A stretch of 64,000 bases of DNA, taken from NCBI GenBank assembly GCA_963169745.1, contig CAUJCU010000002.1, positions 372,001 to 436,000 of the forward strand. The letters are read 5' to 3'. Below the pieces are notes generated by a model that did not search any database, had not been told where the DNA came from, and saw only the letters and a program-made list of their open reading frames with translations. Numbering within the stretch: the stretch's first letter is position 1; every line of letters starts with the position of its first letter. This document shows positions 1-64,000 of this stretch, in pieces. Both the position numbers and the translations under genes were made by a program. This DNA is from Bacteroidota bacterium (lineage in GTDB: Bacteria; Bacteroidota; Bacteroidia; UBA4408).

Positions 1-111
1 ACCGGTCCATTGAGGGTTATTTGTAAAATCACCATCGTCAAAATTTTCATTTATTTGTGCCTGTGCCCAACAAAAGGCAAGCATAAATAAGGCTGTTGCA
101 AAAAATCTCAT
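1..111 (-). CDS. N-terminus of a secreted protein (partial)
   Basis: Read from the minus strand, an ATG at 109-111 opens a frame that stays open to the window edge, so only 37 residues are visible. The first 19 (ending in WAQAQ) form a signal peptide, followed by INENFDDGDFTNNPQWTG. That opening is common in large Bacteroidota exported proteins, such as lamin-tail or T9SS-sorted proteins. Which one this is cannot be decided from the fragment. The C-terminus, where a sorting domain would sit, lies outside the window. Confidence 0.7.
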   Translation of the reverse strand, partial: MRFFATALFMLAFCWAQAQINENFDDGDFTNNPQWTG

Positions 112-127
112 ACTAGATGTTCTCCTA

Positions 128-181
128 TTTTGTAAACGGTAAATATAGGAAATTCTTTTACAAGAAGTACGGTTTACAAAA
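128..181. repeat. 10-bp perfect inverted repeat, 34-nt spacer
   Basis: TTTTGTAAAC at 128-137 is the exact reverse complement of GTTTACAAAA at 172-181. The pair sits between the start of the partial secreted gene and the end of the leftward SCO operon. The loop is too long for a typical terminator and there is no T-run. An operator pair for the flanking secreted gene is possible but unproven. Confidence 0.4.
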
Positions 182-241
182 AACCTAAATAACTCTATAA
201 AGCAGCTCGTTAGATAATTTTTAGATCAAGGATACGTAGCG

Positions 242-820
242 TTAAAAACTGCTTCGTTGGTTTGAGACCTTTCCTAATCCTTTAAAAAACAGGAATAATG
301 TCACAACAAACAGAAGAATCCCAAAGCTTAATAAATACAAGCCCGTTTCATGTTGTTGCTCAATGGTAAATGAACTACATAGTAAAATAGCAAAAGTTTT
401 TAATACAGCCCCTGTAGCTATTAGCATAGCCGAAAGCATGAGTAGAAAAGCCATCTGCACTTCAAACATAATATTTCTGAATACCAAAGAAATAAAAAAG
501 CCTACACCTACAATATGCAGATGCATTACTCTGTTGAACCAAGGGTAAACAACTGTTAAATCAATAGAACGTGGGAGCATCCAAAACATTAATGAAAATA
601 GTGCTAAAATAAGAATAGCTATTCCCCATGGAAGATTGGTTATATTAATGTTTTTGTTTTGATATCCTATAAAAAGTCCGATAACCAACATCAATGGCAG
701 TTGTATGAGTTGATGCCTTGGCATTGTTTGAGAGAGCCAATGATTTAAAGGAAATGAGAGGATAAAAAAAAGAACTCCTAAAATACCAATCGAAAGTATA
801 AAAGTTATTCTTTTAGACAT
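242..820 (-). CDS. Small polytopic membrane protein of the SCO/oxidase operon
   Basis: A 192-residue protein with about six predicted membrane segments and almost no soluble part. A conserved-looking stretch, HWLSQTMPRHQLIQLPLM (near residues 27-44), resembles the His-containing motif of CtaG/DUF1404-like oxidase assembly proteins, but the match is by eye only. It is the last gene of the leftward subunit II-subunit I-SCO operon and overlaps the SCO gene by 16 nt, so the two are likely translationally coupled. A role in oxidase or NO-reductase assembly is inferred from position; no enzymatic motif is visible. Confidence 0.6.
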   Translation of the reverse strand: MSKRITFILSIGILGVLFFILSFPLNHWLSQTMPRHQLIQLPLMLVIGLFIGYQNKNINITNLPWGIAILILALFSLMFWMLPRSIDLTVVYPWFNRVMHLHIVGVGFFISLVFRNIMFEVQMAFLLMLSAMLIATGAVLKTFAILLCSSFTIEQQHETGLYLLSFGILLFVVTLFLFFKGLGKVSNQRSSF

Positions 821-1425
821 AAATAAAGTTGATCTATAATGGCTTGGTTACTTTCTCGAGTAGGATCAAAAGTACGAACTATTTTATGTTCTGGAGATAT
901 TAAAAATAAATATACTGAATGATTGATAATTGTGCTTCCGGGTGTTGATTTGGCCCACACGCCTACTTTTTGCAGGTAGCTTTCCAGGTCATGTTGTTTC
1001 ATTTGCCAAGGCAGGGCAAAAGTCCATCCTTGTATTGAGTTATTAAAATGATTTCGGTAATTTTTAATTTTTTGAACATGGTCATTCTTTAAATCAAAAC
1101 TCACCGTTACCAATTCTAATTTAGTTGGAATTACTCTATTATCTATGGCCAAGTATATATCTTCTAAGCGATTATTTATTTTATGGCAAACATAAGGACA
1201 ATTCAAATATACAAAATTGAGAAGTATATACTTATTCTTATCTTCTATTTGAAAAAGTGCACTGTCTTGGTCTATCATTTTTAAATTAGGAAAACTTCTT
1301 GGTAAATCCCCAGCACGGTCTAAAGTATGTGAGAAAACAGTGAATGCACTAAACCCCAAAGTCCATTTCCAAAAAATACTAATACAAAAAACTAAAGCAA
1401 GTACAGGAGGAAAAAAATTCTTCAT
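805..1425 (-). CDS. SCO1/SenC-family copper chaperone
   Basis: This 206-residue protein has one N-terminal membrane anchor and a thioredoxin-like domain. The copper site of SCO proteins is intact: Cys76 and Cys80 in CPYVC (CxxxC) and His169 in the NHSVYLFLI segment. SCO proteins load or reduce the CuA centre of oxidase subunit II. The neighbouring subunit II carries a full CuA site, so that is the likely client. It lies 50 nt downstream of the subunit I gene and overlaps the following small membrane protein gene by 16 nt, consistent with one operon. Confidence 0.9.
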   Translation of the reverse strand: MKNFFPPVLALVFCISIFWKWTLGFSAFTVFSHTLDRAGDLPRSFPNLKMIDQDSALFQIEDKNKYILLNFVYLNCPYVCHKINNRLEDIYLAIDNRVIPTKLELVTVSFDLKNDHVQKIKNYRNHFNNSIQGWTFALPWQMKQHDLESYLQKVGVWAKSTPGSTIINHSVYLFLISPEHKIVRTFDPTRESNQAIIDQLYLCLKE

Positions 1426-1475
1426 AAGCCTTGCTTTAGTATGTACTAATAAAAAAACAAATCAAACATAGCAAG

Positions 1476-2942
1476 CTATTTACTTGCCTTCAGTAATTTT
1501 GAGAACAAAGAGCCATACATTATGAGCAAACCAATAAGTACAATTATGACAAAACCTCCGGCTGTTTTAGCTAATAAGGCTCCCGTTTCATGAACATTTC
1601 CAATATCAATGCCGGTATAGTCGGCATACCGTCTTGGAACGCTTTTCATACCTCCCAAATAAAACATCAGTAAGAATCCGCTGGCACCAAAAACAAAAGT
1701 CCAAAATCCTAATCCGGGCTTTACGGCATCTCTTTCTTCTTTATTATTGTGAGCCAAATAAAATAAAAAGCCCAAAATGAATAAAACAACACCCAAAAGC
1801 ATATAGGTATGGAAGTGGGCTGGCACCCATAAGGTATTGTGCAGTATTTTATTGATTGACATGGTGGAGTCAACAACAGCTGCAAAGCCCCCAATTGCCC
1901 ATCCTGCCATTCCTAAAAGAAATGCCATAGGAATGATACTCCATTTTATTTTAGCATGATACACTTGAACAATAAGGCCAAACATTGTTACTACAGTGGC
2001 TGGAATAGAGCTCATATAGGAAGCAATTTGACCAGCATAGTGTAAAGATACCGGTTGTACAAAATCCATGTATAAGTGGTGAAAATAGGCAAACATGATA
2101 AATATGAATGTTCCATTCCAAGAATATACTACTACTTTATTCACCTTCCAGTCTCTTTTTGTAAATTCTGGTAATAATACATATACCCATGCCACACAGC
2201 AATACATAGTTACATTAACTAAAGTATGACCAAAAAAGAAAACCATATTTTTTAACAATAAGGGGTCAAATGTTAAGCTTGCCTCAAAATGTTGCATCAG
2301 GTTCATTATTAAAAACACAGCTCCTACAATAAACGATAATATAGCCGGCACTAAACTTGCAGTAGTAATTAAAACAATTGATGGGAGTTCTTTTTCAGGT
2401 TCTGTTTTTCCTAAATATTGCCAACCCATAAGATTTGAGAAACTCCCATATTCTTTAGCTAATGCATAAACCACATGTAAACTTCCCAGTAACCATGCTA
2501 CTCCCAAAATAATTAATGAAACTATAGTAAGACCGGTTGACCATCCAGTCCAACTAACCCCTTTAAATGGCAGTGGGTAAAGTAAATACCAGCCGGCAGC
2601 AAACTTGCCTATTAAGCTGGCAATAACCAGACCAACGGTTCCAATCAACACGAGCAAATAAACCAAATAACCTAAACCAATGTTTAGTTTAATATAGCGT
2701 GTACCTATTAAATAAAACAATGCAGCCCATGAAAAGCTGAATAAAACTCCAGCCATACCAAGTCCATGTAAGGTCATTAAAGCATAAAAAGTGCCCGGGT
2801 CAATCTTAAATACTTCACCTTGGTTTAAACGCATTAAAAGCCCAAGGGCAATAAGTACCGGAAATAAAATCAAAAAAGTAACACTCCAAATTACGATAAG
2901 TTTTTTATGTCTTTTTTGTTCTGCTGGGTTCTCTTGTAACAT
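1476..2942 (-). CDS. Heme-copper oxidase-type subunit I, probable nitric oxide reductase
   Basis: A 488-residue, roughly 12-TM heme-copper oxidoreductase core subunit. The metal ligands are visible: His59 and His378 for the low-spin heme, His376 for the high-spin heme, and His239, His288 and His289 for the CuB/FeB site. The usual HPEVY motif reads HTLVN, so Asn243 takes the place of the Tyr that is cross-linked in O2 reductases of the A and B families. Loss of this Tyr is expected in NO reductases, and the surrounding genes (RIC, DUF2249, Rrf2, azurin) point the same way. It is not a canonical NorB, which has a different FeB motif. It is translated just after the CuA subunit II. Whether it reduces NO, O2 or both is inference. 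Confidence 0.85.
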   Translation of the reverse strand: MLQENPAEQKRHKKLIVIWSVTFLILFPVLIALGLLMRLNQGEVFKIDPGTFYALMTLHGLGMAGVLFSFSWAALFYLIGTRYIKLNIGLGYLVYLLVLIGTVGLVIASLIGKFAAGWYLLYPLPFKGVSWTGWSTGLTIVSLIILGVAWLLGSLHVVYALAKEYGSFSNLMGWQYLGKTEPEKELPSIVLITTASLVPAILSFIVGAVFLIMNLMQHFEASLTFDPLLLKNMVFFFGHTLVNVTMYCCVAWVYVLLPEFTKRDWKVNKVVVYSWNGTFIFIMFAYFHHLYMDFVQPVSLHYAGQIASYMSSIPATVVTMFGLIVQVYHAKIKWSIIPMAFLLGMAGWAIGGFAAVVDSTMSINKILHNTLWVPAHFHTYMLLGVVLFILGFLFYLAHNNKEERDAVKPGLGFWTFVFGASGFLLMFYLGGMKSVPRRYADYTGIDIGNVHETGALLAKTAGGFVIIVLIGLLIMYGSLFSKLLKASK

Positions 2943-2991
2943 ATATAATAGTATTTAGAAATTAAAATTTTTTAAAGGATTAAACAGGATG

Positions 2992-3576
2992 TTAGTTAAT
3001 ATGAATTTTTCCTGTCATAAAGCCATGGGGCATACCGCAGTATTCCAAACATAAAATAGCATATTCACCGGGCTCAGGAAATGTATAGTATAATTGATTT
3101 TCATATTCCGGCATGGCTTGTGTTTGAGCAACCAAATCACCTTTACTGTTGTATATTGCAAAATTATGGTTCACATCCATTGAAGAAACAACAAACTGTA
3201 TAGACTTATTGGCAGGTAGTGTAATTTCATTAGTACCTACAAAATCATGAGGGCTTAATGTTGAAACCCCCTCTCCCATTTTCCAGGTCCATTGCATAGC
3301 AACTACCGTCACAATTTTATCAGCCGGAGTTGTTTGATTTTTAGGATAAGGTAAAAACTGTAAAGAAGAGAAAAAAAGAATAACGGCTACAGAAGCTAAT
3401 CCAATAAAATAACGCTTGCGAGCTTTATATACTTTTTCTTTTACTTCATGTTTATCTTCGTATGAAGATGCCGATGATATTAAAAAGAGCACAACAGAAA
3501 GCACTACTATTGCGCCTATCAATGATACAATACCGGCAAAATTTTGTACTGTAATTAGAGGTACGATTAAGTTCAT
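2992..3576 (-). CDS. Heme-copper oxidase subunit II with CuA site
   Basis: A 194-residue protein with two N-terminal membrane helices (about 10-35 and 56-76) and a periplasmic cupredoxin domain. All CuA ligands are present: His137, Cys176, Glu178 (backbone), Cys180, His184 and Met187, in the motif CLEYCGMPHGFM. It would accept electrons from a cytochrome c or cupredoxin and pass them to the subunit I encoded 49 nt downstream. It is first in the leftward operon, behind the divergent regulatory gap at 3577-3798. Classical cNOR uses NorC, a c-type cytochrome, so a CuA subunit fits an oxidase-derived NOR. Confidence 0.92.
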   Translation of the reverse strand: MNLIVPLITVQNFAGIVSLIGAIVVLSVVLFLISSASSYEDKHEVKEKVYKARKRYFIGLASVAVILFFSSLQFLPYPKNQTTPADKIVTVVAMQWTWKMGEGVSTLSPHDFVGTNEITLPANKSIQFVVSSMDVNHNFAIYNSKGDLVAQTQAMPEYENQLYYTFPEPGEYAILCLEYCGMPHGFMTGKIHIN

Positions 3577-3696
3577 ATAGTTTTATGTTTAAATTAATTT
3601 TTTATATAATTTTTTATTGTAATTCTATCATAGAAATTGGCTATAAATCTCAAAAATAGTCCAATAACTTAATTTTTACAACTTCAAGTGACGCTG

Positions 3697-3704
3697 CAAA
3701 TATA
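3697..3704 (-). promoter_or_regulatory. Candidate promoter -7 box of the oxidase/NOR operon
   Basis: On the minus strand this reads TATATTTG, matching the Bacteroidota TAnnTTTG box. A TTTG at 3720-3723 (minus strand) lies 15 nt upstream, somewhat closer than usual. The predicted leader to the subunit II start is about 115 nt. The box overlaps the 20-bp palindrome at 3699-3718. Confidence 0.5.
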
Positions 3705-3718
3705 AAATATTTTATATT
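3699..3718. promoter_or_regulatory. 20-bp perfect palindrome, candidate operator
   Basis: AATATAAAATATTTTATATT is its own reverse complement over all 20 bases. It overlaps the -7 box and spacer of the leftward oxidase/NOR promoter, where a bound regulator could block RNA polymerase. The regulator is unknown; the nearby Rrf2 proteins are candidates. AT-richness makes chance palindromes more likely here. Confidence 0.45.
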
Positions 3719-3725
3719 ACAAATA

Positions 3726-3747
3726 AAAAAGTACTGAAATACTTTTT
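3726..3747. promoter_or_regulatory. Inverted repeat AAAAAGTA-N6-TACTTTTT, candidate operator
   Basis: A perfect 8-6-8 inverted repeat at 3726-3733 and 3740-3747. It ends 13 bases before the TACCTTTG box of the rightward RIC-fusion gene, so it covers that promoter's -33 region. Its size and symmetry suit a dimeric regulator such as a CRP/FNR or Rrf2 protein. Confidence 0.5.
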
Positions 3748-3760
3748 ATTAAAAAATAAT

Positions 3761-3768
3761 TACCTTTG
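3761..3768 (+). promoter_or_regulatory. Candidate promoter -7 box TACCTTTG
   Basis: TACCTTTG matches the TAnnTTTG consensus and lies 30 nt before the start codon of the triple-DUF2249/RIC gene at 3799. The -33 region is occupied by the inverted repeat at 3726-3747. Confidence 0.6.
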
Positions 3769-3798
3769 TTCCATTATTAATGCAATAAAAAAAAGATT

Positions 3799-5292
3799 AT
3801 GTCAACAACAGAAGAAATTATTATCAGAGTTCAAGAAATAGAACCACGATTAAGACATGCTACCATATTTCAAACCTATGAAAACCTAAATAATGGGGAG
3901 ACTTTTATAATTCATAACAACCATGATCCCATGCCGGTTTATTATCAGTTACAGCAAATGCACGGGGATACCTTTTCATGGGAATATATTCAAGAGGGGC
4001 CAGAGTGGTGGGATATTCGTGTAACCAAAAGAGCTGCATCAGCTCCAAGTATTTTTGAAAATGAAAATGGTAATATTGTTGTTAATGTACCAAACATTGA
4101 ACCCCGTGTAAAACATGCTACCATTTTTAAGGTTTTTGACTATATACAGCCTGGAAAAAGTATGATAATACATAATGATCATGACCCTAAACCGGTGTAT
4201 TATCAGCTTATAAACGAACGGGGTGATATTTTTACATGGCAGTATTTACAACAAGGGCCACAGTGGTGGGATATTCTGATTACAAAGAAGCAGCAAACAC
4301 AAACTGGCTCTGAAAGCTATAATTCAGAAATTGAAAAAGACGCTCATGGAAACCGAATTATTAATGTGCCTCAATTGGAACCTCGTTTAAAACATGCTAC
4401 AATTTTTAAAGTTTTTGATGAGCTTAATGAAGGTGAAAGCTTGGTTATTCATAACGACCATGATCCGAAACCGGTTTATTATCAGTTATTAAATGAAAGG
4501 GGTGATATTTTTACGTGGCAATACCTACAAGAAGGACCAGAATGGTGGGATATTAAAGTAACAAAAAAGTATATAAGCAGTAATGAAACAGTAGGTGAAA
4601 TTGCCGCAAAAGATTTAAGAAAAGTTGAAATATTTAAGAAATACGGAATTGATTTTTGTTGTGGCGGTCGTAAAACAGTTCGTGAAGCCAGTATAGAAAA
4701 AGGAATTGACCCGGCAGTGGTAGAAAAAGAGTTACAACAGCCTGTACAAATCGCTACCAACAACCACACAAATTACAATGAGTGGGAGCTTGATTTCTTA
4801 TCTGATTATATTATAAACATACATCATAACTATGTGCGGAAGTACGCTCAAGAGATAAAAAATTATGCGGCTAAAGTTGCTCAAGTTCATGGTAAACAAC
4901 ATCCAGAATTACATTCTATTAATAAATTAGTTGAAAAAGGAATTGTGGATTTGAGTGAACACATGATTTCTGAAGAGAAGCACTTGTTTCCACTTGTCAA
5001 AAAACTAATTCATGCAAGAAACAATCAAAGCACTTATACCAGACCCGAGAATTTTAATTTGAAAGCTTTTATCGAAAAGCACGAACAAGAGCATGACAGT
5101 GCCGGTAGAGATTTTGCTGAGATTAGAAAAATTAGTCAAAATTTTGCTATTCCTGATGATGCATGCACCAGTTACAAACTCTTGTATAAAATGTTAGATG
5201 AATTTGAAAATGATTTACATCTTCATATTCACTTAGAAAACAATATTTTATTCCCTAAAGCCATAGCGTTAGAAGAGTTAATAGCTAAATAA
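3799..5292 (+). CDS. Triple DUF2249-RIC (ScdA/YtfE)-hemerythrin fusion protein
   Basis: A 497-residue soluble protein built from known modules. Three DUF2249 domains (about 9-77, 96-163 and 188-255) share the pattern HDPxPVYYQL...F.W.Y...GP.WWDI. A ScdA/DUF542 domain follows (about 262-317, with Cys287-Cys288 in FCCGG), then a hemerythrin-like HHE domain (about 332-490) rich in His and Glu for a di-iron site. RIC proteins repair Fe-S clusters damaged by NO or oxidants; DUF2249 is commonly found beside NO-metabolism genes. Single RIC proteins are about 220-250 residues, so this one is doubled in length by the repeats. It is divergent from the oxidase/NOR operon. A second, plain RIC protein is encoded at 20705-21433. 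Confidence 0.9.
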   Translation: MSTTEEIIIRVQEIEPRLRHATIFQTYENLNNGETFIIHNNHDPMPVYYQLQQMHGDTFSWEYIQEGPEWWDIRVTKRAASAPSIFENENGNIVVNVPNIEPRVKHATIFKVFDYIQPGKSMIIHNDHDPKPVYYQLINERGDIFTWQYLQQGPQWWDILITKKQQTQTGSESYNSEIEKDAHGNRIINVPQLEPRLKHATIFKVFDELNEGESLVIHNDHDPKPVYYQLLNERGDIFTWQYLQEGPEWWDIKVTKKYISSNETVGEIAAKDLRKVEIFKKYGIDFCCGGRKTVREASIEKGIDPAVVEKELQQPVQIATNNHTNYNEWELDFLSDYIINIHHNYVRKYAQEIKNYAAKVAQVHGKQHPELHSINKLVEKGIVDLSEHMISEEKHLFPLVKKLIHARNNQSTYTRPENFNLKAFIEKHEQEHDSAGRDFAEIRKISQNFAIPDDACTSYKLLYKMLDEFENDLHLHIHLENNILFPKAIALEELIAK

Positions 5293-5338
5293 AAAGATGG
5301 TTTAGGAATTAATAACATTGTTTTCGGTATTAATCTGC

Positions 5339-5346
5339 TAATTTTG
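5339..5346 (+). promoter_or_regulatory. Candidate promoter TTG-N18-TAATTTTG
   Basis: TAATTTTG at 5339-5346 is preceded by TTG at 5318-5320 with an 18-nt spacer, a good match to the Bacteroidota promoter. It lies in the 100-nt gap after the RIC fusion and would give a leader of about 40 nt for the DUF1858/DUF2249 gene, so the downstream genes may have their own start as well as read-through. Confidence 0.55.
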
Positions 5347-5392
5347 GATAACCGCAAATCTTCAATAGTAAAAACAGCAAATAAGAAAGTTT

Positions 5393-6214
5393 ATGCTTAT
5401 AAACGAACAAACAAAAATAGCTGCCTTGTTAAAGCATAACCCCGATGCGCTTGAAGCTATAATAACCATTAGCCCTGATTTTAAGAAACTCCGTAATCCC
5501 ATTCTAAGAAAAATAATGGCCGGAAGAACCAGTATTTCTATGGCTTCGAAAATTGGAGGTTGCAGTCCTGAGGACTTTTTCAGAACCTTACAACCACTGG
5601 GTTTTGAAGTAGATAAAAACAGGATAATAGAAGAAGAAAAAGAACCCGAAAATAAAGCACTGCCAGATTATTTAAAAAACTTACCCCCCGAAAAACTTGT
5701 TGCTTTTGATGTACGGGCCATGCTTGCTGAAGGGAACGACCCCTTAAAGTATATTCAACAAAAAGTTAAAGCTTTGGAAGTTGGTCAGGTATTAAAAATT
5801 ATCAATACGTTTGAACCTATACCCTTAATAAAATTACTTGAGAAACAGGGTTTCCAGTCGCATGTAAAATATATTAATGCAAGTTGTATTGAAACCTACT
5901 TTTATAATGAAAGCAAGCAACAAGGGGCAATAAATTTGGATACTGAAACCGAATCATCGGGTGACTGGGATATTTTATTAAAACGCTACGAAAACAAACT
6001 AAAAGAAATAGATGTTCGACATTTAGAAATGCCGATGCCTATGATGACTATTTTAGAAAATTTAGAACAACTTCCTGATGACATGGCATTATATGTCAAC
6101 CACAAACGAGTTCCCGTTTTTTTGCTTACTGAATTAAAAGACCGTGGTTTTGATTACAGAATTAAAGAGATTCAAGAAGGGGAAGTGTATTTGTTGATTT
6201 TTAAAAGCTTATAG
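5393..6214 (+). CDS. DUF1858-DUF2249 domain protein
   Basis: A 273-residue soluble protein. Residues 1-60 look like a DUF1858 domain (small helical, with the KIGGCSPEDFF segment). Two DUF2249-like units follow, at about 97-170 and 195-270, each starting from a short V.A/H.D/E motif and ending in a strand. DUF1858 and DUF2249 occur together in anaerobic and denitrification-linked proteins, but no reaction is established. It starts 100 nt after the RIC fusion and ends 9 nt before the His-rich membrane protein gene, so it probably shares their transcript. The DUF2249 copies here are more diverged than those of the RIC fusion. Confidence 0.75.
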   Translation: MLINEQTKIAALLKHNPDALEAIITISPDFKKLRNPILRKIMAGRTSISMASKIGGCSPEDFFRTLQPLGFEVDKNRIIEEEKEPENKALPDYLKNLPPEKLVAFDVRAMLAEGNDPLKYIQQKVKALEVGQVLKIINTFEPIPLIKLLEKQGFQSHVKYINASCIETYFYNESKQQGAINLDTETESSGDWDILLKRYENKLKEIDVRHLEMPMPMMTILENLEQLPDDMALYVNHKRVPVFLLTELKDRGFDYRIKEIQEGEVYLLIFKSL

Positions 6215-6223
6215 CCCTTTATT

Positions 6224-7507
6224 ATGTTTCCAGGTGCTCCTGTTAATTTACAACAAACAACATCGTTTAAAGTTGTTTTACCCTTTTATGTTTATGCGGC
6301 TTTTTCATTTTTTATCGCAGCTATTCTTTTAATTTCAAACACCAACATATTTAATCAGCATTATTTTCACCCGCACACGCTTGCCCTTACGCATCTTATG
6401 GCCTTAGGTTGGGGCACCATGATTATTTTGGGGGCTTCACATCAGCTTCTGCCCGTAATTATTGAAGGAAAGCTTGACAGTATTCCATTGGCTTATTTAA
6501 GTTTTGCTTTTTCCGGTATTGGTATTCCTTTTTTAATAATTGGATTTTATATTTTTCATACCGGATGGGTTTTGCAAACGGGTGCAGTATTAGTTAATAT
6601 CGGTGTTCTTTGTTATTTGCTAAATGTTTTAAGCAGTATTTATGAAAGTAAGAAAAGTATTATTCATGCTTGGTTTATTGGGTTTGCCGCTTTGTGGTTG
6701 TTCAGCACTACTTTTTTGGGTTTGCTATTAGTGTTTAATTTAACACATAAACTACTCCCAAGCGATTCACTTGAATATCTTACGCTACATGCTCACTTTG
6801 GAATTATAGGCTGGTTTTTAATGCTAGTAATAGGCGTTGGTTCTCGTCTAATTCCTATGTTTTTAATATCCAAATACACGAACAACAAAATACTTTGGTG
6901 GATTTTTTCGTTACTGAATATAGGACTTATTTTATTTATACTTATAAAGATTTATGCCCTTCCGTTTACATTCTATTATTTACCGGTATTTCTTATTCTT
7001 ACAGGTGTAGGAATGTTTGGGTGGTACTGCCGAAAGGCCTATACCGTACGCATTAGAAAAGGGGTTGATGAACAAATGAAAATTTCTTTAATATCGGTTG
7101 GGCAAATGTTGCTGCCTATTTTTGTATTAGTTGTTGTGTTGCTTCTTGTGCCTTCTCAGCCCTCTCTTAATTTAATTATGTTGTATGGGTTTTGTGTGTT
7201 TTTTGGATGGCTTACAGCCATCATATTGGGCATGACTTTTAAAACGCTCCCATTTATAGTATGGAATAAAGTATATCATAAAAAAGCCTATGCAGGAAAA
7301 ACACCGGCTCCAAAAGAGCTCTTTAATGAAAAAATATTTACCGCAATGATGCATTCGTACCTTACAGGTTTTGTTCTTTTTATTATGGGTGTCATTTTTC
7401 TCCATTCTTATTTACTTCAAGCAGGAGCTGTCTTAATACTTGTTTCCTCTGCTTTATATCTAACTAATATTGTAATTATTTTACTTCACAAACCTTCAAA
7501 ACAATGA
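6224..7507 (+). CDS. His-rich 12-TM membrane protein, oxidase subunit I/NnrS-like
   Basis: A 427-residue protein that is almost all membrane helices (about 12). Two similar His motifs stand out. In the first half, His51, His57 and His73 lie around THLMALGWG and ASHQLLPV. In the second half, His189 and His191 lie in LHAHFGIIGW, followed by GSRLIPMF. The H..(L/I)GW....G...LLP pattern recurs in heme-copper oxidase subunit I relatives and in NO-linked proteins such as NnrS, but the full oxidase ligand set is absent. A heme or copper binding role in NO metabolism is inferred from these residues and the operon. Its stop codon overlaps the next start in ATGA. Confidence 0.65.
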   Translation: MFPGAPVNLQQTTSFKVVLPFYVYAAFSFFIAAILLISNTNIFNQHYFHPHTLALTHLMALGWGTMIILGASHQLLPVIIEGKLDSIPLAYLSFAFSGIGIPFLIIGFYIFHTGWVLQTGAVLVNIGVLCYLLNVLSSIYESKKSIIHAWFIGFAALWLFSTTFLGLLLVFNLTHKLLPSDSLEYLTLHAHFGIIGWFLMLVIGVGSRLIPMFLISKYTNNKILWWIFSLLNIGLILFILIKIYALPFTFYYLPVFLILTGVGMFGWYCRKAYTVRIRKGVDEQMKISLISVGQMLLPIFVLVVVLLLVPSQPSLNLIMLYGFCVFFGWLTAIILGMTFKTLPFIVWNKVYHKKAYAGKTPAPKELFNEKIFTAMMHSYLTGFVLFIMGVIFLHSYLLQAGAVLILVSSALYLTNIVIILLHKPSKQ

Positions 7508-7827
7508 ATGTTAAAACCAATGATGACATTAAGTGCAATTTTGCATTAACTGATTTGTATAATGTTGACGATCCTGAGATTGGACTGAATGTAGTAGATT
7601 TAGGATTGATATACGAAATAACTTTTCATGAATCAGAAAAAAAGCTGGATGCTGTGATGACCTTAACCACTCAGTTTTGCCCTATGGGAGAAAGTATTCA
7701 AAGTAATGTTACACAATCGTTAATGAATTCTTTCCCAGAATGGACAATTAACGTAAACTTGATTTTTGAACCACCTTGGGACTATTCTATGATTTCACCC
7801 GAAGGACAAGAATTTTTAGGCCATTAA
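7504..7827 (+). CDS. DUF59/MIP18-family Fe-S assembly protein
   Basis: A 107-residue DUF59 domain (PaaD/SufT/MIP18 family). The family signature is visible in DDPEIGLNVVDLGLIYEI near the N-terminus, with a later Cys in TTQFCPMG. These proteins help mature or insert Fe-S clusters. Translation overlaps the preceding membrane protein gene by 4 nt (ATGA), and the 3-Cys Rrf2 gene begins 3 nt after its stop. A role in maturing Fe-S proteins under NO stress, possibly including the Rrf2 sensor, is inference from this tight linkage. Confidence 0.85.
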   Translation: MNVKTNDDIKCNFALTDLYNVDDPEIGLNVVDLGLIYEITFHESEKKLDAVMTLTTQFCPMGESIQSNVTQSLMNSFPEWTINVNLIFEPPWDYSMISPEGQEFLGH

Positions 7828-7830
7828 AAT

Positions 7831-8259
7831 ATGCTAAGTTACACCTGCAAAGTAGCCATTAAAGCTGTCATTTATTTATCTGCCAAAAGTGCTAAAAATG
7901 AGAAATCGAGTATGCGCCATATTGCTGAAAATATTAATGCCAGCGAGCATACACTTGGCAAGATACTGCAAACGTTGGCACGGCATCGCTTAATTAATAG
8001 TGTAAAAGGGCCTTCTGGTGGTTTTTATCTTACCGAAAACCAGCAAAAGCAACCTGTTTTACATATTATTGAAACCATTGAAGGGAAAGAGGTTTTTAAA
8101 GAATGTGGATTGGGGCTTACGCGTTGTTCAGAAGTGCGCCCCTGCCCTATTCATCACGAATATAAAGTGGCACGCAATATGATTGAAGATTTGTTTTCAA
8201 AGAAAAGAGTTAAAGATTTAAGAGATTCAGTAAGTAATGGACTAGCTCATTTAAACTAA
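7831..8259 (+). CDS. Rrf2-family transcriptional regulator with 3-Cys Fe-S motif
   Basis: A 142-residue Rrf2 protein with the N-terminal winged helix (HTH about 28-60, ending in VKGPSGGF). Cys92, Cys99 and Cys105 (C-x6-C-x5-C) match the layout of Fe-S sensing Rrf2 proteins such as NsrR and IscR. NsrR-type members lose DNA binding when NO attacks the cluster. It sits in the middle of the rightward NO-related run, directly behind the DUF59 gene. Its closest relative in the window is the Rrf2 protein at 22264-22716, with the same Cys spacing. NO sensing is the likely role but is not provable from sequence. Confidence 0.88.
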   Translation: MLSYTCKVAIKAVIYLSAKSAKNEKSSMRHIAENINASEHTLGKILQTLARHRLINSVKGPSGGFYLTENQQKQPVLHIIETIEGKEVFKECGLGLTRCSEVRPCPIHHEYKVARNMIEDLFSKKRVKDLRDSVSNGLAHLN

Positions 8260-8300
8260 CTGTAATATTAGCTTAGTAATCAAAATTAACATACAATACT

Positions 8301-8648
8301 ATGGAAGAACATGCTATGTACCCCAAAACAACCAGAGAATTAGCAGAAAAGAAAGCGGCTCTAGCTCCTAAAAATATTGAAGCTTGGAGAAATTTTAGCA
8401 AAACTGTATTTGAGCCGGGCGCTCTTGATGAGAAAACAAAACAGCTTATTGCCGTAGCCATAGGTCATGTTACACAATGCCCTTATTGTATTCGTGCCCA
8501 CACGCCTTTAGCCATGCGAAAGGGTGCTACGCAAGAAGAAATTATGGAAGCCATTTGGATTGCAGCTGAAATGCGGGCGGGTGCTGCTTATGCACACGCA
8601 ACAATAGCTATGGAAGAGATTGAGAAGTTTAATTCTAGAAACAAATAA
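8301..8648 (+). CDS. AhpD-like carboxymuconolactone decarboxylase family protein
   Basis: A 115-residue protein of the CMD/AhpD fold. The redox motif CxxCxxxH is present as Cys60, Cys63 and His67 in CPYCIRAH, followed by the helix of the family core (EEIMEAIWIAAEMRAG). Members act as alkylhydroperoxidases or decarboxylases; the CxxC points to the peroxidase/disulfide type. It lies 41 nt after the Rrf2 gene, and a second AhpD-like gene follows 28 nt after its stop. The pair may protect against peroxide or reactive nitrogen species, which is an inference from context. Confidence 0.85.
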   Translation: MEEHAMYPKTTRELAEKKAALAPKNIEAWRNFSKTVFEPGALDEKTKQLIAVAIGHVTQCPYCIRAHTPLAMRKGATQEEIMEAIWIAAEMRAGAAYAHATIAMEEIEKFNSRNK

Positions 8649-8676
8649 TTTTTACTCCCTAAAATTTTACCCTATC

Positions 8677-9138
8677 GTGGAAAAGAAAAGATTAAATTAT
8701 GCTGCCGTTGCGCCTGATGCCATAAAAGGGCTTCTTGAAATTGAAAAATATATTGCCGGTTCAGGTCTTGATCAAAAAATTTTTGAACTAGTAAAATATA
8801 GAGCATCTCAAATTAACGGTTGCGCCTACTGTATGGATATGCACACCAAAGATGCCCGTGCAGCCGGAGAAACCGAGCAACGTTTGTTTTTACTTTCGGC
8901 CTGGAGAGAAGTAGCCTTTTATACCGAGAAGGAAAGAGCCGCGCTGGCATGGACAGAAGCCTTAACTTTGGTAATGGAAAATGATATTCCTGATGAACTG
9001 TATCAGAAAGTAAAAAGACATTTTGATGATATGGAGTTAATTGCCTTAACCATGACCATAGTTGCCATAAATGGCTGGAACAGGCTTTCTGTAGCATTTA
9101 AAACTCAGGCAGGGTCGTACGTTCCGGGGCAACATTAA
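8677..9138 (+). CDS. AhpD/CMD-family peroxidase-like protein
   Basis: A 153-residue CMD-family protein from a GTG start at 8677. The frame is open further upstream to a TTG at 8620, but that would overlap the previous gene and add residues unlike the family, while the protein from GTG starts with the expected KRLNYAAVAPDA. The AhpD core is clear: Glu37, then Cys49, Cys52 and His56 in NGCAYCMDMH, then the conserved AGETEQRLFLLSAWRE. It is likely a thiol-dependent peroxidase or reductase. It stands 28 nt after the first AhpD gene and 13 nt before the SDR gene. Confidence 0.85.
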   Translation: MEKKRLNYAAVAPDAIKGLLEIEKYIAGSGLDQKIFELVKYRASQINGCAYCMDMHTKDARAAGETEQRLFLLSAWREVAFYTEKERAALAWTEALTLVMENDIPDELYQKVKRHFDDMELIALTMTIVAINGWNRLSVAFKTQAGSYVPGQH

Positions 9139-9151
9139 AAAAAATTGATTT

Positions 9152-9870
9152 ATGATATTAGAAGGAAAAACTGCAGTAGTAACCGGTGTTAGTTCAGGAT
9201 TGGGAAAAGCAATAGCTGAATCACTCGTAAAAGAAAAACTTTTTAAAATATATGGTATTGCCCGTAATACCGAAGCTCTGTCTGCTCTTCATCAAGAGCT
9301 TGGTTCTTTCTTTATACCCGTAGTTTTAGATATAACTGATGAAAAGAGAGTAAGAGCTTGGGTACAACACACTTTTGATAAAAGTCATGTTCCGGATATT
9401 TTGATAAACAATGCCGGTGTTGGGGCTTTTGCCCGGATAGATGAAATGTCATCTCATGATTGGCTCAACATTATCAATACCAATATTAATGGGCTTTACT
9501 TTATAAGTTCTGAAATTATAAAGTTATTGCGAAAGAAAAAAGAGCCTTCACATATTATCAATATTGGCTCAATTATGGGAACTACCACACGCCCTGAAGG
9601 TTCAGCCTATGGCGCTTCAAAATTTGCAGTAAATGCCATTAGCGAAACATTATTTAAAGAACTGCGTGAAGATAATATAAAAGTAACCTGTGTAAACCCC
9701 GGGTCTATTGAAACTGATTTTTTATTACGTTCGGGAATTGCACCCATCATAACATGCTGCAAGCAAAAGATATTGCCAATACGATTATTCATGTTTTAAA
9801 AACACCCGATAATATGCTCATAAATGAAATTACCATGAGGCCTTTAAATCCTAAAGCACCCGAGCAATAA
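9152..9870 (+). pseudogene. Short-chain dehydrogenase/reductase, frameshifted near its C-terminus
   Basis: The first frame encodes a classical SDR: TGxxxGxG at 11-18, NNAG at 86-89, and the catalytic Ser140, Tyr153 and Lys157. It reads normally to about residue 200 (GIAP, near 9750), then goes out of frame and stops at 9799 after a nonsense tail. The missing end is intact in the neighbouring frame from about 9748 to the stop at 9868-9870 (MLQAKDIANTIIHVLKTPDN onward), which is a normal SDR C-terminus. One missing base between about 9738 and 9752 explains both. It could be a real mutation or an assembly error. It is last in the rightward run. Confidence 0.85.
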
Positions 9871-9889
9871 TTTGTAAATTTGAAATTTT

Positions 9890-10843
9890 TTAATGTTTTT
9901 TATTTAATTCATTGAGTTGTTGATCTATTAGGGCCAATCCTTCTTTAAAAGTTTTGGGCTTAAACCCTAGTACGTTTACAGCTTTATCAATAACAAATCC
10001 AGTGCGAGGAGGCCTTTTAGCCGGTTGATTTAAGGTGCTTGATGAAACAATTTGAATAAGCTCCTTATTTAAGTTCCAATATTCGGCTACCAAATATACT
10101 AACTCTAAAATACTGTATGTTTTACTGCTACTAATATTAAAAATACCTTGTGCTTTTTTCTCGGCAATTAACATACAACCTTCAGCTAAGTCCTCAGCTA
10201 ACGTAGGTGCTCTATACTGATCATTTATTACTTTTATTATTTGTTCTTTTTCCAATGCCTCTTTGGCCCATAATACTAAATTAGAACGGCTCAAGTTATC
10301 TACAACACCATATACAATAATAGTTCGTACCACAGCCCAGTTCAGTTTACTTTGCTGCACAAGTAATTCTGCCTTATATTTTGAATGTCCGTAATATGAA
10401 ATTGGATTAGGTTGGTCGCTTTCTGAATAAGGGCCTGCCTGGCCATCAAAAACAAAGTCGGTACTTAAATGAATAAAATGGGGGTTGTACCCTGGGTTAT
10501 CATATTGTAGTTTCTCCAATGCCTGAATTTGATAGTTAACGGCATGAATGTTAACTGCATCACACGCCTCAGGTTCTGTTTCACATTGGTCAACATTGGT
10601 TATTGCAGCAGTATTAATTACAACATCGGGCTTATAAGTTGTAAATACTTTTGAAACCGCTTGAGAGTCGGTAATGTCTAAATTTAAATAGGTATAGCCC
10701 TCTTTTTGGGTAATCCTATTTATTCCTCTGGAACAAGCTATAATCTGGTATCGGTTTTTACTTTGAGCGTTACGTTCGCGCAACAAATAAACTAACTTCT
10801 GCCCCAGCAAACCATTGGAACCTGTAATTAAAACACTTGGCAT
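9890..10843 (-). CDS. RmlD-like dTDP-4-dehydrorhamnose reductase / NAD(P) sugar reductase
   Basis: A 317-residue extended SDR. The nucleotide-binding TGSNGLLG lies at residues 7-14 and the active-site Tyr151-x3-Lys155 in YYGHSKYKAE. The STDFVFDG segment is typical of RmlD. RmlD reduces dTDP-4-dehydro-L-rhamnose, but no rmlA/B/C genes are nearby, so a stand-alone NAD(P)-dependent sugar or related reductase is equally possible. It is monocistronic, convergent with the SDR pseudogene and divergent from the sugar dehydrogenase gene. A TATCTTTG box on the minus strand at 10882-10889 fits its promoter. Confidence 0.8.
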   Translation of the reverse strand: MPSVLITGSNGLLGQKLVYLLRERNAQSKNRYQIIACSRGINRITQKEGYTYLNLDITDSQAVSKVFTTYKPDVVINTAAITNVDQCETEPEACDAVNIHAVNYQIQALEKLQYDNPGYNPHFIHLSTDFVFDGQAGPYSESDQPNPISYYGHSKYKAELLVQQSKLNWAVVRTIIVYGVVDNLSRSNLVLWAKEALEKEQIIKVINDQYRAPTLAEDLAEGCMLIAEKKAQGIFNISSSKTYSILELVYLVAEYWNLNKELIQIVSSSTLNQPAKRPPRTGFVIDKAVNVLGFKPKTFKEGLALIDQQLNELNKKH

Positions 10844-10881
10844 AAATACGCTTTTAAGAAATTTATTATAAAATGATGGAA

Positions 10882-10889
10882 CAAAGATA
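10882..10889 (-). promoter_or_regulatory. Candidate promoter box TATCTTTG (RmlD-like gene)
   Basis: Reads TATCTTTG on the minus strand, matching TAnnTTTG, 38 nt before the start codon at 10843. It is paired with a divergent box at 10924-10931. Confidence 0.5.
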
Positions 10890-10923
10890 ACAGCAAAACA
10901 ATGTTCGTTTCAATTAGAATATG

Positions 10924-10931
10924 TACATTTG
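10924..10931 (+). promoter_or_regulatory. Candidate promoter box TACATTTG (sugar dehydrogenase gene)
   Basis: TACATTTG matches TAnnTTTG and lies 25 nt before the ATG at 10957, giving a short leader. Confidence 0.5.
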
Positions 10932-10956
10932 ATTAAAAATACTAAAACTCCATAAT

Positions 10957-12870
10957 ATGAAAAAATTACTCTCTTTTTTGATGTTGGCATTTGTGTTGGT
11001 CTTTTATGCCCAAGCTCAACCTACTTTAACTTTTTCAACTTTTAGTACCGGTTACAGTAAAGTTATTGCTATTGAAAATTGTAATGACAGTCGTCTGTTT
11101 GTGGTTCAGCAGGCAGGTAAAATTATGATTTGTGATAGTACCGGAACAAAGCTAACAACTCCATTCTTAGATATTACAGGAATATGTTCTAATCCCTCTG
11201 GAGTTGGAGATGAACGTGGTTTATTAGGTTTAGCTTTCCACCCCGATTACAAAAACAATGGTTATTTTTATTTAAACTATACGGCTGCATCGGGTGGTGC
11301 AACAAAAATAGTTAGATATAGTGTAAACCCTAACGACTCTAATTTAGCCGACCCCAATAGTGCCGAAATTTTACTTAGCATATCACAACCATACTCAAAC
11401 CACAACGGAGGAACAATAAGATTTGGGGCTGATGGTTATTTGTATATTGGTATGGGTGATGGCGGAAGCGGAAACGACCCGGGAAATAGAGCGCAAGATA
11501 AAACACAACTCTTAGGAAAAATGCTTCGCATAAATGTAGATAGTGTACAAGCTCCCTTAGCCTATGCAATTCCTCCTGACAATCCTTTTGTAGGAACTGC
11601 AAACCGTGGTGAAATATGGTCTTATGGCTTACGCAATCCATGGAAATGGAGTTTCGACCGTATATATAATGATTTATGGATAGGAGATGTAGGACAAAAT
11701 GCTTGGGAGGAAATTGATTTTGAGCCCTATGGAACGCCCGGTGGCCGCAACTATGGATGGAGATGCTATGAAGGTATGGTTACAAACAATTCTGTAAGTC
11801 AAAGCGGATGCCCAGCTTTTAATACAACCGCTCCTCCAATATTTGTTTTTGACCATTCTACGGCTTGCTCTGTTACCGGTGGTTATATATACCGAGGAGC
11901 TAAAAACGGCTCGTTATACGGCTATTATGTTTTTACAGATTATTGTGATGCAATTTTCAGACTATTGAAAAGAGAAAATGATGGAACTTTTACAAGCTAC
12001 AATTTAGGTCAGGCAGCTGGTTCAGGAGATTATGTTGCTTTTGGTGAAGACTACCGTGGTGAATTATATTTAGCTGATGTGGGTAGTAATGCCATAAAAA
12101 AAATAAGCACTCCTGATTGTTTGCCCACAGCTGCTATTATTTCGTTGCAAGATACCATTACCGTATGTAGCGGAGCAGCGTTCCCTGTTTTAAGCAGTAT
12201 CTATCATCCTGAAAACTCTTACCAGTGGTACAAAGATGGGGGAGTTATAAATGGAGCAACTGCTGCCACCTTCGCTTGTTCCGAGAGTGGTAGTTATACA
12301 GTAGAAGTAACAAATCCTTCTGCGTGTACCAATTTATCAGATGCGGTTGTGGTTCAACAAAATATATTTCCAAACGTTTCTTTTACGGGATTAGATTCGG
12401 TTTACTGTCATCTTGATTCACCAAGTACGTTATCAGGAACACCAGCAGGTGGAACTTTTAGTGGAAATGGAGTCAATGGAAATACTTTCGAACCGCAGAC
12501 AGTAGGAACTGGCTCTTATGTTGTTACCTATACATATATAAATAATAATGGTTGTGATACCAGTGTTACACAAACTACTGAAGTAACTATTTGTGGTGGG
12601 TTAATGACCAAAAACCCTATTTCATCTCTTCAATTATTCCCTAACCCCAATCAAGGGCAATTTAATTTAGAATATGTTGCAACCGAAGCATCTTTACTTA
12701 CGCTATTTATTACAGACATTACCGGAAAAGAAGTTTACAGCCGGGAAATTTACAGCAACAGCGGCAACAACACACTAACTCTTAATTTAACGAGTCTTGA
12801 AAAGGGCTTTTATATGCTAAAAATAAATAACTCAAAAGCACAAAATAATAAAGCCTTTGTTATTTACTAA
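10957..12870 (+). CDS. PQQ-type glucose/sorbosone dehydrogenase, T9SS-sorted
   Basis: A 637-residue exported protein. Residues 1-20 are a signal peptide ending near YAQAQ. Residues about 25-390 form the six-bladed propeller of soluble PQQ glucose/sorbosone dehydrogenases, shown by GLLGLAFHPDY, HNGGTIRFGADGYLYIGMGD, GLRNPWKWSFD and the closing LYLADVGSNAIKKI. An Ig/PKD-like linker follows (about 395-545), with an SGSYTVEV strand. The last 85 residues are a type A T9SS sorting domain (LFPNPNQGQFNLE ... GFYMLKI). It would oxidise sugars or aldoses at the cell surface; the exact substrate is not predictable. A strong terminator follows 15 nt after the stop. Confidence 0.9.
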   Translation: MKKLLSFLMLAFVLVFYAQAQPTLTFSTFSTGYSKVIAIENCNDSRLFVVQQAGKIMICDSTGTKLTTPFLDITGICSNPSGVGDERGLLGLAFHPDYKNNGYFYLNYTAASGGATKIVRYSVNPNDSNLADPNSAEILLSISQPYSNHNGGTIRFGADGYLYIGMGDGGSGNDPGNRAQDKTQLLGKMLRINVDSVQAPLAYAIPPDNPFVGTANRGEIWSYGLRNPWKWSFDRIYNDLWIGDVGQNAWEEIDFEPYGTPGGRNYGWRCYEGMVTNNSVSQSGCPAFNTTAPPIFVFDHSTACSVTGGYIYRGAKNGSLYGYYVFTDYCDAIFRLLKRENDGTFTSYNLGQAAGSGDYVAFGEDYRGELYLADVGSNAIKKISTPDCLPTAAIISLQDTITVCSGAAFPVLSSIYHPENSYQWYKDGGVINGATAATFACSESGSYTVEVTNPSACTNLSDAVVVQQNIFPNVSFTGLDSVYCHLDSPSTLSGTPAGGTFSGNGVNGNTFEPQTVGTGSYVVTYTYINNNGCDTSVTQTTEVTICGGLMTKNPISSLQLFPNPNQGQFNLEYVATEASLLTLFITDITGKEVYSREIYSNSGNNTLTLNLTSLEKGFYMLKINNSKAQNNKAFVIY

Positions 12871-12885
12871 TAGCTTAACCATAAG

Positions 12886-12927
12886 AACCAAAGAGGCTGC
12901 TCCATAAAATGAGCAGCCTCTTTGGTT
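12886..12927. terminator. Rho-independent terminator, 17-bp perfect stem
   Basis: Arms at 12886-12902 and 12911-12927 pair perfectly over 17 bp (AACCAAAGAGGCTGCTC) around an 8-nt loop. It stands just behind the sugar dehydrogenase gene. The T-run is short (TTTGGTT), but the stem is unusually strong. Confidence 0.85.
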
Positions 12928-13059
12928 TAGAAACATAGTATAGTAGTTCTCTGAGTATTAATTTTATAAAAGAATGATTATTCTTTAGCAACAGTCTTTC
13001 CGTAATATGAGTTATTAAATGCTGTTTTTGTATTTTTATCCCACTCAAAAAAAACTCTT

Positions 13060-14193
13060 TTGACCTACAATAAAGACGCTGTTTATTTTCCATTGCTTGA
13101 TGCCACAAGGTTTGTCGCATTTATACCTGTTTTCTTAACTCATTGCTTTATTACCTCTAATGTTGAAATTGAAAATGCGCTGTGGTTTAAACAAGTTACT
13201 CATTTTCTAAACATTGGGCTGCTTGGACTTGACTACTTTTTTGTATTGTCCTCTTTCCTGATTACCCGAATTATTATTGAGGAAAAAAATCATTTCAATT
13301 CTTTTAATTTTAAGTTTTTTTTTGTGCGAAGAAGCCTGCGAATATGGCCACTATATTTTTTAATGATTCTATTAGGTTATATAACCTATTACTCCGGAAT
13401 ATTAAATAACTCACTACCTCCTTTTATAAGTTTTGCAAGCTTTACACTTAACTTATATATCAGCAATCATGGGTATGATTTTCTTTTTTTTCTAGTCATT
13501 CTTTGGAGTATTTCTGTTGAAGAGCAGTTCTATATTTTTTGGGGCGGTTTCCTCTATTTCCTATCATTTAATAGCATCTCTATTTTTAAAGCTATTATAC
13601 TTATTGTTGGGTTTCTGTTTATTTTAATTTCACTAATGTATCGTTATACACACAATCAGAATGAATTACAGCTTTATTTTCATACCTTAAGTGTTATGGG
13701 TAATTTTGGCGTTGGTATAATATTGGCTTGGCTTAGTGTATATTCAAAGGTTTTTTTACGCCTTTTTGATCAATTCACTTCACTTCATATAGGTTTTATA
13801 GTCTTTGTAATTGTTTTTTCAATAGTGTTCTACACCAATATTTTCATTTTCCCATTAGCTGTTTGGATAGAGCGCATGTATTTCTCTATTATTTTTGCGC
13901 TTATTATTGCTGTTTTGTGTTTTTCACCCCGGGTTAAAGAATGGCAAAAATTTTTTAGCCCATTTAATTATTTAGGCAAAATTTCATTGGGGTTGTATTT
14001 TTACCATGCTGTTGTTATTACTATTTTTTCAAAACTCATGATGCATTTTCATATTGCAGAACATAGCTGGCAAGTTATGTTTCTGAATCCAATATTTATG
14101 TTAAGCCTAAGTATATTATTAGCCTCTTTAAGTTATAATTACTTCGAAAAGCCTATACTTGCATTGAAAAATAATTTTTACAGAAAAGATTAG
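13060..14193 (+). CDS. Acyltransferase 3 family membrane O-acyltransferase
   Basis: A 377-residue integral membrane protein of the acyltransferase 3 (OafA/YrhL-like) family with about ten helices. The N-terminal PLLDATRFVAFIPVFLTH (family R and H residues) and the later LWSISVEEQFYIFW are the signature motifs. These enzymes acylate extracytoplasmic sugars such as LPS or polysaccharides. The only plausible start is TTG at 13060; no in-frame ATG occurs upstream before a stop. The pssA gene begins 7 nt after its stop, so they are probably co-transcribed. Confidence 0.85.
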   Translation: MTYNKDAVYFPLLDATRFVAFIPVFLTHCFITSNVEIENALWFKQVTHFLNIGLLGLDYFFVLSSFLITRIIIEEKNHFNSFNFKFFFVRRSLRIWPLYFLMILLGYITYYSGILNNSLPPFISFASFTLNLYISNHGYDFLFFLVILWSISVEEQFYIFWGGFLYFLSFNSISIFKAIILIVGFLFILISLMYRYTHNQNELQLYFHTLSVMGNFGVGIILAWLSVYSKVFLRLFDQFTSLHIGFIVFVIVFSIVFYTNIFIFPLAVWIERMYFSIIFALIIAVLCFSPRVKEWQKFFSPFNYLGKISLGLYFYHAVVITIFSKLMMHFHIAEHSWQVMFLNPIFMLSLSILLASLSYNYFEKPILALKNNFYRKD

Positions 14194-14200
14194 GGTTAAA

Positions 14201-14953
14201 ATGATAAAAAAACAAATTCCTAACATCATTACTTTACTCAATTTGCTATGTGGTTGTTTGGCTATAGTGAGCACTTTTCATAAAACCTTTGATTTAACAG
14301 CCATATTGGTTGTACTAGCTGCCATTTTTGACTTTTTTGATGGTTTTGCAGCTCGAATTTTAAAAGTTCATTCTGAATTAGGAAAACAACTGGATTCATT
14401 AGCCGATATGGTAACTTTTGGAGTTGTACCCGGCTTTGTTATGTATCAGTTAATTATTTACACTATCGGTATGAGTGCAGTAAACACTTTGTCTGATGCA
14501 CCTATATGGTATTGGGCTTATGCTGCTTTCAGTATTCCGGTTTTTTCGGCCTATCGCTTAGCTAAATTTAACCTAGATAGCCGCCAAAGTACCAGTTTTA
14601 TAGGGCTCCCCACTCCGGCCAGCGCTTTATTCTTATGCTTTCTGCCTTCATTAATGATGTTTGAAGGCGATTTTCTATTTCCCTTTCTTTTTAAGCCTTA
14701 CATATTAGTTGGGCTTTGCTTATTAATTTCTTATTTGATGGTTGCCGAATTACCTATGATCGCTTTAAAATTCAAACACTTTAAGCTAAATGGTAATAGA
14801 TGGCGCTATACATTAATTTTGTTGTCCCTTATTTTACTTTTTATTCTGAAACAGAAAGCAGTGCCATTAATTATTATTTTATATGTAATTTTGTCTTTTA
14901 TTCAAAATATCTTCAACAAACAAAATACTGCGCCAACTCATCATGAAATTTAG
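14201..14953 (+). CDS. pssA: CDP-diacylglycerol-serine O-phosphatidyltransferase
   Basis: A 250-residue membrane enzyme that makes phosphatidylserine, the precursor of phosphatidylethanolamine. The CDP-alcohol phosphotransferase signature is complete: Asp44, Asp47-Gly48, Ala51-Arg52, Gly61, Asp65 and Asp69. About eight helices follow the usual layout of the Bacillus-type enzyme rather than the E. coli PLD-type one. It sits between the acyltransferase and purS and overlaps purS by 11 nt. Confidence 0.93.
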   Translation: MIKKQIPNIITLLNLLCGCLAIVSTFHKTFDLTAILVVLAAIFDFFDGFAARILKVHSELGKQLDSLADMVTFGVVPGFVMYQLIIYTIGMSAVNTLSDAPIWYWAYAAFSIPVFSAYRLAKFNLDSRQSTSFIGLPTPASALFLCFLPSLMMFEGDFLFPFLFKPYILVGLCLLISYLMVAELPMIALKFKHFKLNGNRWRYTLILLSLILLFILKQKAVPLIIILYVILSFIQNIFNKQNTAPTHHEI

Positions 14954-15194
14954 AGCCGAAATTGACATTATGCCTTTAAAAGCACTGCTTGATCCACAAG
15001 GGAAAGCAGTAACTCAAAGTATGAAAAACATACATTTATCCGAAATTACCAATGTAAGAGTAGGTAAACATATTAGTCTTGAAATTGAAGCACCAGACAA
15101 AAAAACTGCAGAAAGTAAAGTTGATGAAGCTTGTAAGAAATTATTAGCAAATCAAATTATGGAAAGTTATGTTTTTGAACTTTCTGAGCTCTAA
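14943..15194 (+). CDS. purS: Phosphoribosylformylglycinamidine synthase subunit PurS
   Basis: An 83-residue protein with the PurS beta-alpha-beta fold (MKFRAEIDIMPLKALLDPQG, then VRVGKHISLEIEA). PurS bridges PurQ and PurL in the fourth step of purine synthesis. It overlaps the end of pssA by 11 nt, indicating translational coupling. The purQ and purL partners are not in this window. A freestanding purS implies that the split, Gram-positive-type FGAM synthase is used. Confidence 0.85.
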   Translation: MKFRAEIDIMPLKALLDPQGKAVTQSMKNIHLSEITNVRVGKHISLEIEAPDKKTAESKVDEACKKLLANQIMESYVFELSEL

Positions 15195-15244
15195 TAACTA
15201 TATTTAAGGCTACTTACCCCCTAAATACATATTTAAAATATTTT

Positions 15245-15715
15245 ATGGCCAAACCAAGTTTTGACAATATTTATATGGACTTAGCCCAAAAATTGGCATT
15301 ACGCTCACATTGTGTAAAAATGCAGGTAGGGGCTGTTTTAACCAAAGATACGCGCATCATATCGTTAGGATACAACGGTCCTCCGGCCGGAACACACAAC
15401 TGTGATGAGGAATGGCCTGATGAAGGTTGCCCTCGTGATAGTAAAGGAAGCTGTTCCTTAGCTCTTCATGCCGAACAAAATGCTATATTGTATGCCGCTA
15501 AAAACAAAGTAAGTGTTGAAGGTTCCACCTTATATGTTACCTTATCGCCTTGTATTGCTTGTGCCCGTATAATTTTCTCAACCGGAATCACAAAAGTAAT
15601 ATATCTGAACAGCTATGCCGAATACAAAAAAATACCCAGTGATGAAGGTGTAGATTTTTTACGAAAGTTTGGAGTTGAAGTTATTTCATTTAAAGTTTTA
15701 AATGAAAACTCGTGA
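15245..15715 (+). CDS. Deoxycytidylate (dCMP) deaminase
   Basis: A 156-residue zinc deaminase with the full site: His75-Ala-Glu77 and Pro102-Cys103-x2-Cys106. The early VGAVLTKDTRIISLGYNGPP is typical of dCMP deaminases, which convert dCMP to dUMP for dTTP synthesis. ComEB-like proteins share the family, so the specific substrate is inferred. It lies 50 nt after purS and 14 nt before the peptidase gene. Confidence 0.9.
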   Translation: MAKPSFDNIYMDLAQKLALRSHCVKMQVGAVLTKDTRIISLGYNGPPAGTHNCDEEWPDEGCPRDSKGSCSLALHAEQNAILYAAKNKVSVEGSTLYVTLSPCIACARIIFSTGITKVIYLNSYAEYKKIPSDEGVDFLRKFGVEVISFKVLNENS

Positions 15716-15729
15716 TTGTTTACAGCTAA

Positions 15730-17385
15730 TTGAACGTGGAGAATAAGCCCAAGCCCCAAAATCCTTTTCTGCCTTTATTTTTTGCCTTAGTATTGGTTAT
15801 AGGTATTTTCTTGGGCATACGGTTAGCCCAAAAAAGTCAGCAAAACAAAATTCTTGAAATCTTTTCTAACCGTAACTTTAGCAACAACAAATTAGATGAG
15901 GTTATGAACTACGTACTTCGTGAGTACGTAGATACTTTAAATCAAGACAGCCTAACCGATGAAACTATTGAAGCGCTGCTCAACAGCCTTGACCCTCATT
16001 CGGCTTATATACCTGCCAGTAATTTGGAAGCTACTAACGAGCCCCTAAATGGAAATTTTGAGGGCATTGGGATTGAATTTAATATTTTACATGATACCAT
16101 TTATGTTGTTACAGCCATTCCGGGAGGCCCTTCGGAAAAAGCAGGAATAAGAAGTGGCGATAAAATTATTATTGTTGAAGGAAAAAAAGTAGCCGGTATT
16201 GGAATTACAAATGATATGGTTTTTAAAACATTAAAAGGGAAAGAAGGCTCTATAGTAAACATTGGAATTCTTCGGTTTACTACCAAGCAAATTGAATACT
16301 TTAAGATTACCCGAGAAAAAATTCCAATTCATAGTGTTGATGCTTCGTATATGATGGATAGCCTTACAGGATATATTAAAATAAGCCGTTTTGCCTCCAA
16401 TACATATCACGAATTTAAAGAATCGTTGGCAAAACTGGAACTGCAAGGAATGAAACAAATTATTATTGATTTAAGGGGCAACCCGGGGGGCTTTTTAGAT
16501 GCCGCTATAAGCATTAGTGATGAGTTTTTGACACAGGGAAAAAAGATTGTTTACACACAAGGAAAAAATCGTCCACGAAGAGTTTCTATAGCATCCGGGA
16601 AAGGAAGTTTCGAAACACAACCTCTTGCTATATTAATTGATGAAAACTCGGCTTCGGCCAGCGAAATTGTGGCAGGAGCAATTCAAGACAACGACCGAGG
16701 TATTATTGTTGGGCGTAGGTCTTTTGGGAAAGGGCTGGTTCAAGAGCAAACAGAATTTAAAGATGGGTCGGCTATGCGTTTAACCATAGCCCGATATTAT
16801 ACTCCCTCGGGAAGATCAATTCAAAAACCTTATGAAAAAGGAGAAAAAATTGAATATTATCATGAAGAGTCTTCTCGTTACACCTCGGGTGAATTGGTAG
16901 ATGCTGATAGTATAAAAACAAATAAAAAGCTGGAATATAAAACATTGAGTGGACGTATAGTTTATGGTGGTGGTGGTATTATACCCGATTATTTTGTTCC
17001 GATAGACACTTCGCGTGTTGGTTATTATGTTGCGGAATTAATGTATAAAAATATCATAAATGACTTTGCATTGGAGTATGTAAACAAAAATCGAAATAAC
17101 CTTAAATTCCACAATGCTTTTGATTTCAACAAGAATTACCAAGTAAGCGAAGCACTGCTGCACGAGTTGAACAGCTATGCTTTAAAAAATAAAATTCAGT
17201 CAAAGGCTGCTAACAGTACTAAGGGAATGGATTTGCTGAATACACAGCTAAAAGCGTATATTGCTAAAACTCTTTTTAATCAAGATGCTTGGTATTTAGT
17301 AAAAAACAGCCAAGATGAACTATGTAAGGTTGCCTTACATAAATTAAGAAATAAGCCCTTATTTGAAAATCGTTCAAAAGATTAG
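15730..17385 (+). CDS. C-terminal processing peptidase, S41 family (CtpA/Prc)
   Basis: A 551-residue periplasmic protease anchored by one N-terminal helix (about 13-33). A PDZ domain (about 105-190) precedes the S41 catalytic domain, whose dyad is Ser309 in ENSASASEI and Lys334 in RRSFGKGLVQ. Such peptidases trim C-termini of exported proteins and degrade tagged ones. The start is TTG at 15730 (GTG at 15736 is possible); no ATG fits. The gene follows the dCMP deaminase gene by 14 nt, and ends 7 nt before the stop of the convergent outer membrane gene. Confidence 0.92.
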   Translation: MNVENKPKPQNPFLPLFFALVLVIGIFLGIRLAQKSQQNKILEIFSNRNFSNNKLDEVMNYVLREYVDTLNQDSLTDETIEALLNSLDPHSAYIPASNLEATNEPLNGNFEGIGIEFNILHDTIYVVTAIPGGPSEKAGIRSGDKIIIVEGKKVAGIGITNDMVFKTLKGKEGSIVNIGILRFTTKQIEYFKITREKIPIHSVDASYMMDSLTGYIKISRFASNTYHEFKESLAKLELQGMKQIIIDLRGNPGGFLDAAISISDEFLTQGKKIVYTQGKNRPRRVSIASGKGSFETQPLAILIDENSASASEIVAGAIQDNDRGIIVGRRSFGKGLVQEQTEFKDGSAMRLTIARYYTPSGRSIQKPYEKGEKIEYYHEESSRYTSGELVDADSIKTNKKLEYKTLSGRIVYGGGGIIPDYFVPIDTSRVGYYVAELMYKNIINDFALEYVNKNRNNLKFHNAFDFNKNYQVSEALLHELNSYALKNKIQSKAANSTKGMDLLNTQLKAYIAKTLFNQDAWYLVKNSQDELCKVALHKLRNKPLFENRSKD

Positions 17386-17392
17386 GTAAATG

Positions 17393-18160
17393 TTACAGCC
17401 CTGCTGAGCGACATCCTTTAACCTTCTTTTCTATTTGAAATTTAATTCCTGCTTTTATGCAAATAGTTTTGTTCGTTATTTGAAAAGCTGTTTGGCTTAA
17501 AGCCCTGTCTATGTCATGATCATACCCAATTTCCAATATATACAACCAAGGACGGTGGTATAAAAATTCAAACCCAACACCGGCATACATGCTTAAATGT
17601 ATTGGTTTAAAACCGCTAACGCCATTCTCTGTATAAAGGTACTTGAGTTTGGGCCCTATTAAAAAATAAGGCGTCACATCATACAATTCTTGTCTGAGTT
17701 TAAAAAAATTATTGAAGCAAAAATAATTGGTACTAACCGTATTTCGACTTATTTTACTATTGCTGCCCTCCTGAAAGTATTGCAACTCGGTAATCATACG
17801 CATATAGTCATGCCGCATATATTCTACAAACAAACCTACATGCCCTCCAAATTTATATGATTGATTTTTGTTATAATGTATGCTGTCTAATTGCCATCGC
17901 TGGTTGCTCAAATTGCCTCCCAAGGTAAGCCCAACTCCTTGAAAAAACTGAGCCCTTGCTTTTAAAGGGTATAAAAAGTTTAAGGGTACTATAAACACAA
18001 TAAGCATCAATAGAGGCATGGAAAGAGTATTTTTACTTCTTAAATAGTTTTTTCGATGACGAATTTTTAAAAAATTAATCATTCTTTTGTGTTGTTTGAG
18101 CAATAGTATTGGTAAAAAACAAGAAAAAGTACGATAAATATAATTATTTTCTATAATCAT
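17393..18160 (-). CDS. Outer membrane beta-barrel protein, PorT-like
   Basis: A protein of up to 255 residues. A signal peptide lies around residues 48-72 (PLLMLIVFIVPLNFLY...KARAQ), so an internal ATG at 18082 or 18019 may be the true start. After it come alternating amphipathic strands with aromatic girdle residues (GVGLTLGGNL, GGHVGLFVEY, GPKLKYLY, SMYAGVGFEF), typical of PorT-like outer membrane barrels. No catalytic motif is visible. It is monocistronic and divergent from the NMO-like gene. The specific role is unknown. Confidence 0.65.
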   Translation of the reverse strand: MIIENNYIYRTFSCFLPILLLKQHKRMINFLKIRHRKNYLRSKNTLSMPLLMLIVFIVPLNFLYPLKARAQFFQGVGLTLGGNLSNQRWQLDSIHYNKNQSYKFGGHVGLFVEYMRHDYMRMITELQYFQEGSNSKISRNTVSTNYFCFNNFFKLRQELYDVTPYFLIGPKLKYLYTENGVSGFKPIHLSMYAGVGFEFLYHRPWLYILEIGYDHDIDRALSQTAFQITNKTICIKAGIKFQIEKKVKGCRSAGL

Positions 18161-18204
18161 TGCAGAGTTTGACCTAAATCATAGGAAAAGTCAAGCGCTT
18201 TGAT

Positions 18205-18212
18205 TACTTTTG
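18205..18212 (+). promoter_or_regulatory. Candidate promoter box TACTTTTG
   Basis: TACTTTTG matches TAnnTTTG and stands 21 nt before the ATG of the NMO-like gene at 18234. A TTTG at 18199-18202 is too close to be the paired -33. Confidence 0.5.
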
Positions 18213-18233
18213 TAATTTACATCCTATTTTATA

Positions 18234-20054
18234 ATGGCATCAAACGTACACAAATTTCATATCCCAGTAATGGGAGTATCATATACTATTGACACCCCTA
18301 TTAAGGTAGCCCGGTTTGGAATTTCTTCAGTAGTATCCATAATTGAAGATTCGTTAATTGAGCGTATGCGCGAATACTACTACAATAAAAACAACAAACC
18401 ATTTAAACCTATCACTAAAAATGAAAGTGATTACAGAGCCAAACGCATTACCGACTACCTTAACTTAATGAATCAAATTGTACACGAGCAGTTTGAAAAA
18501 ATAAAATCATTAGCCTTTGAAAAAGGGTCAGAAATTGTTCAGTATTTTGAAATGTTGCCTAATGACAGTAAATTAAAGCAAGCATATCTTTTAATGGCCA
18601 GCACAGAAGATGAAGTACAAAAATTGAAAATGCAGGATGACCTACGTATGCAAATGAAGCCCGGTAGAATTGATGTGAATATTATGGTAAAAGTAGATAA
18701 TAACCGACATACAAAAGATGGCTTAATTATTGAAGACGGCTCAGATGCAGTTACTGCTTTGCGTGGTTATGCTAACAGTAATCTTAAAAACTCAGCCATC
18801 GTTTTTTCAGCCGGTATGAATCCTCGGTTGTATAACTATCTTGAAAAACTGGAAGAATTTATTGCCCAATCTGATAATCCTGAAAGTAAGAAAATTATTA
18901 TTAAAGTAAGTGACTATCGGTCGGCTTTAATTCAAGGAAAATATTTAGCTAAAAAAGGAATTTGGGTATCAGAGTTCAGAGTGGAGTCAGGCTTAAACTG
19001 TGGTGGTCATGCTTTTGCTTCTGATGGTTATTTAATGGGGCCTATTTTGGAAGAATTTAAAGAAAAAAGGGAAGAAATTTGTTTAGAATTATATACATTA
19101 TATTGCAAAGCCCTTGTAGAGAAAGGAAAACCCACACCTGCACAAATGCCTAAATTAAAAATTTCAGCACAAGGGGGTATTGGAACCTGTCAAGAAAATG
19201 AGCTTCTGCTTGATTATTACAACTTAGACTCTACCGGGTGGGGAAGCCCAATGTTACTTGTTCCTGAAGCTACAACTGTTGATGAACAAACACTAGAAAA
19301 ACTTTGTGAGGCCGGTGAACAAGATATTATTCTGAGCAATCATTCTCCATTAGGTGTAAAGTTTAACACACTTCGTTTAGCTTCAAGTGAAAATGAAAAA
19401 CAATTGCGTATTGGTAAAGGTCATCCGGGAAGTCCCTGCCCTGAAAAACTACTTGTTAGCAATACTGAATTTACAAAGGAACCCATTTGTACTGCTTCGC
19501 TTAAGTATCAAAGACTAAAACTTCAGCAAATTAGTGAAATGGAGATAGAAGAAGCAGAACGCAAGAAAATGATTAAGGGTGTTACAGAAAAAGAATGTTT
19601 ATGTGTGGGATTAAGTAATGCTGCTACAACTGTTTATGCACAAAAGCCCTTGCTGCACACAAGCAGTGGAGTAAGTATTTGTCCTGGACCTAATTTGGCC
19701 TACTTCAATAAGGTAGTAAGTTTAAAAGAGATGATTGATCATATATATGGACACACGAATATCTTAAATCAAAGCTATCGTCCGCATTTCTTTATAAAAG
19801 AACTTCAATTGTATATTAATTATTTAAAGGAAGAAATAGCTACGCTAAAAGAAGAACTAGACAAAAAAACAAACAAATATTATTTGGGATTTTGTAACAA
19901 CTTATTAGACGGTATTGCCTATTACAAGCAAAGAGCTGATAAACTTAAAATACCTTCGTTTAATATAGAACGTGAATTAAAAACTGCTGAAAATTATGTA
20001 TTAAAAACCATAGAGCGTTTCAGTATTCCTAGCGTTGAGGTTGTTCTTACATAA
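18234..20054 (+). CDS. Conserved NMO-like TIM-barrel protein with Cys-rich C-terminal part
   Basis: A 606-residue soluble protein without a named function that I can place. Its central part resembles FMN-dependent nitronate monooxygenases. GLNCGGHAF (Cys256, His259) matches their EAGGHRG active-site loop, and ISAQGGIGT (about 310-318) matches the phosphate-binding AGGI loop. The N-terminus (HIPVMGVSYTIDTPIKVARFG) resembles the first strand and loop of that barrel. Five Cys at 402, 419, 455, 457 and 483 (SPCPE, ICTA, ECLCVG, ICPG) could bind a metal or Fe-S cluster. A long helical tail (about 520-600) follows. Comparable proteins are known to me only as hypothetical in Bacteroidota. It has its own promoter and a terminator. 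Confidence 0.6.
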   Translation: MASNVHKFHIPVMGVSYTIDTPIKVARFGISSVVSIIEDSLIERMREYYYNKNNKPFKPITKNESDYRAKRITDYLNLMNQIVHEQFEKIKSLAFEKGSEIVQYFEMLPNDSKLKQAYLLMASTEDEVQKLKMQDDLRMQMKPGRIDVNIMVKVDNNRHTKDGLIIEDGSDAVTALRGYANSNLKNSAIVFSAGMNPRLYNYLEKLEEFIAQSDNPESKKIIIKVSDYRSALIQGKYLAKKGIWVSEFRVESGLNCGGHAFASDGYLMGPILEEFKEKREEICLELYTLYCKALVEKGKPTPAQMPKLKISAQGGIGTCQENELLLDYYNLDSTGWGSPMLLVPEATTVDEQTLEKLCEAGEQDIILSNHSPLGVKFNTLRLASSENEKQLRIGKGHPGSPCPEKLLVSNTEFTKEPICTASLKYQRLKLQQISEMEIEEAERKKMIKGVTEKECLCVGLSNAATTVYAQKPLLHTSSGVSICPGPNLAYFNKVVSLKEMIDHIYGHTNILNQSYRPHFFIKELQLYINYLKEEIATLKEELDKKTNKYYLGFCNNLLDGIAYYKQRADKLKIPSFNIERELKTAENYVLKTIERFSIPSVEVVLT

Positions 20055-20091
20055 TTGATATAATTACGTAAAAGTTTAATCAATCGAGATA

Positions 20092-20128
20092 AAAAAAATG
20101 AGGTAGAAAAATTCTACCCCATTTTTTT
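20092..20128. terminator. Bidirectional terminator between NMO-like gene and azurin operon
   Basis: Arms at 20092-20108 and 20112-20128 (AAAAAAATG-A-GGTAGAA against TTCTACC-C-CATTTTTT) pair with one mismatch and a 3-nt loop. The A-run on one side and the T-run on the other let it serve both convergent transcripts. Confidence 0.8.
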
Positions 20129-20147
20129 ATGTGTTCAAAAAACTATA

Positions 20148-20666
20148 CTATTCTACAATAAAATGTCCTTTCATCATTGCTGAGTGACCTGGGAATGAAC
20201 ATAAAAATTCATAAGTACCTTTTGCAGGAGCAGTAAACTCTACAACTGCAGTTTCGCCTCCACCAATGGTTTTGGTATGCGCAATTACTTCACCTTCTTT
20301 TCCTTTTGGTATATAATCATTGTCTTTGGCATCAATTGCAGCAGCAGCAAAAGCTGCTAAATCAACACCTTGGTTTAATAATACAAAATTATGCCCCATA
20401 GCAACTGCTGGTGCTTTTCCGGAGTGAGTTAGAGTTAATTTTACGTTTGAACCTTCTTTTACGGTAATTTCTGTTTTATCAAACTTCATGTCATCACCGC
20501 CACTAATGGCCACCTCAACAGTTTCGCCAGCAGGTGTTGCTGCTGCTTCAGGAGCTGCTTCTTCTGTTGCTGGTGCAGCAGTTTCAGTACTTTCAGGTTT
20601 TGGGTCATTGTTACAAGCCGCAAAAATCATAGCTGTAGCGGCAAATGTTAGAATTGATTTTTTCAT
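20148..20666 (-). CDS. Azurin-type cupredoxin lipoprotein
   Basis: A 172-residue blue copper protein. The signal peptide ends in a lipobox (IFAAC, Cys18), so it should be membrane-anchored. An Ala/Pro/Glu-rich linker (about 25-47) leads to the azurin domain. Copper ligands match azurin: His92 (AMGHNF), Cys156, His161 and Met165 (FLCSFPGHSAMMKG). Azurins donate electrons to nitrite and NO reductases or peroxidases. It is last in the leftward Rrf2-methyltransferase-RIC-azurin operon, 38 nt behind RIC. With the CuA oxidase/NOR at 1476-3576 it could form one electron path, which is inference. Confidence 0.92.
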   Translation of the reverse strand: MKKSILTFAATAMIFAACNNDPKPESTETAAPATEEAAPEAAATPAGETVEVAISGGDDMKFDKTEITVKEGSNVKLTLTHSGKAPAVAMGHNFVLLNQGVDLAAFAAAAIDAKDNDYIPKGKEGEVIAHTKTIGGGETAVVEFTAPAKGTYEFLCSFPGHSAMMKGHFIVE

Positions 20667-20704
20667 TTGTTTAATTGTTTTTGTTTGTGTTTGTGATTAT
20701 TAAG

Positions 20705-21433
20705 TTAAGGTGTTGTTATTAAATTTTTTTCAAAAGTAATTGATTTTGGGAACAAAATGTTATTTTCTAAATGAATATGTAAATGTAAGTCATCTTCAAA
20801 CTCTTTTAACATAGCTAAAGTTACCCTATAGGTGTTGCAACCATCCTCAGGAGGTGTATAATTATGAGTTAACGAAGCAATAGTACGAAAGCGCTCTCCT
20901 TCCGTATCATGTTCGTGCATCATAGCTGCTATGGGGTTTTTAACGGAGCCAAATGATGCATTTACATTTGTTTTATTCATTTCAGCCTGAACCATTTTGC
21001 GAATGTATGGAAATAAAATTAATTCTTCCTTTTTCATATGTTGCGCTAATTCGCCAGCCGATTCTTTAAAAAGAACACCTACTTGTTCCAATTCAGGATG
21101 ACGCCCCCCATGAACTCGAATAATTTTTTCTAAAAAAGGAAGTATTTCCTGCGTTTTTGTTTCTACGTAACGATGATGTTTTTTTTCAATATAATCTGCC
21201 AGCAAATCTAATGGCCATGAACTATAATCAGTGGCTGAATTATTGTTTTGAGTAAATGCTTCCTTTAAGTTGCTTACCAATTGTTCGGCATCTATTCCCG
21301 ATTCATTGCAGGCATCAGAAATACTACGATTTCCTTGGCAACAAAAATCAATTCCGTTTTTCTTAAAAACTGTGGCTGCTCGGTAGTCTTTGGCTACCAA
21401 CTCCCCAATCATATCATTCTTTGTAATTTCCAT
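20705..21433 (-). CDS. RIC (ScdA/YtfE) iron-sulfur cluster repair protein
   Basis: A 242-residue di-iron protein. The N-terminal ScdA domain (about 1-55) has Cys31-Cys32 in DFCCQGNR; the hemerythrin-like domain (about 80-240) has the His and Glu ligands, ending in FEDDLHLHIHLENNILFP. These proteins repair Fe-S clusters and release NO from dinitrosyl iron. The ATG at 21433 is chosen because it begins at the family motif MEITKNDMIGELVA; the frame is open 13 codons further, overlapping the methyltransferase gene. Its HHE end is nearly the same as that of the fusion at 3799-5292, so the two are paralogues. It is in the Rrf2-led operon. Confidence 0.92.
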   Translation of the reverse strand: MEITKNDMIGELVAKDYRAATVFKKNGIDFCCQGNRSISDACNESGIDAEQLVSNLKEAFTQNNNSATDYSSWPLDLLADYIEKKHHRYVETKTQEILPFLEKIIRVHGGRHPELEQVGVLFKESAGELAQHMKKEELILFPYIRKMVQAEMNKTNVNASFGSVKNPIAAMMHEHDTEGERFRTIASLTHNYTPPEDGCNTYRVTLAMLKEFEDDLHLHIHLENNILFPKSITFEKNLITTP

Positions 21434-21455
21434 AATTAAATAAATTAAATTAGTA

Positions 21456-22226
21456 TTAAATTTTTTCGGCAATTATTACGATAGCGTTCATTTGTTTTTC
21501 ATATTTCTGAAAAGTGCTGCGCATCTCAAAAACACGCTTTCTTGCTTGAGGTTGGGTAAAAATATTATATCCAATTTTAAGTGTTCTTAAAAATCCTTCG
21601 TCATCAATTATACGATTCAGTTTAAGCAGGTGCATTTTATTCGTAAAAATTTTTCTTACTTTAAAACCTTCCTTTTCAATGAGTTTCTTCCACTCCTCTT
21701 GGGTTAATGGCCGAGCATTTACTTTAATTGACAATGCAAGGTCTTTTTGAATATTACTTTTTACATTTTCATCTACATCAGTAAGCCCCAATTCATGAAT
21801 AGCATAAACTCCACCCTTTTTTAAGATACGGTGTGCCTTTCTAATAATTTCTGACTTTCGGTGATCGGCATGCATGGTTAGCATAGCTTCTCCATAAACT
21901 TTTTCTTTAGAGTTATCCTCAAGGCCAGTTTCAGAGGCATTCCCAAGTAAAAACTTGATGTTATTCCCTTTTATTTGTGCCTTTAATAATTTCACCGCAT
22001 CTTCATCAGCATCTACACCAACGTAAGTTTTAGGATGGGCATTCAAGGTCAAAGAAGCGGTGTACCCCAATCCTGGGGCGAACTCTACTATATTGTCTTG
22101 AGTGTTTATCTCTAAAGCATCTACAAGTTTTTGTGTAAGTTCTTTACCGCCAGGTCTAAGAACTCGTTTTCCCATTTTTGCTAAAATCCAATGTCCTTGT
22201 GCTTTTGTAAAATCTTCTGTGTTCAT
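21456..22226 (-). CDS. SAM-dependent class I methyltransferase
   Basis: A 256-residue protein with the Rossmann methyltransferase core: motif I VEFAPGLGYTASL, then VGVDADEDAV and FLLGNAS. The ATG at 22226 is preferred over a TTG at 22238. The substrate cannot be read from the sequence. It lies between the Rrf2 gene and RIC in one leftward operon (37-nt gap upstream, 22 nt to RIC), so it may act under NO stress. A UbiE-like or small-molecule methyltransferase is the best family-level guess. Confidence 0.75.
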   Translation of the reverse strand: MNTEDFTKAQGHWILAKMGKRVLRPGGKELTQKLVDALEINTQDNIVEFAPGLGYTASLTLNAHPKTYVGVDADEDAVKLLKAQIKGNNIKFLLGNASETGLEDNSKEKVYGEAMLTMHADHRKSEIIRKAHRILKKGGVYAIHELGLTDVDENVKSNIQKDLALSIKVNARPLTQEEWKKLIEKEGFKVRKIFTNKMHLLKLNRIIDDEGFLRTLKIGYNIFTQPQARKRVFEMRSTFQKYEKQMNAIVIIAEKI

Positions 22227-22263
22227 CTCTTTAAACAATTAGGTATGCTATTCTATTTTTTTA

Positions 22264-22716
22264 CTATGAAGCAATTCTGTCTTTTCTTACTAATATTGAT
22301 TCTCCTGAATTAAATTTTGTGGCCAACTCAAAAATGGTAGTTGTCTCCAACATCTTTTTTAACTCTTCTCTAATCTGTACAAAATTTTCATGCATAGGGC
22401 AGGGTTCTTGTGCATTACATTCCGTTAGTCCCAAGGCACAACCATTGTAAATAGAATCTCCATCAATAGCAAAAACAATTTCACTAATTTTAATTTCTTT
22501 CATTCTTTTTATTTCAATATCAAAGCCACCATAAGGGCCTTTTAAAGAATTAATGATATTGAATTTGGTAAGTGTGCCTAAAATCTTGGCTGTAAAGGCA
22601 CGTGGTGATCCTGCTTTTTCTGCTATATCATCAATTTTTATACGTTTCCCTTCTAAAGATTGTGAAGCAATATAGATAACTGCTTTAAGACCGTATTCGC
22701 ATGATTTTGAAAACAT
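22264..22716 (-). CDS. Rrf2-family regulator with 3-Cys Fe-S motif (NO-responsive candidate)
   Basis: A 150-residue Rrf2 protein starting at ATG 22716 (MFSKSCEYGLKAV), the normal family start; a TTG at 22734 is in frame but unlikely. The winged helix covers about 28-60, with NSLKGPYGGF at its end. Cys93, Cys100 and Cys106 keep the C-x6-C-x5-C spacing of the paralogue at 7831-8259. It heads the leftward methyltransferase-RIC-azurin operon. Its promoter is overlapped by an AAGAT...ATCTT inverted repeat, consistent with autoregulation. NsrR/IscR-like cluster sensing is inferred from the Cys motif. Confidence 0.88.
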   Translation of the reverse strand: MFSKSCEYGLKAVIYIASQSLEGKRIKIDDIAEKAGSPRAFTAKILGTLTKFNIINSLKGPYGGFDIEIKRMKEIKISEIVFAIDGDSIYNGCALGLTECNAQEPCPMHENFVQIREELKKMLETTTIFELATKFNSGESILVRKDRIAS

Positions 22717-22744
22717 ATTTTCAATTTGGCGCAACGAAAGTAGG

Positions 22745-22774
22745 AAGATTTATTATTTCAGACAAATTTATCTT
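22745..22774. promoter_or_regulatory. Candidate Rrf2 operator over promoter TAAATTTG
   Basis: AAGAT at 22745-22749 and ATCTT at 22770-22774 form an inverted repeat; extended to 10 bases, the arms match at 8 positions (AAGATTTATT against AAGATAAATT). The minus-strand box TAAATTTG (22763-22770) lies inside, about 47 nt before the Rrf2 start. NsrR sites of other phyla also have AAGAT half-sites, but with a shorter overall span. Confidence 0.45.
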
Positions 22775-23068
22775 AATATAAGTTTTAAAATAACATTCCT
22801 GACCATTGGAATGAACTTCAATTTTACAAATCATTTATTTTATAACAAATAGATAATCATTTGTATATCATTATTTTATAAAATTTATAAAAATAAAAAA
22901 GAGGCGTTTTTTAATAATATATGTTCTTAAAAATGCACTTCTATTTGGCAATAATTAACAGCTCTTATGTACTCATTTTGATGTGCTTTTATCAATTATC
23001 TTAGATAAAAATCAAAGCCTTAACCATAACTTAATAATGAGATAAACTACTTAACATTGTGTAATTGT

Positions 23069-23076
23069 TACCTTTG
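23069..23076 (+). promoter_or_regulatory. Candidate rnr promoter box TACCTTTG
   Basis: TACCTTTG matches TAnnTTTG, 18 nt before the ATG at 23095, giving a very short leader. Confidence 0.5.
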
Positions 23077-23094
23077 TTTAACTAAAATAGTTGA

Positions 23095-25296
23095 ATGAAA
23101 TTTCCGAAAAAACAAAAGAAACAAAAAAACAAAGGCCTTCTATTAAAAGACATTACGGCCGTTTTTAATCATAATTCACGTAAAGAATACAATTACAAAC
23201 AGGTAGCTGCAGAAATAGGAGTTAACAGCGAGGCAGAACGAATTGTTATTAGTCATTTGCTTATGGAGCTTAAAAATCAAGACTACTTGGTAGAAACTGA
23301 AAGAGGAAAATACAAATTAAAACAAGTTGAAAAGTATTTAAGTGGTCGTATTGAAATGACGAATAACGGCAGCGCCTATGTGATTTGTGAAGATAGTGAA
23401 AAAGATATTTTTATTGCGCCACAAAATATAAGAGGAGCCTTTCAGAATGATCTTGTTAAAGTAACGGTCTATCCGAGTCGTAGTCGCAGGCCCGAAGGTG
23501 AGGTAGTTCAAATTATTAAGCGTAGCAAAGAGGAATTTGTAGGTCTGGTAGAAATAGCGCCAAAATTTGCTTTCTTGGTTAATCCCAATCAAAAAAATGT
23601 ACCTGATATTTTTATACCATTGGCTAAGCTTAACGGGGCAAAACATGGCGAGAAAGCAATAGCTAAAATTACCTTATGGAGTGAAAATGGCAAAAACCCC
23701 GAGGGCGAGATCGTTCGTGTTTTAGGCAAGCCGGGCGACAACAATACAGAGATGAATGCCATTATGGCTGAATATGGCTTACCTGTTGATTTTCCACAAG
23801 AAGTTGAAGAAGAAGCTAAAAAAATAGCTGTTGAAATAAGTGCCGATGAGTTACAAAACAGAAGAGATTTTAGAGCGAAAACAACATTTACTATTGACCC
23901 CGTTGATGCCAAAGATTTTGATGATGCACTTTCCATAGATAGAATGCTTGATGGAACCTGGGAAATTGGCGTTCATATTGCTGATGTAGCTCATTATGTG
24001 CAACCCGGCAGTATATTAGACGATGAAGCCCTGAATAGAGGAACTTCGGTTTATTTGGTTGACCGCTGTGTGCCCATGTTGCCCGAAGTGTTAAGCAATT
24101 TTGCTTGCTCGTTAAGACCCAACGAAGAGAAACTTTGTTTTAGTGCGGTATTTCAAATGGATGAGAATGCTGATATTCTCTCACAATGGTTTGGTAGAAC
24201 CGTTATAAAAAGCAACAGACGATTTAGTTATGAAGAAGCCCAAACAATTTTAGATACAGAAGTAGGCGATTACTGTGAAGAGTTAAAAACATTAAACACC
24301 TTAGCTAGAAAGTTACGCGACAAACGCTTTAAAGAGGGTTCCATAGCTTTTGAAAAATCAGAAGTAAAATTTACTTTAGATGAAAATGGAAAACCAACCG
24401 GAGTGTACTTTAAAGTAGCAAAGGATACGAATAAACTGATTGAAGATTTTATGCTGCTGGCCAATCGAAAAGTAGCCGAATATTGTGCAAAGCCTAAAAA
24501 AGAGGAAAAAGGGAATCAACATGACTCATCAAAAAGGGTTATGGTATTTCGCATACATGATAACCCCGACCCCGATAAACTTAATGATTTTGCAGGATTT
24601 GTTAGTCGCTTTGGTTATAGTTTGAAAACAGGCAGTAAGATGCAAACTGCAAAAAGTATGAATAAACTGCTAAGCAATGTAGCCGGAAAAAGAGAAGCCG
24701 GAATGATAGAACAACTAGCTATTCGAACTATGGCTAAAGCAGTATATAGCGCAGATAATGTAGGGCATTATGGTTTAGCTTTTGATTATTACACCCATTT
24801 TACATCGCCCATTAGACGATATCCGGATATTATGGCTCATCGCCTTTTAAATTATTATTTGGCTTTAGATCAAGGGAAGCAAAAACCCAAGGATGCTAGA
24901 GATTTATTGCAATACGATCATCTGGAAGAGTTGTGTAAACATGCTTCAGACATGGAAAGACTGGCTGCTGAAGCCGAAAGAGCATCAATTAAATATAAGC
25001 AAGTTGAATTTCTGTTAGATAAAGTAGGGCAAAATTTTGAGGGTATTATAACTGGTGTTACTGAATGGGGCTTGTACGTTGAAATTATTGAAAACCACTG
25101 CGAAGGCCTTGTTAGAGTAAAAGACATGACCGATGATATTTATATTTTTGATGAAGATAACTTTTGTTTTCATGGACGTAATTCACGCAAATTTTACCAA
25201 CTTGGTGACAAAGTTCTGATTAAAATAAAGCGAACTGATTTAGTTCGCAAACAAGTAGATTTTATATTAATAAAGAAGGTGGAAGCAAAAGTATAA
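23095..25296 (+). CDS. rnr: Ribonuclease R
   Basis: A 733-residue 3'-5' exoribonuclease. The order is an N-terminal helix-turn-helix/cold-shock part (about 10-220), then the RNB catalytic domain from about 255, with the metal-binding Asp cluster in DPVDAKDFDDAL and the HIADVAHYV motif. A C-terminal S1 domain follows (about 645-725, GQNFEGIITGVTEWGLYVEI). It degrades structured RNA. It is monocistronic, with its stop 18 nt before that of the convergent glycosyltransferase gene. Confidence 0.95.
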   Translation: MKFPKKQKKQKNKGLLLKDITAVFNHNSRKEYNYKQVAAEIGVNSEAERIVISHLLMELKNQDYLVETERGKYKLKQVEKYLSGRIEMTNNGSAYVICEDSEKDIFIAPQNIRGAFQNDLVKVTVYPSRSRRPEGEVVQIIKRSKEEFVGLVEIAPKFAFLVNPNQKNVPDIFIPLAKLNGAKHGEKAIAKITLWSENGKNPEGEIVRVLGKPGDNNTEMNAIMAEYGLPVDFPQEVEEEAKKIAVEISADELQNRRDFRAKTTFTIDPVDAKDFDDALSIDRMLDGTWEIGVHIADVAHYVQPGSILDDEALNRGTSVYLVDRCVPMLPEVLSNFACSLRPNEEKLCFSAVFQMDENADILSQWFGRTVIKSNRRFSYEEAQTILDTEVGDYCEELKTLNTLARKLRDKRFKEGSIAFEKSEVKFTLDENGKPTGVYFKVAKDTNKLIEDFMLLANRKVAEYCAKPKKEEKGNQHDSSKRVMVFRIHDNPDPDKLNDFAGFVSRFGYSLKTGSKMQTAKSMNKLLSNVAGKREAGMIEQLAIRTMAKAVYSADNVGHYGLAFDYYTHFTSPIRRYPDIMAHRLLNYYLALDQGKQKPKDARDLLQYDHLEELCKHASDMERLAAEAERASIKYKQVEFLLDKVGQNFEGIITGVTEWGLYVEIIENHCEGLVRVKDMTDDIYIFDEDNFCFHGRNSRKFYQLGDKVLIKIKRTDLVRKQVDFILIKKVEAKV

Positions 25297-25314
25297 AATC
25301 TTGCTTTACTTTGA

Positions 25315-26427
25315 TTATACAGTAGGATTTTGGTATGTGTTACGATTATTTTTGACACCTCTCAGGAGTTCATCATAATTTTGCTTCACAATGGGCAACT
25401 CAGGGCATTTATATAAAATTGGTTTTGTGGGGTTAAGCTGCATAAATGTTTCCTGCGTTAAGCTGTAAAACCATTTTTTATGCAGCAGGTAGCTTGCCAA
25501 ATACTCTTGTTCAAATTGTCCGGGTGTTGGAATTAAAACAGCCTCCTTTCTCCAAATAACTAAATCCATAATAGTACTATAGCCACTACGTGCGACAATA
25601 TATTGGCATTGTGTTACAAGCTCTTGTAATTGCTTTATAGTACAATAATCATAAACCCTTAAAAACAACCCATCTTCTACCTCCTGCTTAGGTTTATTGG
25701 TTCCTCGAACTAATATAGCAGCATGTTTTTGTGTTCTCATTTTCTGAACTATTAATTCTTCAAAAATACTGCGCTGAGGTTCTACACCCGATAGTAAATA
25801 CAGCACCGGTGCATTATCTTTAATATTTTGAGTAAGTGGTAAAGCCCGGCTAAGGGGCCCAATAAATACCTTTTTTTTAATTTTGGAGTATTGGCTTAAT
25901 TCTCCGGCTAATGAATGTTCTATTGCAGCATAATCAGGAACCCAGCAGGCATCAAATTGATTTATCAATAAGCGGTTAATTGCATTCAAAAAAAAACCTC
26001 CAAACGGAACTTTTATACTTAATTGATGTCCTATAAAAATGCTTTTTACATTTGCATGATACATACCATACCTGTTGTCTGAAATAATATACTCAAAAGC
26101 ATATTTTTGTTCGAGTTTCTGGAGTAGCTGATGTTCCCTATAAACTTGCAGAAACATAGCGGGCAACTGCCCTAAGAGTGTAAGCATATTTCTTGGGCGT
26201 GTGGTTGCATATTTTACCGAAAACGGAATATCTTCTACATAATCGCCATTAGGAAACTCTTTTTGCATGAGTTCAAGCGCCTCACCATAAGCACAAATAA
26301 CAACATGATAACCCTGTGCATATAGCTGAAATGCTATAGGTAATAGCCTTGCTGCATGTCCCTTTCCCCAGTTTAGAGGACTTAATAATACGTTCTTAGT
26401 CTTAATTTTCTTACAATTTGATTTCAC
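25315..26427 (-). CDS. MurG-like glycosyltransferase
   Basis: A 370-residue protein of the GT-B fold in the MurG/GT28-like group. The N-terminal glycine-rich loop reads LLSPLNWGKGHAARLLP, and the C-terminal donor-site segment reads YIVARSGYSTIMDL. No membrane anchor is visible. The start is GTG at 26427, just ahead of the conserved loop. The sugar and acceptor are unknown. It is divergent from trmB across 47 nt. Confidence 0.75.
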   Translation of the reverse strand: MKSNCKKIKTKNVLLSPLNWGKGHAARLLPIAFQLYAQGYHVVICAYGEALELMQKEFPNGDYVEDIPFSVKYATTRPRNMLTLLGQLPAMFLQVYREHQLLQKLEQKYAFEYIISDNRYGMYHANVKSIFIGHQLSIKVPFGGFFLNAINRLLINQFDACWVPDYAAIEHSLAGELSQYSKIKKKVFIGPLSRALPLTQNIKDNAPVLYLLSGVEPQRSIFEELIVQKMRTQKHAAILVRGTNKPKQEVEDGLFLRVYDYCTIKQLQELVTQCQYIVARSGYSTIMDLVIWRKEAVLIPTPGQFEQEYLASYLLHKKWFYSLTQETFMQLNPTKPILYKCPELPIVKQNYDELLRGVKNNRNTYQNPTV

Positions 26428-26474
26428 AAATTAAAAACATTACAGAGATTTGTGATCATTTTAAGTAAAAAAAA

Positions 26475-27161
26475 TTGGCTAAACATAAATTAAAACAATT
26501 TGCAGAACTCAATACATTTTCCAATGTATATCATCATGTCCAAACTCAATATCATGTTCCCGATTTTAAACTAAAAGGACAATGGGGGAAAAAGCACTTT
26601 AAAAACGAAAACCCAATAGTGCTGGAACTTGGCTGTGGCAAAGGAGAATACACCACAGCTATGGCACAAGCTTTCCCGAACAAAAATTTTATTGGTGTAG
26701 ATTTAAAAGGGAACCGTCTTTGGACAGGGGCTAAAAAAGCTCTAGAACAATCGCTAAGTAATGTTGCCTTTCTAAGAACACGAATTGAAAATATTACAAC
26801 TGCTTTTGCTCCCCACGAAATAGATGAAATTTGGATTACATTTCCAGATCCGCAACCTGAAGAAAAACGGGCAAAAAAAAGACTTACTGAAATATCCTTC
26901 TTAAATCGCTATCGAGAAATTATTAAACCTAGTGGAATTCTTCATCTAAAAACAGATAGCCAGCCTTTATATACGTTTACTTTAGACGTCATACAGCAGT
27001 ATGGGCATTGCCTGCTGCTAAGCACACCTAATTTGTACCAAGAGCCTAATTGTTTTTTAGGGGAGCATCACGAACTGCTGGTAAATATCAAAACGCATTA
27101 TGAGAAAAAATTTTCAGCTATGGGCTTTAACATAACCTACATTCGTTTTCAATTAAAATAA
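26475..27161 (+). CDS. trmB: tRNA (guanine46-N7)-methyltransferase
   Basis: A 228-residue SAM enzyme that makes m7G46 in the tRNA variable loop. Motif I is LELGCGKGEYT and the TrmB-specific catalytic stretch is IWITFPDPQPEEKRAKKRLT. TTG at 26475 is the only suitable start and gives MAKHKLKQFAEL. It stands alone, between the divergent glycosyltransferase gene and the convergent PLP-enzyme gene. Confidence 0.94.
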   Translation: MAKHKLKQFAELNTFSNVYHHVQTQYHVPDFKLKGQWGKKHFKNENPIVLELGCGKGEYTTAMAQAFPNKNFIGVDLKGNRLWTGAKKALEQSLSNVAFLRTRIENITTAFAPHEIDEIWITFPDPQPEEKRAKKRLTEISFLNRYREIIKPSGILHLKTDSQPLYTFTLDVIQQYGHCLLLSTPNLYQEPNCFLGEHHELLVNIKTHYEKKFSAMGFNITYIRFQLK

Positions 27162-27204
27162 GAAAAGAATTTGTAAGTATAAGAACTTGAAAAGCTAATG
27201 AAGA

Positions 27205-28461
27205 TTACTTTTTTATTGTTTCCAAAGCCTGTTGAATGTCATCAATAATATCATCACTATTTTCAACCCCAACAGACAAGCGAATCATTTTTTCGGTAAT
27301 AGACAATTCCTGTTTTAGCTTGTAATCCACATCAACATGGGTCATCGTAGCCGGGTGCTCTGCAAGGCTTTCTGTACTTCCTAGGCTAACAGCCAGTTTA
27401 ATAAGGCGTAAAGCATTCAAGAACTGAAAGGCCTCTTTCTCACCTCCCTTTACATCAAATGAAATCATAGCTCCGTTAGTTAAACATTGCTTTTTTTTGA
27501 TTGCGTATTGCGCAGCATTGTCTTCAGTAATGTTTCCTATATAATAAACCTTTTCAATTAAGGGGTGCTTGTTTAAAAATTGAGCAACTAGTGCCGCATT
27601 ATGTGCCTGAATGTCCATTCTGGCCTTAAGTGTTTCTAAACTTCTTAAAAGCAACCAACCGGTCCATGGACCAGCCATATTGCCTAAGAATGTACGTAGC
27701 GTTTTTACACGTTGTATCAGATTGGCAGCCCCTAAGCAAGCCCCGGCAATTACATCGCTATGTCCGCCAATATATTTTGTAGCTGAGTATAAAACTAAAT
27801 CAGCTCCGTGTTTTAAAGGGTGTTGCCAAAGAGGCCCCATATACGTATTATCAACAGCTAAGTATATTCTTTTTTGAGGGGTTGAAAAATGAAGCGCTAT
27901 TTTTTTACTTCCTTCTATGTCAATCAAATCATTAGTAGGGTTAGCTGGAGTTTCAATATATATAAGAGCCAATTTTTCAGCTTTTCCGGTAGATTCCACA
28001 ATGCTAATAATTTCTTCCATACTTTGCCCTACTTTAAATTCAGCCACTTCTATCCCGAATTTGGTCAGTATTTTTTTTATAAAGTAATCGGTTCCTCCGT
28101 ATAATGGAGAGCTGATTAAAAGTAAGTCGCCCGGTTTTAAGAATTCAAGTAACACAGTACTTATAGCCGACATTCCGCTTTCAAAAACAGCACAAGCTTC
28201 TGCCTCATCCCATAGGGTAAGACGATTCTCCAGTATCTCCAAGTCAGGATTGTTTATTCTACTGTAAATTAATCCTATTTCTTCATCATGCCTCTTGGGG
28301 CGATGACCATAAGCTACTTCAAAAAAAGCCTTTCCTTCTTCGGCACTTTTAAAAACAAAAGTAGATGTTTGAAAAATGGGACTTTTAACTGCCCCTTCAG
28401 ACAGTTCAGGCTTGTAACCATAAGACATCATAAGGCTTTCAGGTTTCAGTTTTCGTTTCAT
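27205..28461 (-). CDS. Cys/Met metabolism PLP enzyme (cystathionine gamma-synthase / methionine gamma-lyase type)
   Basis: A 418-residue fold-type I PLP enzyme. The hallmark segments are IYSRINNPDLEILE, the FESGMSAIST loop, and the PLP-lysine motif SATKYIGGHSDV; LGSTESLAEHPATMTH closes the family pattern. Members make or split cystathionine, or release methanethiol from methionine. The substrate cannot be fixed from these motifs. It is a single gene with a 187-nt upstream gap. Confidence 0.9.
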   Translation of the reverse strand: MKRKLKPESLMMSYGYKPELSEGAVKSPIFQTSTFVFKSAEEGKAFFEVAYGHRPKRHDEEIGLIYSRINNPDLEILENRLTLWDEAEACAVFESGMSAISTVLLEFLKPGDLLLISSPLYGGTDYFIKKILTKFGIEVAEFKVGQSMEEIISIVESTGKAEKLALIYIETPANPTNDLIDIEGSKKIALHFSTPQKRIYLAVDNTYMGPLWQHPLKHGADLVLYSATKYIGGHSDVIAGACLGAANLIQRVKTLRTFLGNMAGPWTGWLLLRSLETLKARMDIQAHNAALVAQFLNKHPLIEKVYYIGNITEDNAAQYAIKKKQCLTNGAMISFDVKGGEKEAFQFLNALRLIKLAVSLGSTESLAEHPATMTHVDVDYKLKQELSITEKMIRLSVGVENSDDIIDDIQQALETIKK

Positions 28462-28648
28462 GATATATATTGTTTTATTGGTAAATTTCGAAATAATAAT
28501 TGGGAGCTGAAAGTAATTTGTTAAAATAACAAGAAAACAAAGTTCCTTTTAAAACTTCTAATCCATACTTAAACAAAAGCCAAAAATCAGTAAAAATTAG
28601 ATTTAGAATAAATTTATCCGCTTTAATAGTGCAACTTTAATATAAATA

Positions 28649-29686
28649 TTAAGGTACTAAAGTTTTAGGTTGGTAAATTGAATCGATTATAACCTTAGCA
28701 ACAAGGGGTCTGTAATGCGATGGCTCGTAGTAATTCTTATAGTTTTTAGTAATGCTGTTGATTCCCGAAAAGTCAAAAACATTTTCAGTCCCAAAAAGTG
28801 TGCACAAATAATCTTTATCCAATGCATTTAGTTTAATTTGATCGTATAAAGGATTGATGATAACTTTAAAATGAGTATGATTATTTCTAAGTATTTGAGC
28901 TATATGGGTCAATATTATTTGTTGTTGCTTAAAAATACTTTGAGGATAATATTTTTGAATGGTAGTATCTTGTTTGTAAAATATTGAATGCTGTCGCCTT
29001 AAATAATAATCTGTCTCATTCTTATGAATAGTGTTTTCAAGACTATCAAAATTTAGCTCATTACTTATTACATCATAACTTTGGGGTAAATTTTCAAATA
29101 AAACATTCTTTTGCATATTCGAACTAGGTTTTCCAGATAGTTTATAGTTAAAATAAGCATAAAGAAATTTAGGATTTATAAAGGCAAGGAAGAACGTTTT
29201 GTGGAATTCAAAAAAATTAGCATTATCAAGTAACTCAGGTGGCATAACAAATAGATGCCCGGTGGGTAGTTGGGTTTGACTTAGGGCAAAGTAATCTATA
29301 ATAAAAAGAGCATGGTCTATTTTATGACCACTTTTCACGATATAGTCAAGCTTTTTCTCTATCCCTAATAACGACTCGTTAAAAGCATCAAAATGAAAAC
29401 AAACAGTTGAATTAGGTAAAACTTTTTTCCAATCGGAAATGCGATAAACTAGAGCTCGCGAGTTTCCAAATATAAAAGAGTTGTAATCGTAATTTTGTTT
29501 ATTTTTTATATACGTCATTGTACTTATAAAACCTCTGTTAAGTGGCACATTTGTTTCAATATAAGAATCATATTTATACAAAACTTTAAAAGGATCATAA
29601 TTGAAATAAAGAATACCGGAAATTGCCAAAAACAAAATTCCGGCTAATGAAAAACGCAATAAACTGTTTATAAAACTTTTCATCAT
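28649..29686 (-). CDS. SGNH-like accessory protein of the MBOAT pair
   Basis: A 345-residue protein with one N-terminal membrane anchor (about 10-28) and an extracytoplasmic domain. FIFGNSRA (Gly74-Asn75-Ser76) resembles the nucleophile block of SGNH/AlgX/DltD proteins, and EPSHYRP near the C-terminus is in the place of their DxxH block. It follows the MBOAT gene without a gap (stop codon adjacent to the ATG). Such pairs O-acylate extracellular polysaccharides or lipids, with the SGNH partner completing the transfer. The match is weak by eye and the substrate is unknown. Confidence 0.6.
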   Translation of the reverse strand: MMKSFINSLLRFSLAGILFLAISGILYFNYDPFKVLYKYDSYIETNVPLNRGFISTMTYIKNKQNYDYNSFIFGNSRALVYRISDWKKVLPNSTVCFHFDAFNESLLGIEKKLDYIVKSGHKIDHALFIIDYFALSQTQLPTGHLFVMPPELLDNANFFEFHKTFFLAFINPKFLYAYFNYKLSGKPSSNMQKNVLFENLPQSYDVISNELNFDSLENTIHKNETDYYLRRQHSIFYKQDTTIQKYYPQSIFKQQQIILTHIAQILRNNHTHFKVIINPLYDQIKLNALDKDYLCTLFGTENVFDFSGINSITKNYKNYYEPSHYRPLVAKVIIDSIYQPKTLVP

Positions 29687-31150
29687 CTAAAATTGAAAGT
29701 AAATAAACTGTTCGGGTTTACCGCCATAATAAAATAACATTACAATTAGTATATAATACAGAGCATAGCGCATCGGTTGTGGCCATTTTAAGCCAATTTT
29801 TTGCAAAGCATGTTGTTGCTCTCTTCCAATCCATTCCACGGCAAAAAATAAGGCAATAACAAGTAAGAGATAAAAATCACTTCGCCAATATAAAAAATTA
29901 TAACTCTCAGCATAAGATGCTTTATTAAGCAGGCCTAAAAATAAACGCTTGCAGTAATCAATAGCTTGTGAAACACGCTCCGACCTAAAGAAAATCCAAG
30001 CTACTGTTGTTAAACAGAAAGTAGTTGCCATATTCCATGATTCTTTAAGTGAGGGCCACAATTTACCTTCTGCTATAGTATTTAAATAAATCCTGTTTTT
30101 TTGGCGTAACAAAAGAGGTAAAAAATAAACTGCATGTAATGCCCCCCAAAAAATAAAAGTCCAGTTGGCACCATGCCAAAAACCACTAATTATAAAAATA
30201 AGAAAAGTGTTGAGAATACTTTCCCCAACAGAACCTCTACTGCCTCCCAAAGGGATGTATAGATAATCTCGAAACCAACTAGATAATGAAATATGCCAGC
30301 GTCTCCAAAACTCAGCAATATCTCTCGAAAAGTAAGGGAATGCAAAATTTCTTAACAAGTTAATTCCAAACAATCGCGCTGTACCTATTGCTATATCTGA
30401 ATATCCTGAAAAATCGCCATAAATTTGAACAGCAAAAAAGAATGCTCCCAATGCCAGTGTACTGCCCGAGTATTGGGTTGAGTTATTAAAAATTTCATTA
30501 GAAATGGTAGCGCAATTGTCTGCAATTACAATTTTCTTAAATAAGCCCCACAATATTTGCCGTAAGCCATCAACCACAGTTGTATGTGTAAAACTTCGGT
30601 TTTGTTTAATTTGTGGCAGCAAGTGTGTAGCTCGTTCAATAGGACCAGCAACAAGCAGCGGAAAGAAGCTAACAAAAACGGCATAGTCTGTAAATTGATA
30701 TTCTGCTTTAATTTTTTTGTTATAAATATCCAGTATATACGATAGGCCATGAAACGTGTAGAATGAAATCCCAACAGGTAAAATAATTCGTAATGTATAG
30801 GTATTCGCTTTTAGTCCTAAAAGGGCAAGAAAAGTTGCAAATGAATCAACAAAAAAATTATAATATTTAAAAAAGCCCAATAAGCCCAAATTAATGGTAA
30901 TACTTAACAGGAGCCAGAATTTTCTATTTGAACTGTTGTTGCTTTCACCTATTTTAATCCCGGTAAAATAATCTAAGGTAGTTGAGAATAGAAGTAAAAA
31001 TAGGAATCGCCAGTCCCAGCAAGCATAAAAGAAATAGCTGGCCAGTAAAAGAATTAAATTTTGGAGTTTCAATTTTTGGGGTGATGCAGCCCAATAAAGA
31101 ATAAAAACAACAGGTAAAAAAACAGCAAAGTCGGTTGAGTTAAAAAGCAT
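29687..31150 (-). CDS. MBOAT-family O-acyltransferase (AlgI-like)
   Basis: A 487-residue protein with about eleven helices. The MBOAT core is intact: FGYSDIAIG..FGI, FWRRWHISLSSWFRDYLYIPLGGS and the catalytic-His region IISGFWHGANWTFIFWGALHA. Relatives include AlgI and DltB, which move acyl groups across the membrane to polymers. It starts a two-gene leftward unit with the SGNH-like protein. No polymer synthase is adjacent, so the acceptor is unknown. Confidence 0.92.
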   Translation of the reverse strand: MLFNSTDFAVFLPVVFILYWAASPQKLKLQNLILLLASYFFYACWDWRFLFLLLFSTTLDYFTGIKIGESNNSSNRKFWLLLSITINLGLLGFFKYYNFFVDSFATFLALLGLKANTYTLRIILPVGISFYTFHGLSYILDIYNKKIKAEYQFTDYAVFVSFFPLLVAGPIERATHLLPQIKQNRSFTHTTVVDGLRQILWGLFKKIVIADNCATISNEIFNNSTQYSGSTLALGAFFFAVQIYGDFSGYSDIAIGTARLFGINLLRNFAFPYFSRDIAEFWRRWHISLSSWFRDYLYIPLGGSRGSVGESILNTFLIFIISGFWHGANWTFIFWGALHAVYFLPLLLRQKNRIYLNTIAEGKLWPSLKESWNMATTFCLTTVAWIFFRSERVSQAIDYCKRLFLGLLNKASYAESYNFLYWRSDFYLLLVIALFFAVEWIGREQQHALQKIGLKWPQPMRYALYYILIVMLFYYGGKPEQFIYFQF

Positions 31151-31219
31151 AATTTGTTTCTATTCAGATTTCAATTTTTAACTCCTTGCAAAGCCCATTT
31201 CTAATAAAATTGCATTTTT

Positions 31220-31696
31220 TTATAAGTAATCTTTTAAATGAGGTTGCATTTCAGTTTCAATACTTTTACGCAGTTGAATTAATTTGAGGGCGTACTGCTC
31301 CAGATGTTTATCTTTTTCTGTCATGGGTTCCCATTTTTTTACGGGCTTAGGGGTTCCTTCTTCATCAACTGAAACAAAGACAATAACACAATGCGTTGTT
31401 TTGCTAAATTCAAACTCTGATATTTTTCGTGAATACACATCAACTGCAATATGAATACTCGTATTACCCGTGTATATTACTTTAGCCATTACCTTTACGA
31501 GGCTTCCTATTAAAATGGGTTTATAAAAACGAATACCTCCGGCATAAATAGTAACACAATAGCCCTGAGCCCATGCTGAAGCACAAGTGTATGCTGTTTG
31601 GTCTATCCATTTCATAACAGCACCACCATGCACTTTCCCTCCAAAATTTACATCACCGGGTTCGCTAATAAACTGAAAAGTAATCTTGTTTTCCAT
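31220..31696 (-). CDS. Acyl-CoA thioesterase, hotdog fold
   Basis: A 158-residue protein of the YciA/BACH thioesterase family. The signature is PGDVNFGGKVHGGAVMKWIDQTAYTCA (VHGG, and Asp in the WIDQ helix), followed by GGIRFYKPI. It hydrolyses acyl-CoA esters. It is separated from the MBOAT gene by 69 nt and may or may not share its transcript. Confidence 0.9.
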   Translation of the reverse strand: MENKITFQFISEPGDVNFGGKVHGGAVMKWIDQTAYTCASAWAQGYCVTIYAGGIRFYKPILIGSLVKVMAKVIYTGNTSIHIAVDVYSRKISEFEFSKTTHCVIVFVSVDEEGTPKPVKKWEPMTEKDKHLEQYALKLIQLRKSIETEMQPHLKDYL

Positions 31697-31908
31697 GTGA
31701 TACTAGTTTAGGCAGCTTATGTATGAGTTGTCATTATACTTTCAAAGATATAAAAAAGGAAATAAAACAAGTTGTATGCTGCCTTTCCCTTCTTACACCA
31801 TTTTGTAATACGTTTTTATAAAGTATAAAAGATATTAATAAAAGGAGGTTTATAATACTTTTTATTATTCTAATTTTTAGTTTGTAGAATTGAGGCTGTT
31901 TACTTATT

Positions 31909-34227
31909 TTGTCGCTATTTAAAAAAAACTTTTTGAAACGATTAAAACGAGAAATAGACCGTTCTGAAAAACTTCGCAGAGTTTTTTATTTCTTTCCGGT
32001 ACAGTTATTTTTGGTACATCTGAAAAAGAATCAGATGATGCTCTTTTACTGGCTGATTTTATTTGGATTTATTTTACGAAAAATTGCACCTAAATATGGG
32101 ATTCCGTATTTATTTCTGAATCCAGAATATCTGAATAAAGTTAATTTTTGGTCGTATCTTATTATCGGTGTGGCGGTGGGTGGCTTCATTATGGCTTTTA
32201 ATATATCCAGCTATATAATGAATGCCTTTCGCTTCCCTTTTTTAGCCACCACAGCAAATCCTTTTTTAAAATATTGTTTGAATAATTTTTTTATACCGGC
32301 TGGCTTTGTTGGGGTTTATTGTGTTCAAATATATAATTTCCAAATTAAGCATCAGTTTCTAACCGTCTCACAAACTTTGGTAGAAATAATTGGTTTCTTA
32401 CTCGGTATTTTTCTTTTTCTCTTTATTTCCATTAGCTATTTCTTTAAGACGAATACCGACTTATTTAAAATGTTTGGAATAAGAGTTGATGAACATGAAG
32501 AAAATAAAGCCAAATACAAAACCAGCAGGGTAGCACTAAAGAAAAATATGGACTGGCGAAATATTGATAAGAGCCAGCGCGATTGGTATGTTGAAACGTA
32601 TATGGCTTCTCCTTTTAAAATAAGAAAAGCACGTGATTTTCATCACTATGATAAAGAGATGCTTTTTAATGTTTTCAGGCAAAATCAAACCAATGCAGCC
32701 TTTTTTGAAATACTGGTTATTAGTAGTTTGTTGATTTTAGGCTTTTTTAGAGATAATTCCTATTTTGAGATTCCGGCAGGAGCAAGTATTCTGCTCTTGT
32801 TTACCATGTATTTAATGATGAATAGTGCCGTGTACAATTGGTTGCGGGGTTGGAGTACTACAATATTCTTTTTGCTGCTGCTTATTATTAATATAATTTT
32901 TGCTTGGCAATTTTTTTATGTGTCGGATGGTGCATACGGTCTAAACTACAATACTTCAAAAGCACGATATACCAGACAAGAGCTTCAAAAATTTGAAAAG
33001 AATAAAAAGCAATTTGATGAAGACGTAAATAAAACGATAGAAATTCTGAATAACTGGCGTCTCAAAAATACCGAGAACAGTATTGAGCTTAAAAAGAAAC
33101 CCAAAATTGTATTTATTTGTGCAAGTGGTGGTGGACTTCGTGCAGCTTTATGGACTTTTTATTCGCTGCAGTATTCTGATAGTATCTTAAACGGAGAATT
33201 GTTTAAACACACCCAACTTATAACAGGAGCCTCAGGTGGCATGTACGGTGCTGCCTATTTCAGAGAGCTGGCTTTACGAAAATACAATAATAAGATACGC
33301 ACGCTTTACCGGACCTCTTACCAAGATAATATCTCAAAAGATATCCTTAACCCTGTTGTTTTCTCGATGGCCGTAAACGATATGTTTTTACGCGTATCCA
33401 ATGTTAAAATAGGAAATAACAGCTACAAAAAAGATAGAGCTTATGCCTTGGAATCAAAAATGAATCAGAACACTGGTTATATTTTAGATAAAAAGCTATT
33501 AGATTATGAAATTCCCGAAAAAAAAGGCATTATTCCTATGATGATATTTACCCCTAGTATTATTAATGACGGGAAAAAACTCTTTATTTCCAGCCAGCAT
33601 ATTTCCTATATGGTGCAAAACAATGCTACAGAAAATATCCATAAATTTAACCTATCTGAAGGTATTGAATTTCGCAGATTTTTTAAAGATCAGGAAGCTG
33701 ACAGTCTTTTATTTACCAGTGCCATTCGAATGAGTGCCACTTTTCCGTTTGTAACTCCGGTGGTTAGTCTTCCAAGCGATCCAATTATTGATGTAGTTGA
33801 TGCCGGGGGGCGTGATAACTATGGAGTAGAAAGTACCCTTAAATTTATTTACACATTTCGAAATTGGATAAGCACCAACACGAGTGGTGTTGTTATTGTA
33901 CAAATTCGTGACAGGAGAAAGCAAAAACAAGAAGAATCAAAAGGGAATCCAACGCTCATACAAAGTATAACAGCTCCTGCACAAAGTTTGTATGATAATC
34001 TATTTGCCGTTCAGGATTTAAATCAAAATGAATTACTTAATTATGCCAGCCTCTGGTTTGATGGGAAAATAGATGTAGTAGATTTTGAATTACGAAACGA
34101 AAAACCAGACAATATTTCGTTAAGCTGGCATTTAACCAAAAGAGAAAAGAAAAAAGTAATGGAAAGTATATACCTCCCCGAAAATCAATTGGCTTATAAA
34201 AAATTACAAGTTCTTTTGGGCAAGTAG
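31909..34227 (+). CDS. Membrane-anchored patatin-like phospholipase
   Basis: A 772-residue protein. The first 340 residues hold about seven helices in three groups (about 44-55, 82-105, 130-180 and 262-340), and the rest is a cytoplasmic patatin domain. Its oxyanion loop is GGGLR (407-411), the nucleophile elbow is GASGG (Ser442), and the Asp of the dyad lies in DAGGRDNYG (near residue 640). Patatins are lipid acyl hydrolases. The start is TTG at 31909, as no ATG fits. The long N-terminal membrane part is unusual. It is convergent with rnhA, ending 4 nt from its stop. Confidence 0.8.
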   Translation: MSLFKKNFLKRLKREIDRSEKLRRVFYFFPVQLFLVHLKKNQMMLFYWLILFGFILRKIAPKYGIPYLFLNPEYLNKVNFWSYLIIGVAVGGFIMAFNISSYIMNAFRFPFLATTANPFLKYCLNNFFIPAGFVGVYCVQIYNFQIKHQFLTVSQTLVEIIGFLLGIFLFLFISISYFFKTNTDLFKMFGIRVDEHEENKAKYKTSRVALKKNMDWRNIDKSQRDWYVETYMASPFKIRKARDFHHYDKEMLFNVFRQNQTNAAFFEILVISSLLILGFFRDNSYFEIPAGASILLLFTMYLMMNSAVYNWLRGWSTTIFFLLLLIINIIFAWQFFYVSDGAYGLNYNTSKARYTRQELQKFEKNKKQFDEDVNKTIEILNNWRLKNTENSIELKKKPKIVFICASGGGLRAALWTFYSLQYSDSILNGELFKHTQLITGASGGMYGAAYFRELALRKYNNKIRTLYRTSYQDNISKDILNPVVFSMAVNDMFLRVSNVKIGNNSYKKDRAYALESKMNQNTGYILDKKLLDYEIPEKKGIIPMMIFTPSIINDGKKLFISSQHISYMVQNNATENIHKFNLSEGIEFRRFFKDQEADSLLFTSAIRMSATFPFVTPVVSLPSDPIIDVVDAGGRDNYGVESTLKFIYTFRNWISTNTSGVVIVQIRDRRKQKQEESKGNPTLIQSITAPAQSLYDNLFAVQDLNQNELLNYASLWFDGKIDVVDFELRNEKPDNISLSWHLTKREKKKVMESIYLPENQLAYKKLQVLLGK

Positions 34228-34231
34228 TTCC

Positions 34232-34711
34232 TTATTCAAATAAATCTTGAGAGCTTTTCATATTTTCGTAGTACACATCTGGAGCTAAATTTTTTCCCAT
34301 TGAAGCGATTACTGCTAACTGGTCGCAGCGTTCATTCTCCACATTATTAGCATGGCCTTTAACCCATGTAAATTTTACTTTATGCTGGCGATACACTTGA
34401 AGAAACCTTTTCCATAAATCAGGATTTTTCTTTTTAGCAAAACCCTTTTTTTCCCATCCAAAAACCCATCCCTTTTCTACAGAATCTACAACATACTTGG
34501 AATCTGAGTAAACTGTTACTTGAATGCCTGGCCTTTTTAAGGCCTCAAGCCCAATTATTACGGCTAATAGCTCCATTCTATTATTAGTGGTTAGTCTAAA
34601 ACCCGCACTCAGTTCTTTTCTGTGTAACTTATTTAACAGCACCACACCATAGCCCCCGGGTCCCGGGTTTCCGGTTGCAGCTCCGTCAGTATATATAATT
34701 ACTTCGTTCAA
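34232..34711 (-). CDS. rnhA: Ribonuclease HI
   Basis: A 159-residue enzyme that cuts RNA in RNA-DNA hybrids. The carboxylates are visible: Asp9 (YTDGAATGNPGPGG), Glu47 (NNRMELLA), Asp70 (YSDSKYV) and the later Asp in ERCDQLAV. The start is TTG at 34711. marC lies 5 nt upstream and is probably co-transcribed. Confidence 0.94.
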   Translation of the reverse strand: MNEVIIYTDGAATGNPGPGGYGVVLLNKLHRKELSAGFRLTTNNRMELLAVIIGLEALKRPGIQVTVYSDSKYVVDSVEKGWVFGWEKKGFAKKKNPDLWKRFLQVYRQHKVKFTWVKGHANNVENERCDQLAVIASMGKNLAPDVYYENMKSSQDLFE

Positions 34712-34716
34712 TTTTT

Positions 34717-35301
34717 CTAATAAGCGAGTGGAATGCCGGAGCTTACATTAGTTCTGAATAACTTAACAGCAATAGCCAACAAAATTACACCAAAAACCTT
34801 ACGAACAATATCTATACCACCTGGCCCCAACATTTTTTCAATTCGTAAGGTGTTCTTAAGTACCAAGTACACTAAAGCAACATTAAGCAAAATCCCCATC
34901 AATATATTTTGAATAGCATAAGCTGCTTTCAACGAAAGTAAAGTAGTCATGGTTCCCGCTCCGGCAATTAATGGGAAAGCAATAGGCACAATAGAAGCCG
35001 TTTTAGACTGACTGTCTTTGTATATTTTAATCCCGGTAATCATTTCTAAAGCAATAAAAAAAAGAATCAAAGCTCCGGCTATAGCAAATGAACCTACGTC
35101 TATCCCTATCAGATCCAATATAGAATCACCTACAAACAAAAACAACATCATTAAAATAAACGAAACTAGTGTTGCCTTTTCAGAATGGATATGACCCACT
35201 TTTCTGCGTACTTCTATAACTACCGGAATAGACCCAATAATATCTATAACCGCAAATAAAATCATAGTTACGGTTAGTATTTCTCTCAGGTTTAACGACA
35301 T
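34717..35301 (-). CDS. MarC-family inner membrane protein
   Basis: A 194-residue protein with six helices, matching the MarC/UPF0056 family. The typical features are the AGALILFFIALEMITG segment and the FPLIAGAGTMTTLLSL segment. The transported substrate of the family is not known. It is followed after 5 nt by rnhA. Confidence 0.88.
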   Translation of the reverse strand: MSLNLREILTVTMILFAVIDIIGSIPVVIEVRRKVGHIHSEKATLVSFILMMLFLFVGDSILDLIGIDVGSFAIAGALILFFIALEMITGIKIYKDSQSKTASIVPIAFPLIAGAGTMTTLLSLKAAYAIQNILMGILLNVALVYLVLKNTLRIEKMLGPGGIDIVRKVFGVILLAIAVKLFRTNVSSGIPLAY

Positions 35302-35451
35302 AATAATTTTTTTTAGGCTGCAAAGAAACTACAAAGAGTTCTTATATTTTCATAAAAGCATTGAAATAATAGTTAACTTTAATTAACGGAAACAAATGCA
35401 GCAAACACTGCTAATATTGCGTTAAGTATAAAAACAAATAAACTGGTTGTT

Positions 35452-37005
35452 ATGGATAATATTAATATTTTATGGGCAGATGATGAAATAGATTTGCTAA
35501 AACCGCACGTTTTATTCTTAGAAGAAAAAGGCTACAAGGTAAGCACTGCTAATAGCGGAAATGATGCTATAGATATGCTTCAAAAACTAAAGTATGATTT
35601 GATTTTTCTTGATGAAAATATGCCCGGATTAAGTGGATTGGAAACACTTTCAAAAATTAAAAATTTGCATGCAGATATTCCGGTGGTCATGGTTACAAAA
35701 AGCGAAGAAGAGAGTATAATGGAAGATGCCATAGGCTCCAAAATTGCCGATTATCTGATAAAGCCCGTAAACCCCAACCAGTTACTCCTTTCTATAAAAA
35801 AAAACCTAGATAAAAAGAGACTTATTAGCGAGAAAACCAATTCTGCTTACCAACAAGATTTCCGAAATATTAGTATGCAACTAAGTGATAACCTGTCTTT
35901 TGCAGAGTGGTGCGAAGTGCATCGTAAATTGGTTTTTTGGGAGCTGGAGTTAGAGAAACTTCGTGATAATGGTATGGTTGAAGTACTGAATATGCAAAAA
36001 CGTGAGGCTAATTCTCAATTCTGTAAATTCATTGAAAAAAATTATTTATCATGGGTTAACGGAACATCAAAAGAAACTCCTGTATTATCGCATACCCTTA
36101 TTAATAAAAAGATTATTCCCAGTTTAACAGAGCCCAGCCCCCTGTTTTTAGTCGTAATTGATAATCTGCGTTTCGATCAATGGAAAGCCATTCAACCCTT
36201 ATTGAGCGAGTACTTTAAGTTGGATAACGAAGAGTTGTATTACTCCATTTTACCAACGGCTACACAGTATGCACGAAATGCTCTTTTTGCGGGATTAATG
36301 CCTTCACAAATTGAAAAACTTTTTCCGCGTTTATGGTTAAATGATGATGATGAGGGAGGAAAGAATATGCACGAAGAAGAACTGCTTGCTGAACAGTTAA
36401 AAAGAGTAGGAAAAAATATTAAATTCTCATACACTAAAGTAACGCATATAACTGCCGGGAAGAAACTTCCTGATAGCATTGCCAATATGATGCAATATAA
36501 ACTAAATGTTATAGTTTATAATTTTGTAGATATGCTCAGCCATGCCCGTACTGAAATGGATGTTATACGTGAGCTGGCAGATGAAGAACCGGCTTATCGC
36601 TCTTTAACGGTATCCTGGTTTGAACATTCGCCTTTGTTTGAAGCCCTGAAAATAATAGCCGAAAAAAAGGGAAGAGTGATAATTACTACCGATCACGGAA
36701 CAGTACAGGTTAAAGAACCTTCTAAAATTATAGGCGACCGTAATGTTAATTCAAACTTACGTTACAAACAAGGAAAAAGCCTGGACTATAACAAAAAAGA
36801 TGTATTTGAAGTGCGAAACCCTGCTGATGCTTTTTTACCCAAAAACAATGTGAGTACAAGTTATGTTTTTGCCAAGGAAGATAAGTACTTTGTTTACCCC
36901 AACAATTATGCTCAGTTTGTGAATTATTATAAAAACACATTTCAGCATGGCGGTATCAGTATGGAAGAGATTTTAATACCATATATAGTATTGTCTCCCA
37001 AATAG
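35452..37005 (+). CDS. porX: PorX, response regulator with PglZ domain (T9SS control)
   Basis: A 517-residue protein: a receiver domain (about 1-120) with acidic pocket Asp10-Asp11 and phosphoacceptor Asp54 (IFLDENMPG), a helical linker, then a PglZ/alkaline phosphatase-like domain (about 220-517). Metal-site stretches are visible: VVIDNLRFDQW, ITTDHGTVQV and FQHGGISMEE. In Bacteroidota, PorX with PorY controls the type IX secretion system. The two T9SS-sorted proteins in this window (10957-12870 and 40334-47239) fit its presence. No porY is adjacent. It is convergent with rbfA. Confidence 0.92.
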   Translation: MDNINILWADDEIDLLKPHVLFLEEKGYKVSTANSGNDAIDMLQKLKYDLIFLDENMPGLSGLETLSKIKNLHADIPVVMVTKSEEESIMEDAIGSKIADYLIKPVNPNQLLLSIKKNLDKKRLISEKTNSAYQQDFRNISMQLSDNLSFAEWCEVHRKLVFWELELEKLRDNGMVEVLNMQKREANSQFCKFIEKNYLSWVNGTSKETPVLSHTLINKKIIPSLTEPSPLFLVVIDNLRFDQWKAIQPLLSEYFKLDNEELYYSILPTATQYARNALFAGLMPSQIEKLFPRLWLNDDDEGGKNMHEEELLAEQLKRVGKNIKFSYTKVTHITAGKKLPDSIANMMQYKLNVIVYNFVDMLSHARTEMDVIRELADEEPAYRSLTVSWFEHSPLFEALKIIAEKKGRVIITTDHGTVQVKEPSKIIGDRNVNSNLRYKQGKSLDYNKKDVFEVRNPADAFLPKNNVSTSYVFAKEDKYFVYPNNYAQFVNYYKNTFQHGGISMEEILIPYIVLSPK

Positions 37006-37010
37006 TGAAA

Positions 37011-37364
37011 TTATTTCTGAGAGTTACTTTTTTTCAGTAATTCCTCAATATGAGCAGCATACTCAGCACTGTCATCAAGAAAAAATTCAAATGTAGGCAC
37101 AATTCGAAGCTGTTTGCCTATGCGGCCTCCCATTTTGCCTCTTATTTCTTTAGAAATTTCTTTAATTTTATCCATAACCAGTATTTTGTTGCTATTCCCA
37201 AAAATACTCAGATACGCTTTTGCATGAGACAAATCAGGGCTAATTCTTATTTTTGTTACAGCAATAAAAGCACCAAAAAGCTGATGACTTAATTCGCGCT
37301 GAAACATTTCTCCCATTTCTTTTTGCAGTAAGCGGGCAACCTTTAATTGTCGTGTACTTTCCAT
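37011..37364 (-). CDS. rbfA: Ribosome-binding factor A
   Basis: A 117-residue KH-domain protein needed for 30S maturation and cold adaptation. The family start (TRQLKVARLLQKEMGEMFQREL) and VTKIRISPDLSHAKAYLSIFG are clear. It is a single gene, convergent with porX and divergent from eno. Confidence 0.92.
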   Translation of the reverse strand: MESTRQLKVARLLQKEMGEMFQRELSHQLFGAFIAVTKIRISPDLSHAKAYLSIFGNSNKILVMDKIKEISKEIRGKMGGRIGKQLRIVPTFEFFLDDSAEYAAHIEELLKKSNSQK

Positions 37365-37455
37365 ATAAGCTATTCGTTTCTAATAGGCAAAGGTAACTTA
37401 TAAACATTATTAATGATAATTATTTACATTAGGCTGTAATTTAAGCAGAATTCAA

Positions 37456-37463
37456 TAATTTTG
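37456..37463 (+). promoter_or_regulatory. Candidate eno promoter box TAATTTTG
   Basis: TAATTTTG matches TAnnTTTG and lies 31 nt before the ATG at 37495. No clear -33 TTG accompanies it. Confidence 0.45.
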
Positions 37464-37479
37464 AACCGTATTTATTTAA

Positions 37480-38790
<1,311 letters not shown>

Positions 38791-38826
38791 AGTTAAAGAA
38801 ACTAAAAAGTGTTTTATATACAGTTC

Positions 38827-38857
38827 TTTGCTTTGTGAACTAGTATATTTACCTTCG
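38827..38857 (+). promoter_or_regulatory. Candidate gltA promoter TTTG-N19-TACCTTCG
   Basis: TTTG at 38827-38830 and TACCTTCG at 38850-38857 are 19 nt apart, the spacing expected for the main sigma factor of Bacteroidota; the -7 box differs at one base. The leader to the ATG at 38930 is about 65 nt. Confidence 0.6.
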
Positions 38858-38929
38858 TAAGATAAATAAAACCAATTGTTTTATTCAATAGTTTTAATTA
38901 ACAATAATATCAATTAAATCATAAGCATT

Positions 38930-40264
38930 ATGGATACATTAAAAGAGAAGTTTAAGAGTATAGCGCTTCCTATGAAAGATGAAGTAAAAGCATTAATCAA
39001 AGAACATGGCGATAAAAAACTGGGTGAATATACTGTTGCCTCTGTATATCAGGGAATGAAAGGAATGATAGGAATGGTTACGGAGACTTCAAAACTTGAT
39101 CCTGAGGAGGGTATCCGATTTAGAGGCTACTCTATTCCTGAAATACACGAAAAACTACCCAAAGCCCCTAAAGGAACAGAGCCTCTACCTGAAGGAATTT
39201 TTCACCTTATGCTTACCGGAGAAATTCCTACTTATGAAGACGTATTGAATATCAGTAATAATTGGGCACGTAGAAGCATTGTTCCCAAACATGTTTTTGA
39301 TATATTAGAAGAACTTCCTCTAAATACGCACCCCATGACTCAGTTTTGTATTGCCATTACGGCACTTCAAACAGAATCGCTTTTTGCTGCCGCTTATCGT
39401 AAAGGAATCAGCAAAAAGAATTATTGGGATTATACTTATGAAGATGCTATGAATTTGATTGGACGATTGCCTCGTGTTGCAGCCTTCATTTACCGCAGAG
39501 TATATCATAACAATGTACATATTGAACCGAATCCAAAACTTGACTGGGCAGCTAACTTCGCCCACATGTTAGGTTTTGAACAGATCGATTTCAGACGATT
39601 AATGCGCTTGTACTTAACCATTCATGCCGACCATGAAGGTGGCAATGTATCGGCACATGCCACACATTTGGTAGGGTCTGCCCTTTCTGACCCTTATTTA
39701 GCTTTTACAGCAGGAATGACCGGCTTAGCCGGGCCTCTGCATGGCTTAGCAAACCAAGAGGTAATTGCCTGGATATTGAGTATGCGTGAAGAATTAGGTG
39801 GTGGCTTACCTACAAAAGATCAAATAGCAGATTATGTAAAGCGCACCATTGAAGAAGGAAAGGTCATTCCAGGATACGGTCATGCTGTGTTACGTAAAAC
39901 AGATCCACGTTTTACAGCTCAACAAGATTTTTATTTACGCTATATTAAACCTAAAGGGGAAGATGATTTGCTTGAAATTGTACAAACTATTTATGAAGTA
40001 GTTCCTCCTATTTTGGGCTCCATAGGAAAAATTAAAAACCCTTGGCCAAATGTTGATGCTCATTCAGGTGCTTTGCTGATGCATTATGGATTAAAAGAAT
40101 TTGACTTTTATACAGTATTGTTTGGGGTATCTCGCTCCTTAGGGGTTCTTTCCTCCTTAATTTGGGACAGAGCTCTTGGACATCCATTAGAAAGACCAAG
40201 CTCAATTACCACTGATGGTATAAAAAAGAAAATAGCGGCTATAGAAAAGTCAGCACAGAAATAA
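38930..40264 (+). CDS. gltA: Citrate synthase, eukaryote-like type
   Basis: A 444-residue enzyme joining acetyl-CoA and oxaloacetate. Catalytic regions are recognisable: GPLHGLANQEV, PGYGHAVLRKTDPR and VDAHSGALL. The N-terminal VYQGMKGMIGMVTETSKLDPEEGIRFRGY is like mitochondrial citrate synthase and differs from the E. coli type II enzyme, as is usual in Bacteroidota. It is a single gene ending at a bidirectional terminator. Confidence 0.94.
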   Translation: MDTLKEKFKSIALPMKDEVKALIKEHGDKKLGEYTVASVYQGMKGMIGMVTETSKLDPEEGIRFRGYSIPEIHEKLPKAPKGTEPLPEGIFHLMLTGEIPTYEDVLNISNNWARRSIVPKHVFDILEELPLNTHPMTQFCIAITALQTESLFAAAYRKGISKKNYWDYTYEDAMNLIGRLPRVAAFIYRRVYHNNVHIEPNPKLDWAANFAHMLGFEQIDFRRLMRLYLTIHADHEGGNVSAHATHLVGSALSDPYLAFTAGMTGLAGPLHGLANQEVIAWILSMREELGGGLPTKDQIADYVKRTIEEGKVIPGYGHAVLRKTDPRFTAQQDFYLRYIKPKGEDDLLEIVQTIYEVVPPILGSIGKIKNPWPNVDAHSGALLMHYGLKEFDFYTVLFGVSRSLGVLSSLIWDRALGHPLERPSSITTDGIKKKIAAIEKSAQK

Positions 40265-40284
40265 ACCTTCAAATAGGTAATATA

Positions 40285-40319
40285 AAAAAAGCTGCACAGG
40301 TACTCTGTGCAGCTTTTTT
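40285..40319. terminator. Bidirectional terminator, 15-bp perfect stem
   Basis: Arms at 40285-40299 and 40305-40319 (AAAAAAGCTGCACAG and its complement) with a 5-nt loop. It lies between convergent gltA and the giant repeat gene and has a T-run in both directions. Confidence 0.9.
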
Positions 40320-40333
40320 CGCTTAAAGAACTA

Positions 40334-43300
40334 TTACTTAATAATTCTTTTGGTTACCATTTCATTATTGCTACGTAATGTTATGATGTAAACGCCTTCG
40401 GCCATATTATCTAAATTCAATTTCACAGTACCGCTTTTACCCTCAAACTCTTGCATAGTTGCTACCATTTGTCCTAATGCATTAACTATTTGGATACTTG
40501 CCTTGGTGTTTTCAGCAAAATTAAATACCGCAAAATAAACTCCATTTCGAGTTTGAATATCCATATATGAGCTGCCGCTATTAGCTGTTGCTTCTGAAAC
40601 AAACAACAAACGACTTTCTGTTTCAGAACAATTCTCTTTTTGCTTAGTTAAACTAACAGTATAAGTGCCTGCTTGTTTATATTGGTAAGAAACATGAGCA
40701 AGGTTTTCTACAATAGTGCCATCACCCAAATCCCAGATTAAGTTTTCGTTTTTATAACTCAAAGCTTGTAGCTGAATAGGTTCATTTATAGAAACTTTAT
40801 CAGAGGCTAATTCAAATTTTGCATCTATTGTTGTTTGTGCTTCAATATTAACCGCTTGTGTCAAGTCGCCACAAATTCCTGAGTTACTAAACCGCAATAA
40901 ATAACTACCAGATTTCAAGTGTGAGAAGCTGTAGTTTTGACTAATTTCAACATCTTCAATAATCCTACCCTGATCGGATAATAATTGTACCTTCCGGGTT
41001 TGATTATCGGGGTTAATTAATAAAATAGCACCGTCATTATTGTTACTGCATGATGCATTTGAAATATAACGTTTTAGCGGACTGGTTATATGAATAACAA
41101 AACGTGGATCTTTAAACCCAACCGTTGCCGTAAAGTAATATACTGAACCTTCGGTCATAATGGTTTGCTCGCCAGTCTTTAAATCTTCAAGAACCAAGCA
41201 AGTACCTGCTTCAAATTTGTTTAAGCCTTTCCAGCTTATTTGATACATTCCATTGCTGCCCACTGTTACACGAACCGGAATGCTTTGTGATGAGCCACTA
41301 AAAGGCAATCCGTTTATAGATAAATCTTTACTGTTGCAAATGCTGCTGATGGATGGATTACCCGGGTCATTACTAAACATCTTAAAGGCATCATGTGTGC
41401 CATCAAATTGTTTACTGGCCGATTCTGATAAATAAATAACCGTTTCATCATTTAAGCTGTCGGCAAGTCCACTTACTTTTAATCGTAGCACATTATTAGG
41501 GTCAAACTCTTTAAAGAAAGTAGGATTTGTTGAACTTTTAGCATTTTCACTTATAGTTAAAGCAGGTGAAGCTGCATTTGCATGTACGTAAAATCCTTGT
41601 GATGAGGCAATATAGCGTGTAGCACCGTTTGTTCCAATACCGTTAATAAATGTAGCATATTGCCCATTATCTGCTTGATACATATATATAGCATCATCAA
41701 TATTTGTTTTTGTCCATGAGCCAGATAGCCAATCAATAGCACTTGGATACGGGTTGGCAATTAAATTAAATCCATCGCCTGAGTTAGCACTATTCGTAAA
41801 GCTCGGATTAAAGTTAAAGTTACCTATTGTTGGTTGTCCGGTTACATTAAAAGTAATGTCAGGAGTAGTAGTTGTGTTAGCCCCACCTGCACCATAAGCA
41901 CCTAAATATACCCAAAACCCTTGACCAACCGTAGTAGGATTGGTAATATTTGTAGCAGCCACATAAGAGCCTGCAGCATCCATATCACCTGCCGGTGTTT
42001 CATCATAAGTATAAACTGAAACAAAGCCCCCCATTGAAGGTCCTTGATAAGCCCCGGTAAATCCGGTCATTGGAAAATCGTCAATCCAATGCGATAATGT
42101 AGCACCCTGTATATTAGTCCCAATTAAAGCCCATCCTGTCGAGCCTCCAGGAGCGTAACGTTCCATAGTTATATTTCCAATATAGTTAGCACCACCGCTA
42201 ACCGGTGCTATATGGGCTGTAGAAGTTGAATTTGATTTAAAAATAAAACTTTGAGCATTATTTGTGAATACCCCATTAGTAAGCGTAAGTGTATTCAGTA
42301 ATTGAGCATGATAATTTAAATTTAATCCTACGCTACTGTTTAACTCTAAATTATAAAACTCTGTAGTAACGCTATTTGTACTCGTTATTTGATGAGCCTG
42401 AGCAGTAATTCCGGCACAATCTAAAAACTCAACTTTACCAACACCAGCATTAAAATCACCATTGTTTGTAAATTTGCCATAAACACTTAGCGTATTTCCA
42501 GAATTTACTGTAAGTGTTGCCCCATTTTGTATTTCGATATTAAAGCAAGAAACTGCTCCGTTAATTTGTGGGTCATTGGGAGTTCCTGAAGGAATGATGG
42601 CAGTTGTTTCATTATCAGGAATTCCATTATCCCAGTTACCCGGTGAAGAAGCACTCCAATCGCTTGTTACCCCCAACCAGGTAGATACGGGCCCTGTAAA
42701 GTTTACAGTAATACTATTAGAGGTTACAGATGCTGGAATAGGGCATGAAGCACTTGATGTTAATACACAAGTAATTATATCACCATCCAATAGGTTGTTG
42801 CCTGAGTAAGTGGCTGAGTTGGCTCCTGAAATATCATTTCCGTTACGTTTCCATTGGTATCCAGGTGTTGCACCACCATTTGTAATGGAGCTATTAAACT
42901 GCATACCTAGGGTGCAAATATTGGTTTGTGAACTACTAATACTGATACTTGGTGTAACTACTGGTGTAACAGTCATGCTGATGGAGTTACTTGTTGCTGT
43001 AGTTGGTGAAGCGCAGGCTAATGAACTCGTCATAACGGTATGAATAACATCAGCATTACTCAAAGTAGATGACACCAAAGTGTTGCTAATGCCTTGTGAT
43101 ATTCCATTAATAAACCATTCGTAAGTGGGACTTCCTCCACCATTAACTGGGGTTGGAGTAAAAGTAACCGTTGTGCCGCTGCAAATACTTGCAGATGGGC
43201 TGGCATTAATACTTACTGCAGGAGTTAGTAGGGTACCTACTGTCATGGTAATTAAATTGCTGTTTACAACGGTAGGCAAAGCACAAGCTTCACTTGATGT

Positions 43301-46300
43301 TAACACGCAAATAATATCATCACCATTAATCAAAGAGGTGTTAGTATATGAGCTTGAATTTGTTCCCACGTTAACTCCATTTAATTTCCATTGGTATGTT
43401 GGGAATAAGCCTCCATTAGTTATTGAAGCATTAAATGTTACCGAAGTCCCATCGCAAATACCGCCTGGAGGATTGGCTGTTATACTTACAGTAGGAGCCG
43501 AAGTAGGATTTACCGTTATAGTAACATCGGCACTAGAAGCAGTGTTTGCTGTCCTGCAAGCTGCATTACTGGTTAATATACATTTAATTACATCGCCATT
43601 TGCAGGTGTTGCTAAGGTGTACGAAGGGCTGTTTGTTCCAACATTAACCCCGTTTTTCTTCCATTGGTATGATGGACTGGCTCCCCCGTTAGCTATTGAT
43701 GCATTAAAAGTAATGGGTGTTCCCAGGCAAACATTTGAACCGGGTAGTGCACTAATCGAAATACTTGGTGTAACAGATGGAGTTACCGACATAGTGATAG
43801 GATTACTAACAACCGGATTAGGATAGGCACCTCCCAAACTGCTGGTTAGAATACAGGTCACAACATCATCATCAACCAAGGCATTGCTGCTGTATGTAGT
43901 ACTATTTGTGCCCACATTGACACCATTTACTTGCCATTGATAAGATGGAGTTGTTCCTCCATTTGTAGGTACAGCGGTAAAAGTTACATTAGTTCCGGAG
44001 CAAATAGTGCCTAAAGGGCTGGCAGTTATAACAACAGATGGGGTATTCTGAAACTCTCCACCGGCACCCGCTGTATAATCACCCACTAAATAGTTTACTC
44101 CTGTTAAAGTAATCGTATTGGCCGAGGTGTTAACTGTTCCCGGAATACCTCCTAATGGGGTCCACAAAGGAGTTAAAAATCTTCCTGCTACATAAGCCGC
44201 TTCAGACCCTGTAACATCAGCTTGTATATAATTATAAGTATGTGTAACCGTTAATCCTGAGAAGCCCGTTTCTAAAACTTTCCAATAAAAATTTAACTGT
44301 GTGTTAGGTACTAGTGTTGTATTGGGATGTTTTCCATTAACCGGTTGTATATTTATTGTACCCGGGCTCGAATTGGCTGTAATATCGTAGTTTACAGGTG
44401 TATAACGACTTGCTGTTCCAACAGGAAAAGTAAAATTAGCTGTCCCTGCTGCAAATTCTTTTTGAACCCCTAAGCCCGATGCTAAACCATTGCCCTGAAT
44501 GTATCGACTTGCTGTTACACCGGTAATTGTTGTATTTAGCCCTAAAAATAATCTCCGGCTGTTTAAAACAAATCTTCCATTTATAAATTCCAAATTATTA
44601 TCTATAATGGCGTTTTGTGCTAAACCAACATTGGCATTATTATTTACCTTAATATTGTAGAAAGTGGTTATTGTAGAGCCTGAGATAGGCTGTATAGAAG
44701 TTCCGTTAAAAGTAACATTAGCATTATTATGGGTAAACACTCCGGAGTTTGAAAAGCTAGTAAATAAATTTAAATCTCCTGAAGGGGCTTCAAAATTTCC
44801 TTGAGTAATATTTAACCCTCTTATAGACCAGTTTGTTGTAGCATTAGCACTTACGTTTCCAGCTCCTTTATAAACTACAATATTAGGGCTTCTTGGGGCA
44901 GCTGCATCAACCCAATAAGTTTGATTAGCAGGCCCGTTAAAAATAAAACTACCAGTACCCCCATCTGACCCTGCATTAACTATTAAATTATTTTGTGTAC
45001 TGGCTAAACCATTAAATAGCCCATCATTATGAATAAGGTCAGCAATTGCTTTTATGGTATCACCGGCTGCTGTTGTAAGGGTGGCATAGTAACCACAGTA
45101 ATTTAATCCATTAATACGCACATAATTAAACCATGTTGCTGGAATAACATCAACCATAAAAGTTGTAGGAGTGCAAGTACTACCACTAGGTGCAAAAACC
45201 ACAGTGCCGCTGTTATGATTAAATGTTCCTGAAGTATGCGTAAATATAATTGACGCTCCTTGAGAACCTCCAATATTAAAATCTCCAGAAGGGGCAATAA
45301 ATGATCCTTGAAGTAAACTAAATTTAGTTAAATACAATTCGGTTGTACCGGAACCCGGACTTAAAGTATTAGCTGTTTTGTTTACTACTAAATGAACTGT
45401 TCGTGGTGCAGAAAGTGCTATATTATATGTTTGGGCCGATGTTCCATCAGCAATAATTTTTCCAGAACCTCCATTAGCACTTGCATCTACATAAAGATCT
45501 CTTTTAAATTGAGCTATCCCATTAAAAACACCATCGGTATGGGTAAAATCATTTGTAGCATCAATTGTATCACCAACGGCAGTAGTAACCACAGCATTAT
45601 AGCCGCAATATTGTGGGGCATTTATTTTAACATTAAAAAATGCAGTTGAAGGTATAACATTAAGGGTAAATGTATGGGTAGTACATGAACTTCCTGTTGG
45701 GTCAACAATCAGGGTTCCATTATTGTGGTTATATGTTCCTGAAGTGTGGGTAAATATAGTTGATGTTCCTTGAGAACCCCCTACGTTAAAATTACCACTC
45801 GGTGCGGTAAAACTACCTTGAAGTAAAGAAAATTTGGTAACCTTTAAATTCGTTGTTCCCATAGCCGGAGTGAAAGTTCCTGATGTCTTATCTATGATAA
45901 GTTGAGCGGTTCGTGGTGCTGATGAAACAACGGAATAGGTTTGCGCACCGGTACCATTGGCGCGGAGTATTCCTAATCCGCCATCAGCGCCACTACTAAT
46001 AATTAAATTACCTTGAAAATTAACTTCTCCGTTAAAAACACCATTAGTATGTGTAAAATCGTTCTGTGCCACAAGCACATCACCGGTTGAGCTGGTAACT
46101 ACTGCATTATAGCCACAGTATTGTGGGGCATTTACAGTTATACTATAAAAAACGGTAGCGGGAATAACATCTACTTCATAAGTATGTGTTCCGCATGTAC
46201 TGCCTGTGGGGTCAAAAACAACAGTTCCATTATTATTATTGAATGTTCCCGATGTGTGCGTAAAAATGGTACTGCCCGGCTGTGAAGCTCCTATTTTAAA

Positions 46301-47239
46301 GCTTCCGCTGGGTGCGGTAAAGTCGCCCTGAAGTAATGAAAACCGGGTAACACTTAAATCTGTGGTTCCCATAGCCGGAGTGAAAGTTCCTGATGTTTTA
46401 TCAATTATAAGTTGAGCGGTTCGTGGTGCTGATGAAACAACGGAATAGGTTTGAGCACCGGTACCATTGGCGCGGAGTATTCCTAATCCGCCATCAGCGC
46501 CACTGCTAATAATTAAATTACCTTGAAAATTAACTTCTCCGTTAAAAACACCATCGGTATGTGTAAAATTATTTTGTGCCACAAGCACATCACCGGTTGA
46601 GCTGGTAACTACTGCATTATAGCCGCAATATTGTGGGGCGTTTACGGTAATGCTATAAAAAACGGTAGCTGGAATAACATCTACTTCATAAGTATGTGTT
46701 CCGCAGGTACTGCCTGTTGGGTTAAAAATAACAGCTCCATTATTATTGTTGAATGTTCCGGCTGTGTGCGTAAAAATGGTAGTACCCGGCTGCGAACCCC
46801 CGATAGATAAATTCACTTGAGTTGAGGTGAAAGTACCTCCTGATAAGTTAAATGTGGCTCCGTTTATGGTTATATCTCTTGTTCCTCCCGTAAAAGTTCC
46901 GGAGTTTTGTGAAAATCCTCCATTCCCTATTGTGATATTATTTCCAGCCTGTACAATGGTTCCAAGATAGCCATTAATCTGTAAACCCTGTATATTAATA
47001 TTCCCATTAATATTACAATCTCCATTTGCTGCATTATCGAAAATTGCTATATCGGTGTTGCCTGGGATTGATGCACCACCTGGTCCTCCAGAGCTCACAC
47101 TCCAGTTTGCGGTGCTATTCCAAATTGTTGGAGTTGTTGCTACCCAGAATCGGTTGGCAGCAAAAACTGTTGTGTTGAAAATTAGTAGCACAACTATAAT
47201 ACCGAGCCTTTTAGCTTTTCTAAGGTAAATCTTTTTCAT
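40334..47239 (-). CDS. Giant T9SS-sorted repeat protein (2301 residues)
   Basis: An exported protein with a signal peptide (1-28, ending VFAA). After an N-terminal cap (about 30-147) come four repeats of about 170 residues (148-317, 318-487, 488-about 659, about 660-830), each with IFTHT.GT.N.N.G near the start, YCGY in the middle and SAPRT near the end. A linker (to about 1060) precedes five Ig-like repeats of about 90 residues (about 1060-1515), each with C.G....F...NGG..P.YQW and a later C.LTS. Next are a delta-60-like region with DWSASSPGNWDNGIPD, a structural part, and a PKD-like domain (WDLGDGT...VSYQYKQAGTYTVSL). The last 80 residues are a type A sorting domain ending KRIIK. It probably acts at the surface in adhesion or matrix; no catalytic domain is visible. 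Confidence 0.9.
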   Translation of the reverse strand: MKKIYLRKAKRLGIIVVLLIFNTTVFAANRFWVATTPTIWNSTANWSVSSGGPGGASIPGNTDIAIFDNAANGDCNINGNINIQGLQINGYLGTIVQAGNNITIGNGGFSQNSGTFTGGTRDITINGATFNLSGGTFTSTQVNLSIGGSQPGTTIFTHTAGTFNNNNGAVIFNPTGSTCGTHTYEVDVIPATVFYSITVNAPQYCGYNAVVTSSTGDVLVAQNNFTHTDGVFNGEVNFQGNLIISSGADGGLGILRANGTGAQTYSVVSSAPRTAQLIIDKTSGTFTPAMGTTDLSVTRFSLLQGDFTAPSGSFKIGASQPGSTIFTHTSGTFNNNNGTVVFDPTGSTCGTHTYEVDVIPATVFYSITVNAPQYCGYNAVVTSSTGDVLVAQNDFTHTNGVFNGEVNFQGNLIISSGADGGLGILRANGTGAQTYSVVSSAPRTAQLIIDKTSGTFTPAMGTTNLKVTKFSLLQGSFTAPSGNFNVGGSQGTSTIFTHTSGTYNHNNGTLIVDPTGSSCTTHTFTLNVIPSTAFFNVKINAPQYCGYNAVVTTAVGDTIDATNDFTHTDGVFNGIAQFKRDLYVDASANGGSGKIIADGTSAQTYNIALSAPRTVHLVVNKTANTLSPGSGTTELYLTKFSLLQGSFIAPSGDFNIGGSQGASIIFTHTSGTFNHNSGTVVFAPSGSTCTPTTFMVDVIPATWFNYVRINGLNYCGYYATLTTAAGDTIKAIADLIHNDGLFNGLASTQNNLIVNAGSDGGTGSFIFNGPANQTYWVDAAAPRSPNIVVYKGAGNVSANATTNWSIRGLNITQGNFEAPSGDLNLFTSFSNSGVFTHNNANVTFNGTSIQPISGSTITTFYNIKVNNNANVGLAQNAIIDNNLEFINGRFVLNSRRLFLGLNTTITGVTASRYIQGNGLASGLGVQKEFAAGTANFTFPVGTASRYTPVNYDITANSSPGTINIQPVNGKHPNTTLVPNTQLNFYWKVLETGFSGLTVTHTYNYIQADVTGSEAAYVAGRFLTPLWTPLGGIPGTVNTSANTITLTGVNYLVGDYTAGAGGEFQNTPSVVITASPLGTICSGTNVTFTAVPTNGGTTPSYQWQVNGVNVGTNSTTYSSNALVDDDVVTCILTSSLGGAYPNPVVSNPITMSVTPSVTPSISISALPGSNVCLGTPITFNASIANGGASPSYQWKKNGVNVGTNSPSYTLATPANGDVIKCILTSNAACRTANTASSADVTITVNPTSAPTVSITANPPGGICDGTSVTFNASITNGGLFPTYQWKLNGVNVGTNSSSYTNTSLINGDDIICVLTSSEACALPTVVNSNLITMTVGTLLTPAVSINASPSASICSGTTVTFTPTPVNGGGSPTYEWFINGISQGISNTLVSSTLSNADVIHTVMTSSLACASPTTATSNSISMTVTPVVTPSISISSSQTNICTLGMQFNSSITNGGATPGYQWKRNGNDISGANSATYSGNNLLDGDIITCVLTSSASCPIPASVTSNSITVNFTGPVSTWLGVTSDWSASSPGNWDNGIPDNETTAIIPSGTPNDPQINGAVSCFNIEIQNGATLTVNSGNTLSVYGKFTNNGDFNAGVGKVEFLDCAGITAQAHQITSTNSVTTEFYNLELNSSVGLNLNYHAQLLNTLTLTNGVFTNNAQSFIFKSNSTSTAHIAPVSGGANYIGNITMERYAPGGSTGWALIGTNIQGATLSHWIDDFPMTGFTGAYQGPSMGGFVSVYTYDETPAGDMDAAGSYVAATNITNPTTVGQGFWVYLGAYGAGGANTTTTPDITFNVTGQPTIGNFNFNPSFTNSANSGDGFNLIANPYPSAIDWLSGSWTKTNIDDAIYMYQADNGQYATFINGIGTNGATRYIASSQGFYVHANAASPALTISENAKSSTNPTFFKEFDPNNVLRLKVSGLADSLNDETVIYLSESASKQFDGTHDAFKMFSNDPGNPSISSICNSKDLSINGLPFSGSSQSIPVRVTVGSNGMYQISWKGLNKFEAGTCLVLEDLKTGEQTIMTEGSVYYFTATVGFKDPRFVIHITSPLKRYISNASCSNNNDGAILLINPDNQTRKVQLLSDQGRIIEDVEISQNYSFSHLKSGSYLLRFSNSGICGDLTQAVNIEAQTTIDAKFELASDKVSINEPIQLQALSYKNENLIWDLGDGTIVENLAHVSYQYKQAGTYTVSLTKQKENCSETESRLLFVSEATANSGSSYMDIQTRNGVYFAVFNFAENTKASIQIVNALGQMVATMQEFEGKSGTVKLNLDNMAEGVYIITLRSNNEMVTKRIIK
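42690..44055 (-). repeat. Five Ig-like domain repeats
   Basis: Five units of about 90 codons, each with a paired Cys, NGG..P.Y.W and VxTxxLTSS-type strands. They are diverged at both DNA and protein level, unlike the 170-residue repeats. Confidence 0.8.
44758..46798 (-). repeat. Four tandem 510-bp coding repeats
   Basis: Units of about 510 bp (170 codons) inside the giant gene. The two nearest the 5' end of the gene are almost identical at the DNA level: compare the stretch starting at 45861 with that at 46371, 510 nt apart. The other two are more diverged. The near-identity implies recent duplication or gene conversion. Confidence 0.9.
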
Positions 47240-47282
47240 ATTTATAAGCTTAAAATCATTTATTCTATAAAATTAACCGATC

Positions 47283-47290
47283 CAAATATA
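47283..47290 (-). promoter_or_regulatory. Candidate promoter box TATATTTG of the giant gene
   Basis: Reads TATATTTG on the minus strand, matching TAnnTTTG, 43 nt before the ATG at 47239. No -33 partner is clear. Confidence 0.45.
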
Positions 47291-47524
47291 CAAAAAAACA
47301 AGATAAATAATAGTTTTTAACATATAAAGGTTAACTTTTACTGTTTAAAGTTTTTTAAGTGATATTAGGTTAGATCGTAAAACTGTAGCATCTTGCAAAA
47401 ATTATAATACTAACTTAAATCCATATTTTGTTTTTAGAAATGTGTTAATTAAAAATATTATTTTTCTGACTCGATTAATTTAATTAGTAAATTGAAACCC
47501 GATTATTCATAAATTATAACTTAT

Positions 47525-47929
47525 ATGATAACTTTAAACAGTGTTTATAAACACCATTTTTCTTTTACTCAGCAAGATATCATAAAATTTGCTGAAGTTA
47601 CAGGAGATAAGAACCCTGTACACCTTGATGCTGCCTATGCTGCCACTACAATGTTTAAAGTACCCATTATGCATGGCATGTTAGGTGCCTCTTTGTTCAG
47701 CAAGGTATTTGGCACATTGTTTCCGGGTGATGGGACAATTTATCTTAAACAATCTTTGAACTTCTTAAAACCCATGTATGTAGATACCGATTATGAAGCT
47801 GTATTTACCGTAAAAGAAATATTTCCAGAAAAGCATAGGGCTATAGTTGAAACTGTAATAATCGAGAAATCGAGTGGTACGGTTTGCACCAGCGGTGAAG
47901 CGACTATAATGAACGTAAAAAATATTTAA
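47525..47929 (+). CDS. MaoC-like (R)-specific enoyl-CoA hydratase, PhaJ-type
   Basis: A 134-residue hotdog-fold hydratase. The catalytic Asp28-x4-His33 lies in TGDKNPVHLD, as in PhaJ. It would make (R)-3-hydroxyacyl-CoA from enoyl-CoA, a substrate for polyhydroxyalkanoate synthesis. The PhaB-like reductase gene starts 19 nt downstream, so the two probably form an operon. A PHA synthase (phaC) is not in the window. Confidence 0.85.
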   Translation: MITLNSVYKHHFSFTQQDIIKFAEVTGDKNPVHLDAAYAATTMFKVPIMHGMLGASLFSKVFGTLFPGDGTIYLKQSLNFLKPMYVDTDYEAVFTVKEIFPEKHRAIVETVIIEKSSGTVCTSGEATIMNVKNI

Positions 47930-47948
47930 CTATTAAATAAATAAGGTT

Positions 47949-48695
47949 ATGGATAAACAAAACAACAGGCTTGTACTGGTTACCGGTGCTATTGGTGGGC
48001 TAGGTACGGCTATGTGTAAGGAATTGCACAAAGCAGGGTTTCATGTTATTGCCAATTATCGCAATAAAGAAAAAGCAGAAGCATGGAAAGAAAAAATGAA
48101 ATCAGAGAACTTTGATATTGATTTGTATGAAGCTGATGTTACTGATTTTGATTCGGTAGGTAATATGGTCAAAAAAATTGAAGCCGAAATTGGACCAATT
48201 GATACCTTGGTAAACAATGCGGGAATTACGCGTGACGGCCGTCTTTCTAAAATGAGTAAAGATGATTGGGATGCAGTCATATCAAGCAACTTAACGAGTG
48301 TGTTTAACTGTACACGCCATGTTATTAATGGAATGATTGAGCGTAAATTTGGACGAATCATCAATATATCTTCTGTTAATGGACAACGGGGGCAGTTTGG
48401 GCAGGCAAACTACTCTGCTGCCAAAGCCGGGATGCACGGTTTTACCAAAACACTGGCCATGGAAGTGGCAAAATACGGAATTACAGTAAACACCATTTCG
48501 CCCGGATACATTGCTACAGATATGGTTATGGCAGTACCTGAAAAAGTGAGAGAGCAAATTGTTTCACAAATTCCTGTTGGACGGCTTGGTGGCACACATG
48601 AAGTGGCACATTTGGTAACATTCTTGGCCTCTGATTGGACCAATTTTATTACCGGTGCAAATTACTCTATAAACGGGGGGCAGCACGTTTATTAA
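47949..48695 (+). CDS. phaB: Acetoacetyl-CoA reductase, PhaB-type SDR
   Basis: A 248-residue SDR with VTGAIGGLGTA (11-21), NNAG (89-92), Ser142, and Tyr155-x3-Lys159. The stretch VNGQRGQFGQANYSAAKAGMHGFT and IATDMVMAVPEKVREQI are diagnostic of PhaB over the general FabG group. It reduces acetoacetyl-CoA to (R)-3-hydroxybutyryl-CoA. It follows a PhaJ-like hydratase gene, which supports PHA or another hydroxyacyl-CoA role. FabG remains the alternative. Confidence 0.85.
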   Translation: MDKQNNRLVLVTGAIGGLGTAMCKELHKAGFHVIANYRNKEKAEAWKEKMKSENFDIDLYEADVTDFDSVGNMVKKIEAEIGPIDTLVNNAGITRDGRLSKMSKDDWDAVISSNLTSVFNCTRHVINGMIERKFGRIINISSVNGQRGQFGQANYSAAKAGMHGFTKTLAMEVAKYGITVNTISPGYIATDMVMAVPEKVREQIVSQIPVGRLGGTHEVAHLVTFLASDWTNFITGANYSINGGQHVY

Positions 48696-48901
48696 TACTT
48701 TTTTAGATGATGGTAATCTTTCTAAAAAGTAAGTTACCTTCAAAAAAGAAACCTATAAATAAAAGCTCAATAACATTTTTGTCTCTTTCTTAACAAAGCA
48801 GGAGTAATATGTATTAAGCTACAGACTATGGGTAAACTTAAGTTTGACTAAACAACTAATTCAAATACAGCTTGGTCAAGAGTATCTTGTGATGGTTTTC
48901 G

Positions 48902-48909
48902 TAACTTTG
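48902..48909 (+). promoter_or_regulatory. Candidate promoter box TAACTTTG just before uvrB
   Basis: TAACTTTG ends 4 nt before the uvrB ATG at 48914. If used, the transcript would start at or near the start codon, so uvrB would be nearly leaderless. No well-spaced -33 is present, so this is tentative. Confidence 0.35.
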
Positions 48910-48913
48910 TAAA

Positions 48914-50929
48914 ATGGAATTTGAAATTGTTTCGCATTATAAACCCACTGGAGATCAGCCAGAGGCTATTAAACAGTTGAGTGAAGGAATACAATTAGGA
49001 GTAACCAATCAAACATTATTGGGAGTAACCGGATCGGGCAAAACATTTACTATTGCTAATGTTATTGAAAAGGTTCAAAAGCCAACCCTTATTCTTAGCC
49101 ATAATAAAACCTTGGCGGCCCAGCTTTTCAGTGAGTTTAAGCAGTTTTTTCCTCATAATAAAGTTGAATATTTTGTTTCGTATTATGATTACTATCAGCC
49201 CGAGGCTTTTATACCTACTACCAATACGTATATTGAGAAAGATTTAGCCATTAATGATGAAATTGAAAAGCTTCGCTTAAGCACAGCCTCTACCCTGCTT
49301 AGCGGAAGGCAAGATGTTATAGTGGTTTCTTCCGTATCCTGTATTTATGGTATGGGAAACCCTGACGATTATCACCAAAACGTTATTCGTATTCATACCG
49401 GTATGGTATTAAGCCGAAACAAGTTGCTTCATTTGCTGGTAAGTTCTTTATACTCGCGTACCGAAACCGATTTTGTAAGAGGTAAATTTAGGGTTAAAGG
49501 AGATACTGTTGATGTTTATTTAGCTTATTATGATTATGGTTTTCGGATTGTTTTTTGGGGTGATGAAATTGAATCTATCGAATCATTTGACCCCATAAGT
49601 GGATTACGAATTGAACGTTTACAACAAGCTATAATAAGTCCGGCAAATTTATTTGTTACTACTAAAGACAATATGCTTCAAGCTATTTTTCAAATACAAG
49701 AAGACCTGTTAAAGCAGATTGACTATTTTAAAGAAGTTGGAAAACATTTAGAAGCCAAAAGATTAGAAGATAGGGTTACGTATGACCTTGAAATGATGCG
49801 AGAACTTGGTTATTGCAGTGGAATTGAAAATTACTCACGCTATTTTGATAAACGAAAACCCGGAACGCGTCCTTTTTGCCTTATTGATTATTTTCCCGAA
49901 GATTATTTAACTGTTATTGATGAAAGTCATGTAACCATTCCACAAATTAGAGGGATGTACGGGGGCGATCGTTCACGTAAAATTAATTTAGTGGAATATG
50001 GGTTTCGTTTGCCTGCGGCTATGGATAATCGTCCTTTACAGTTTGACGAGTTTGAATCTTTAATGCACCAGACTATTTATGTAAGCGCGACTCCAGCCGA
50101 TTTTGAATTAGAAAGAAGCGGTGGTGTTGTCGTAGAACAAGTTATCAGACCTACAGGCCTGCTTGATCCGGTAATAGAAATACGTCCTAGTATTAATCAA
50201 GTTGATGATTTGCTTGATGAATGTCAAGCCCGAATAGAGGCGGGAGAACGCATTTTGGTTACCACCTTAACCAAACGTATGGCTGAAGAGTTAACGAAGT
50301 TCATGGGAAATCTAAATATAAAATGCCGGTATATTCACTCTGATGTGGAAACCTTAGAGCGTGTAGAGATTATACATGATTTAAGAATTGGGCGCTTTGA
50401 TGTATTAATTGGGGTTAACTTACTTCGCGAAGGGCTTGATTTACCAGAGGTTTCACTAGTGGCTATTTTAGATGCCGACAAAGAGGGATTTCTACGCTCG
50501 AATCGCTCACTTACTCAAACCGCAGGACGTGCTGCACGAAATATTAACGGCAAAGTGATCATGTATGCTGACACCATTACACAGTCAATGCAAAAAACGA
50601 TTGATGAAACGGAACGCAGACGCGAAAAGCAAATTGCATATAATACCCAACATGGAGTTACTCCTAAACCAATTGAGAAATCAACAGAGCAAATATTATC
50701 CAATAACAAGCGAGATGCTCGTGCTGGCGATTATAATTATACAGAACAAGAACAGGCCGGAGTTGCTGCTGATCCTGTGGTACAGTATATGAGTAAAGAA
50801 CAACTTAAGAAGGCTGCACAAGCTACAAAAAAACAAATGGAGGCAGCCGCAAAAGAGCTTAATTTTGTTGAGGCAGCCCGTTTGCGTGATGAAATGTTTG
50901 CTCTTGAAAAATTGATATCCGAAAAGTAA
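48914..50929 (+). CDS. uvrB: UvrABC excinuclease subunit B
   Basis: A 671-residue DNA repair helicase-like protein. It starts at MEFEIVSHYKPTGDQPEAI, with Walker A in GVTGSGKT (near 39-46), the beta-hairpin region YYDYYQPEAFIP, DESHVTIPQ, and helicase motif VI TAGRAARN. A UVR motif closes the protein (ELNFVEAARLRDEM), which binds UvrC. Length is normal. Confidence 0.97.
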   Translation: MEFEIVSHYKPTGDQPEAIKQLSEGIQLGVTNQTLLGVTGSGKTFTIANVIEKVQKPTLILSHNKTLAAQLFSEFKQFFPHNKVEYFVSYYDYYQPEAFIPTTNTYIEKDLAINDEIEKLRLSTASTLLSGRQDVIVVSSVSCIYGMGNPDDYHQNVIRIHTGMVLSRNKLLHLLVSSLYSRTETDFVRGKFRVKGDTVDVYLAYYDYGFRIVFWGDEIESIESFDPISGLRIERLQQAIISPANLFVTTKDNMLQAIFQIQEDLLKQIDYFKEVGKHLEAKRLEDRVTYDLEMMRELGYCSGIENYSRYFDKRKPGTRPFCLIDYFPEDYLTVIDESHVTIPQIRGMYGGDRSRKINLVEYGFRLPAAMDNRPLQFDEFESLMHQTIYVSATPADFELERSGGVVVEQVIRPTGLLDPVIEIRPSINQVDDLLDECQARIEAGERILVTTLTKRMAEELTKFMGNLNIKCRYIHSDVETLERVEIIHDLRIGRFDVLIGVNLLREGLDLPEVSLVAILDADKEGFLRSNRSLTQTAGRAARNINGKVIMYADTITQSMQKTIDETERRREKQIAYNTQHGVTPKPIEKSTEQILSNNKRDARAGDYNYTEQEQAGVAADPVVQYMSKEQLKKAAQATKKQMEAAAKELNFVEAARLRDEMFALEKLISEK

Positions 50930-50963
50930 TGGAACATAAAATTAGCTTCTAAAAAATTTCGCC

Positions 50964-52028
50964 ATGAAAAATTATGTGGTAATATCTATTCTCTATGCAG
51001 GCCTTATGGTTATGCTGAGTTCATGTCTCTCCACCACTTCTGTGCAAGTACTTAAACCGGCTGAAATTACACTAAATGATAATATCATGAAAGTTGGTAT
51101 TGTAAACAGAACCTTTCCAACAAAACAAAATAAGGCTTGGAATATTATTGAGGGGGTATTAACCGGTGAAGGAATAGGAACTGACCGTAGAGGTTCTGAG
51201 GCAACTGTTGATGCCTTGATTGAGGTAATGAAGCAATCGCCTCGTTTTATTTTGGTAAAGTTAGATATGGCCCCTTTAAAAGGAAGTGGAACAGGTCAAT
51301 TTCCGGAACCTTTAACAAGAGCAAAAATAAATGAAGTATGTCAGCAAAATGGACTGGATGCCTTAATTTCATTAGAGGTTTTTGACTCTGACAACAGCCT
51401 TCAATTTAATCCGATTACCATCCGAAAAAGAGTAAGCAAAGACACTTATAAAGATGTTCCTGGAATTAGAGTGGACTCCAGAATGAATGTTACTGCTGGA
51501 TGGCGTATATACAATAATAAAAGTGAGAATATTGCTGATGAATTTAGAAGTACAGATTATCTTAATTTTAGCGGGCAAGGTTTTACACAAGCAGAGGCTT
51601 TGGCAGCACTTCCTCCAAAGTATGATGCCTTAATTAAAACCGGTATAGTAGCCGGACAGCATTACGGAAAAAGAATAACCCCATTATGGGTTATCGAAAG
51701 TCGTGAATATTATAATAAAGGCAATGATGAACTAAAAAAGGCAGCCCTAAAAGCACAACATAAAAATTGGCAAGAAGCGGCAGAGATATGGAAAAAAGAA
51801 GCCTTAAACAGTGACAAAAAAATAGCCGGAAAAGCTTGTTACAACATGGCTGTGTTTTGTGAAACAAATGGGAATTTTGATATTGCTTTAGAATGGGCAC
51901 AAAAAGCCAACAAAGAATTTGGGAATAAAAAAGCCAAACAATATATTAAATTAATTAAAGAGCGCATGCACCAGCGCTATATTCTAAAACAACAAATGGC
52001 TCCGGTAGATAAATTAAACACCGAATAA
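50964..52028 (+). CDS. DUF6340-family lipoprotein with TPR-like C-terminus
   Basis: A 354-residue lipoprotein with lipobox MLSSC (Cys21). The middle part contains GIVNRTFPT and an N-terminal domain typical of the Bacteroidota DUF6340 family; about 245-325 are helical TPR-like repeats (KNWQEAAEIWKKEAL, AGKACYNMAVFCETNGNFDIALEWAQKA). Function is unknown. It lies 34 nt after uvrB on the same strand and may share its transcript. Confidence 0.75.
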   Translation: MKNYVVISILYAGLMVMLSSCLSTTSVQVLKPAEITLNDNIMKVGIVNRTFPTKQNKAWNIIEGVLTGEGIGTDRRGSEATVDALIEVMKQSPRFILVKLDMAPLKGSGTGQFPEPLTRAKINEVCQQNGLDALISLEVFDSDNSLQFNPITIRKRVSKDTYKDVPGIRVDSRMNVTAGWRIYNNKSENIADEFRSTDYLNFSGQGFTQAEALAALPPKYDALIKTGIVAGQHYGKRITPLWVIESREYYNKGNDELKKAALKAQHKNWQEAAEIWKKEALNSDKKIAGKACYNMAVFCETNGNFDIALEWAQKANKEFGNKKAKQYIKLIKERMHQRYILKQQMAPVDKLNTE

Positions 52029-52076
52029 ATAAAATAGAACCTTTTTCAAGTGCAACACGCGAGACTTATGATAAAC

Positions 52077-53291
52077 TTAGTGCTTATCTGACTTAGAAAT
52101 GAGCAGGAAAAAGGCCCCCAGTGGAAAGCATATACTAACGCAAAATAACAATACAAAAAAATTAGGGATGCCTGCCAAACTCTTCCAAGCACTAAAAGCT
52201 TGATAGAACAACATAAATTCAGATAAGAAAAAGCCAATTGAGAAAAGCAATAAGCCCCAAAAAACATTTTTTTGATTCTTTAAAATTCTTTTTTCTATAA
52301 AAAAGTGAAAAAGAAAAAAACTTACCACACCCAACATAACAATATGTAAATAAGCAATAATTGAATTGCGGTAGGTATAAGAGGTAGTTGCAACAGCTTG
52401 TATAGAACCCATAAGTTGCATGAGGCATTTTATTATAAAAGAAACAGCACTTACTCGAAACAAATAGCGGCTTAGCTTGTTAGAAAATAAAGTAATGGAT
52501 AAGGGTATAGTAAAAATACCATAAGCCGAAAGGGTTAAAAATATACCTATAATTTGTGCTAAAGCCCCGAAGGCAGCAAATACATTAAATAGCAAACCCG
52601 GATTAGACCATAAGAAGGAGCCAAAAAGTGTAAACACACAACCAAGCACCATCCAACGGAAACCGGCCAAACTTTTTTGTTTATTAGCTTTTACTATCCC
52701 TTTTTCGAGCCGATTGAGTAATAAAGCAATTAATGCAAAAATAAACCAACCATTATACTGAAAATGAAGATAAAAATAAATAGCATCGGGATACCAAACC
52801 GTGGTCGTCATTTTCATAGCCATAAGCGGCCCCATGGCATACGGCCCTAAAGACGAAAGGCATAAAAAAACTAAAGCTGCCTTAAGGTATTTTGCCGCTA
52901 TCGTTTTCTCTTTAACATCGCTCCATAATTGATAACTTAACATATACGTTCCAATAACATATATCTGACTGAAAGTAATGCTATACAAAGCATAACCCTG
53001 AATGGGAAAACTCAATAACATGCCACCTATACCAAGCAAAGAAACCCAAAGAACTTTTTGATAAGGCTTAAAGGCACTTTTAGTGTCTGGTACAAACGCT
53101 GTTAATAGAGCTGAAATTAATGCCAGATAAACCCAAGCACCCATTGCAATATGAGAGTGGGTATGAACTATATTTTTAAAATTCAAAAAAGGGAGCGACT
53201 CAAACTTCATATACCTGAGAATTAACCCTAAAACAGCCGCTACAAAAAGCCCCACAAGCGATATGCGAAAAATAACTTTATTCATTTTCAT
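52077..53291 (-). CDS. His-rich membrane protein, oxidase subunit I-like
   Basis: A 404-residue protein of about 12 helices; the ATG at 53291 is preferred over a TTG at 53300. His clusters occur in helices: HTHSHIAMGAWVYL (His43, His45, His47), YLHFQYNGWFIF and AYLHIVMLGVVSF. The pattern of H.H....GW/AW resembles heme-copper oxidase subunit I relatives, but the standard ligand set is missing. It belongs to the same broad group as the 427-residue protein at 6224-7507. A heme or metal-related role is an inference. It is a single gene with a long AT-rich upstream gap. Confidence 0.55.
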   Translation of the reverse strand: MKMNKVIFRISLVGLFVAAVLGLILRYMKFESLPFLNFKNIVHTHSHIAMGAWVYLALISALLTAFVPDTKSAFKPYQKVLWVSLLGIGGMLLSFPIQGYALYSITFSQIYVIGTYMLSYQLWSDVKEKTIAAKYLKAALVFLCLSSLGPYAMGPLMAMKMTTTVWYPDAIYFYLHFQYNGWFIFALIALLLNRLEKGIVKANKQKSLAGFRWMVLGCVFTLFGSFLWSNPGLLFNVFAAFGALAQIIGIFLTLSAYGIFTIPLSITLFSNKLSRYLFRVSAVSFIIKCLMQLMGSIQAVATTSYTYRNSIIAYLHIVMLGVVSFFLFHFFIEKRILKNQKNVFWGLLLFSIGFFLSEFMLFYQAFSAWKSLAGIPNFFVLLFCVSICFPLGAFFLLISKSDKH

Positions 53292-53847
53292 ACAAAACAA
53301 GTTGATTCAATTATCAACCATCAAAAAAACGACTTTTTTATCTTAAATACTTGTAAAACTTTAAAAAAATCACTTATAATTTTAAATAACATTTAATAGT
53401 TTGTGTATGAAAAACAAAAAAACTATTTCTTATACTATTTTCTTGTATTGCATATAAAAGTTTATTTATGCTTCAAATATGCGCCTTATTTAGGGGAATG
53501 AAAAAATGTGCTCAAATAACCTTTTAGTTTCATTTTTATAAAAAAGCGATATGCTCAAAGTTTATCAAATAATGAATTGATATTTGTTCTTTGGGCAAAA
53601 AGGCTACTTCTCAAAACAGATAAATTGATGTTTGCTTATCGGGAATTTAATCTGTAAATCAAACTTGATTTCCCTATGTTATCTATGTCTCTGCGCTAAA
53701 AAGGTATTTTTTTAATAATTTACTTTACCCAGAAATAATTTTTTGCTATCTTTGAAATAGTATTTAATTTGTTTATAAAACTCTAATGCTGTTTTCAGTT
53801 TGAAAGTAAAACCAGTAAAAAACATTGTCAATTATAATTTAATTAAC
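53292..53847. other. 556-nt AT-rich intergenic region
   Basis: No gene or RNA is recognised here. The only clear signal is the promoter box TATCTTTG at 53747-53754, about 93 nt before the lipoprotein start. The stretch marks the start of an accessory segment running to about 58760. Confidence 0.55.
53747..53754 (+). promoter_or_regulatory. Candidate promoter box TATCTTTG
   Basis: TATCTTTG matches TAnnTTTG and would serve the lipoprotein gene at 53848 with a leader of about 85 nt. Confidence 0.45.
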
Positions 53848-54306
53848 ATGAACACTAATAAAAAAATTGGAATTTTAGCTTGTGTACTATGCCTTTTTGT
53901 AGCATATTCTTGTAAAAAAAGTGATGATAATCAAAGCAATAACATTCAATCTACAGTACAAAACAATGCCCAAAGCGGTACTTGGAGAATTGTAAAATTC
54001 ATAGACTCAGGGACGGACGAAACAAATCATTTTACAGGTTATAACTTTTCATTTAATGCTTCAGGGCTTTTGAATGCAAAAAGCGGGACTAATAATTATA
54101 ACGGAACTTGGAGTATTACAGATAGCAACAGCAAAGACAATAATCAAGATGATTTAGACTTTAATATCAATTTCAACTTAACTAATTCTTTTGAAGATTT
54201 AAATGACGATTGGGATTTCATTTCTCAATCCTCAACAAAAATTGAACTTATTGACGTAAGTGGTGGGAATGGTGGAACAGACTATTTAACATTTGAAAAA
54301 AATTAA
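53848..54306 (+). CDS. Small lipoprotein, lipocalin-like
   Basis: A 152-residue lipoprotein from the ATG at 53848 (a TTG at 53800 opens the frame earlier but would precede the signal peptide by 16 residues). The lipobox is VAYSC (Cys22). The mature part contains the pattern SGTWRIVKFIDSG...YNFSFNASGLL...YNGTWSI and a final DYLTFEKN, typical of small Bacteroidota lipocalin-like lipoproteins. The ligand and role are unknown. Asn and Asp are frequent in the body. Confidence 0.65.
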   Translation: MNTNKKIGILACVLCLFVAYSCKKSDDNQSNNIQSTVQNNAQSGTWRIVKFIDSGTDETNHFTGYNFSFNASGLLNAKSGTNNYNGTWSITDSNSKDNNQDDLDFNINFNLTNSFEDLNDDWDFISQSSTKIELIDVSGGNGGTDYLTFEKN

Positions 54307-54388
54307 AAGACAGTACACTGCAGCGTGCAAGTATAGTTCTGAAACTTATTGACATCAAAAACGTCAGCAAAAGGGTTTCAAAATAAAA

Positions 54389-54949
54389 ATGAAAGAATAC
54401 CTCAACATAATAATTACAATTTTCTTGACTACTTGTGGGGTTAATTTGATAAACAAAAAAGAAGTTAACAATTATACTACAATAAAAGATACAACCTCTA
54501 GTTGGCAAACCATGCTTGTAAATGACTTTGTTGCAGGTAATGACACGGCCGATTATGACTATGCAACTTTCTTTATTGTTATTGCAGACACAAGTTCAAA
54601 TTATTATTTACTTCACAAAAAAATGTTTGACCTTAACAAACAACTAAATATTCCTATCGACACTATGGGGCGCTTATACAATAAGGTCAAAAATCTTATT
54701 GCATTGCCCGACAATGACGAAGATGAAATTTATGCGGGAGACTATTTCCCAAGACGATTTCCTTCTGAAAATTTAAGCATAGAGTACTTAGACTTTTATC
54801 AAAAACAATCAGGCGAAAAAACCATGGCATTGGTAACCGGAATTTACGAATCGGAAAAGAGCGCAGATAGCGCCCTGGTTGTTATACAAAGAACCGAGAA
54901 AATAGTGTTTAAAATTAAAGCTGAGATTTATTTGGGTTGTTTGCATTGA
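54389..54949 (+). CDS. Hypothetical lipoprotein
   Basis: A 186-residue protein with a short hydrophobic N-terminus and a lipobox-like TTC (Cys16). I do not recognise the family. The body is soluble and acidic (IALPDNDEDEIYAGDYFP), and the C-terminal 50 residues (MALVTGIYESEKSADSALVV...) alternate strand and helix in the manner of a small periplasmic domain such as SPOR. It follows the lipocalin-like gene after 82 nt. Confidence 0.45.
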   Translation: MKEYLNIIITIFLTTCGVNLINKKEVNNYTTIKDTTSSWQTMLVNDFVAGNDTADYDYATFFIVIADTSSNYYLLHKKMFDLNKQLNIPIDTMGRLYNKVKNLIALPDNDEDEIYAGDYFPRRFPSENLSIEYLDFYQKQSGEKTMALVTGIYESEKSADSALVVIQRTEKIVFKIKAEIYLGCLH

Positions 54950-55279
54950 CAAAAAAAAGTATAAGTAGCCATTTACACACCCAAGTATTATTCTCAATAA
55001 TTAAAAGTAAGCTATGCTTAAACCAATAAAGTAGTTTATAGTTAAAACATCAGCAAAAATTAAGGATTTCTGAAAGTTTAAAAACTCATTATGTATTTAA
55101 GTACCACCTCTGCCTCGCTCTGGCTACGGATAACAGCAGTTCGTCTAACAACTCAGAACGAATTTTCTGAGAGTTGAATATATAGTTTTTCAAGATAGGA
55201 CTACGAAGCACTGAACCGCTAATTTTGCTAACCGATTCTATTTGCTGGTGTTCTTGTCTTTCGTATGTTTTTGTCCTTG
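54950..55279. other. 330-nt gap with an open but startless minus-strand frame
   Basis: There is no recognised gene. From about 55279 down to a stop at 55089-55091, one minus-strand frame is open for about 62 codons without ATG. It reads plausible protein-like residues (for example VSKISGSVLRSPILKNY), and its composition is richer in GC than its surroundings. It may be a remnant of a gene lost beside the restriction-modification enzyme, or chance. Confidence 0.3.
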
Positions 55280-58045
55280 TTACGCTGTTGTTTTTTTAAT
55301 CTTCTTCGACTTCTCTTTTGTAAAAAGGTCTTCCGTATATTTTTCGTAGAGTTCAAATAAAAACTCCATGCGGTTGGTTTCGCTGGTAAAGGCTTGAGAA
55401 CGGTAAGCCAAGTCCACCGCTTTGTCTAACTCGTTGTGTGCTTTTACTAATGCAGGTGGCATCATCAACGGGTCATACAAATCAAACAACGAACTTTTCG
55501 GAACTTCTGCTCTTGCATCTAAAACTTTTTGTGCGGCTGCTTCAATGGCTTTAACTTGCTTTTCAGTTAGGTTTTCGGGCCAAGGATAGTTGTTATAAAC
55601 AATATCTTTTGAGTAACGAAAATCGCTTTTTAATCTTCCACAAACCGATTTAACCCAAGTCATGTGCATTTTAGACATCAATATTCCGAAATGAAACAAA
55701 TTAGCATCAGAAATTAAATACACACTATTGCTTGGTATATAGTCTTTATTCAAAAATGCAAAAGGAATATACTTTCTATTTTCTGAGGTTGTTGCCGGGA
55801 TAACAATGAACGTTTCTGGATTTTTTAAATCTCTAAATTGATAAGGTCGTTCAGCAAGCTTTCTGGTTTCAGCAAACGAACTGTTTAATCGCATTCTCTT
55901 ACAATTTTTTATTCTTTCTTGTAATATTGGCAACTCTTTAATTTCATTAAATGAATCTATAATCCAAAAGCAATATCTATTTATACCGTTTAAGAATTCA
56001 CGGCCGCTAACTAAATTTTTTATAAATTTTTTGCCTTGGGGCTCATGTAATAAGTATTCGTTTTTTTCTTCTTCTGATAAAATTAAATATCCGCCATCAG
56101 TAGGTTGATTGCCTTTAAATATTTGTGGAACATCACAAATTGGATTTGTTCTTCTCTCTATCAAAATATCTTTAGCATCCACCAAATAAGGATTGATATT
56201 TTTTGCTCTTATTTCGTGGGCTTCGCCTTTAATATTTTCGTAATCAAAAATTAGTTTTTCTTCTGTATTGAAATTAGCAAAACCAATAATAACACAATAC
56301 ACAGCAGCATTACCTTTGGCTTCGTTGCTCCATTTAAAAGTGCGATGTGCAAAATGAATTTTTATGCCGTATTTGTTGAGCATTTGCCCCCACAAAATAC
56401 TTGTTTGTTCGCCTTGCACAATAGAGTTTGTAGAAACAAAAGCCACTTTGGTTTTTGTACCTTGAATGTATTTTGCTGCTTTTATATACCAAGCTGTTAC
56501 ATAATCCAAAACTCCGCTACCTTGTATATGATCAAATTCTTTTACAACTTGGTCTCGCTGGTATTGCGACATTATTTTTGAACCAATAAATGGTGGATTA
56601 CCTAAGATATAATCAAATTTCACTTCTACATTTTCTTTCGGTTTTTGACCTTTATGTATTTCAAATGTTTCTGTCTGAACATTTACCGTTTTATATGCTG
56701 CTTGAGTGTCCTCAACTAAAAAAATATTTGCGTGTTTGGCTATTACATTTATTTCGTTAACTGGATTTAATAAACTTTGCCAATTGGTTTCTAAAGCATC
56801 ACCATGAATAATTTTAGCTGATTTCTTTAAAGGTAAACGAACAAAGTATTGTCCAAACTCTTTGCTAATTTGCATATTCATTTGGTGGTCGATAAGCCAC
56901 ATGGCTACTTCGGCAATTCGTGCAGGAAATTCTTCATATTCAATGCCACACATCATATCAACGTCAAGCCAAATAATACTTTCGATACTAGTGGCGGTTT
57001 GATTTTTATATTGTTGTCTTAAAATTTCAATTTCAAGCAAGCGTAATTCTCGGTAAGTAATCACCAAAAAATTTCCGCAACCACATGCAGGGTCAAGGAA
57101 TCTGAGCGTGCTTAGTTTTTTATGAAATTCAGGAAGTTTGTTTTTGTTGTCTTTTATTTTTTCAAATTCTTTCCAAAGCTCGCCTAAGAAAAGCGGTTTA
57201 ATCAGCTTTAAGATGTTGGCTTCACTGGTGTAATGTGCTCCTAAGTTTCTGCGTTCTTTGGGGCTCATTACGCTTTGAAACATAGAACCAAATATGGCTG
57301 GAGAAATTTTGCTCCAATCTATGTAACAACAATTGAGCAAAGCCTGCCGCATTTTGCTGTCGAAGCTTGCCGTAAGCAAAATTTCTTCAAACAATTTTCC
57401 ATTTACATACGGAAATTCAGCCAATTGCTCATCAAGGTTTTTAAAACGGTTTTCTTTGGGCGTGTTCAATACTTGAAACAATTCTTGCAATTTAGCTGCA
57501 AGGTCGCTTCCGTCTTCGGCTGTCCGCTGTTCTAAATATTCTTGAAATTGCTGTTTCAGGAAAATGGCAGTGTCTTCGGCAAACAAGCAAAACAAAATGC
57601 GTACCAAGTAAACCTCTAATGGGTGTCCGGTGTAGCCGATTACTTCAAGCCTGTCGTGCAATTTACACATCAACTCTGCTGCTTTAATATTTGCAGGGTC
57701 TTGTTCTTTGTATATTTTTTTCGGGTAGCCTAAAATAAAATTAAAGTGCTGAACATTTTTTACAAGTTCTTTGAGCTTAAATTCTACGGTTTTATCTTCG
57801 TCAAGGTCGTAAAGTCTAAAATTTTCAAAGTCGCACACGAGAATGTATTTCGGCAGTTCGTGTTCTTTTAATCCGTGCGTGTATTCGATGGCTTGTGAAT
57901 AGGCTTTGTCAAGGTTTTTGCCCCGACTTTTCATTTCAATTAAAATTGTTCCTTTCCAAAGCAGATCAATGTATCCGTCTTTGTCGTCTAATTTTTTTAC
58001 TCTGTGCTCAAATGTCGAAACACGTTTACTGCTCATGCCAAACAC
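55280..58045 (-). CDS. MmeI-family (type IIL) restriction-modification enzyme
   Basis: From the ATG at 58045 the protein has 921 residues. It combines a PD-(D/E)xK nuclease (Asp27-x9-Glu37-x-Lys39, the MmeI pattern), a helical spacer, an adenine methyltransferase (motif I DPACGCGNF, motif IV NPPF) and a C-terminal target recognition part. MmeI-type enzymes cut on one side of their site and methylate one strand only. The homologous N-terminus continues upstream in frame for 38 codons, to an ATA at 58157-58159 (IALSWNEIKDRALKF), with no ATG, GTG or TTG except a GTG a few codons upstream of 58045. So the true start is uncertain, or the gene has lost it. No other RM gene is adjacent. Confidence 0.88.
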   Translation of the reverse strand: MFGMSSKRVSTFEHRVKKLDDKDGYIDLLWKGTILIEMKSRGKNLDKAYSQAIEYTHGLKEHELPKYILVCDFENFRLYDLDEDKTVEFKLKELVKNVQHFNFILGYPKKIYKEQDPANIKAAELMCKLHDRLEVIGYTGHPLEVYLVRILFCLFAEDTAIFLKQQFQEYLEQRTAEDGSDLAAKLQELFQVLNTPKENRFKNLDEQLAEFPYVNGKLFEEILLTASFDSKMRQALLNCCYIDWSKISPAIFGSMFQSVMSPKERRNLGAHYTSEANILKLIKPLFLGELWKEFEKIKDNKNKLPEFHKKLSTLRFLDPACGCGNFLVITYRELRLLEIEILRQQYKNQTATSIESIIWLDVDMMCGIEYEEFPARIAEVAMWLIDHQMNMQISKEFGQYFVRLPLKKSAKIIHGDALETNWQSLLNPVNEINVIAKHANIFLVEDTQAAYKTVNVQTETFEIHKGQKPKENVEVKFDYILGNPPFIGSKIMSQYQRDQVVKEFDHIQGSGVLDYVTAWYIKAAKYIQGTKTKVAFVSTNSIVQGEQTSILWGQMLNKYGIKIHFAHRTFKWSNEAKGNAAVYCVIIGFANFNTEEKLIFDYENIKGEAHEIRAKNINPYLVDAKDILIERRTNPICDVPQIFKGNQPTDGGYLILSEEEKNEYLLHEPQGKKFIKNLVSGREFLNGINRYCFWIIDSFNEIKELPILQERIKNCKRMRLNSSFAETRKLAERPYQFRDLKNPETFIVIPATTSENRKYIPFAFLNKDYIPSNSVYLISDANLFHFGILMSKMHMTWVKSVCGRLKSDFRYSKDIVYNNYPWPENLTEKQVKAIEAAAQKVLDARAEVPKSSLFDLYDPLMMPPALVKAHNELDKAVDLAYRSQAFTSETNRMEFLFELYEKYTEDLFTKEKSKKIKKTTA

Positions 58046-58631
58046 ATTAAAGAACTCAACTAAAAATGGCTTTGCGTCTGCTTCTTCGTTTGAAGTGCCT
58101 ACCCATTCTTTTGAGAATTTTAATGCTCTATCTTTTATTTCGTTCCAACTTAATGCTATTTTTAAATTGTCAGGTTGCTAAGATAATTATTTAAAGTCCA
58201 AAGGCCATTAGGTGTGTTGGCAAAAAATGGCTCTTTAGGTTTTACAAAGGGTCGGTAATTAGAGTCGGCTTACTCGATGTCCGATTTCAAAATGGTTTGT
58301 ATATTTTTGGACACTTGTCAAAATGGTTAACTTTTTATATTCGGTCTGTCGGTGTTTGTTTTGTTGTCCTATACTCTTGCACCTAACACAAACTATTCAA
58401 CTAAATCGAGCTAATTCCTATATGCCTAATTGTACTATTGATTAATGGTTAAATTAATGCCTGCTTATTATACAAAATCATAGTATTGATCATAAATTTT
58501 TTCGTTTTTATAATTAATTGAAATTATCATTCCATCCTATTTTTTTACTTCTATTAGGCGGCCATTTTTCTATTTTTTGTACTCATATATCAAATTTATT
58601 TTAAAAACAGGCTCTTCAAATAAAATTTTTA

Positions 58632-58682
58632 TTACTGATATTCAGTAACTTAAAAAATATTTTAGTTCTATGTGATACATAG
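58632..58682. promoter_or_regulatory. Two perfect dyads, candidate PadR operators
   Basis: TTACTGA-TAT-TCAGTAA (58632-58648, 7-3-7) and CTATGT-GAT-ACATAG (58668-58682, 6-3-6) are both perfect with a 3-nt centre, with centres 35 bp apart. The second contains ATGT/ACAT half-sites like those reported for PadR regulators and covers the -33 region of the box at 58699. They lie upstream of an operon that includes a PadR gene. Confidence 0.5.
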
Positions 58683-58698
58683 TACATAATATTACATA

Positions 58699-58706
58699 TA
58701 TATTTG
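58699..58706 (+). promoter_or_regulatory. Candidate promoter box TATATTTG of the PadR-PspC operon
   Basis: TATATTTG matches TAnnTTTG and lies 57 nt before the ATG at 58764. Confidence 0.5.
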
Positions 58707-58763
58707 CATCGTCAAGTACTAATAAATAAAAATATCCTAATTAAAAATCAAATCTCAAGCACA

Positions 58764-59120
58764 ATGAAAAGTACAAAAAAATTATTATTGGTATGTCTTT
58801 TTGCTCTTACGGCACATATTAGTCTGTCGGCTCCTAAAGCATATCCAAGCAAAACCATAGAAATGAAATTCAGAAAAAAAATTATTTCTCAACTAAAATT
58901 TCCCAAAGAAATAGTAAATGCCGATGGGGCTGAAGCTAAGGTATTCTTTACCATTGATGAAACCTATCACCCACAAATTATTACCGTTGAAAGCAATCAT
59001 CCTGAAGTAGAAAAGTATATCCGTCAGGATTTTGAGCGAGTACAAGCTCCTGAGGAGTATTGCAGCCCACATGAAACCTATTTTATACGCATTAAATACA
59101 GGCTCGAAAAGAGCTTATAA
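58764..59120 (+). CDS. Small secreted protein, TonB C-terminal-like
   Basis: A 118-residue protein from ATG 58764 (the frame is open earlier, but the signal peptide starts at MKSTKKLLLV). A signal peptide (about 1-22, ending LSA) is followed by a single domain with KIISQLKFPKE..., EAKVFFTIDE and IRIKYRL strands. This resembles the C-terminal domain of TonB but without a TonB energy-coupling N-terminus. The role is unknown. It is 9 nt ahead of the PadR gene, so they are probably one operon. Confidence 0.6.
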   Translation: MKSTKKLLLVCLFALTAHISLSAPKAYPSKTIEMKFRKKIISQLKFPKEIVNADGAEAKVFFTIDETYHPQIITVESNHPEVEKYIRQDFERVQAPEEYCSPHETYFIRIKYRLEKSL

Positions 59121-59129
59121 CCCAAATAT

Positions 59130-59471
59130 ATGAACCCTATGAACATAGAAAACAATAAAGCACAAATGCGTAAAGGAGTCTTAGAACTTTGTATTCTATC
59201 TGTCTTATCTGAAGGAGATGCCTATCCTTCAGAAATTATAGAACGAATGAAAGACTCACGCCTACTGGTAGTAGAAGGAACCTTGTACCCCTTGCTTACC
59301 CGATTAAAAAATGACGGTTATTTAAGTTACCGTTGGGAAGAATCAAACAGCGGGCCACCACGTAAATATTTTAAACTAACCGAAAAAGGAACCCAATTCT
59401 TAAAGGAGTTGAAAATTACGTGGCAAGAACTTGTAAGCGCTGTAAACAAAACGATTAACAATATTCCATAA
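59130..59471 (+). CDS. PadR-family transcriptional regulator
   Basis: A 113-residue winged-helix protein with the PadR signature: MRKGVLELCILSVLSEGDAYPSEIIERM, VVEGTLYPLLTRLKNDGYL and GPPRKYFKLTEKG. The short length indicates the small PadR-s2 type. It lies between a small secreted protein and a PspC protein, and the upstream dyads are candidate self-operators. In many Bacteroidota, PadR genes directly precede PspC genes, which suggests it controls that gene. Its ligand is unknown. Confidence 0.9.
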   Translation: MNPMNIENNKAQMRKGVLELCILSVLSEGDAYPSEIIERMKDSRLLVVEGTLYPLLTRLKNDGYLSYRWEESNSGPPRKYFKLTEKGTQFLKELKITWQELVSAVNKTINNIP

Positions 59472-59489
59472 ACTTTAATACGAAACAAC

Positions 59490-61178
59490 ATGAATAAAAC
59501 ACACACTATCAATATCAGCAGTATGGTATTTCATATTGATGAATATGCCTACGAAAAACTAAAAGTTTACCTGAATACAATTAGGAGCTATTTCAATAAT
59601 AACGAAGTACGCGATGAAATAATGGCTGATATAGAAGCACGTATTGCTGAAATATTTAGTGCTAAAATTAATTTGAACAAGCAAGTCATTCTTTTGGAAG
59701 ATGTTAATGAAATGATTGCTATAATGGGAAATCCAGAAGTGTTTAAAAATGATGATGATGCCCAGGGCAACGCACAGCAAGCAAATGAAAAAGAATGGCA
59801 ATATAATGGCGGAAATGTTCGTAAAAGAATTTTTCGTGACCCTGATGATAAAGTATTAGGGGGTGTTTGTGGCGGTATTGGTAATTATATTGGCATTGAC
59901 CCCGTTTGGTTAAGACTACTCTTTGCTGTTCTGTTTTTCTTCTTTGGATCTGGATTTTTATTTTATATCATTCTTTGGATAGTTATTCCGGAAGCCAAAA
60001 CCACAGCAGACAAAATAGAAATGCGTGGAGAGCGTGTTAATATAAACACCATCGAAAAAAATTTTAAAGAAGAAATGGAGGGGCTAAAAAAAAGGTTTAA
60101 AGGTGAACCTGGTAACCAAGGAAGCAGCTTAAGTGCAAAATTTAAAACTATTATTAGCAGAATGGTTGATTTAATGGCTCAGTTATTATCAGGACTAGGA
60201 AAGGCACTACTAAAGATTATTGGATTCTCATTTGTATTCTTTGGGATTATCTTTTTAGTTATTGTTATGTCTTCCATATTTGGGAATAGCACATTTTTAA
60301 ATATAAACAGCAGTGGAATAAGCAGTATTGCTTATAATGAATTGTTTCAAAAGATATTTAACTCCGCTTTTCAAATTATTGAAATAAAAACTGCCTTATT
60401 CTTACTTATCGGAATTCCTTTACTTATGTTTACTTATGCGGGAATTAAGATTATTTTAAAGCTTAAAACAAAACACAAATGGCTTAATTATACGAGTGTA
60501 ATATTGTGGCTTATAGGACTTGCTTTATGTATTCATGTATTAGGCGAAATAGATTATGATTTTAGACAGAGAAGTGTCTCGAAGCAAAGCCAAAACTTAC
60601 CTGTAGCCAATTTAAACACACTTTATTTGCAAATGCCCGATGATTTTAGCTGGGGAGGTAGTCATGATGAAGGTGATGAGACCTGGTGGTACGACAATCA
60701 AAGGTCGTTGAAAAATTATGCATATAGCAGTGGTGGTTTAAATTTTAATCGCCCGCTTGTTGATGTTCAAAAAAGCCTGACGGATAGTTTTGAAGTTGTA
60801 GTTATAAAATCGGCAAAAGGGAAAAACAAAAAAGAAGCCTTGCGCAGAGCCGAAAAAATATCTTATAGCTACTTCGTAAAAGATAGTATGTTAATATTTA
60901 ACCCCCGCTTTGAGATGGCTGATAATGAGAAATGGAGAGCACAAAAAGTAAAAATTATTGTAAAAGTACCTATAGGGAAAGCCGTATTTTTAGATAAAAA
61001 CGTAAGGCCCTTAATTTATGATATTGATAATGTTACCAATACTTATGATGGAGATATGGTAAATCATACTTGGGTTATGAGAAAAGAGGGTTTAAGTTGT
61101 CTGGACTGTGGTCAGATAAACGGTTATGAGAGAAAAAGCCAGTCAGATAACAGCGAGGATGAAGAAAATAATTTTTAG
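59490..61178 (+). CDS. PspC-domain membrane protein
   Basis: A 562-residue protein. An N-terminal region (about 1-90, with ISSMVFHIDEYAYEKLKVYL) precedes the PspC domain (about 108-168), which has KRIFRDPDDKVLGGVCGGIGNYIGIDPVWLRLLF and one helix. A second membrane part lies at about 240-365 and a soluble tail follows. PspC acts in the envelope stress response in other bacteria; here its role is inferred from the family. It follows the PadR gene by 18 nt. Confidence 0.88.
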   Translation: MNKTHTINISSMVFHIDEYAYEKLKVYLNTIRSYFNNNEVRDEIMADIEARIAEIFSAKINLNKQVILLEDVNEMIAIMGNPEVFKNDDDAQGNAQQANEKEWQYNGGNVRKRIFRDPDDKVLGGVCGGIGNYIGIDPVWLRLLFAVLFFFFGSGFLFYIILWIVIPEAKTTADKIEMRGERVNINTIEKNFKEEMEGLKKRFKGEPGNQGSSLSAKFKTIISRMVDLMAQLLSGLGKALLKIIGFSFVFFGIIFLVIVMSSIFGNSTFLNINSSGISSIAYNELFQKIFNSAFQIIEIKTALFLLIGIPLLMFTYAGIKIILKLKTKHKWLNYTSVILWLIGLALCIHVLGEIDYDFRQRSVSKQSQNLPVANLNTLYLQMPDDFSWGGSHDEGDETWWYDNQRSLKNYAYSSGGLNFNRPLVDVQKSLTDSFEVVVIKSAKGKNKKEALRRAEKISYSYFVKDSMLIFNPRFEMADNEKWRAQKVKIIVKVPIGKAVFLDKNVRPLIYDIDNVTNTYDGDMVNHTWVMRKEGLSCLDCGQINGYERKSQSDNSEDEENNF

Positions 61179-61293
61179 CCCATCATAGCCTCGTAAGGAA
61201 CAACAGATTGCTTCATGATGTATGGAAAGACTTGCAAATTAAAAAACATCAGGATATTATGAAATTTTGAAATCTAAAGTTACAGTAAAATCT

Positions 61294-61301
61294 TAAATTT
61301 G
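61294..61301 (+). promoter_or_regulatory. Candidate promoter box TAAATTTG of tRNA-Arg
   Basis: TAAATTTG matches TAnnTTTG, 26 nt before the tRNA start. A TTTG at 61266-61269 is 24 nt upstream, longer than ideal. Confidence 0.45.
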
Positions 61302-61327
61302 CGACCACTAATTAGCTCCTGTTTAAA

Positions 61328-61402
61328 GGTTTCGTAGTTCAACGGATAGAATAGAAGTTTCCTAAACTTTTGATCCCAGTTCGATTCTGGGCGAGACCAC
61401 CA
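61328..61402 (+). tRNA. tRNA-Arg(CCT)
   Basis: The cloverleaf folds fully. The acceptor arms are GGTTTCG (61328-61334) and CGAGACC (61392-61398). The D-stem is GTTC/GAAT. The anticodon stem is GAAGT (61354-61358)/ACTTT (61366-61370) with loop TTCCTAA. The T-arm is CCCAG/CTGGG with loop TTCGATT. The anticodon CCT (61361-61363) reads AGG. The discriminator is A61399 and the gene encodes CCA (61400-61402). The body without CCA is 72 nt. Confidence 0.95.
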
Positions 61403-61416
61403 AAATAATACACGCC

Positions 61417-61893
61417 CTATAATAAATTCTTTAAAGCCTCTGGAATTAAGGGATGTATATTTCCGCCATGATGGTGAATGTCCCGAACAATTGTTGATGT
61501 TATGTGCATGTATCCGGGGTCGGTAAGTAAAAATACAGTCTCCGTTTCAGGAGTAAGTACTCTGTTGTTTTGAGCTATATTTTGTTCAAATTCAAAATCA
61601 GTTACCGAGCGTAAGCCTCTTAAAATAAACCGAGCACCTACTTGTTTGCAAAAAGAGGTAGTTAAGCCCTCAAACACAGCTATTTCAACTTGAAGGTAGT
61701 TTTTAAAAGTTTCTTTCAAAAAAAGTTGCCGTTGTTCTAAGTTAAAATATTTCTTTTTCTCGGTATTATTTCCAATTGCCACAATAACCTTATCAAATAA
61801 GGGCAACGCTCTTTTTACAAGGGCTTCATGGCCTCGAGTTATAGGGTCAAATGATCCCGGAAAAACAGCTATTTTGGGTATGTAATTATCCAT
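61417..61893 (-). CDS. coaD: Phosphopantetheine adenylyltransferase
   Basis: A 158-residue nucleotidyltransferase of CoA biosynthesis. The motifs FPGSFDPITRGH (xxGH) and ITSTIVRDI are intact. The ATG at 61893 gives the normal length; an upstream TTG at 61917 would overlap rsmD. It lies 10 nt behind rsmD, the usual coaD-rsmD pairing. Confidence 0.93.
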   Translation of the reverse strand: MDNYIPKIAVFPGSFDPITRGHEALVKRALPLFDKVIVAIGNNTEKKKYFNLEQRQLFLKETFKNYLQVEIAVFEGLTTSFCKQVGARFILRGLRSVTDFEFEQNIAQNNRVLTPETETVFLLTDPGYMHITSTIVRDIHHHGGNIHPLIPEALKNLL

Positions 61894-61903
61894 CAAATTA
61901 AGA

Positions 61904-62440
61904 TTAGGAATATGCAAAAATACTGAAAGTTATTTTCCCATAATTTCTACTGCTTTTTAAATTGGGGTTAAAAGCAAAATTATGCCCTGTTTCGTGTTCT
62001 AAAATAAATAAACCAAAATCGGTAAGAAGTTTGTTTTCAAATACCAAAGCAATTAAACGTTCCTGCTCATGCATCGTAAAAGGAGGATCGGCAAAAATAA
62101 TATCAAATTTTTCTTGCATCTTAGGTAATAGCTGAAACACATCAAAGTGTATAACTTTTATTTGATTGAAACCAAACTGAATGGCTTGCTTTTTGACAAA
62201 AGCAGTACATTTAGAAGCATTGTCAACAGCAATAATATTGGACACTCCACGCGAAGCAAATTCAAAACTAATGTTTCCTGTACCGCAAAATAAATCTAAT
62301 ACCTTTACCGATTCAAAATCAATTCGGTTTTGCAATATATTAAACAAGCCTTCTTTGGCAAAATCAGTAGTTGGCCTTGTCGGTAATCCCTGAGGCGGAA
62401 CTATTTTTTTGTTTTTATGTGTGCCGCTTATAATACGCAA
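61904..62440 (-). CDS. rsmD: 16S rRNA (guanine966-N2)-methyltransferase
   Basis: A 178-residue SAM enzyme beginning MRIISGTHKNKKIV (TTG start at 62440). Motif I is VLDLFCGTGNISFE and motif IV is the catalytic DPPF. It overlaps the DUF3822 gene by 13 nt and is followed by coaD, the usual Bacteroidota order. Confidence 0.94.
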   Translation of the reverse strand: MRIISGTHKNKKIVPPQGLPTRPTTDFAKEGLFNILQNRIDFESVKVLDLFCGTGNISFEFASRGVSNIIAVDNASKCTAFVKKQAIQFGFNQIKVIHFDVFQLLPKMQEKFDIIFADPPFTMHEQERLIALVFENKLLTDFGLFILEHETGHNFAFNPNLKSSRNYGKITFSIFAYS

Positions 62441-63300
62441 TGGGCTGCATTTATAATGTTAAAAAAGAAATGACTGGGTAAGGGATTAAATCCTCCGCTA
62501 AACTTATAATTTCGGTGGCTACTTATAAACTCTATGTTTCGGATATATTTGTACAATAAACTGTAAACAGTTGATTTTTTCTCGATTTCGCCACACAGCT
62601 TTAATGTAATTTCTTCAGGATTAAATTTTAAAGTTTCGTAAGCCATAAGGGTATAGTAAGCCACATCTTCGGTAGATACGTATTTGAATGAATTAAAAAA
62701 TACCATTTTATGATTAGCTACAGCCATCAGCTCAAAGTTTCCGTTTTGAATGTGTGCCAAAATAATATTTTCACTGCTGTTTTTATATTCTATCATTCCT
62801 TGTGCAATTAGCACCTCAGCGTGATTCAAAAAAGTAACCTTGCCAAAAAGTTTTGCAAAACCCAGAACATAATTATCTGGAACAGCAAATAATAAATAAC
62901 TATAAATACTACTAAGCAATCGGAATTCAACTTTCGAATTATCTATAGCACCTACAGTAAATGTTAATATGCTTTGGGCATTGTTTTGGTCAAACAAAGC
63001 CTGAGGAACTAAGGTAAAAGATTCTGAAATTACCACTACTGTTACGGTTTTAAAGGACAAATTGAAAAAAACCGACTCTTTATAATATTTCTCAAACAGT
63101 TCAAAGCTCGTGGCGTAGTTTTGATTGTTCATAAAGTTAATTTGCTCAACGGCTGCGTAGGTCTGGTTTTTATCGTTAATTAAACAACATGATGCGCCTT
63201 TTAAACCTATGCTTATAATAAGATGGTAAGTTAACGGAGTATTTCTTTCCAGTTCCTCATCAATAACGCTTAAAGCCGGTTTTGTAAAAAGTGCTTCCAA
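62428..63300 (-). CDS. DUF3822-family protein
   Basis: A 290-residue soluble protein of the DUF3822 family, thought to have an actin-like ATPase fold. The gene is always seen next to rsmD and coaD in the Bacteroidota I recognise. The stretch LIISIGLKGASCCLI resembles a phosphate-binding strand-loop and VVVISESFTLVPQALFD is a family-like motif. The start is TTG at 63300. Its function is unknown. Overlap with rsmD (13 nt) suggests co-translation. Confidence 0.8.
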   Translation of the reverse strand: MEALFTKPALSVIDEELERNTPLTYHLIISIGLKGASCCLINDKNQTYAAVEQINFMNNQNYATSFELFEKYYKESVFFNLSFKTVTVVVISESFTLVPQALFDQNNAQSILTFTVGAIDNSKVEFRLLSSIYSYLLFAVPDNYVLGFAKLFGKVTFLNHAEVLIAQGMIEYKNSSENIILAHIQNGNFELMAVANHKMVFFNSFKYVSTEDVAYYTLMAYETLKFNPEEITLKLCGEIEKKSTVYSLLYKYIRNIEFISSHRNYKFSGGFNPLPSHFFFNIINAAHCVL

Positions 63301-63343
63301 GTGTATCTATTTTTGATATGGTTAAATTCTGTAAATTATTTTA

Positions 63344-64000
63344 TTAATAAAATATCATAGTAGCTATAGCCAAAAGCGCACCGGCTATAATAACCATAAA
63401 TTTTTGCATATTAAAACGGTGGTTTTCTGACGACTCAAATAATATAGTTGTTGATATGTGCAGAAATATACCGATAACTACTGCCATAATTTTTTGATAA
63501 TAATTACTTAAATCAAAGGTTTGAACATGATTAAAAAAAGCACTAAACATCATGCCCAATGGGGTCATTAATGCAAAAATACTCAATAAAATTAAACTTT
63601 TGGTTTTTGATATACCGCTTTGTGACAGCAGGCTCATAAGAGCCAAAGCAATTGGAATATTATGGATCACAATCCCAAAAACCAACATATCTGATGTATG
63701 CTCATTATGTGTCCCTCCAACAGGCATACCTTCAAAAAAGGCGTGAATACATAAACTGAGTAACATGGTAAAAGGAATTGCAGCCTTTTCGGAATGGGCA
63801 TGTGCATGAATATGCCCGTGCTCAATTCCTTCTGAAAAATAATCTAAAACAAGCTGCAAAAAAAACCCCAGTAACAAAAATATGCCTATGGAATGGTCGC
63901 CTCCTGCATATACCTCGGGCATTAAATGTAAAGCTGTTATAGAAAAAAGATAAGCCCCGCTTAAGGCTAATAAAAGCTTTAATTTATGGGTATTCCACGA
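63344..64000 (-). CDS. ZIP-family metal transporter (5' part outside window)
   Basis: The frame stays open past an internal ATG at 63922 to the window edge, with a membrane segment ALSGAYLFSITALHLMPEV that belongs to the protein, so the start lies outside. About 218 residues are visible. A His-rich loop (HGHIHAHAHSE) follows the third segment, and the ZIP metal-site motifs are HAFFEG and HNIP. ZIP proteins import Zn(II), Fe(II) or other divalent ions. The specific metal is unknown. It is 43 nt upstream of DUF3822 on the same strand. Confidence 0.9.
   Translation of the reverse strand, partial: SWNTHKLKLLLALSGAYLFSITALHLMPEVYAGGDHSIGIFLLLGFFLQLVLDYFSEGIEHGHIHAHAHSEKAAIPFTMLLSLCIHAFFEGMPVGGTHNEHTSDMLVFGIVIHNIPIALALMSLLSQSGISKTKSLILLSIFALMTPLGMMFSAFFNHVQTFDLSNYYQKIMAVVIGIFLHISTTILFESSENHRFNMQKFMVIIAGALLAIATMIFY

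Follow-up and report, generated by a model that had tools for sequence, protein, structure and literature searches.

The closest described system to the gene studied here (A1) is FabX of Helicobacter pylori (HP0773; PDB 7e1q), an acyl-ACP dehydrogenase/isomerase that converts decanoyl-ACP to cis-3-decenoyl-ACP and to which A1 is likened by sequence and model. FabX belongs to the nitronate monooxygenase (NMO) family and carries FMN and a [4Fe-4S] cluster with the ligands C300, C304, C308 and C320, His182 being the catalytic residue and S179 and F339-T340-G341 contacting the FMN (PMC8626469). It uses O2, unlike the anaerobic role proposed below for A1. The UfaA/Npd protein of Neisseria gonorrhoeae (NGO1024) is an NMO-family protein, a likeness to the fold of A1, and is given about 36% identity to FabX; it is described as anaerobically induced (anaerobic stimulon) and essential for anaerobic unsaturated fatty acid (UFA) synthesis, with an unknown acceptor. 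The enoyl reductases PfaD and FabK share the FMN barrel fold with A1 (Z 23–25) but lack a [4Fe-4S] subdomain, FabK having an NAD(P)H-binding motif instead.

A FabX-type comparison set was assembled from the sampled genomes and consisted of L262, L263 and the 420-aa FabX-like proteins of Chlorobiales (L128–L136), the last related to FabX with E 4e-33 (Chlorobiales and similar taxon labels in the sample are inferred). The Chlorobiales proteins resemble A1 in a C...C...CLC pattern aligned by hhalign, and differ from it in matching Pfam NMO, in a CWTC motif and in an Ala in place of C256. They were present in all sampled Chlorobiales with the Cys motif CX12CX24CXCX7CXXC, and are possibly the unsaturated-fatty-acid enzyme of these bacteria. 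No genome had both A1 and a FabX-like gene (0 overlap); this apparent exclusion was dismissed, being confounded by the Chlorobiales clade.

The features of the window, the whole stretch of 64,000 nucleotides that was analysed, are collected in Table 1. The A1 frame was open throughout, the motifs CGGHAF (residues 256–261) and AQGGIGT (312–318) were present, and the five cysteines 402, 419, 455, 457 and 483 lay where the original prediction had placed them; a sixth Cys of the same kind, C256, was found inside CGGHAF.

Table 1. Positions of A1, its proposed functional sites and neighbouring features in the window.
Feature	Position	Strand	Remarks
A1, gene of a 606-aa FabX-like flavoprotein	18234..20054	+	outside every Pfam/NCBIfam family
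C256-G-G-H259	18999..19010	+	His259 aligned with FabX His182, C256 with S179; invariant (144/144)
C402, proposed [4Fe-4S] ligand	19437..19439	+	invariant; aligned with C319 of Chlorobiales relatives
C419, proposed [4Fe-4S] ligand	19488..19490	+	invariant; aligned with C332 of Chlorobiales relatives
C455-L-C457, proposed [4Fe-4S] ligands	19596..19604	+	invariant; CLC common to Chlorobiales relatives
C483-P-G-P-N487	19680..19694	+	ungapped against FMN-contacting F-x-G-x-N of FabX (F339-T340-G341)
Putative FNR/Crp-type operator TGACCTAAATCA	18170..18181	+	TGAYN4RTCA, 64 bp upstream of ATG
Azurin/plastocyanin-type cupredoxin	20148..20666	-	convergent neighbour; not conserved beside A1
RIC/ScdA-type di-iron protein	20705..21472	-	ScdA_N + hemerythrin
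Rrf2-family regulator	22264..22734	-	convergent to A1
Second low-O2/NO cluster	3799..8259	+	strand of A1; DUF2249x3-RIC, DUF1858-DUF2249, multi-TM protein, Rrf2

Homologues of A1 were found on 76 genome contigs (45–68% identity). Within the phylum-level group of the window 112 of the 296 sampled genomes (~38%) were carriers, nearly always with one copy, and none was found in a plasmid search. The family had been supposed to be Bacteroidota-specific, which did not hold: the 76 loci extend to Omnitrophota, Ignavibacteria and, in a few cases, proteobacterial MAGs, although the taxon of single MAGs carrying A1 may be misassigned. In a tree A1 formed one deep group with support 100/100, no other group being placed firmly as its sister. 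Conservation of the cysteines, on which the predicted cluster depended, was confirmed, C256, C402, C419, C455, C457 and C483 being retained in 77/77 and 144/144 homologues. In the set of 144 non-redundant representatives (<90% identity), between which identity was never below 37% and had a median of 47%, exactly these six were invariant, so that the cluster is under strong constraint; the pattern is not due to chance, because the remaining five Cys (283, 291, 319, 358 and 554) vary.

Searches of A1 and 50 homologues against Pfam and NCBIfam gave no meaningful match. The profiles of Pfam NMO (PF03060) and Glu_synthase (PF01645) had no A1 match at E ≤ 1, FabK (TIGR03151) and PfaD (TIGR02814) were without an NCBIfam match to A1, and NMO, FabK and PfaD were absent from the families listed for the 50 homologues; thus, no profile placed A1 in an unrelated known family. 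The family, unnamed and widespread, is without a Pfam or NCBIfam entry. A weak Pfam match to DUF1192 (residues 521–548) and a weak PDB sequence match to the HAS1 helicase (22 bits) were rejected as helical or chance similarities. A search of the A1 family profile against PDB sequences found nothing; FabX has a direct sequence identity to A1 of about 18% and was not recovered by single-sequence or HMM searches.

An AlphaFold2 model of A1 built from the family alignment had a mean pLDDT of 89.3 and a pTM of 0.89. Its top match by both Foldseek and VIA-align was H. pylori FabX (Foldseek E 5e-10; Z 27.6 over 333 residues, rmsd 3.1), the FabX matches spanning Z 26–27.6 over ~330 residues, followed by PfaD (Z 24.9), FAS enoyl reductase, FabK (Z 23–24) and, lower, NMO. 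A1 is about 240 residues longer than FabX, with extra helical parts, and shares with it the NMO-type FMN barrel and an aligned catalytic His. Comparison by hhalign of the A1 alignment with FabX and the Chlorobiales FabX-like proteins gave a probability of 95.7% and E 9.6e-9, pairing IDVNIM of A1 with IGVNIM, NCGGHAF with KAGGHLGF and SPLG with SPVG. The NMO-like barrel proposed originally is therefore supported by model, fold search and hhalign, and the suggestion of FMN plus Fe-S is well supported, since the closest solved fold, FabX, carries both of the cofactors expected in A1.

The catalytic His182 and the FMN-site residues N99, E175 and GG of the FabX type have the counterparts H259, N149, E251 and G257-G258, which together with G14, G485 and N487, likewise at FabX catalytic or FMN positions, were invariant in 144/144 representatives. 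On the helix aligned with alpha-7 of FabX, which is basic and binds ACP, R229, K240 and K241 are conserved, the exact counterpart of R164 not being assignable; this helix is compatible with a carrier-protein partner. Alignment by hhalign with the Chlorobiales set alone reached the Cys region, where C455-L-C457 paired with C357-L-C359, and C402 and C419 paired as given in Table 1. Residues 483–501 of A1, CPGPNLAYFNKVVSLKEMI, gave an ungapped match, by eye, to FAGANAFKATRITSVKELI of FabX, in the same register as the last aligned pair of the fold comparison (A1 507 and FabX 363).

These correspondences divide the cysteines into two groups. As S179 and F-T-G (339–341) contact the FMN in FabX, and S179 and F339 are replaced by Cys in A1, C256 and C483 most likely face the flavin, and C483 is probably not a cluster ligand. 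With these two assigned to the flavin, C402, C419, C455 and C457 are left as the natural cluster ligands, and we infer from the alignments that they bind a [4Fe-4S] cluster; of the five C-terminal Cys for which an Fe-S role had been predicted, four are thus retained and C483 is set aside. The four-Cys subdomain of FabX falls in the interval that separates SPxG from the FMN segment (xxGxN), and A1 has exactly four conserved Cys in the same interval. Their spacing is CX16CX35CXC in A1 vs. CX3CX3CX11C in FabX, for which reason A1 was not filed as FabX.

A palindrome scan without a preset motif was applied to 134 non-redundant regions upstream of A1, and the most over-represented palindromes were TGAC-N4-GTCA and TGAT-N4-ATCA. 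The combined form TGAY-N4-RTCA, a box of the FNR/Crp type, preceded 31/134 A1 genes, against 72/1731 of the remaining genes there (p 3e-13). Half-site spacings of 3, 5 or 6 gave little excess, and the longer motif TTGAYN4RTCAA only a mild one. In the window, the TGAY-N4-RTCA box was not found in the promoters of RIC, Rrf2 or azurin.

Direct neighbours of A1 in other genomes included HemN (4 bp apart in L025), Rrf2 (4 bp apart in L002), RIC in some loci, and NadB/NadA. A nosZ-L-D-F-Y operon adjoined A1 in L182 and was also found in the regions of L178, L181, L183 and L231; NorQ/NorD-like genes adjoined it in L031, with a NorB-like fragment elsewhere, and heavy-metal ATPase/cytochrome oxidase genes in L183 and L205. 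The four genes of the second low-O2/NO cluster of the window lay directly upstream of A1 in L177, with Rrf2 at 25 bp. HemN, NosD, NirK, NadB and NrdD were identified by NCBIfam; the names NorQ, NosY, NosL and, for the fragment, NorB are based on sequence and gene order only. An Rrf2 gene accompanied A1 in 13/91 regions and was absent from all 40 controls; p values for such neighbourhood markers are biased, because the markers were picked from A1 loci, and whole-genome linkage and co-occurrence were therefore used instead.

RIC (PF04405) was present in 76/112 A1 genomes vs. 41/184 others (odds ratio 7.4, p 6e-15) and the association persisted without Chlorobiales (odds ratio 4.2, p 1.3e-7), p values that are optimistic, as is that for NosZ below, because the genomes are related. 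It lay within 20 kb of A1 in 20/76 genomes, with ~0.9 expected, a linkage that spans five families, one of them (f24) supplying 14 of the 20. NosZ was within 20 kb in 16/55 genomes (~0.6 expected), its co-occurrence with A1 having the lower odds ratio of 3.1 (p 0.03 when Chlorobiales were left out). The link to the adjacent azurin/RIC operon, uncertain in the original prediction, is thus supported across several bacterial families for RIC, Rrf2 and nos, but not for azurin, which was beside A1 in 0 loci elsewhere and showed no association. Membership of A1 in the low-oxygen/NO regulon is strongly indicated.

The neighbours of A1 at Omnitrophota loci were a BioB-like radical-SAM gene and what appear to be menaquinone genes, rather than genes of denitrification. 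At 13 loci, most of them from Omnitrophota (L007, L014, L015, L021, L033, L036, L039, L045, L046, L049, L056, L061 and L068), A1 was divergent from the BioB-like gene, which was often followed by TrxR-, UbiE/MenG-, MenF- and MenD-like genes; most of these loci had a ThiC-like gene on the opposite flank. A pyridoxal-phosphate-type decarboxylase-like gene followed A1 in L003 (2367–3599, 4 bp apart) and L004 (6997–8238), and relatives of it were near A1 in L176, L178 and L182.

The reading that we prefer, with a probability of about 0.5, is that A1 is a FabX-like FMN plus [4Fe-4S] enzyme of an anaerobic/NO regulon that likely acts on acyl thioesters, perhaps for O2-free UFA synthesis. A1 would be cytosolic and belong to an undescribed flavoenzyme family with FabX as a distant relative; its NMO-type TIM barrel would hold FMN, with His259 as acid/base, and a C-terminal subdomain in place of the FabX cluster domain would bind [4Fe-4S] through its four cysteines. 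C256 and C483 would flank the FMN and may share in its redox chemistry, and electrons would pass between FMN and [4Fe-4S] as in FabX. An FNR/Crp-type regulator would switch A1 on at low O2 or NO, in a regulon with RIC, Rrf2, nos/nir/nor and O2-independent enzymes such as HemN and NrdD, a placement that the linkage and operator statistics support. The enzyme would dehydrogenate an acyl thioester, perhaps with isomerisation, to give unsaturated or otherwise modified fatty acids when the O2-dependent desaturase, of which the genome has one, cannot act, a task that falls to FabX in H. pylori and, in Neisseria under anaerobic conditions, to UfaA. This job is assigned by analogy, because the closest folds handle acyl thioesters, and in view of NGO1024, the HemN/NrdD neighbours and the O2-dependent desaturase of the host; the acyl substrate itself is offered as a hypothesis, since no fatty-acid gene was consistently adjacent to A1 across the loci examined. 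Because O2 is the acceptor that FabX requires, a homologue working anaerobically would have to use a different one.

Other readings keep the low-oxygen context and change the substrate or the job. HemN and NadB/NadA directly beside A1, and the BioB-like, TrxR-like and apparent menaquinone genes at Omnitrophota loci, would suit a biosynthetic oxidoreductase that works without O2 and, within the low-oxygen regulon, handles a non-acyl substrate, such as a heme, quinone or NAD precursor; this is rather doubtful, as acyl thioesters are the substrates of all the closest folds (FabX, PfaD, FabK and FAS enoyl reductase), and the neighbours differ by clade with no single pathway constant. An accessory of NO metabolism or denitrification, whether an Fe-S repair partner of RIC, an NO-responsive redox protein or a nos/nor maturation factor, would explain why A1 is so strongly linked to RIC, Rrf2 and nos operons, but appears unlikely when NosZ is absent from 57 and RIC from 36 of the 112 carriers, and full conservation of the catalytic His and the FMN-site residues argues for an enzyme that has a substrate of its own. 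That A1 detoxifies nitro compounds arising in nitrosative stress, in the manner of a nitronate monooxygenase, as its NMO-type barrel and NO-related gene context might suggest, is highly improbable: the Pfam NMO profile does not match it, NMOs score below FabX, PfaD and FabK against A1 and lack an Fe-S subdomain, and an enzyme that uses up O2 fits a low-O2 regulon poorly.

If the preferred reading of A1 as a low-O2 UFA or acyl enzyme is true, it may explain the membrane fluidity of facultative Bacteroidota during denitrification without an O2-dependent desaturase; if the acyl role is false, A1 is still an enzyme of the nos/NO regulon awaiting assignment. It would extend the FabX group of Fe-S flavoenzymes by members whose cluster motif is different and in which a pair of Cys faces the flavin, and provide a system for asking what replaces O2. 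More tentatively, A1 could represent a separate undescribed FMN/[4Fe-4S] class with flavin-flanking C256 and C483, using an acceptor other than O2 for O2-independent desaturation or another anaerobic dehydrogenation, and be an anaerobic desaturase counterpart in denitrifying Bacteroidota, Ignavibacteria and Omnitrophota.

Elsewhere in the window, the multi-TM protein of the second low-O2/NO cluster (427 aa) had no Pfam match, and oxidase COX1/COX2 and SCO-like genes adjoin this cluster on the opposite strand (805–3576). A 407-aa membrane protein without a Pfam match and with an HTHSH motif is encoded at 52077–53300 (minus strand); relatives of it were near A1 in L176, L178, L183, L195, L002 and L025, and also in one control region. 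The frame at 40334–47239 (minus strand) encodes a repetitive, apparently secreted protein of 2301 aa with a C-terminal motif like T9SS sorting signals.
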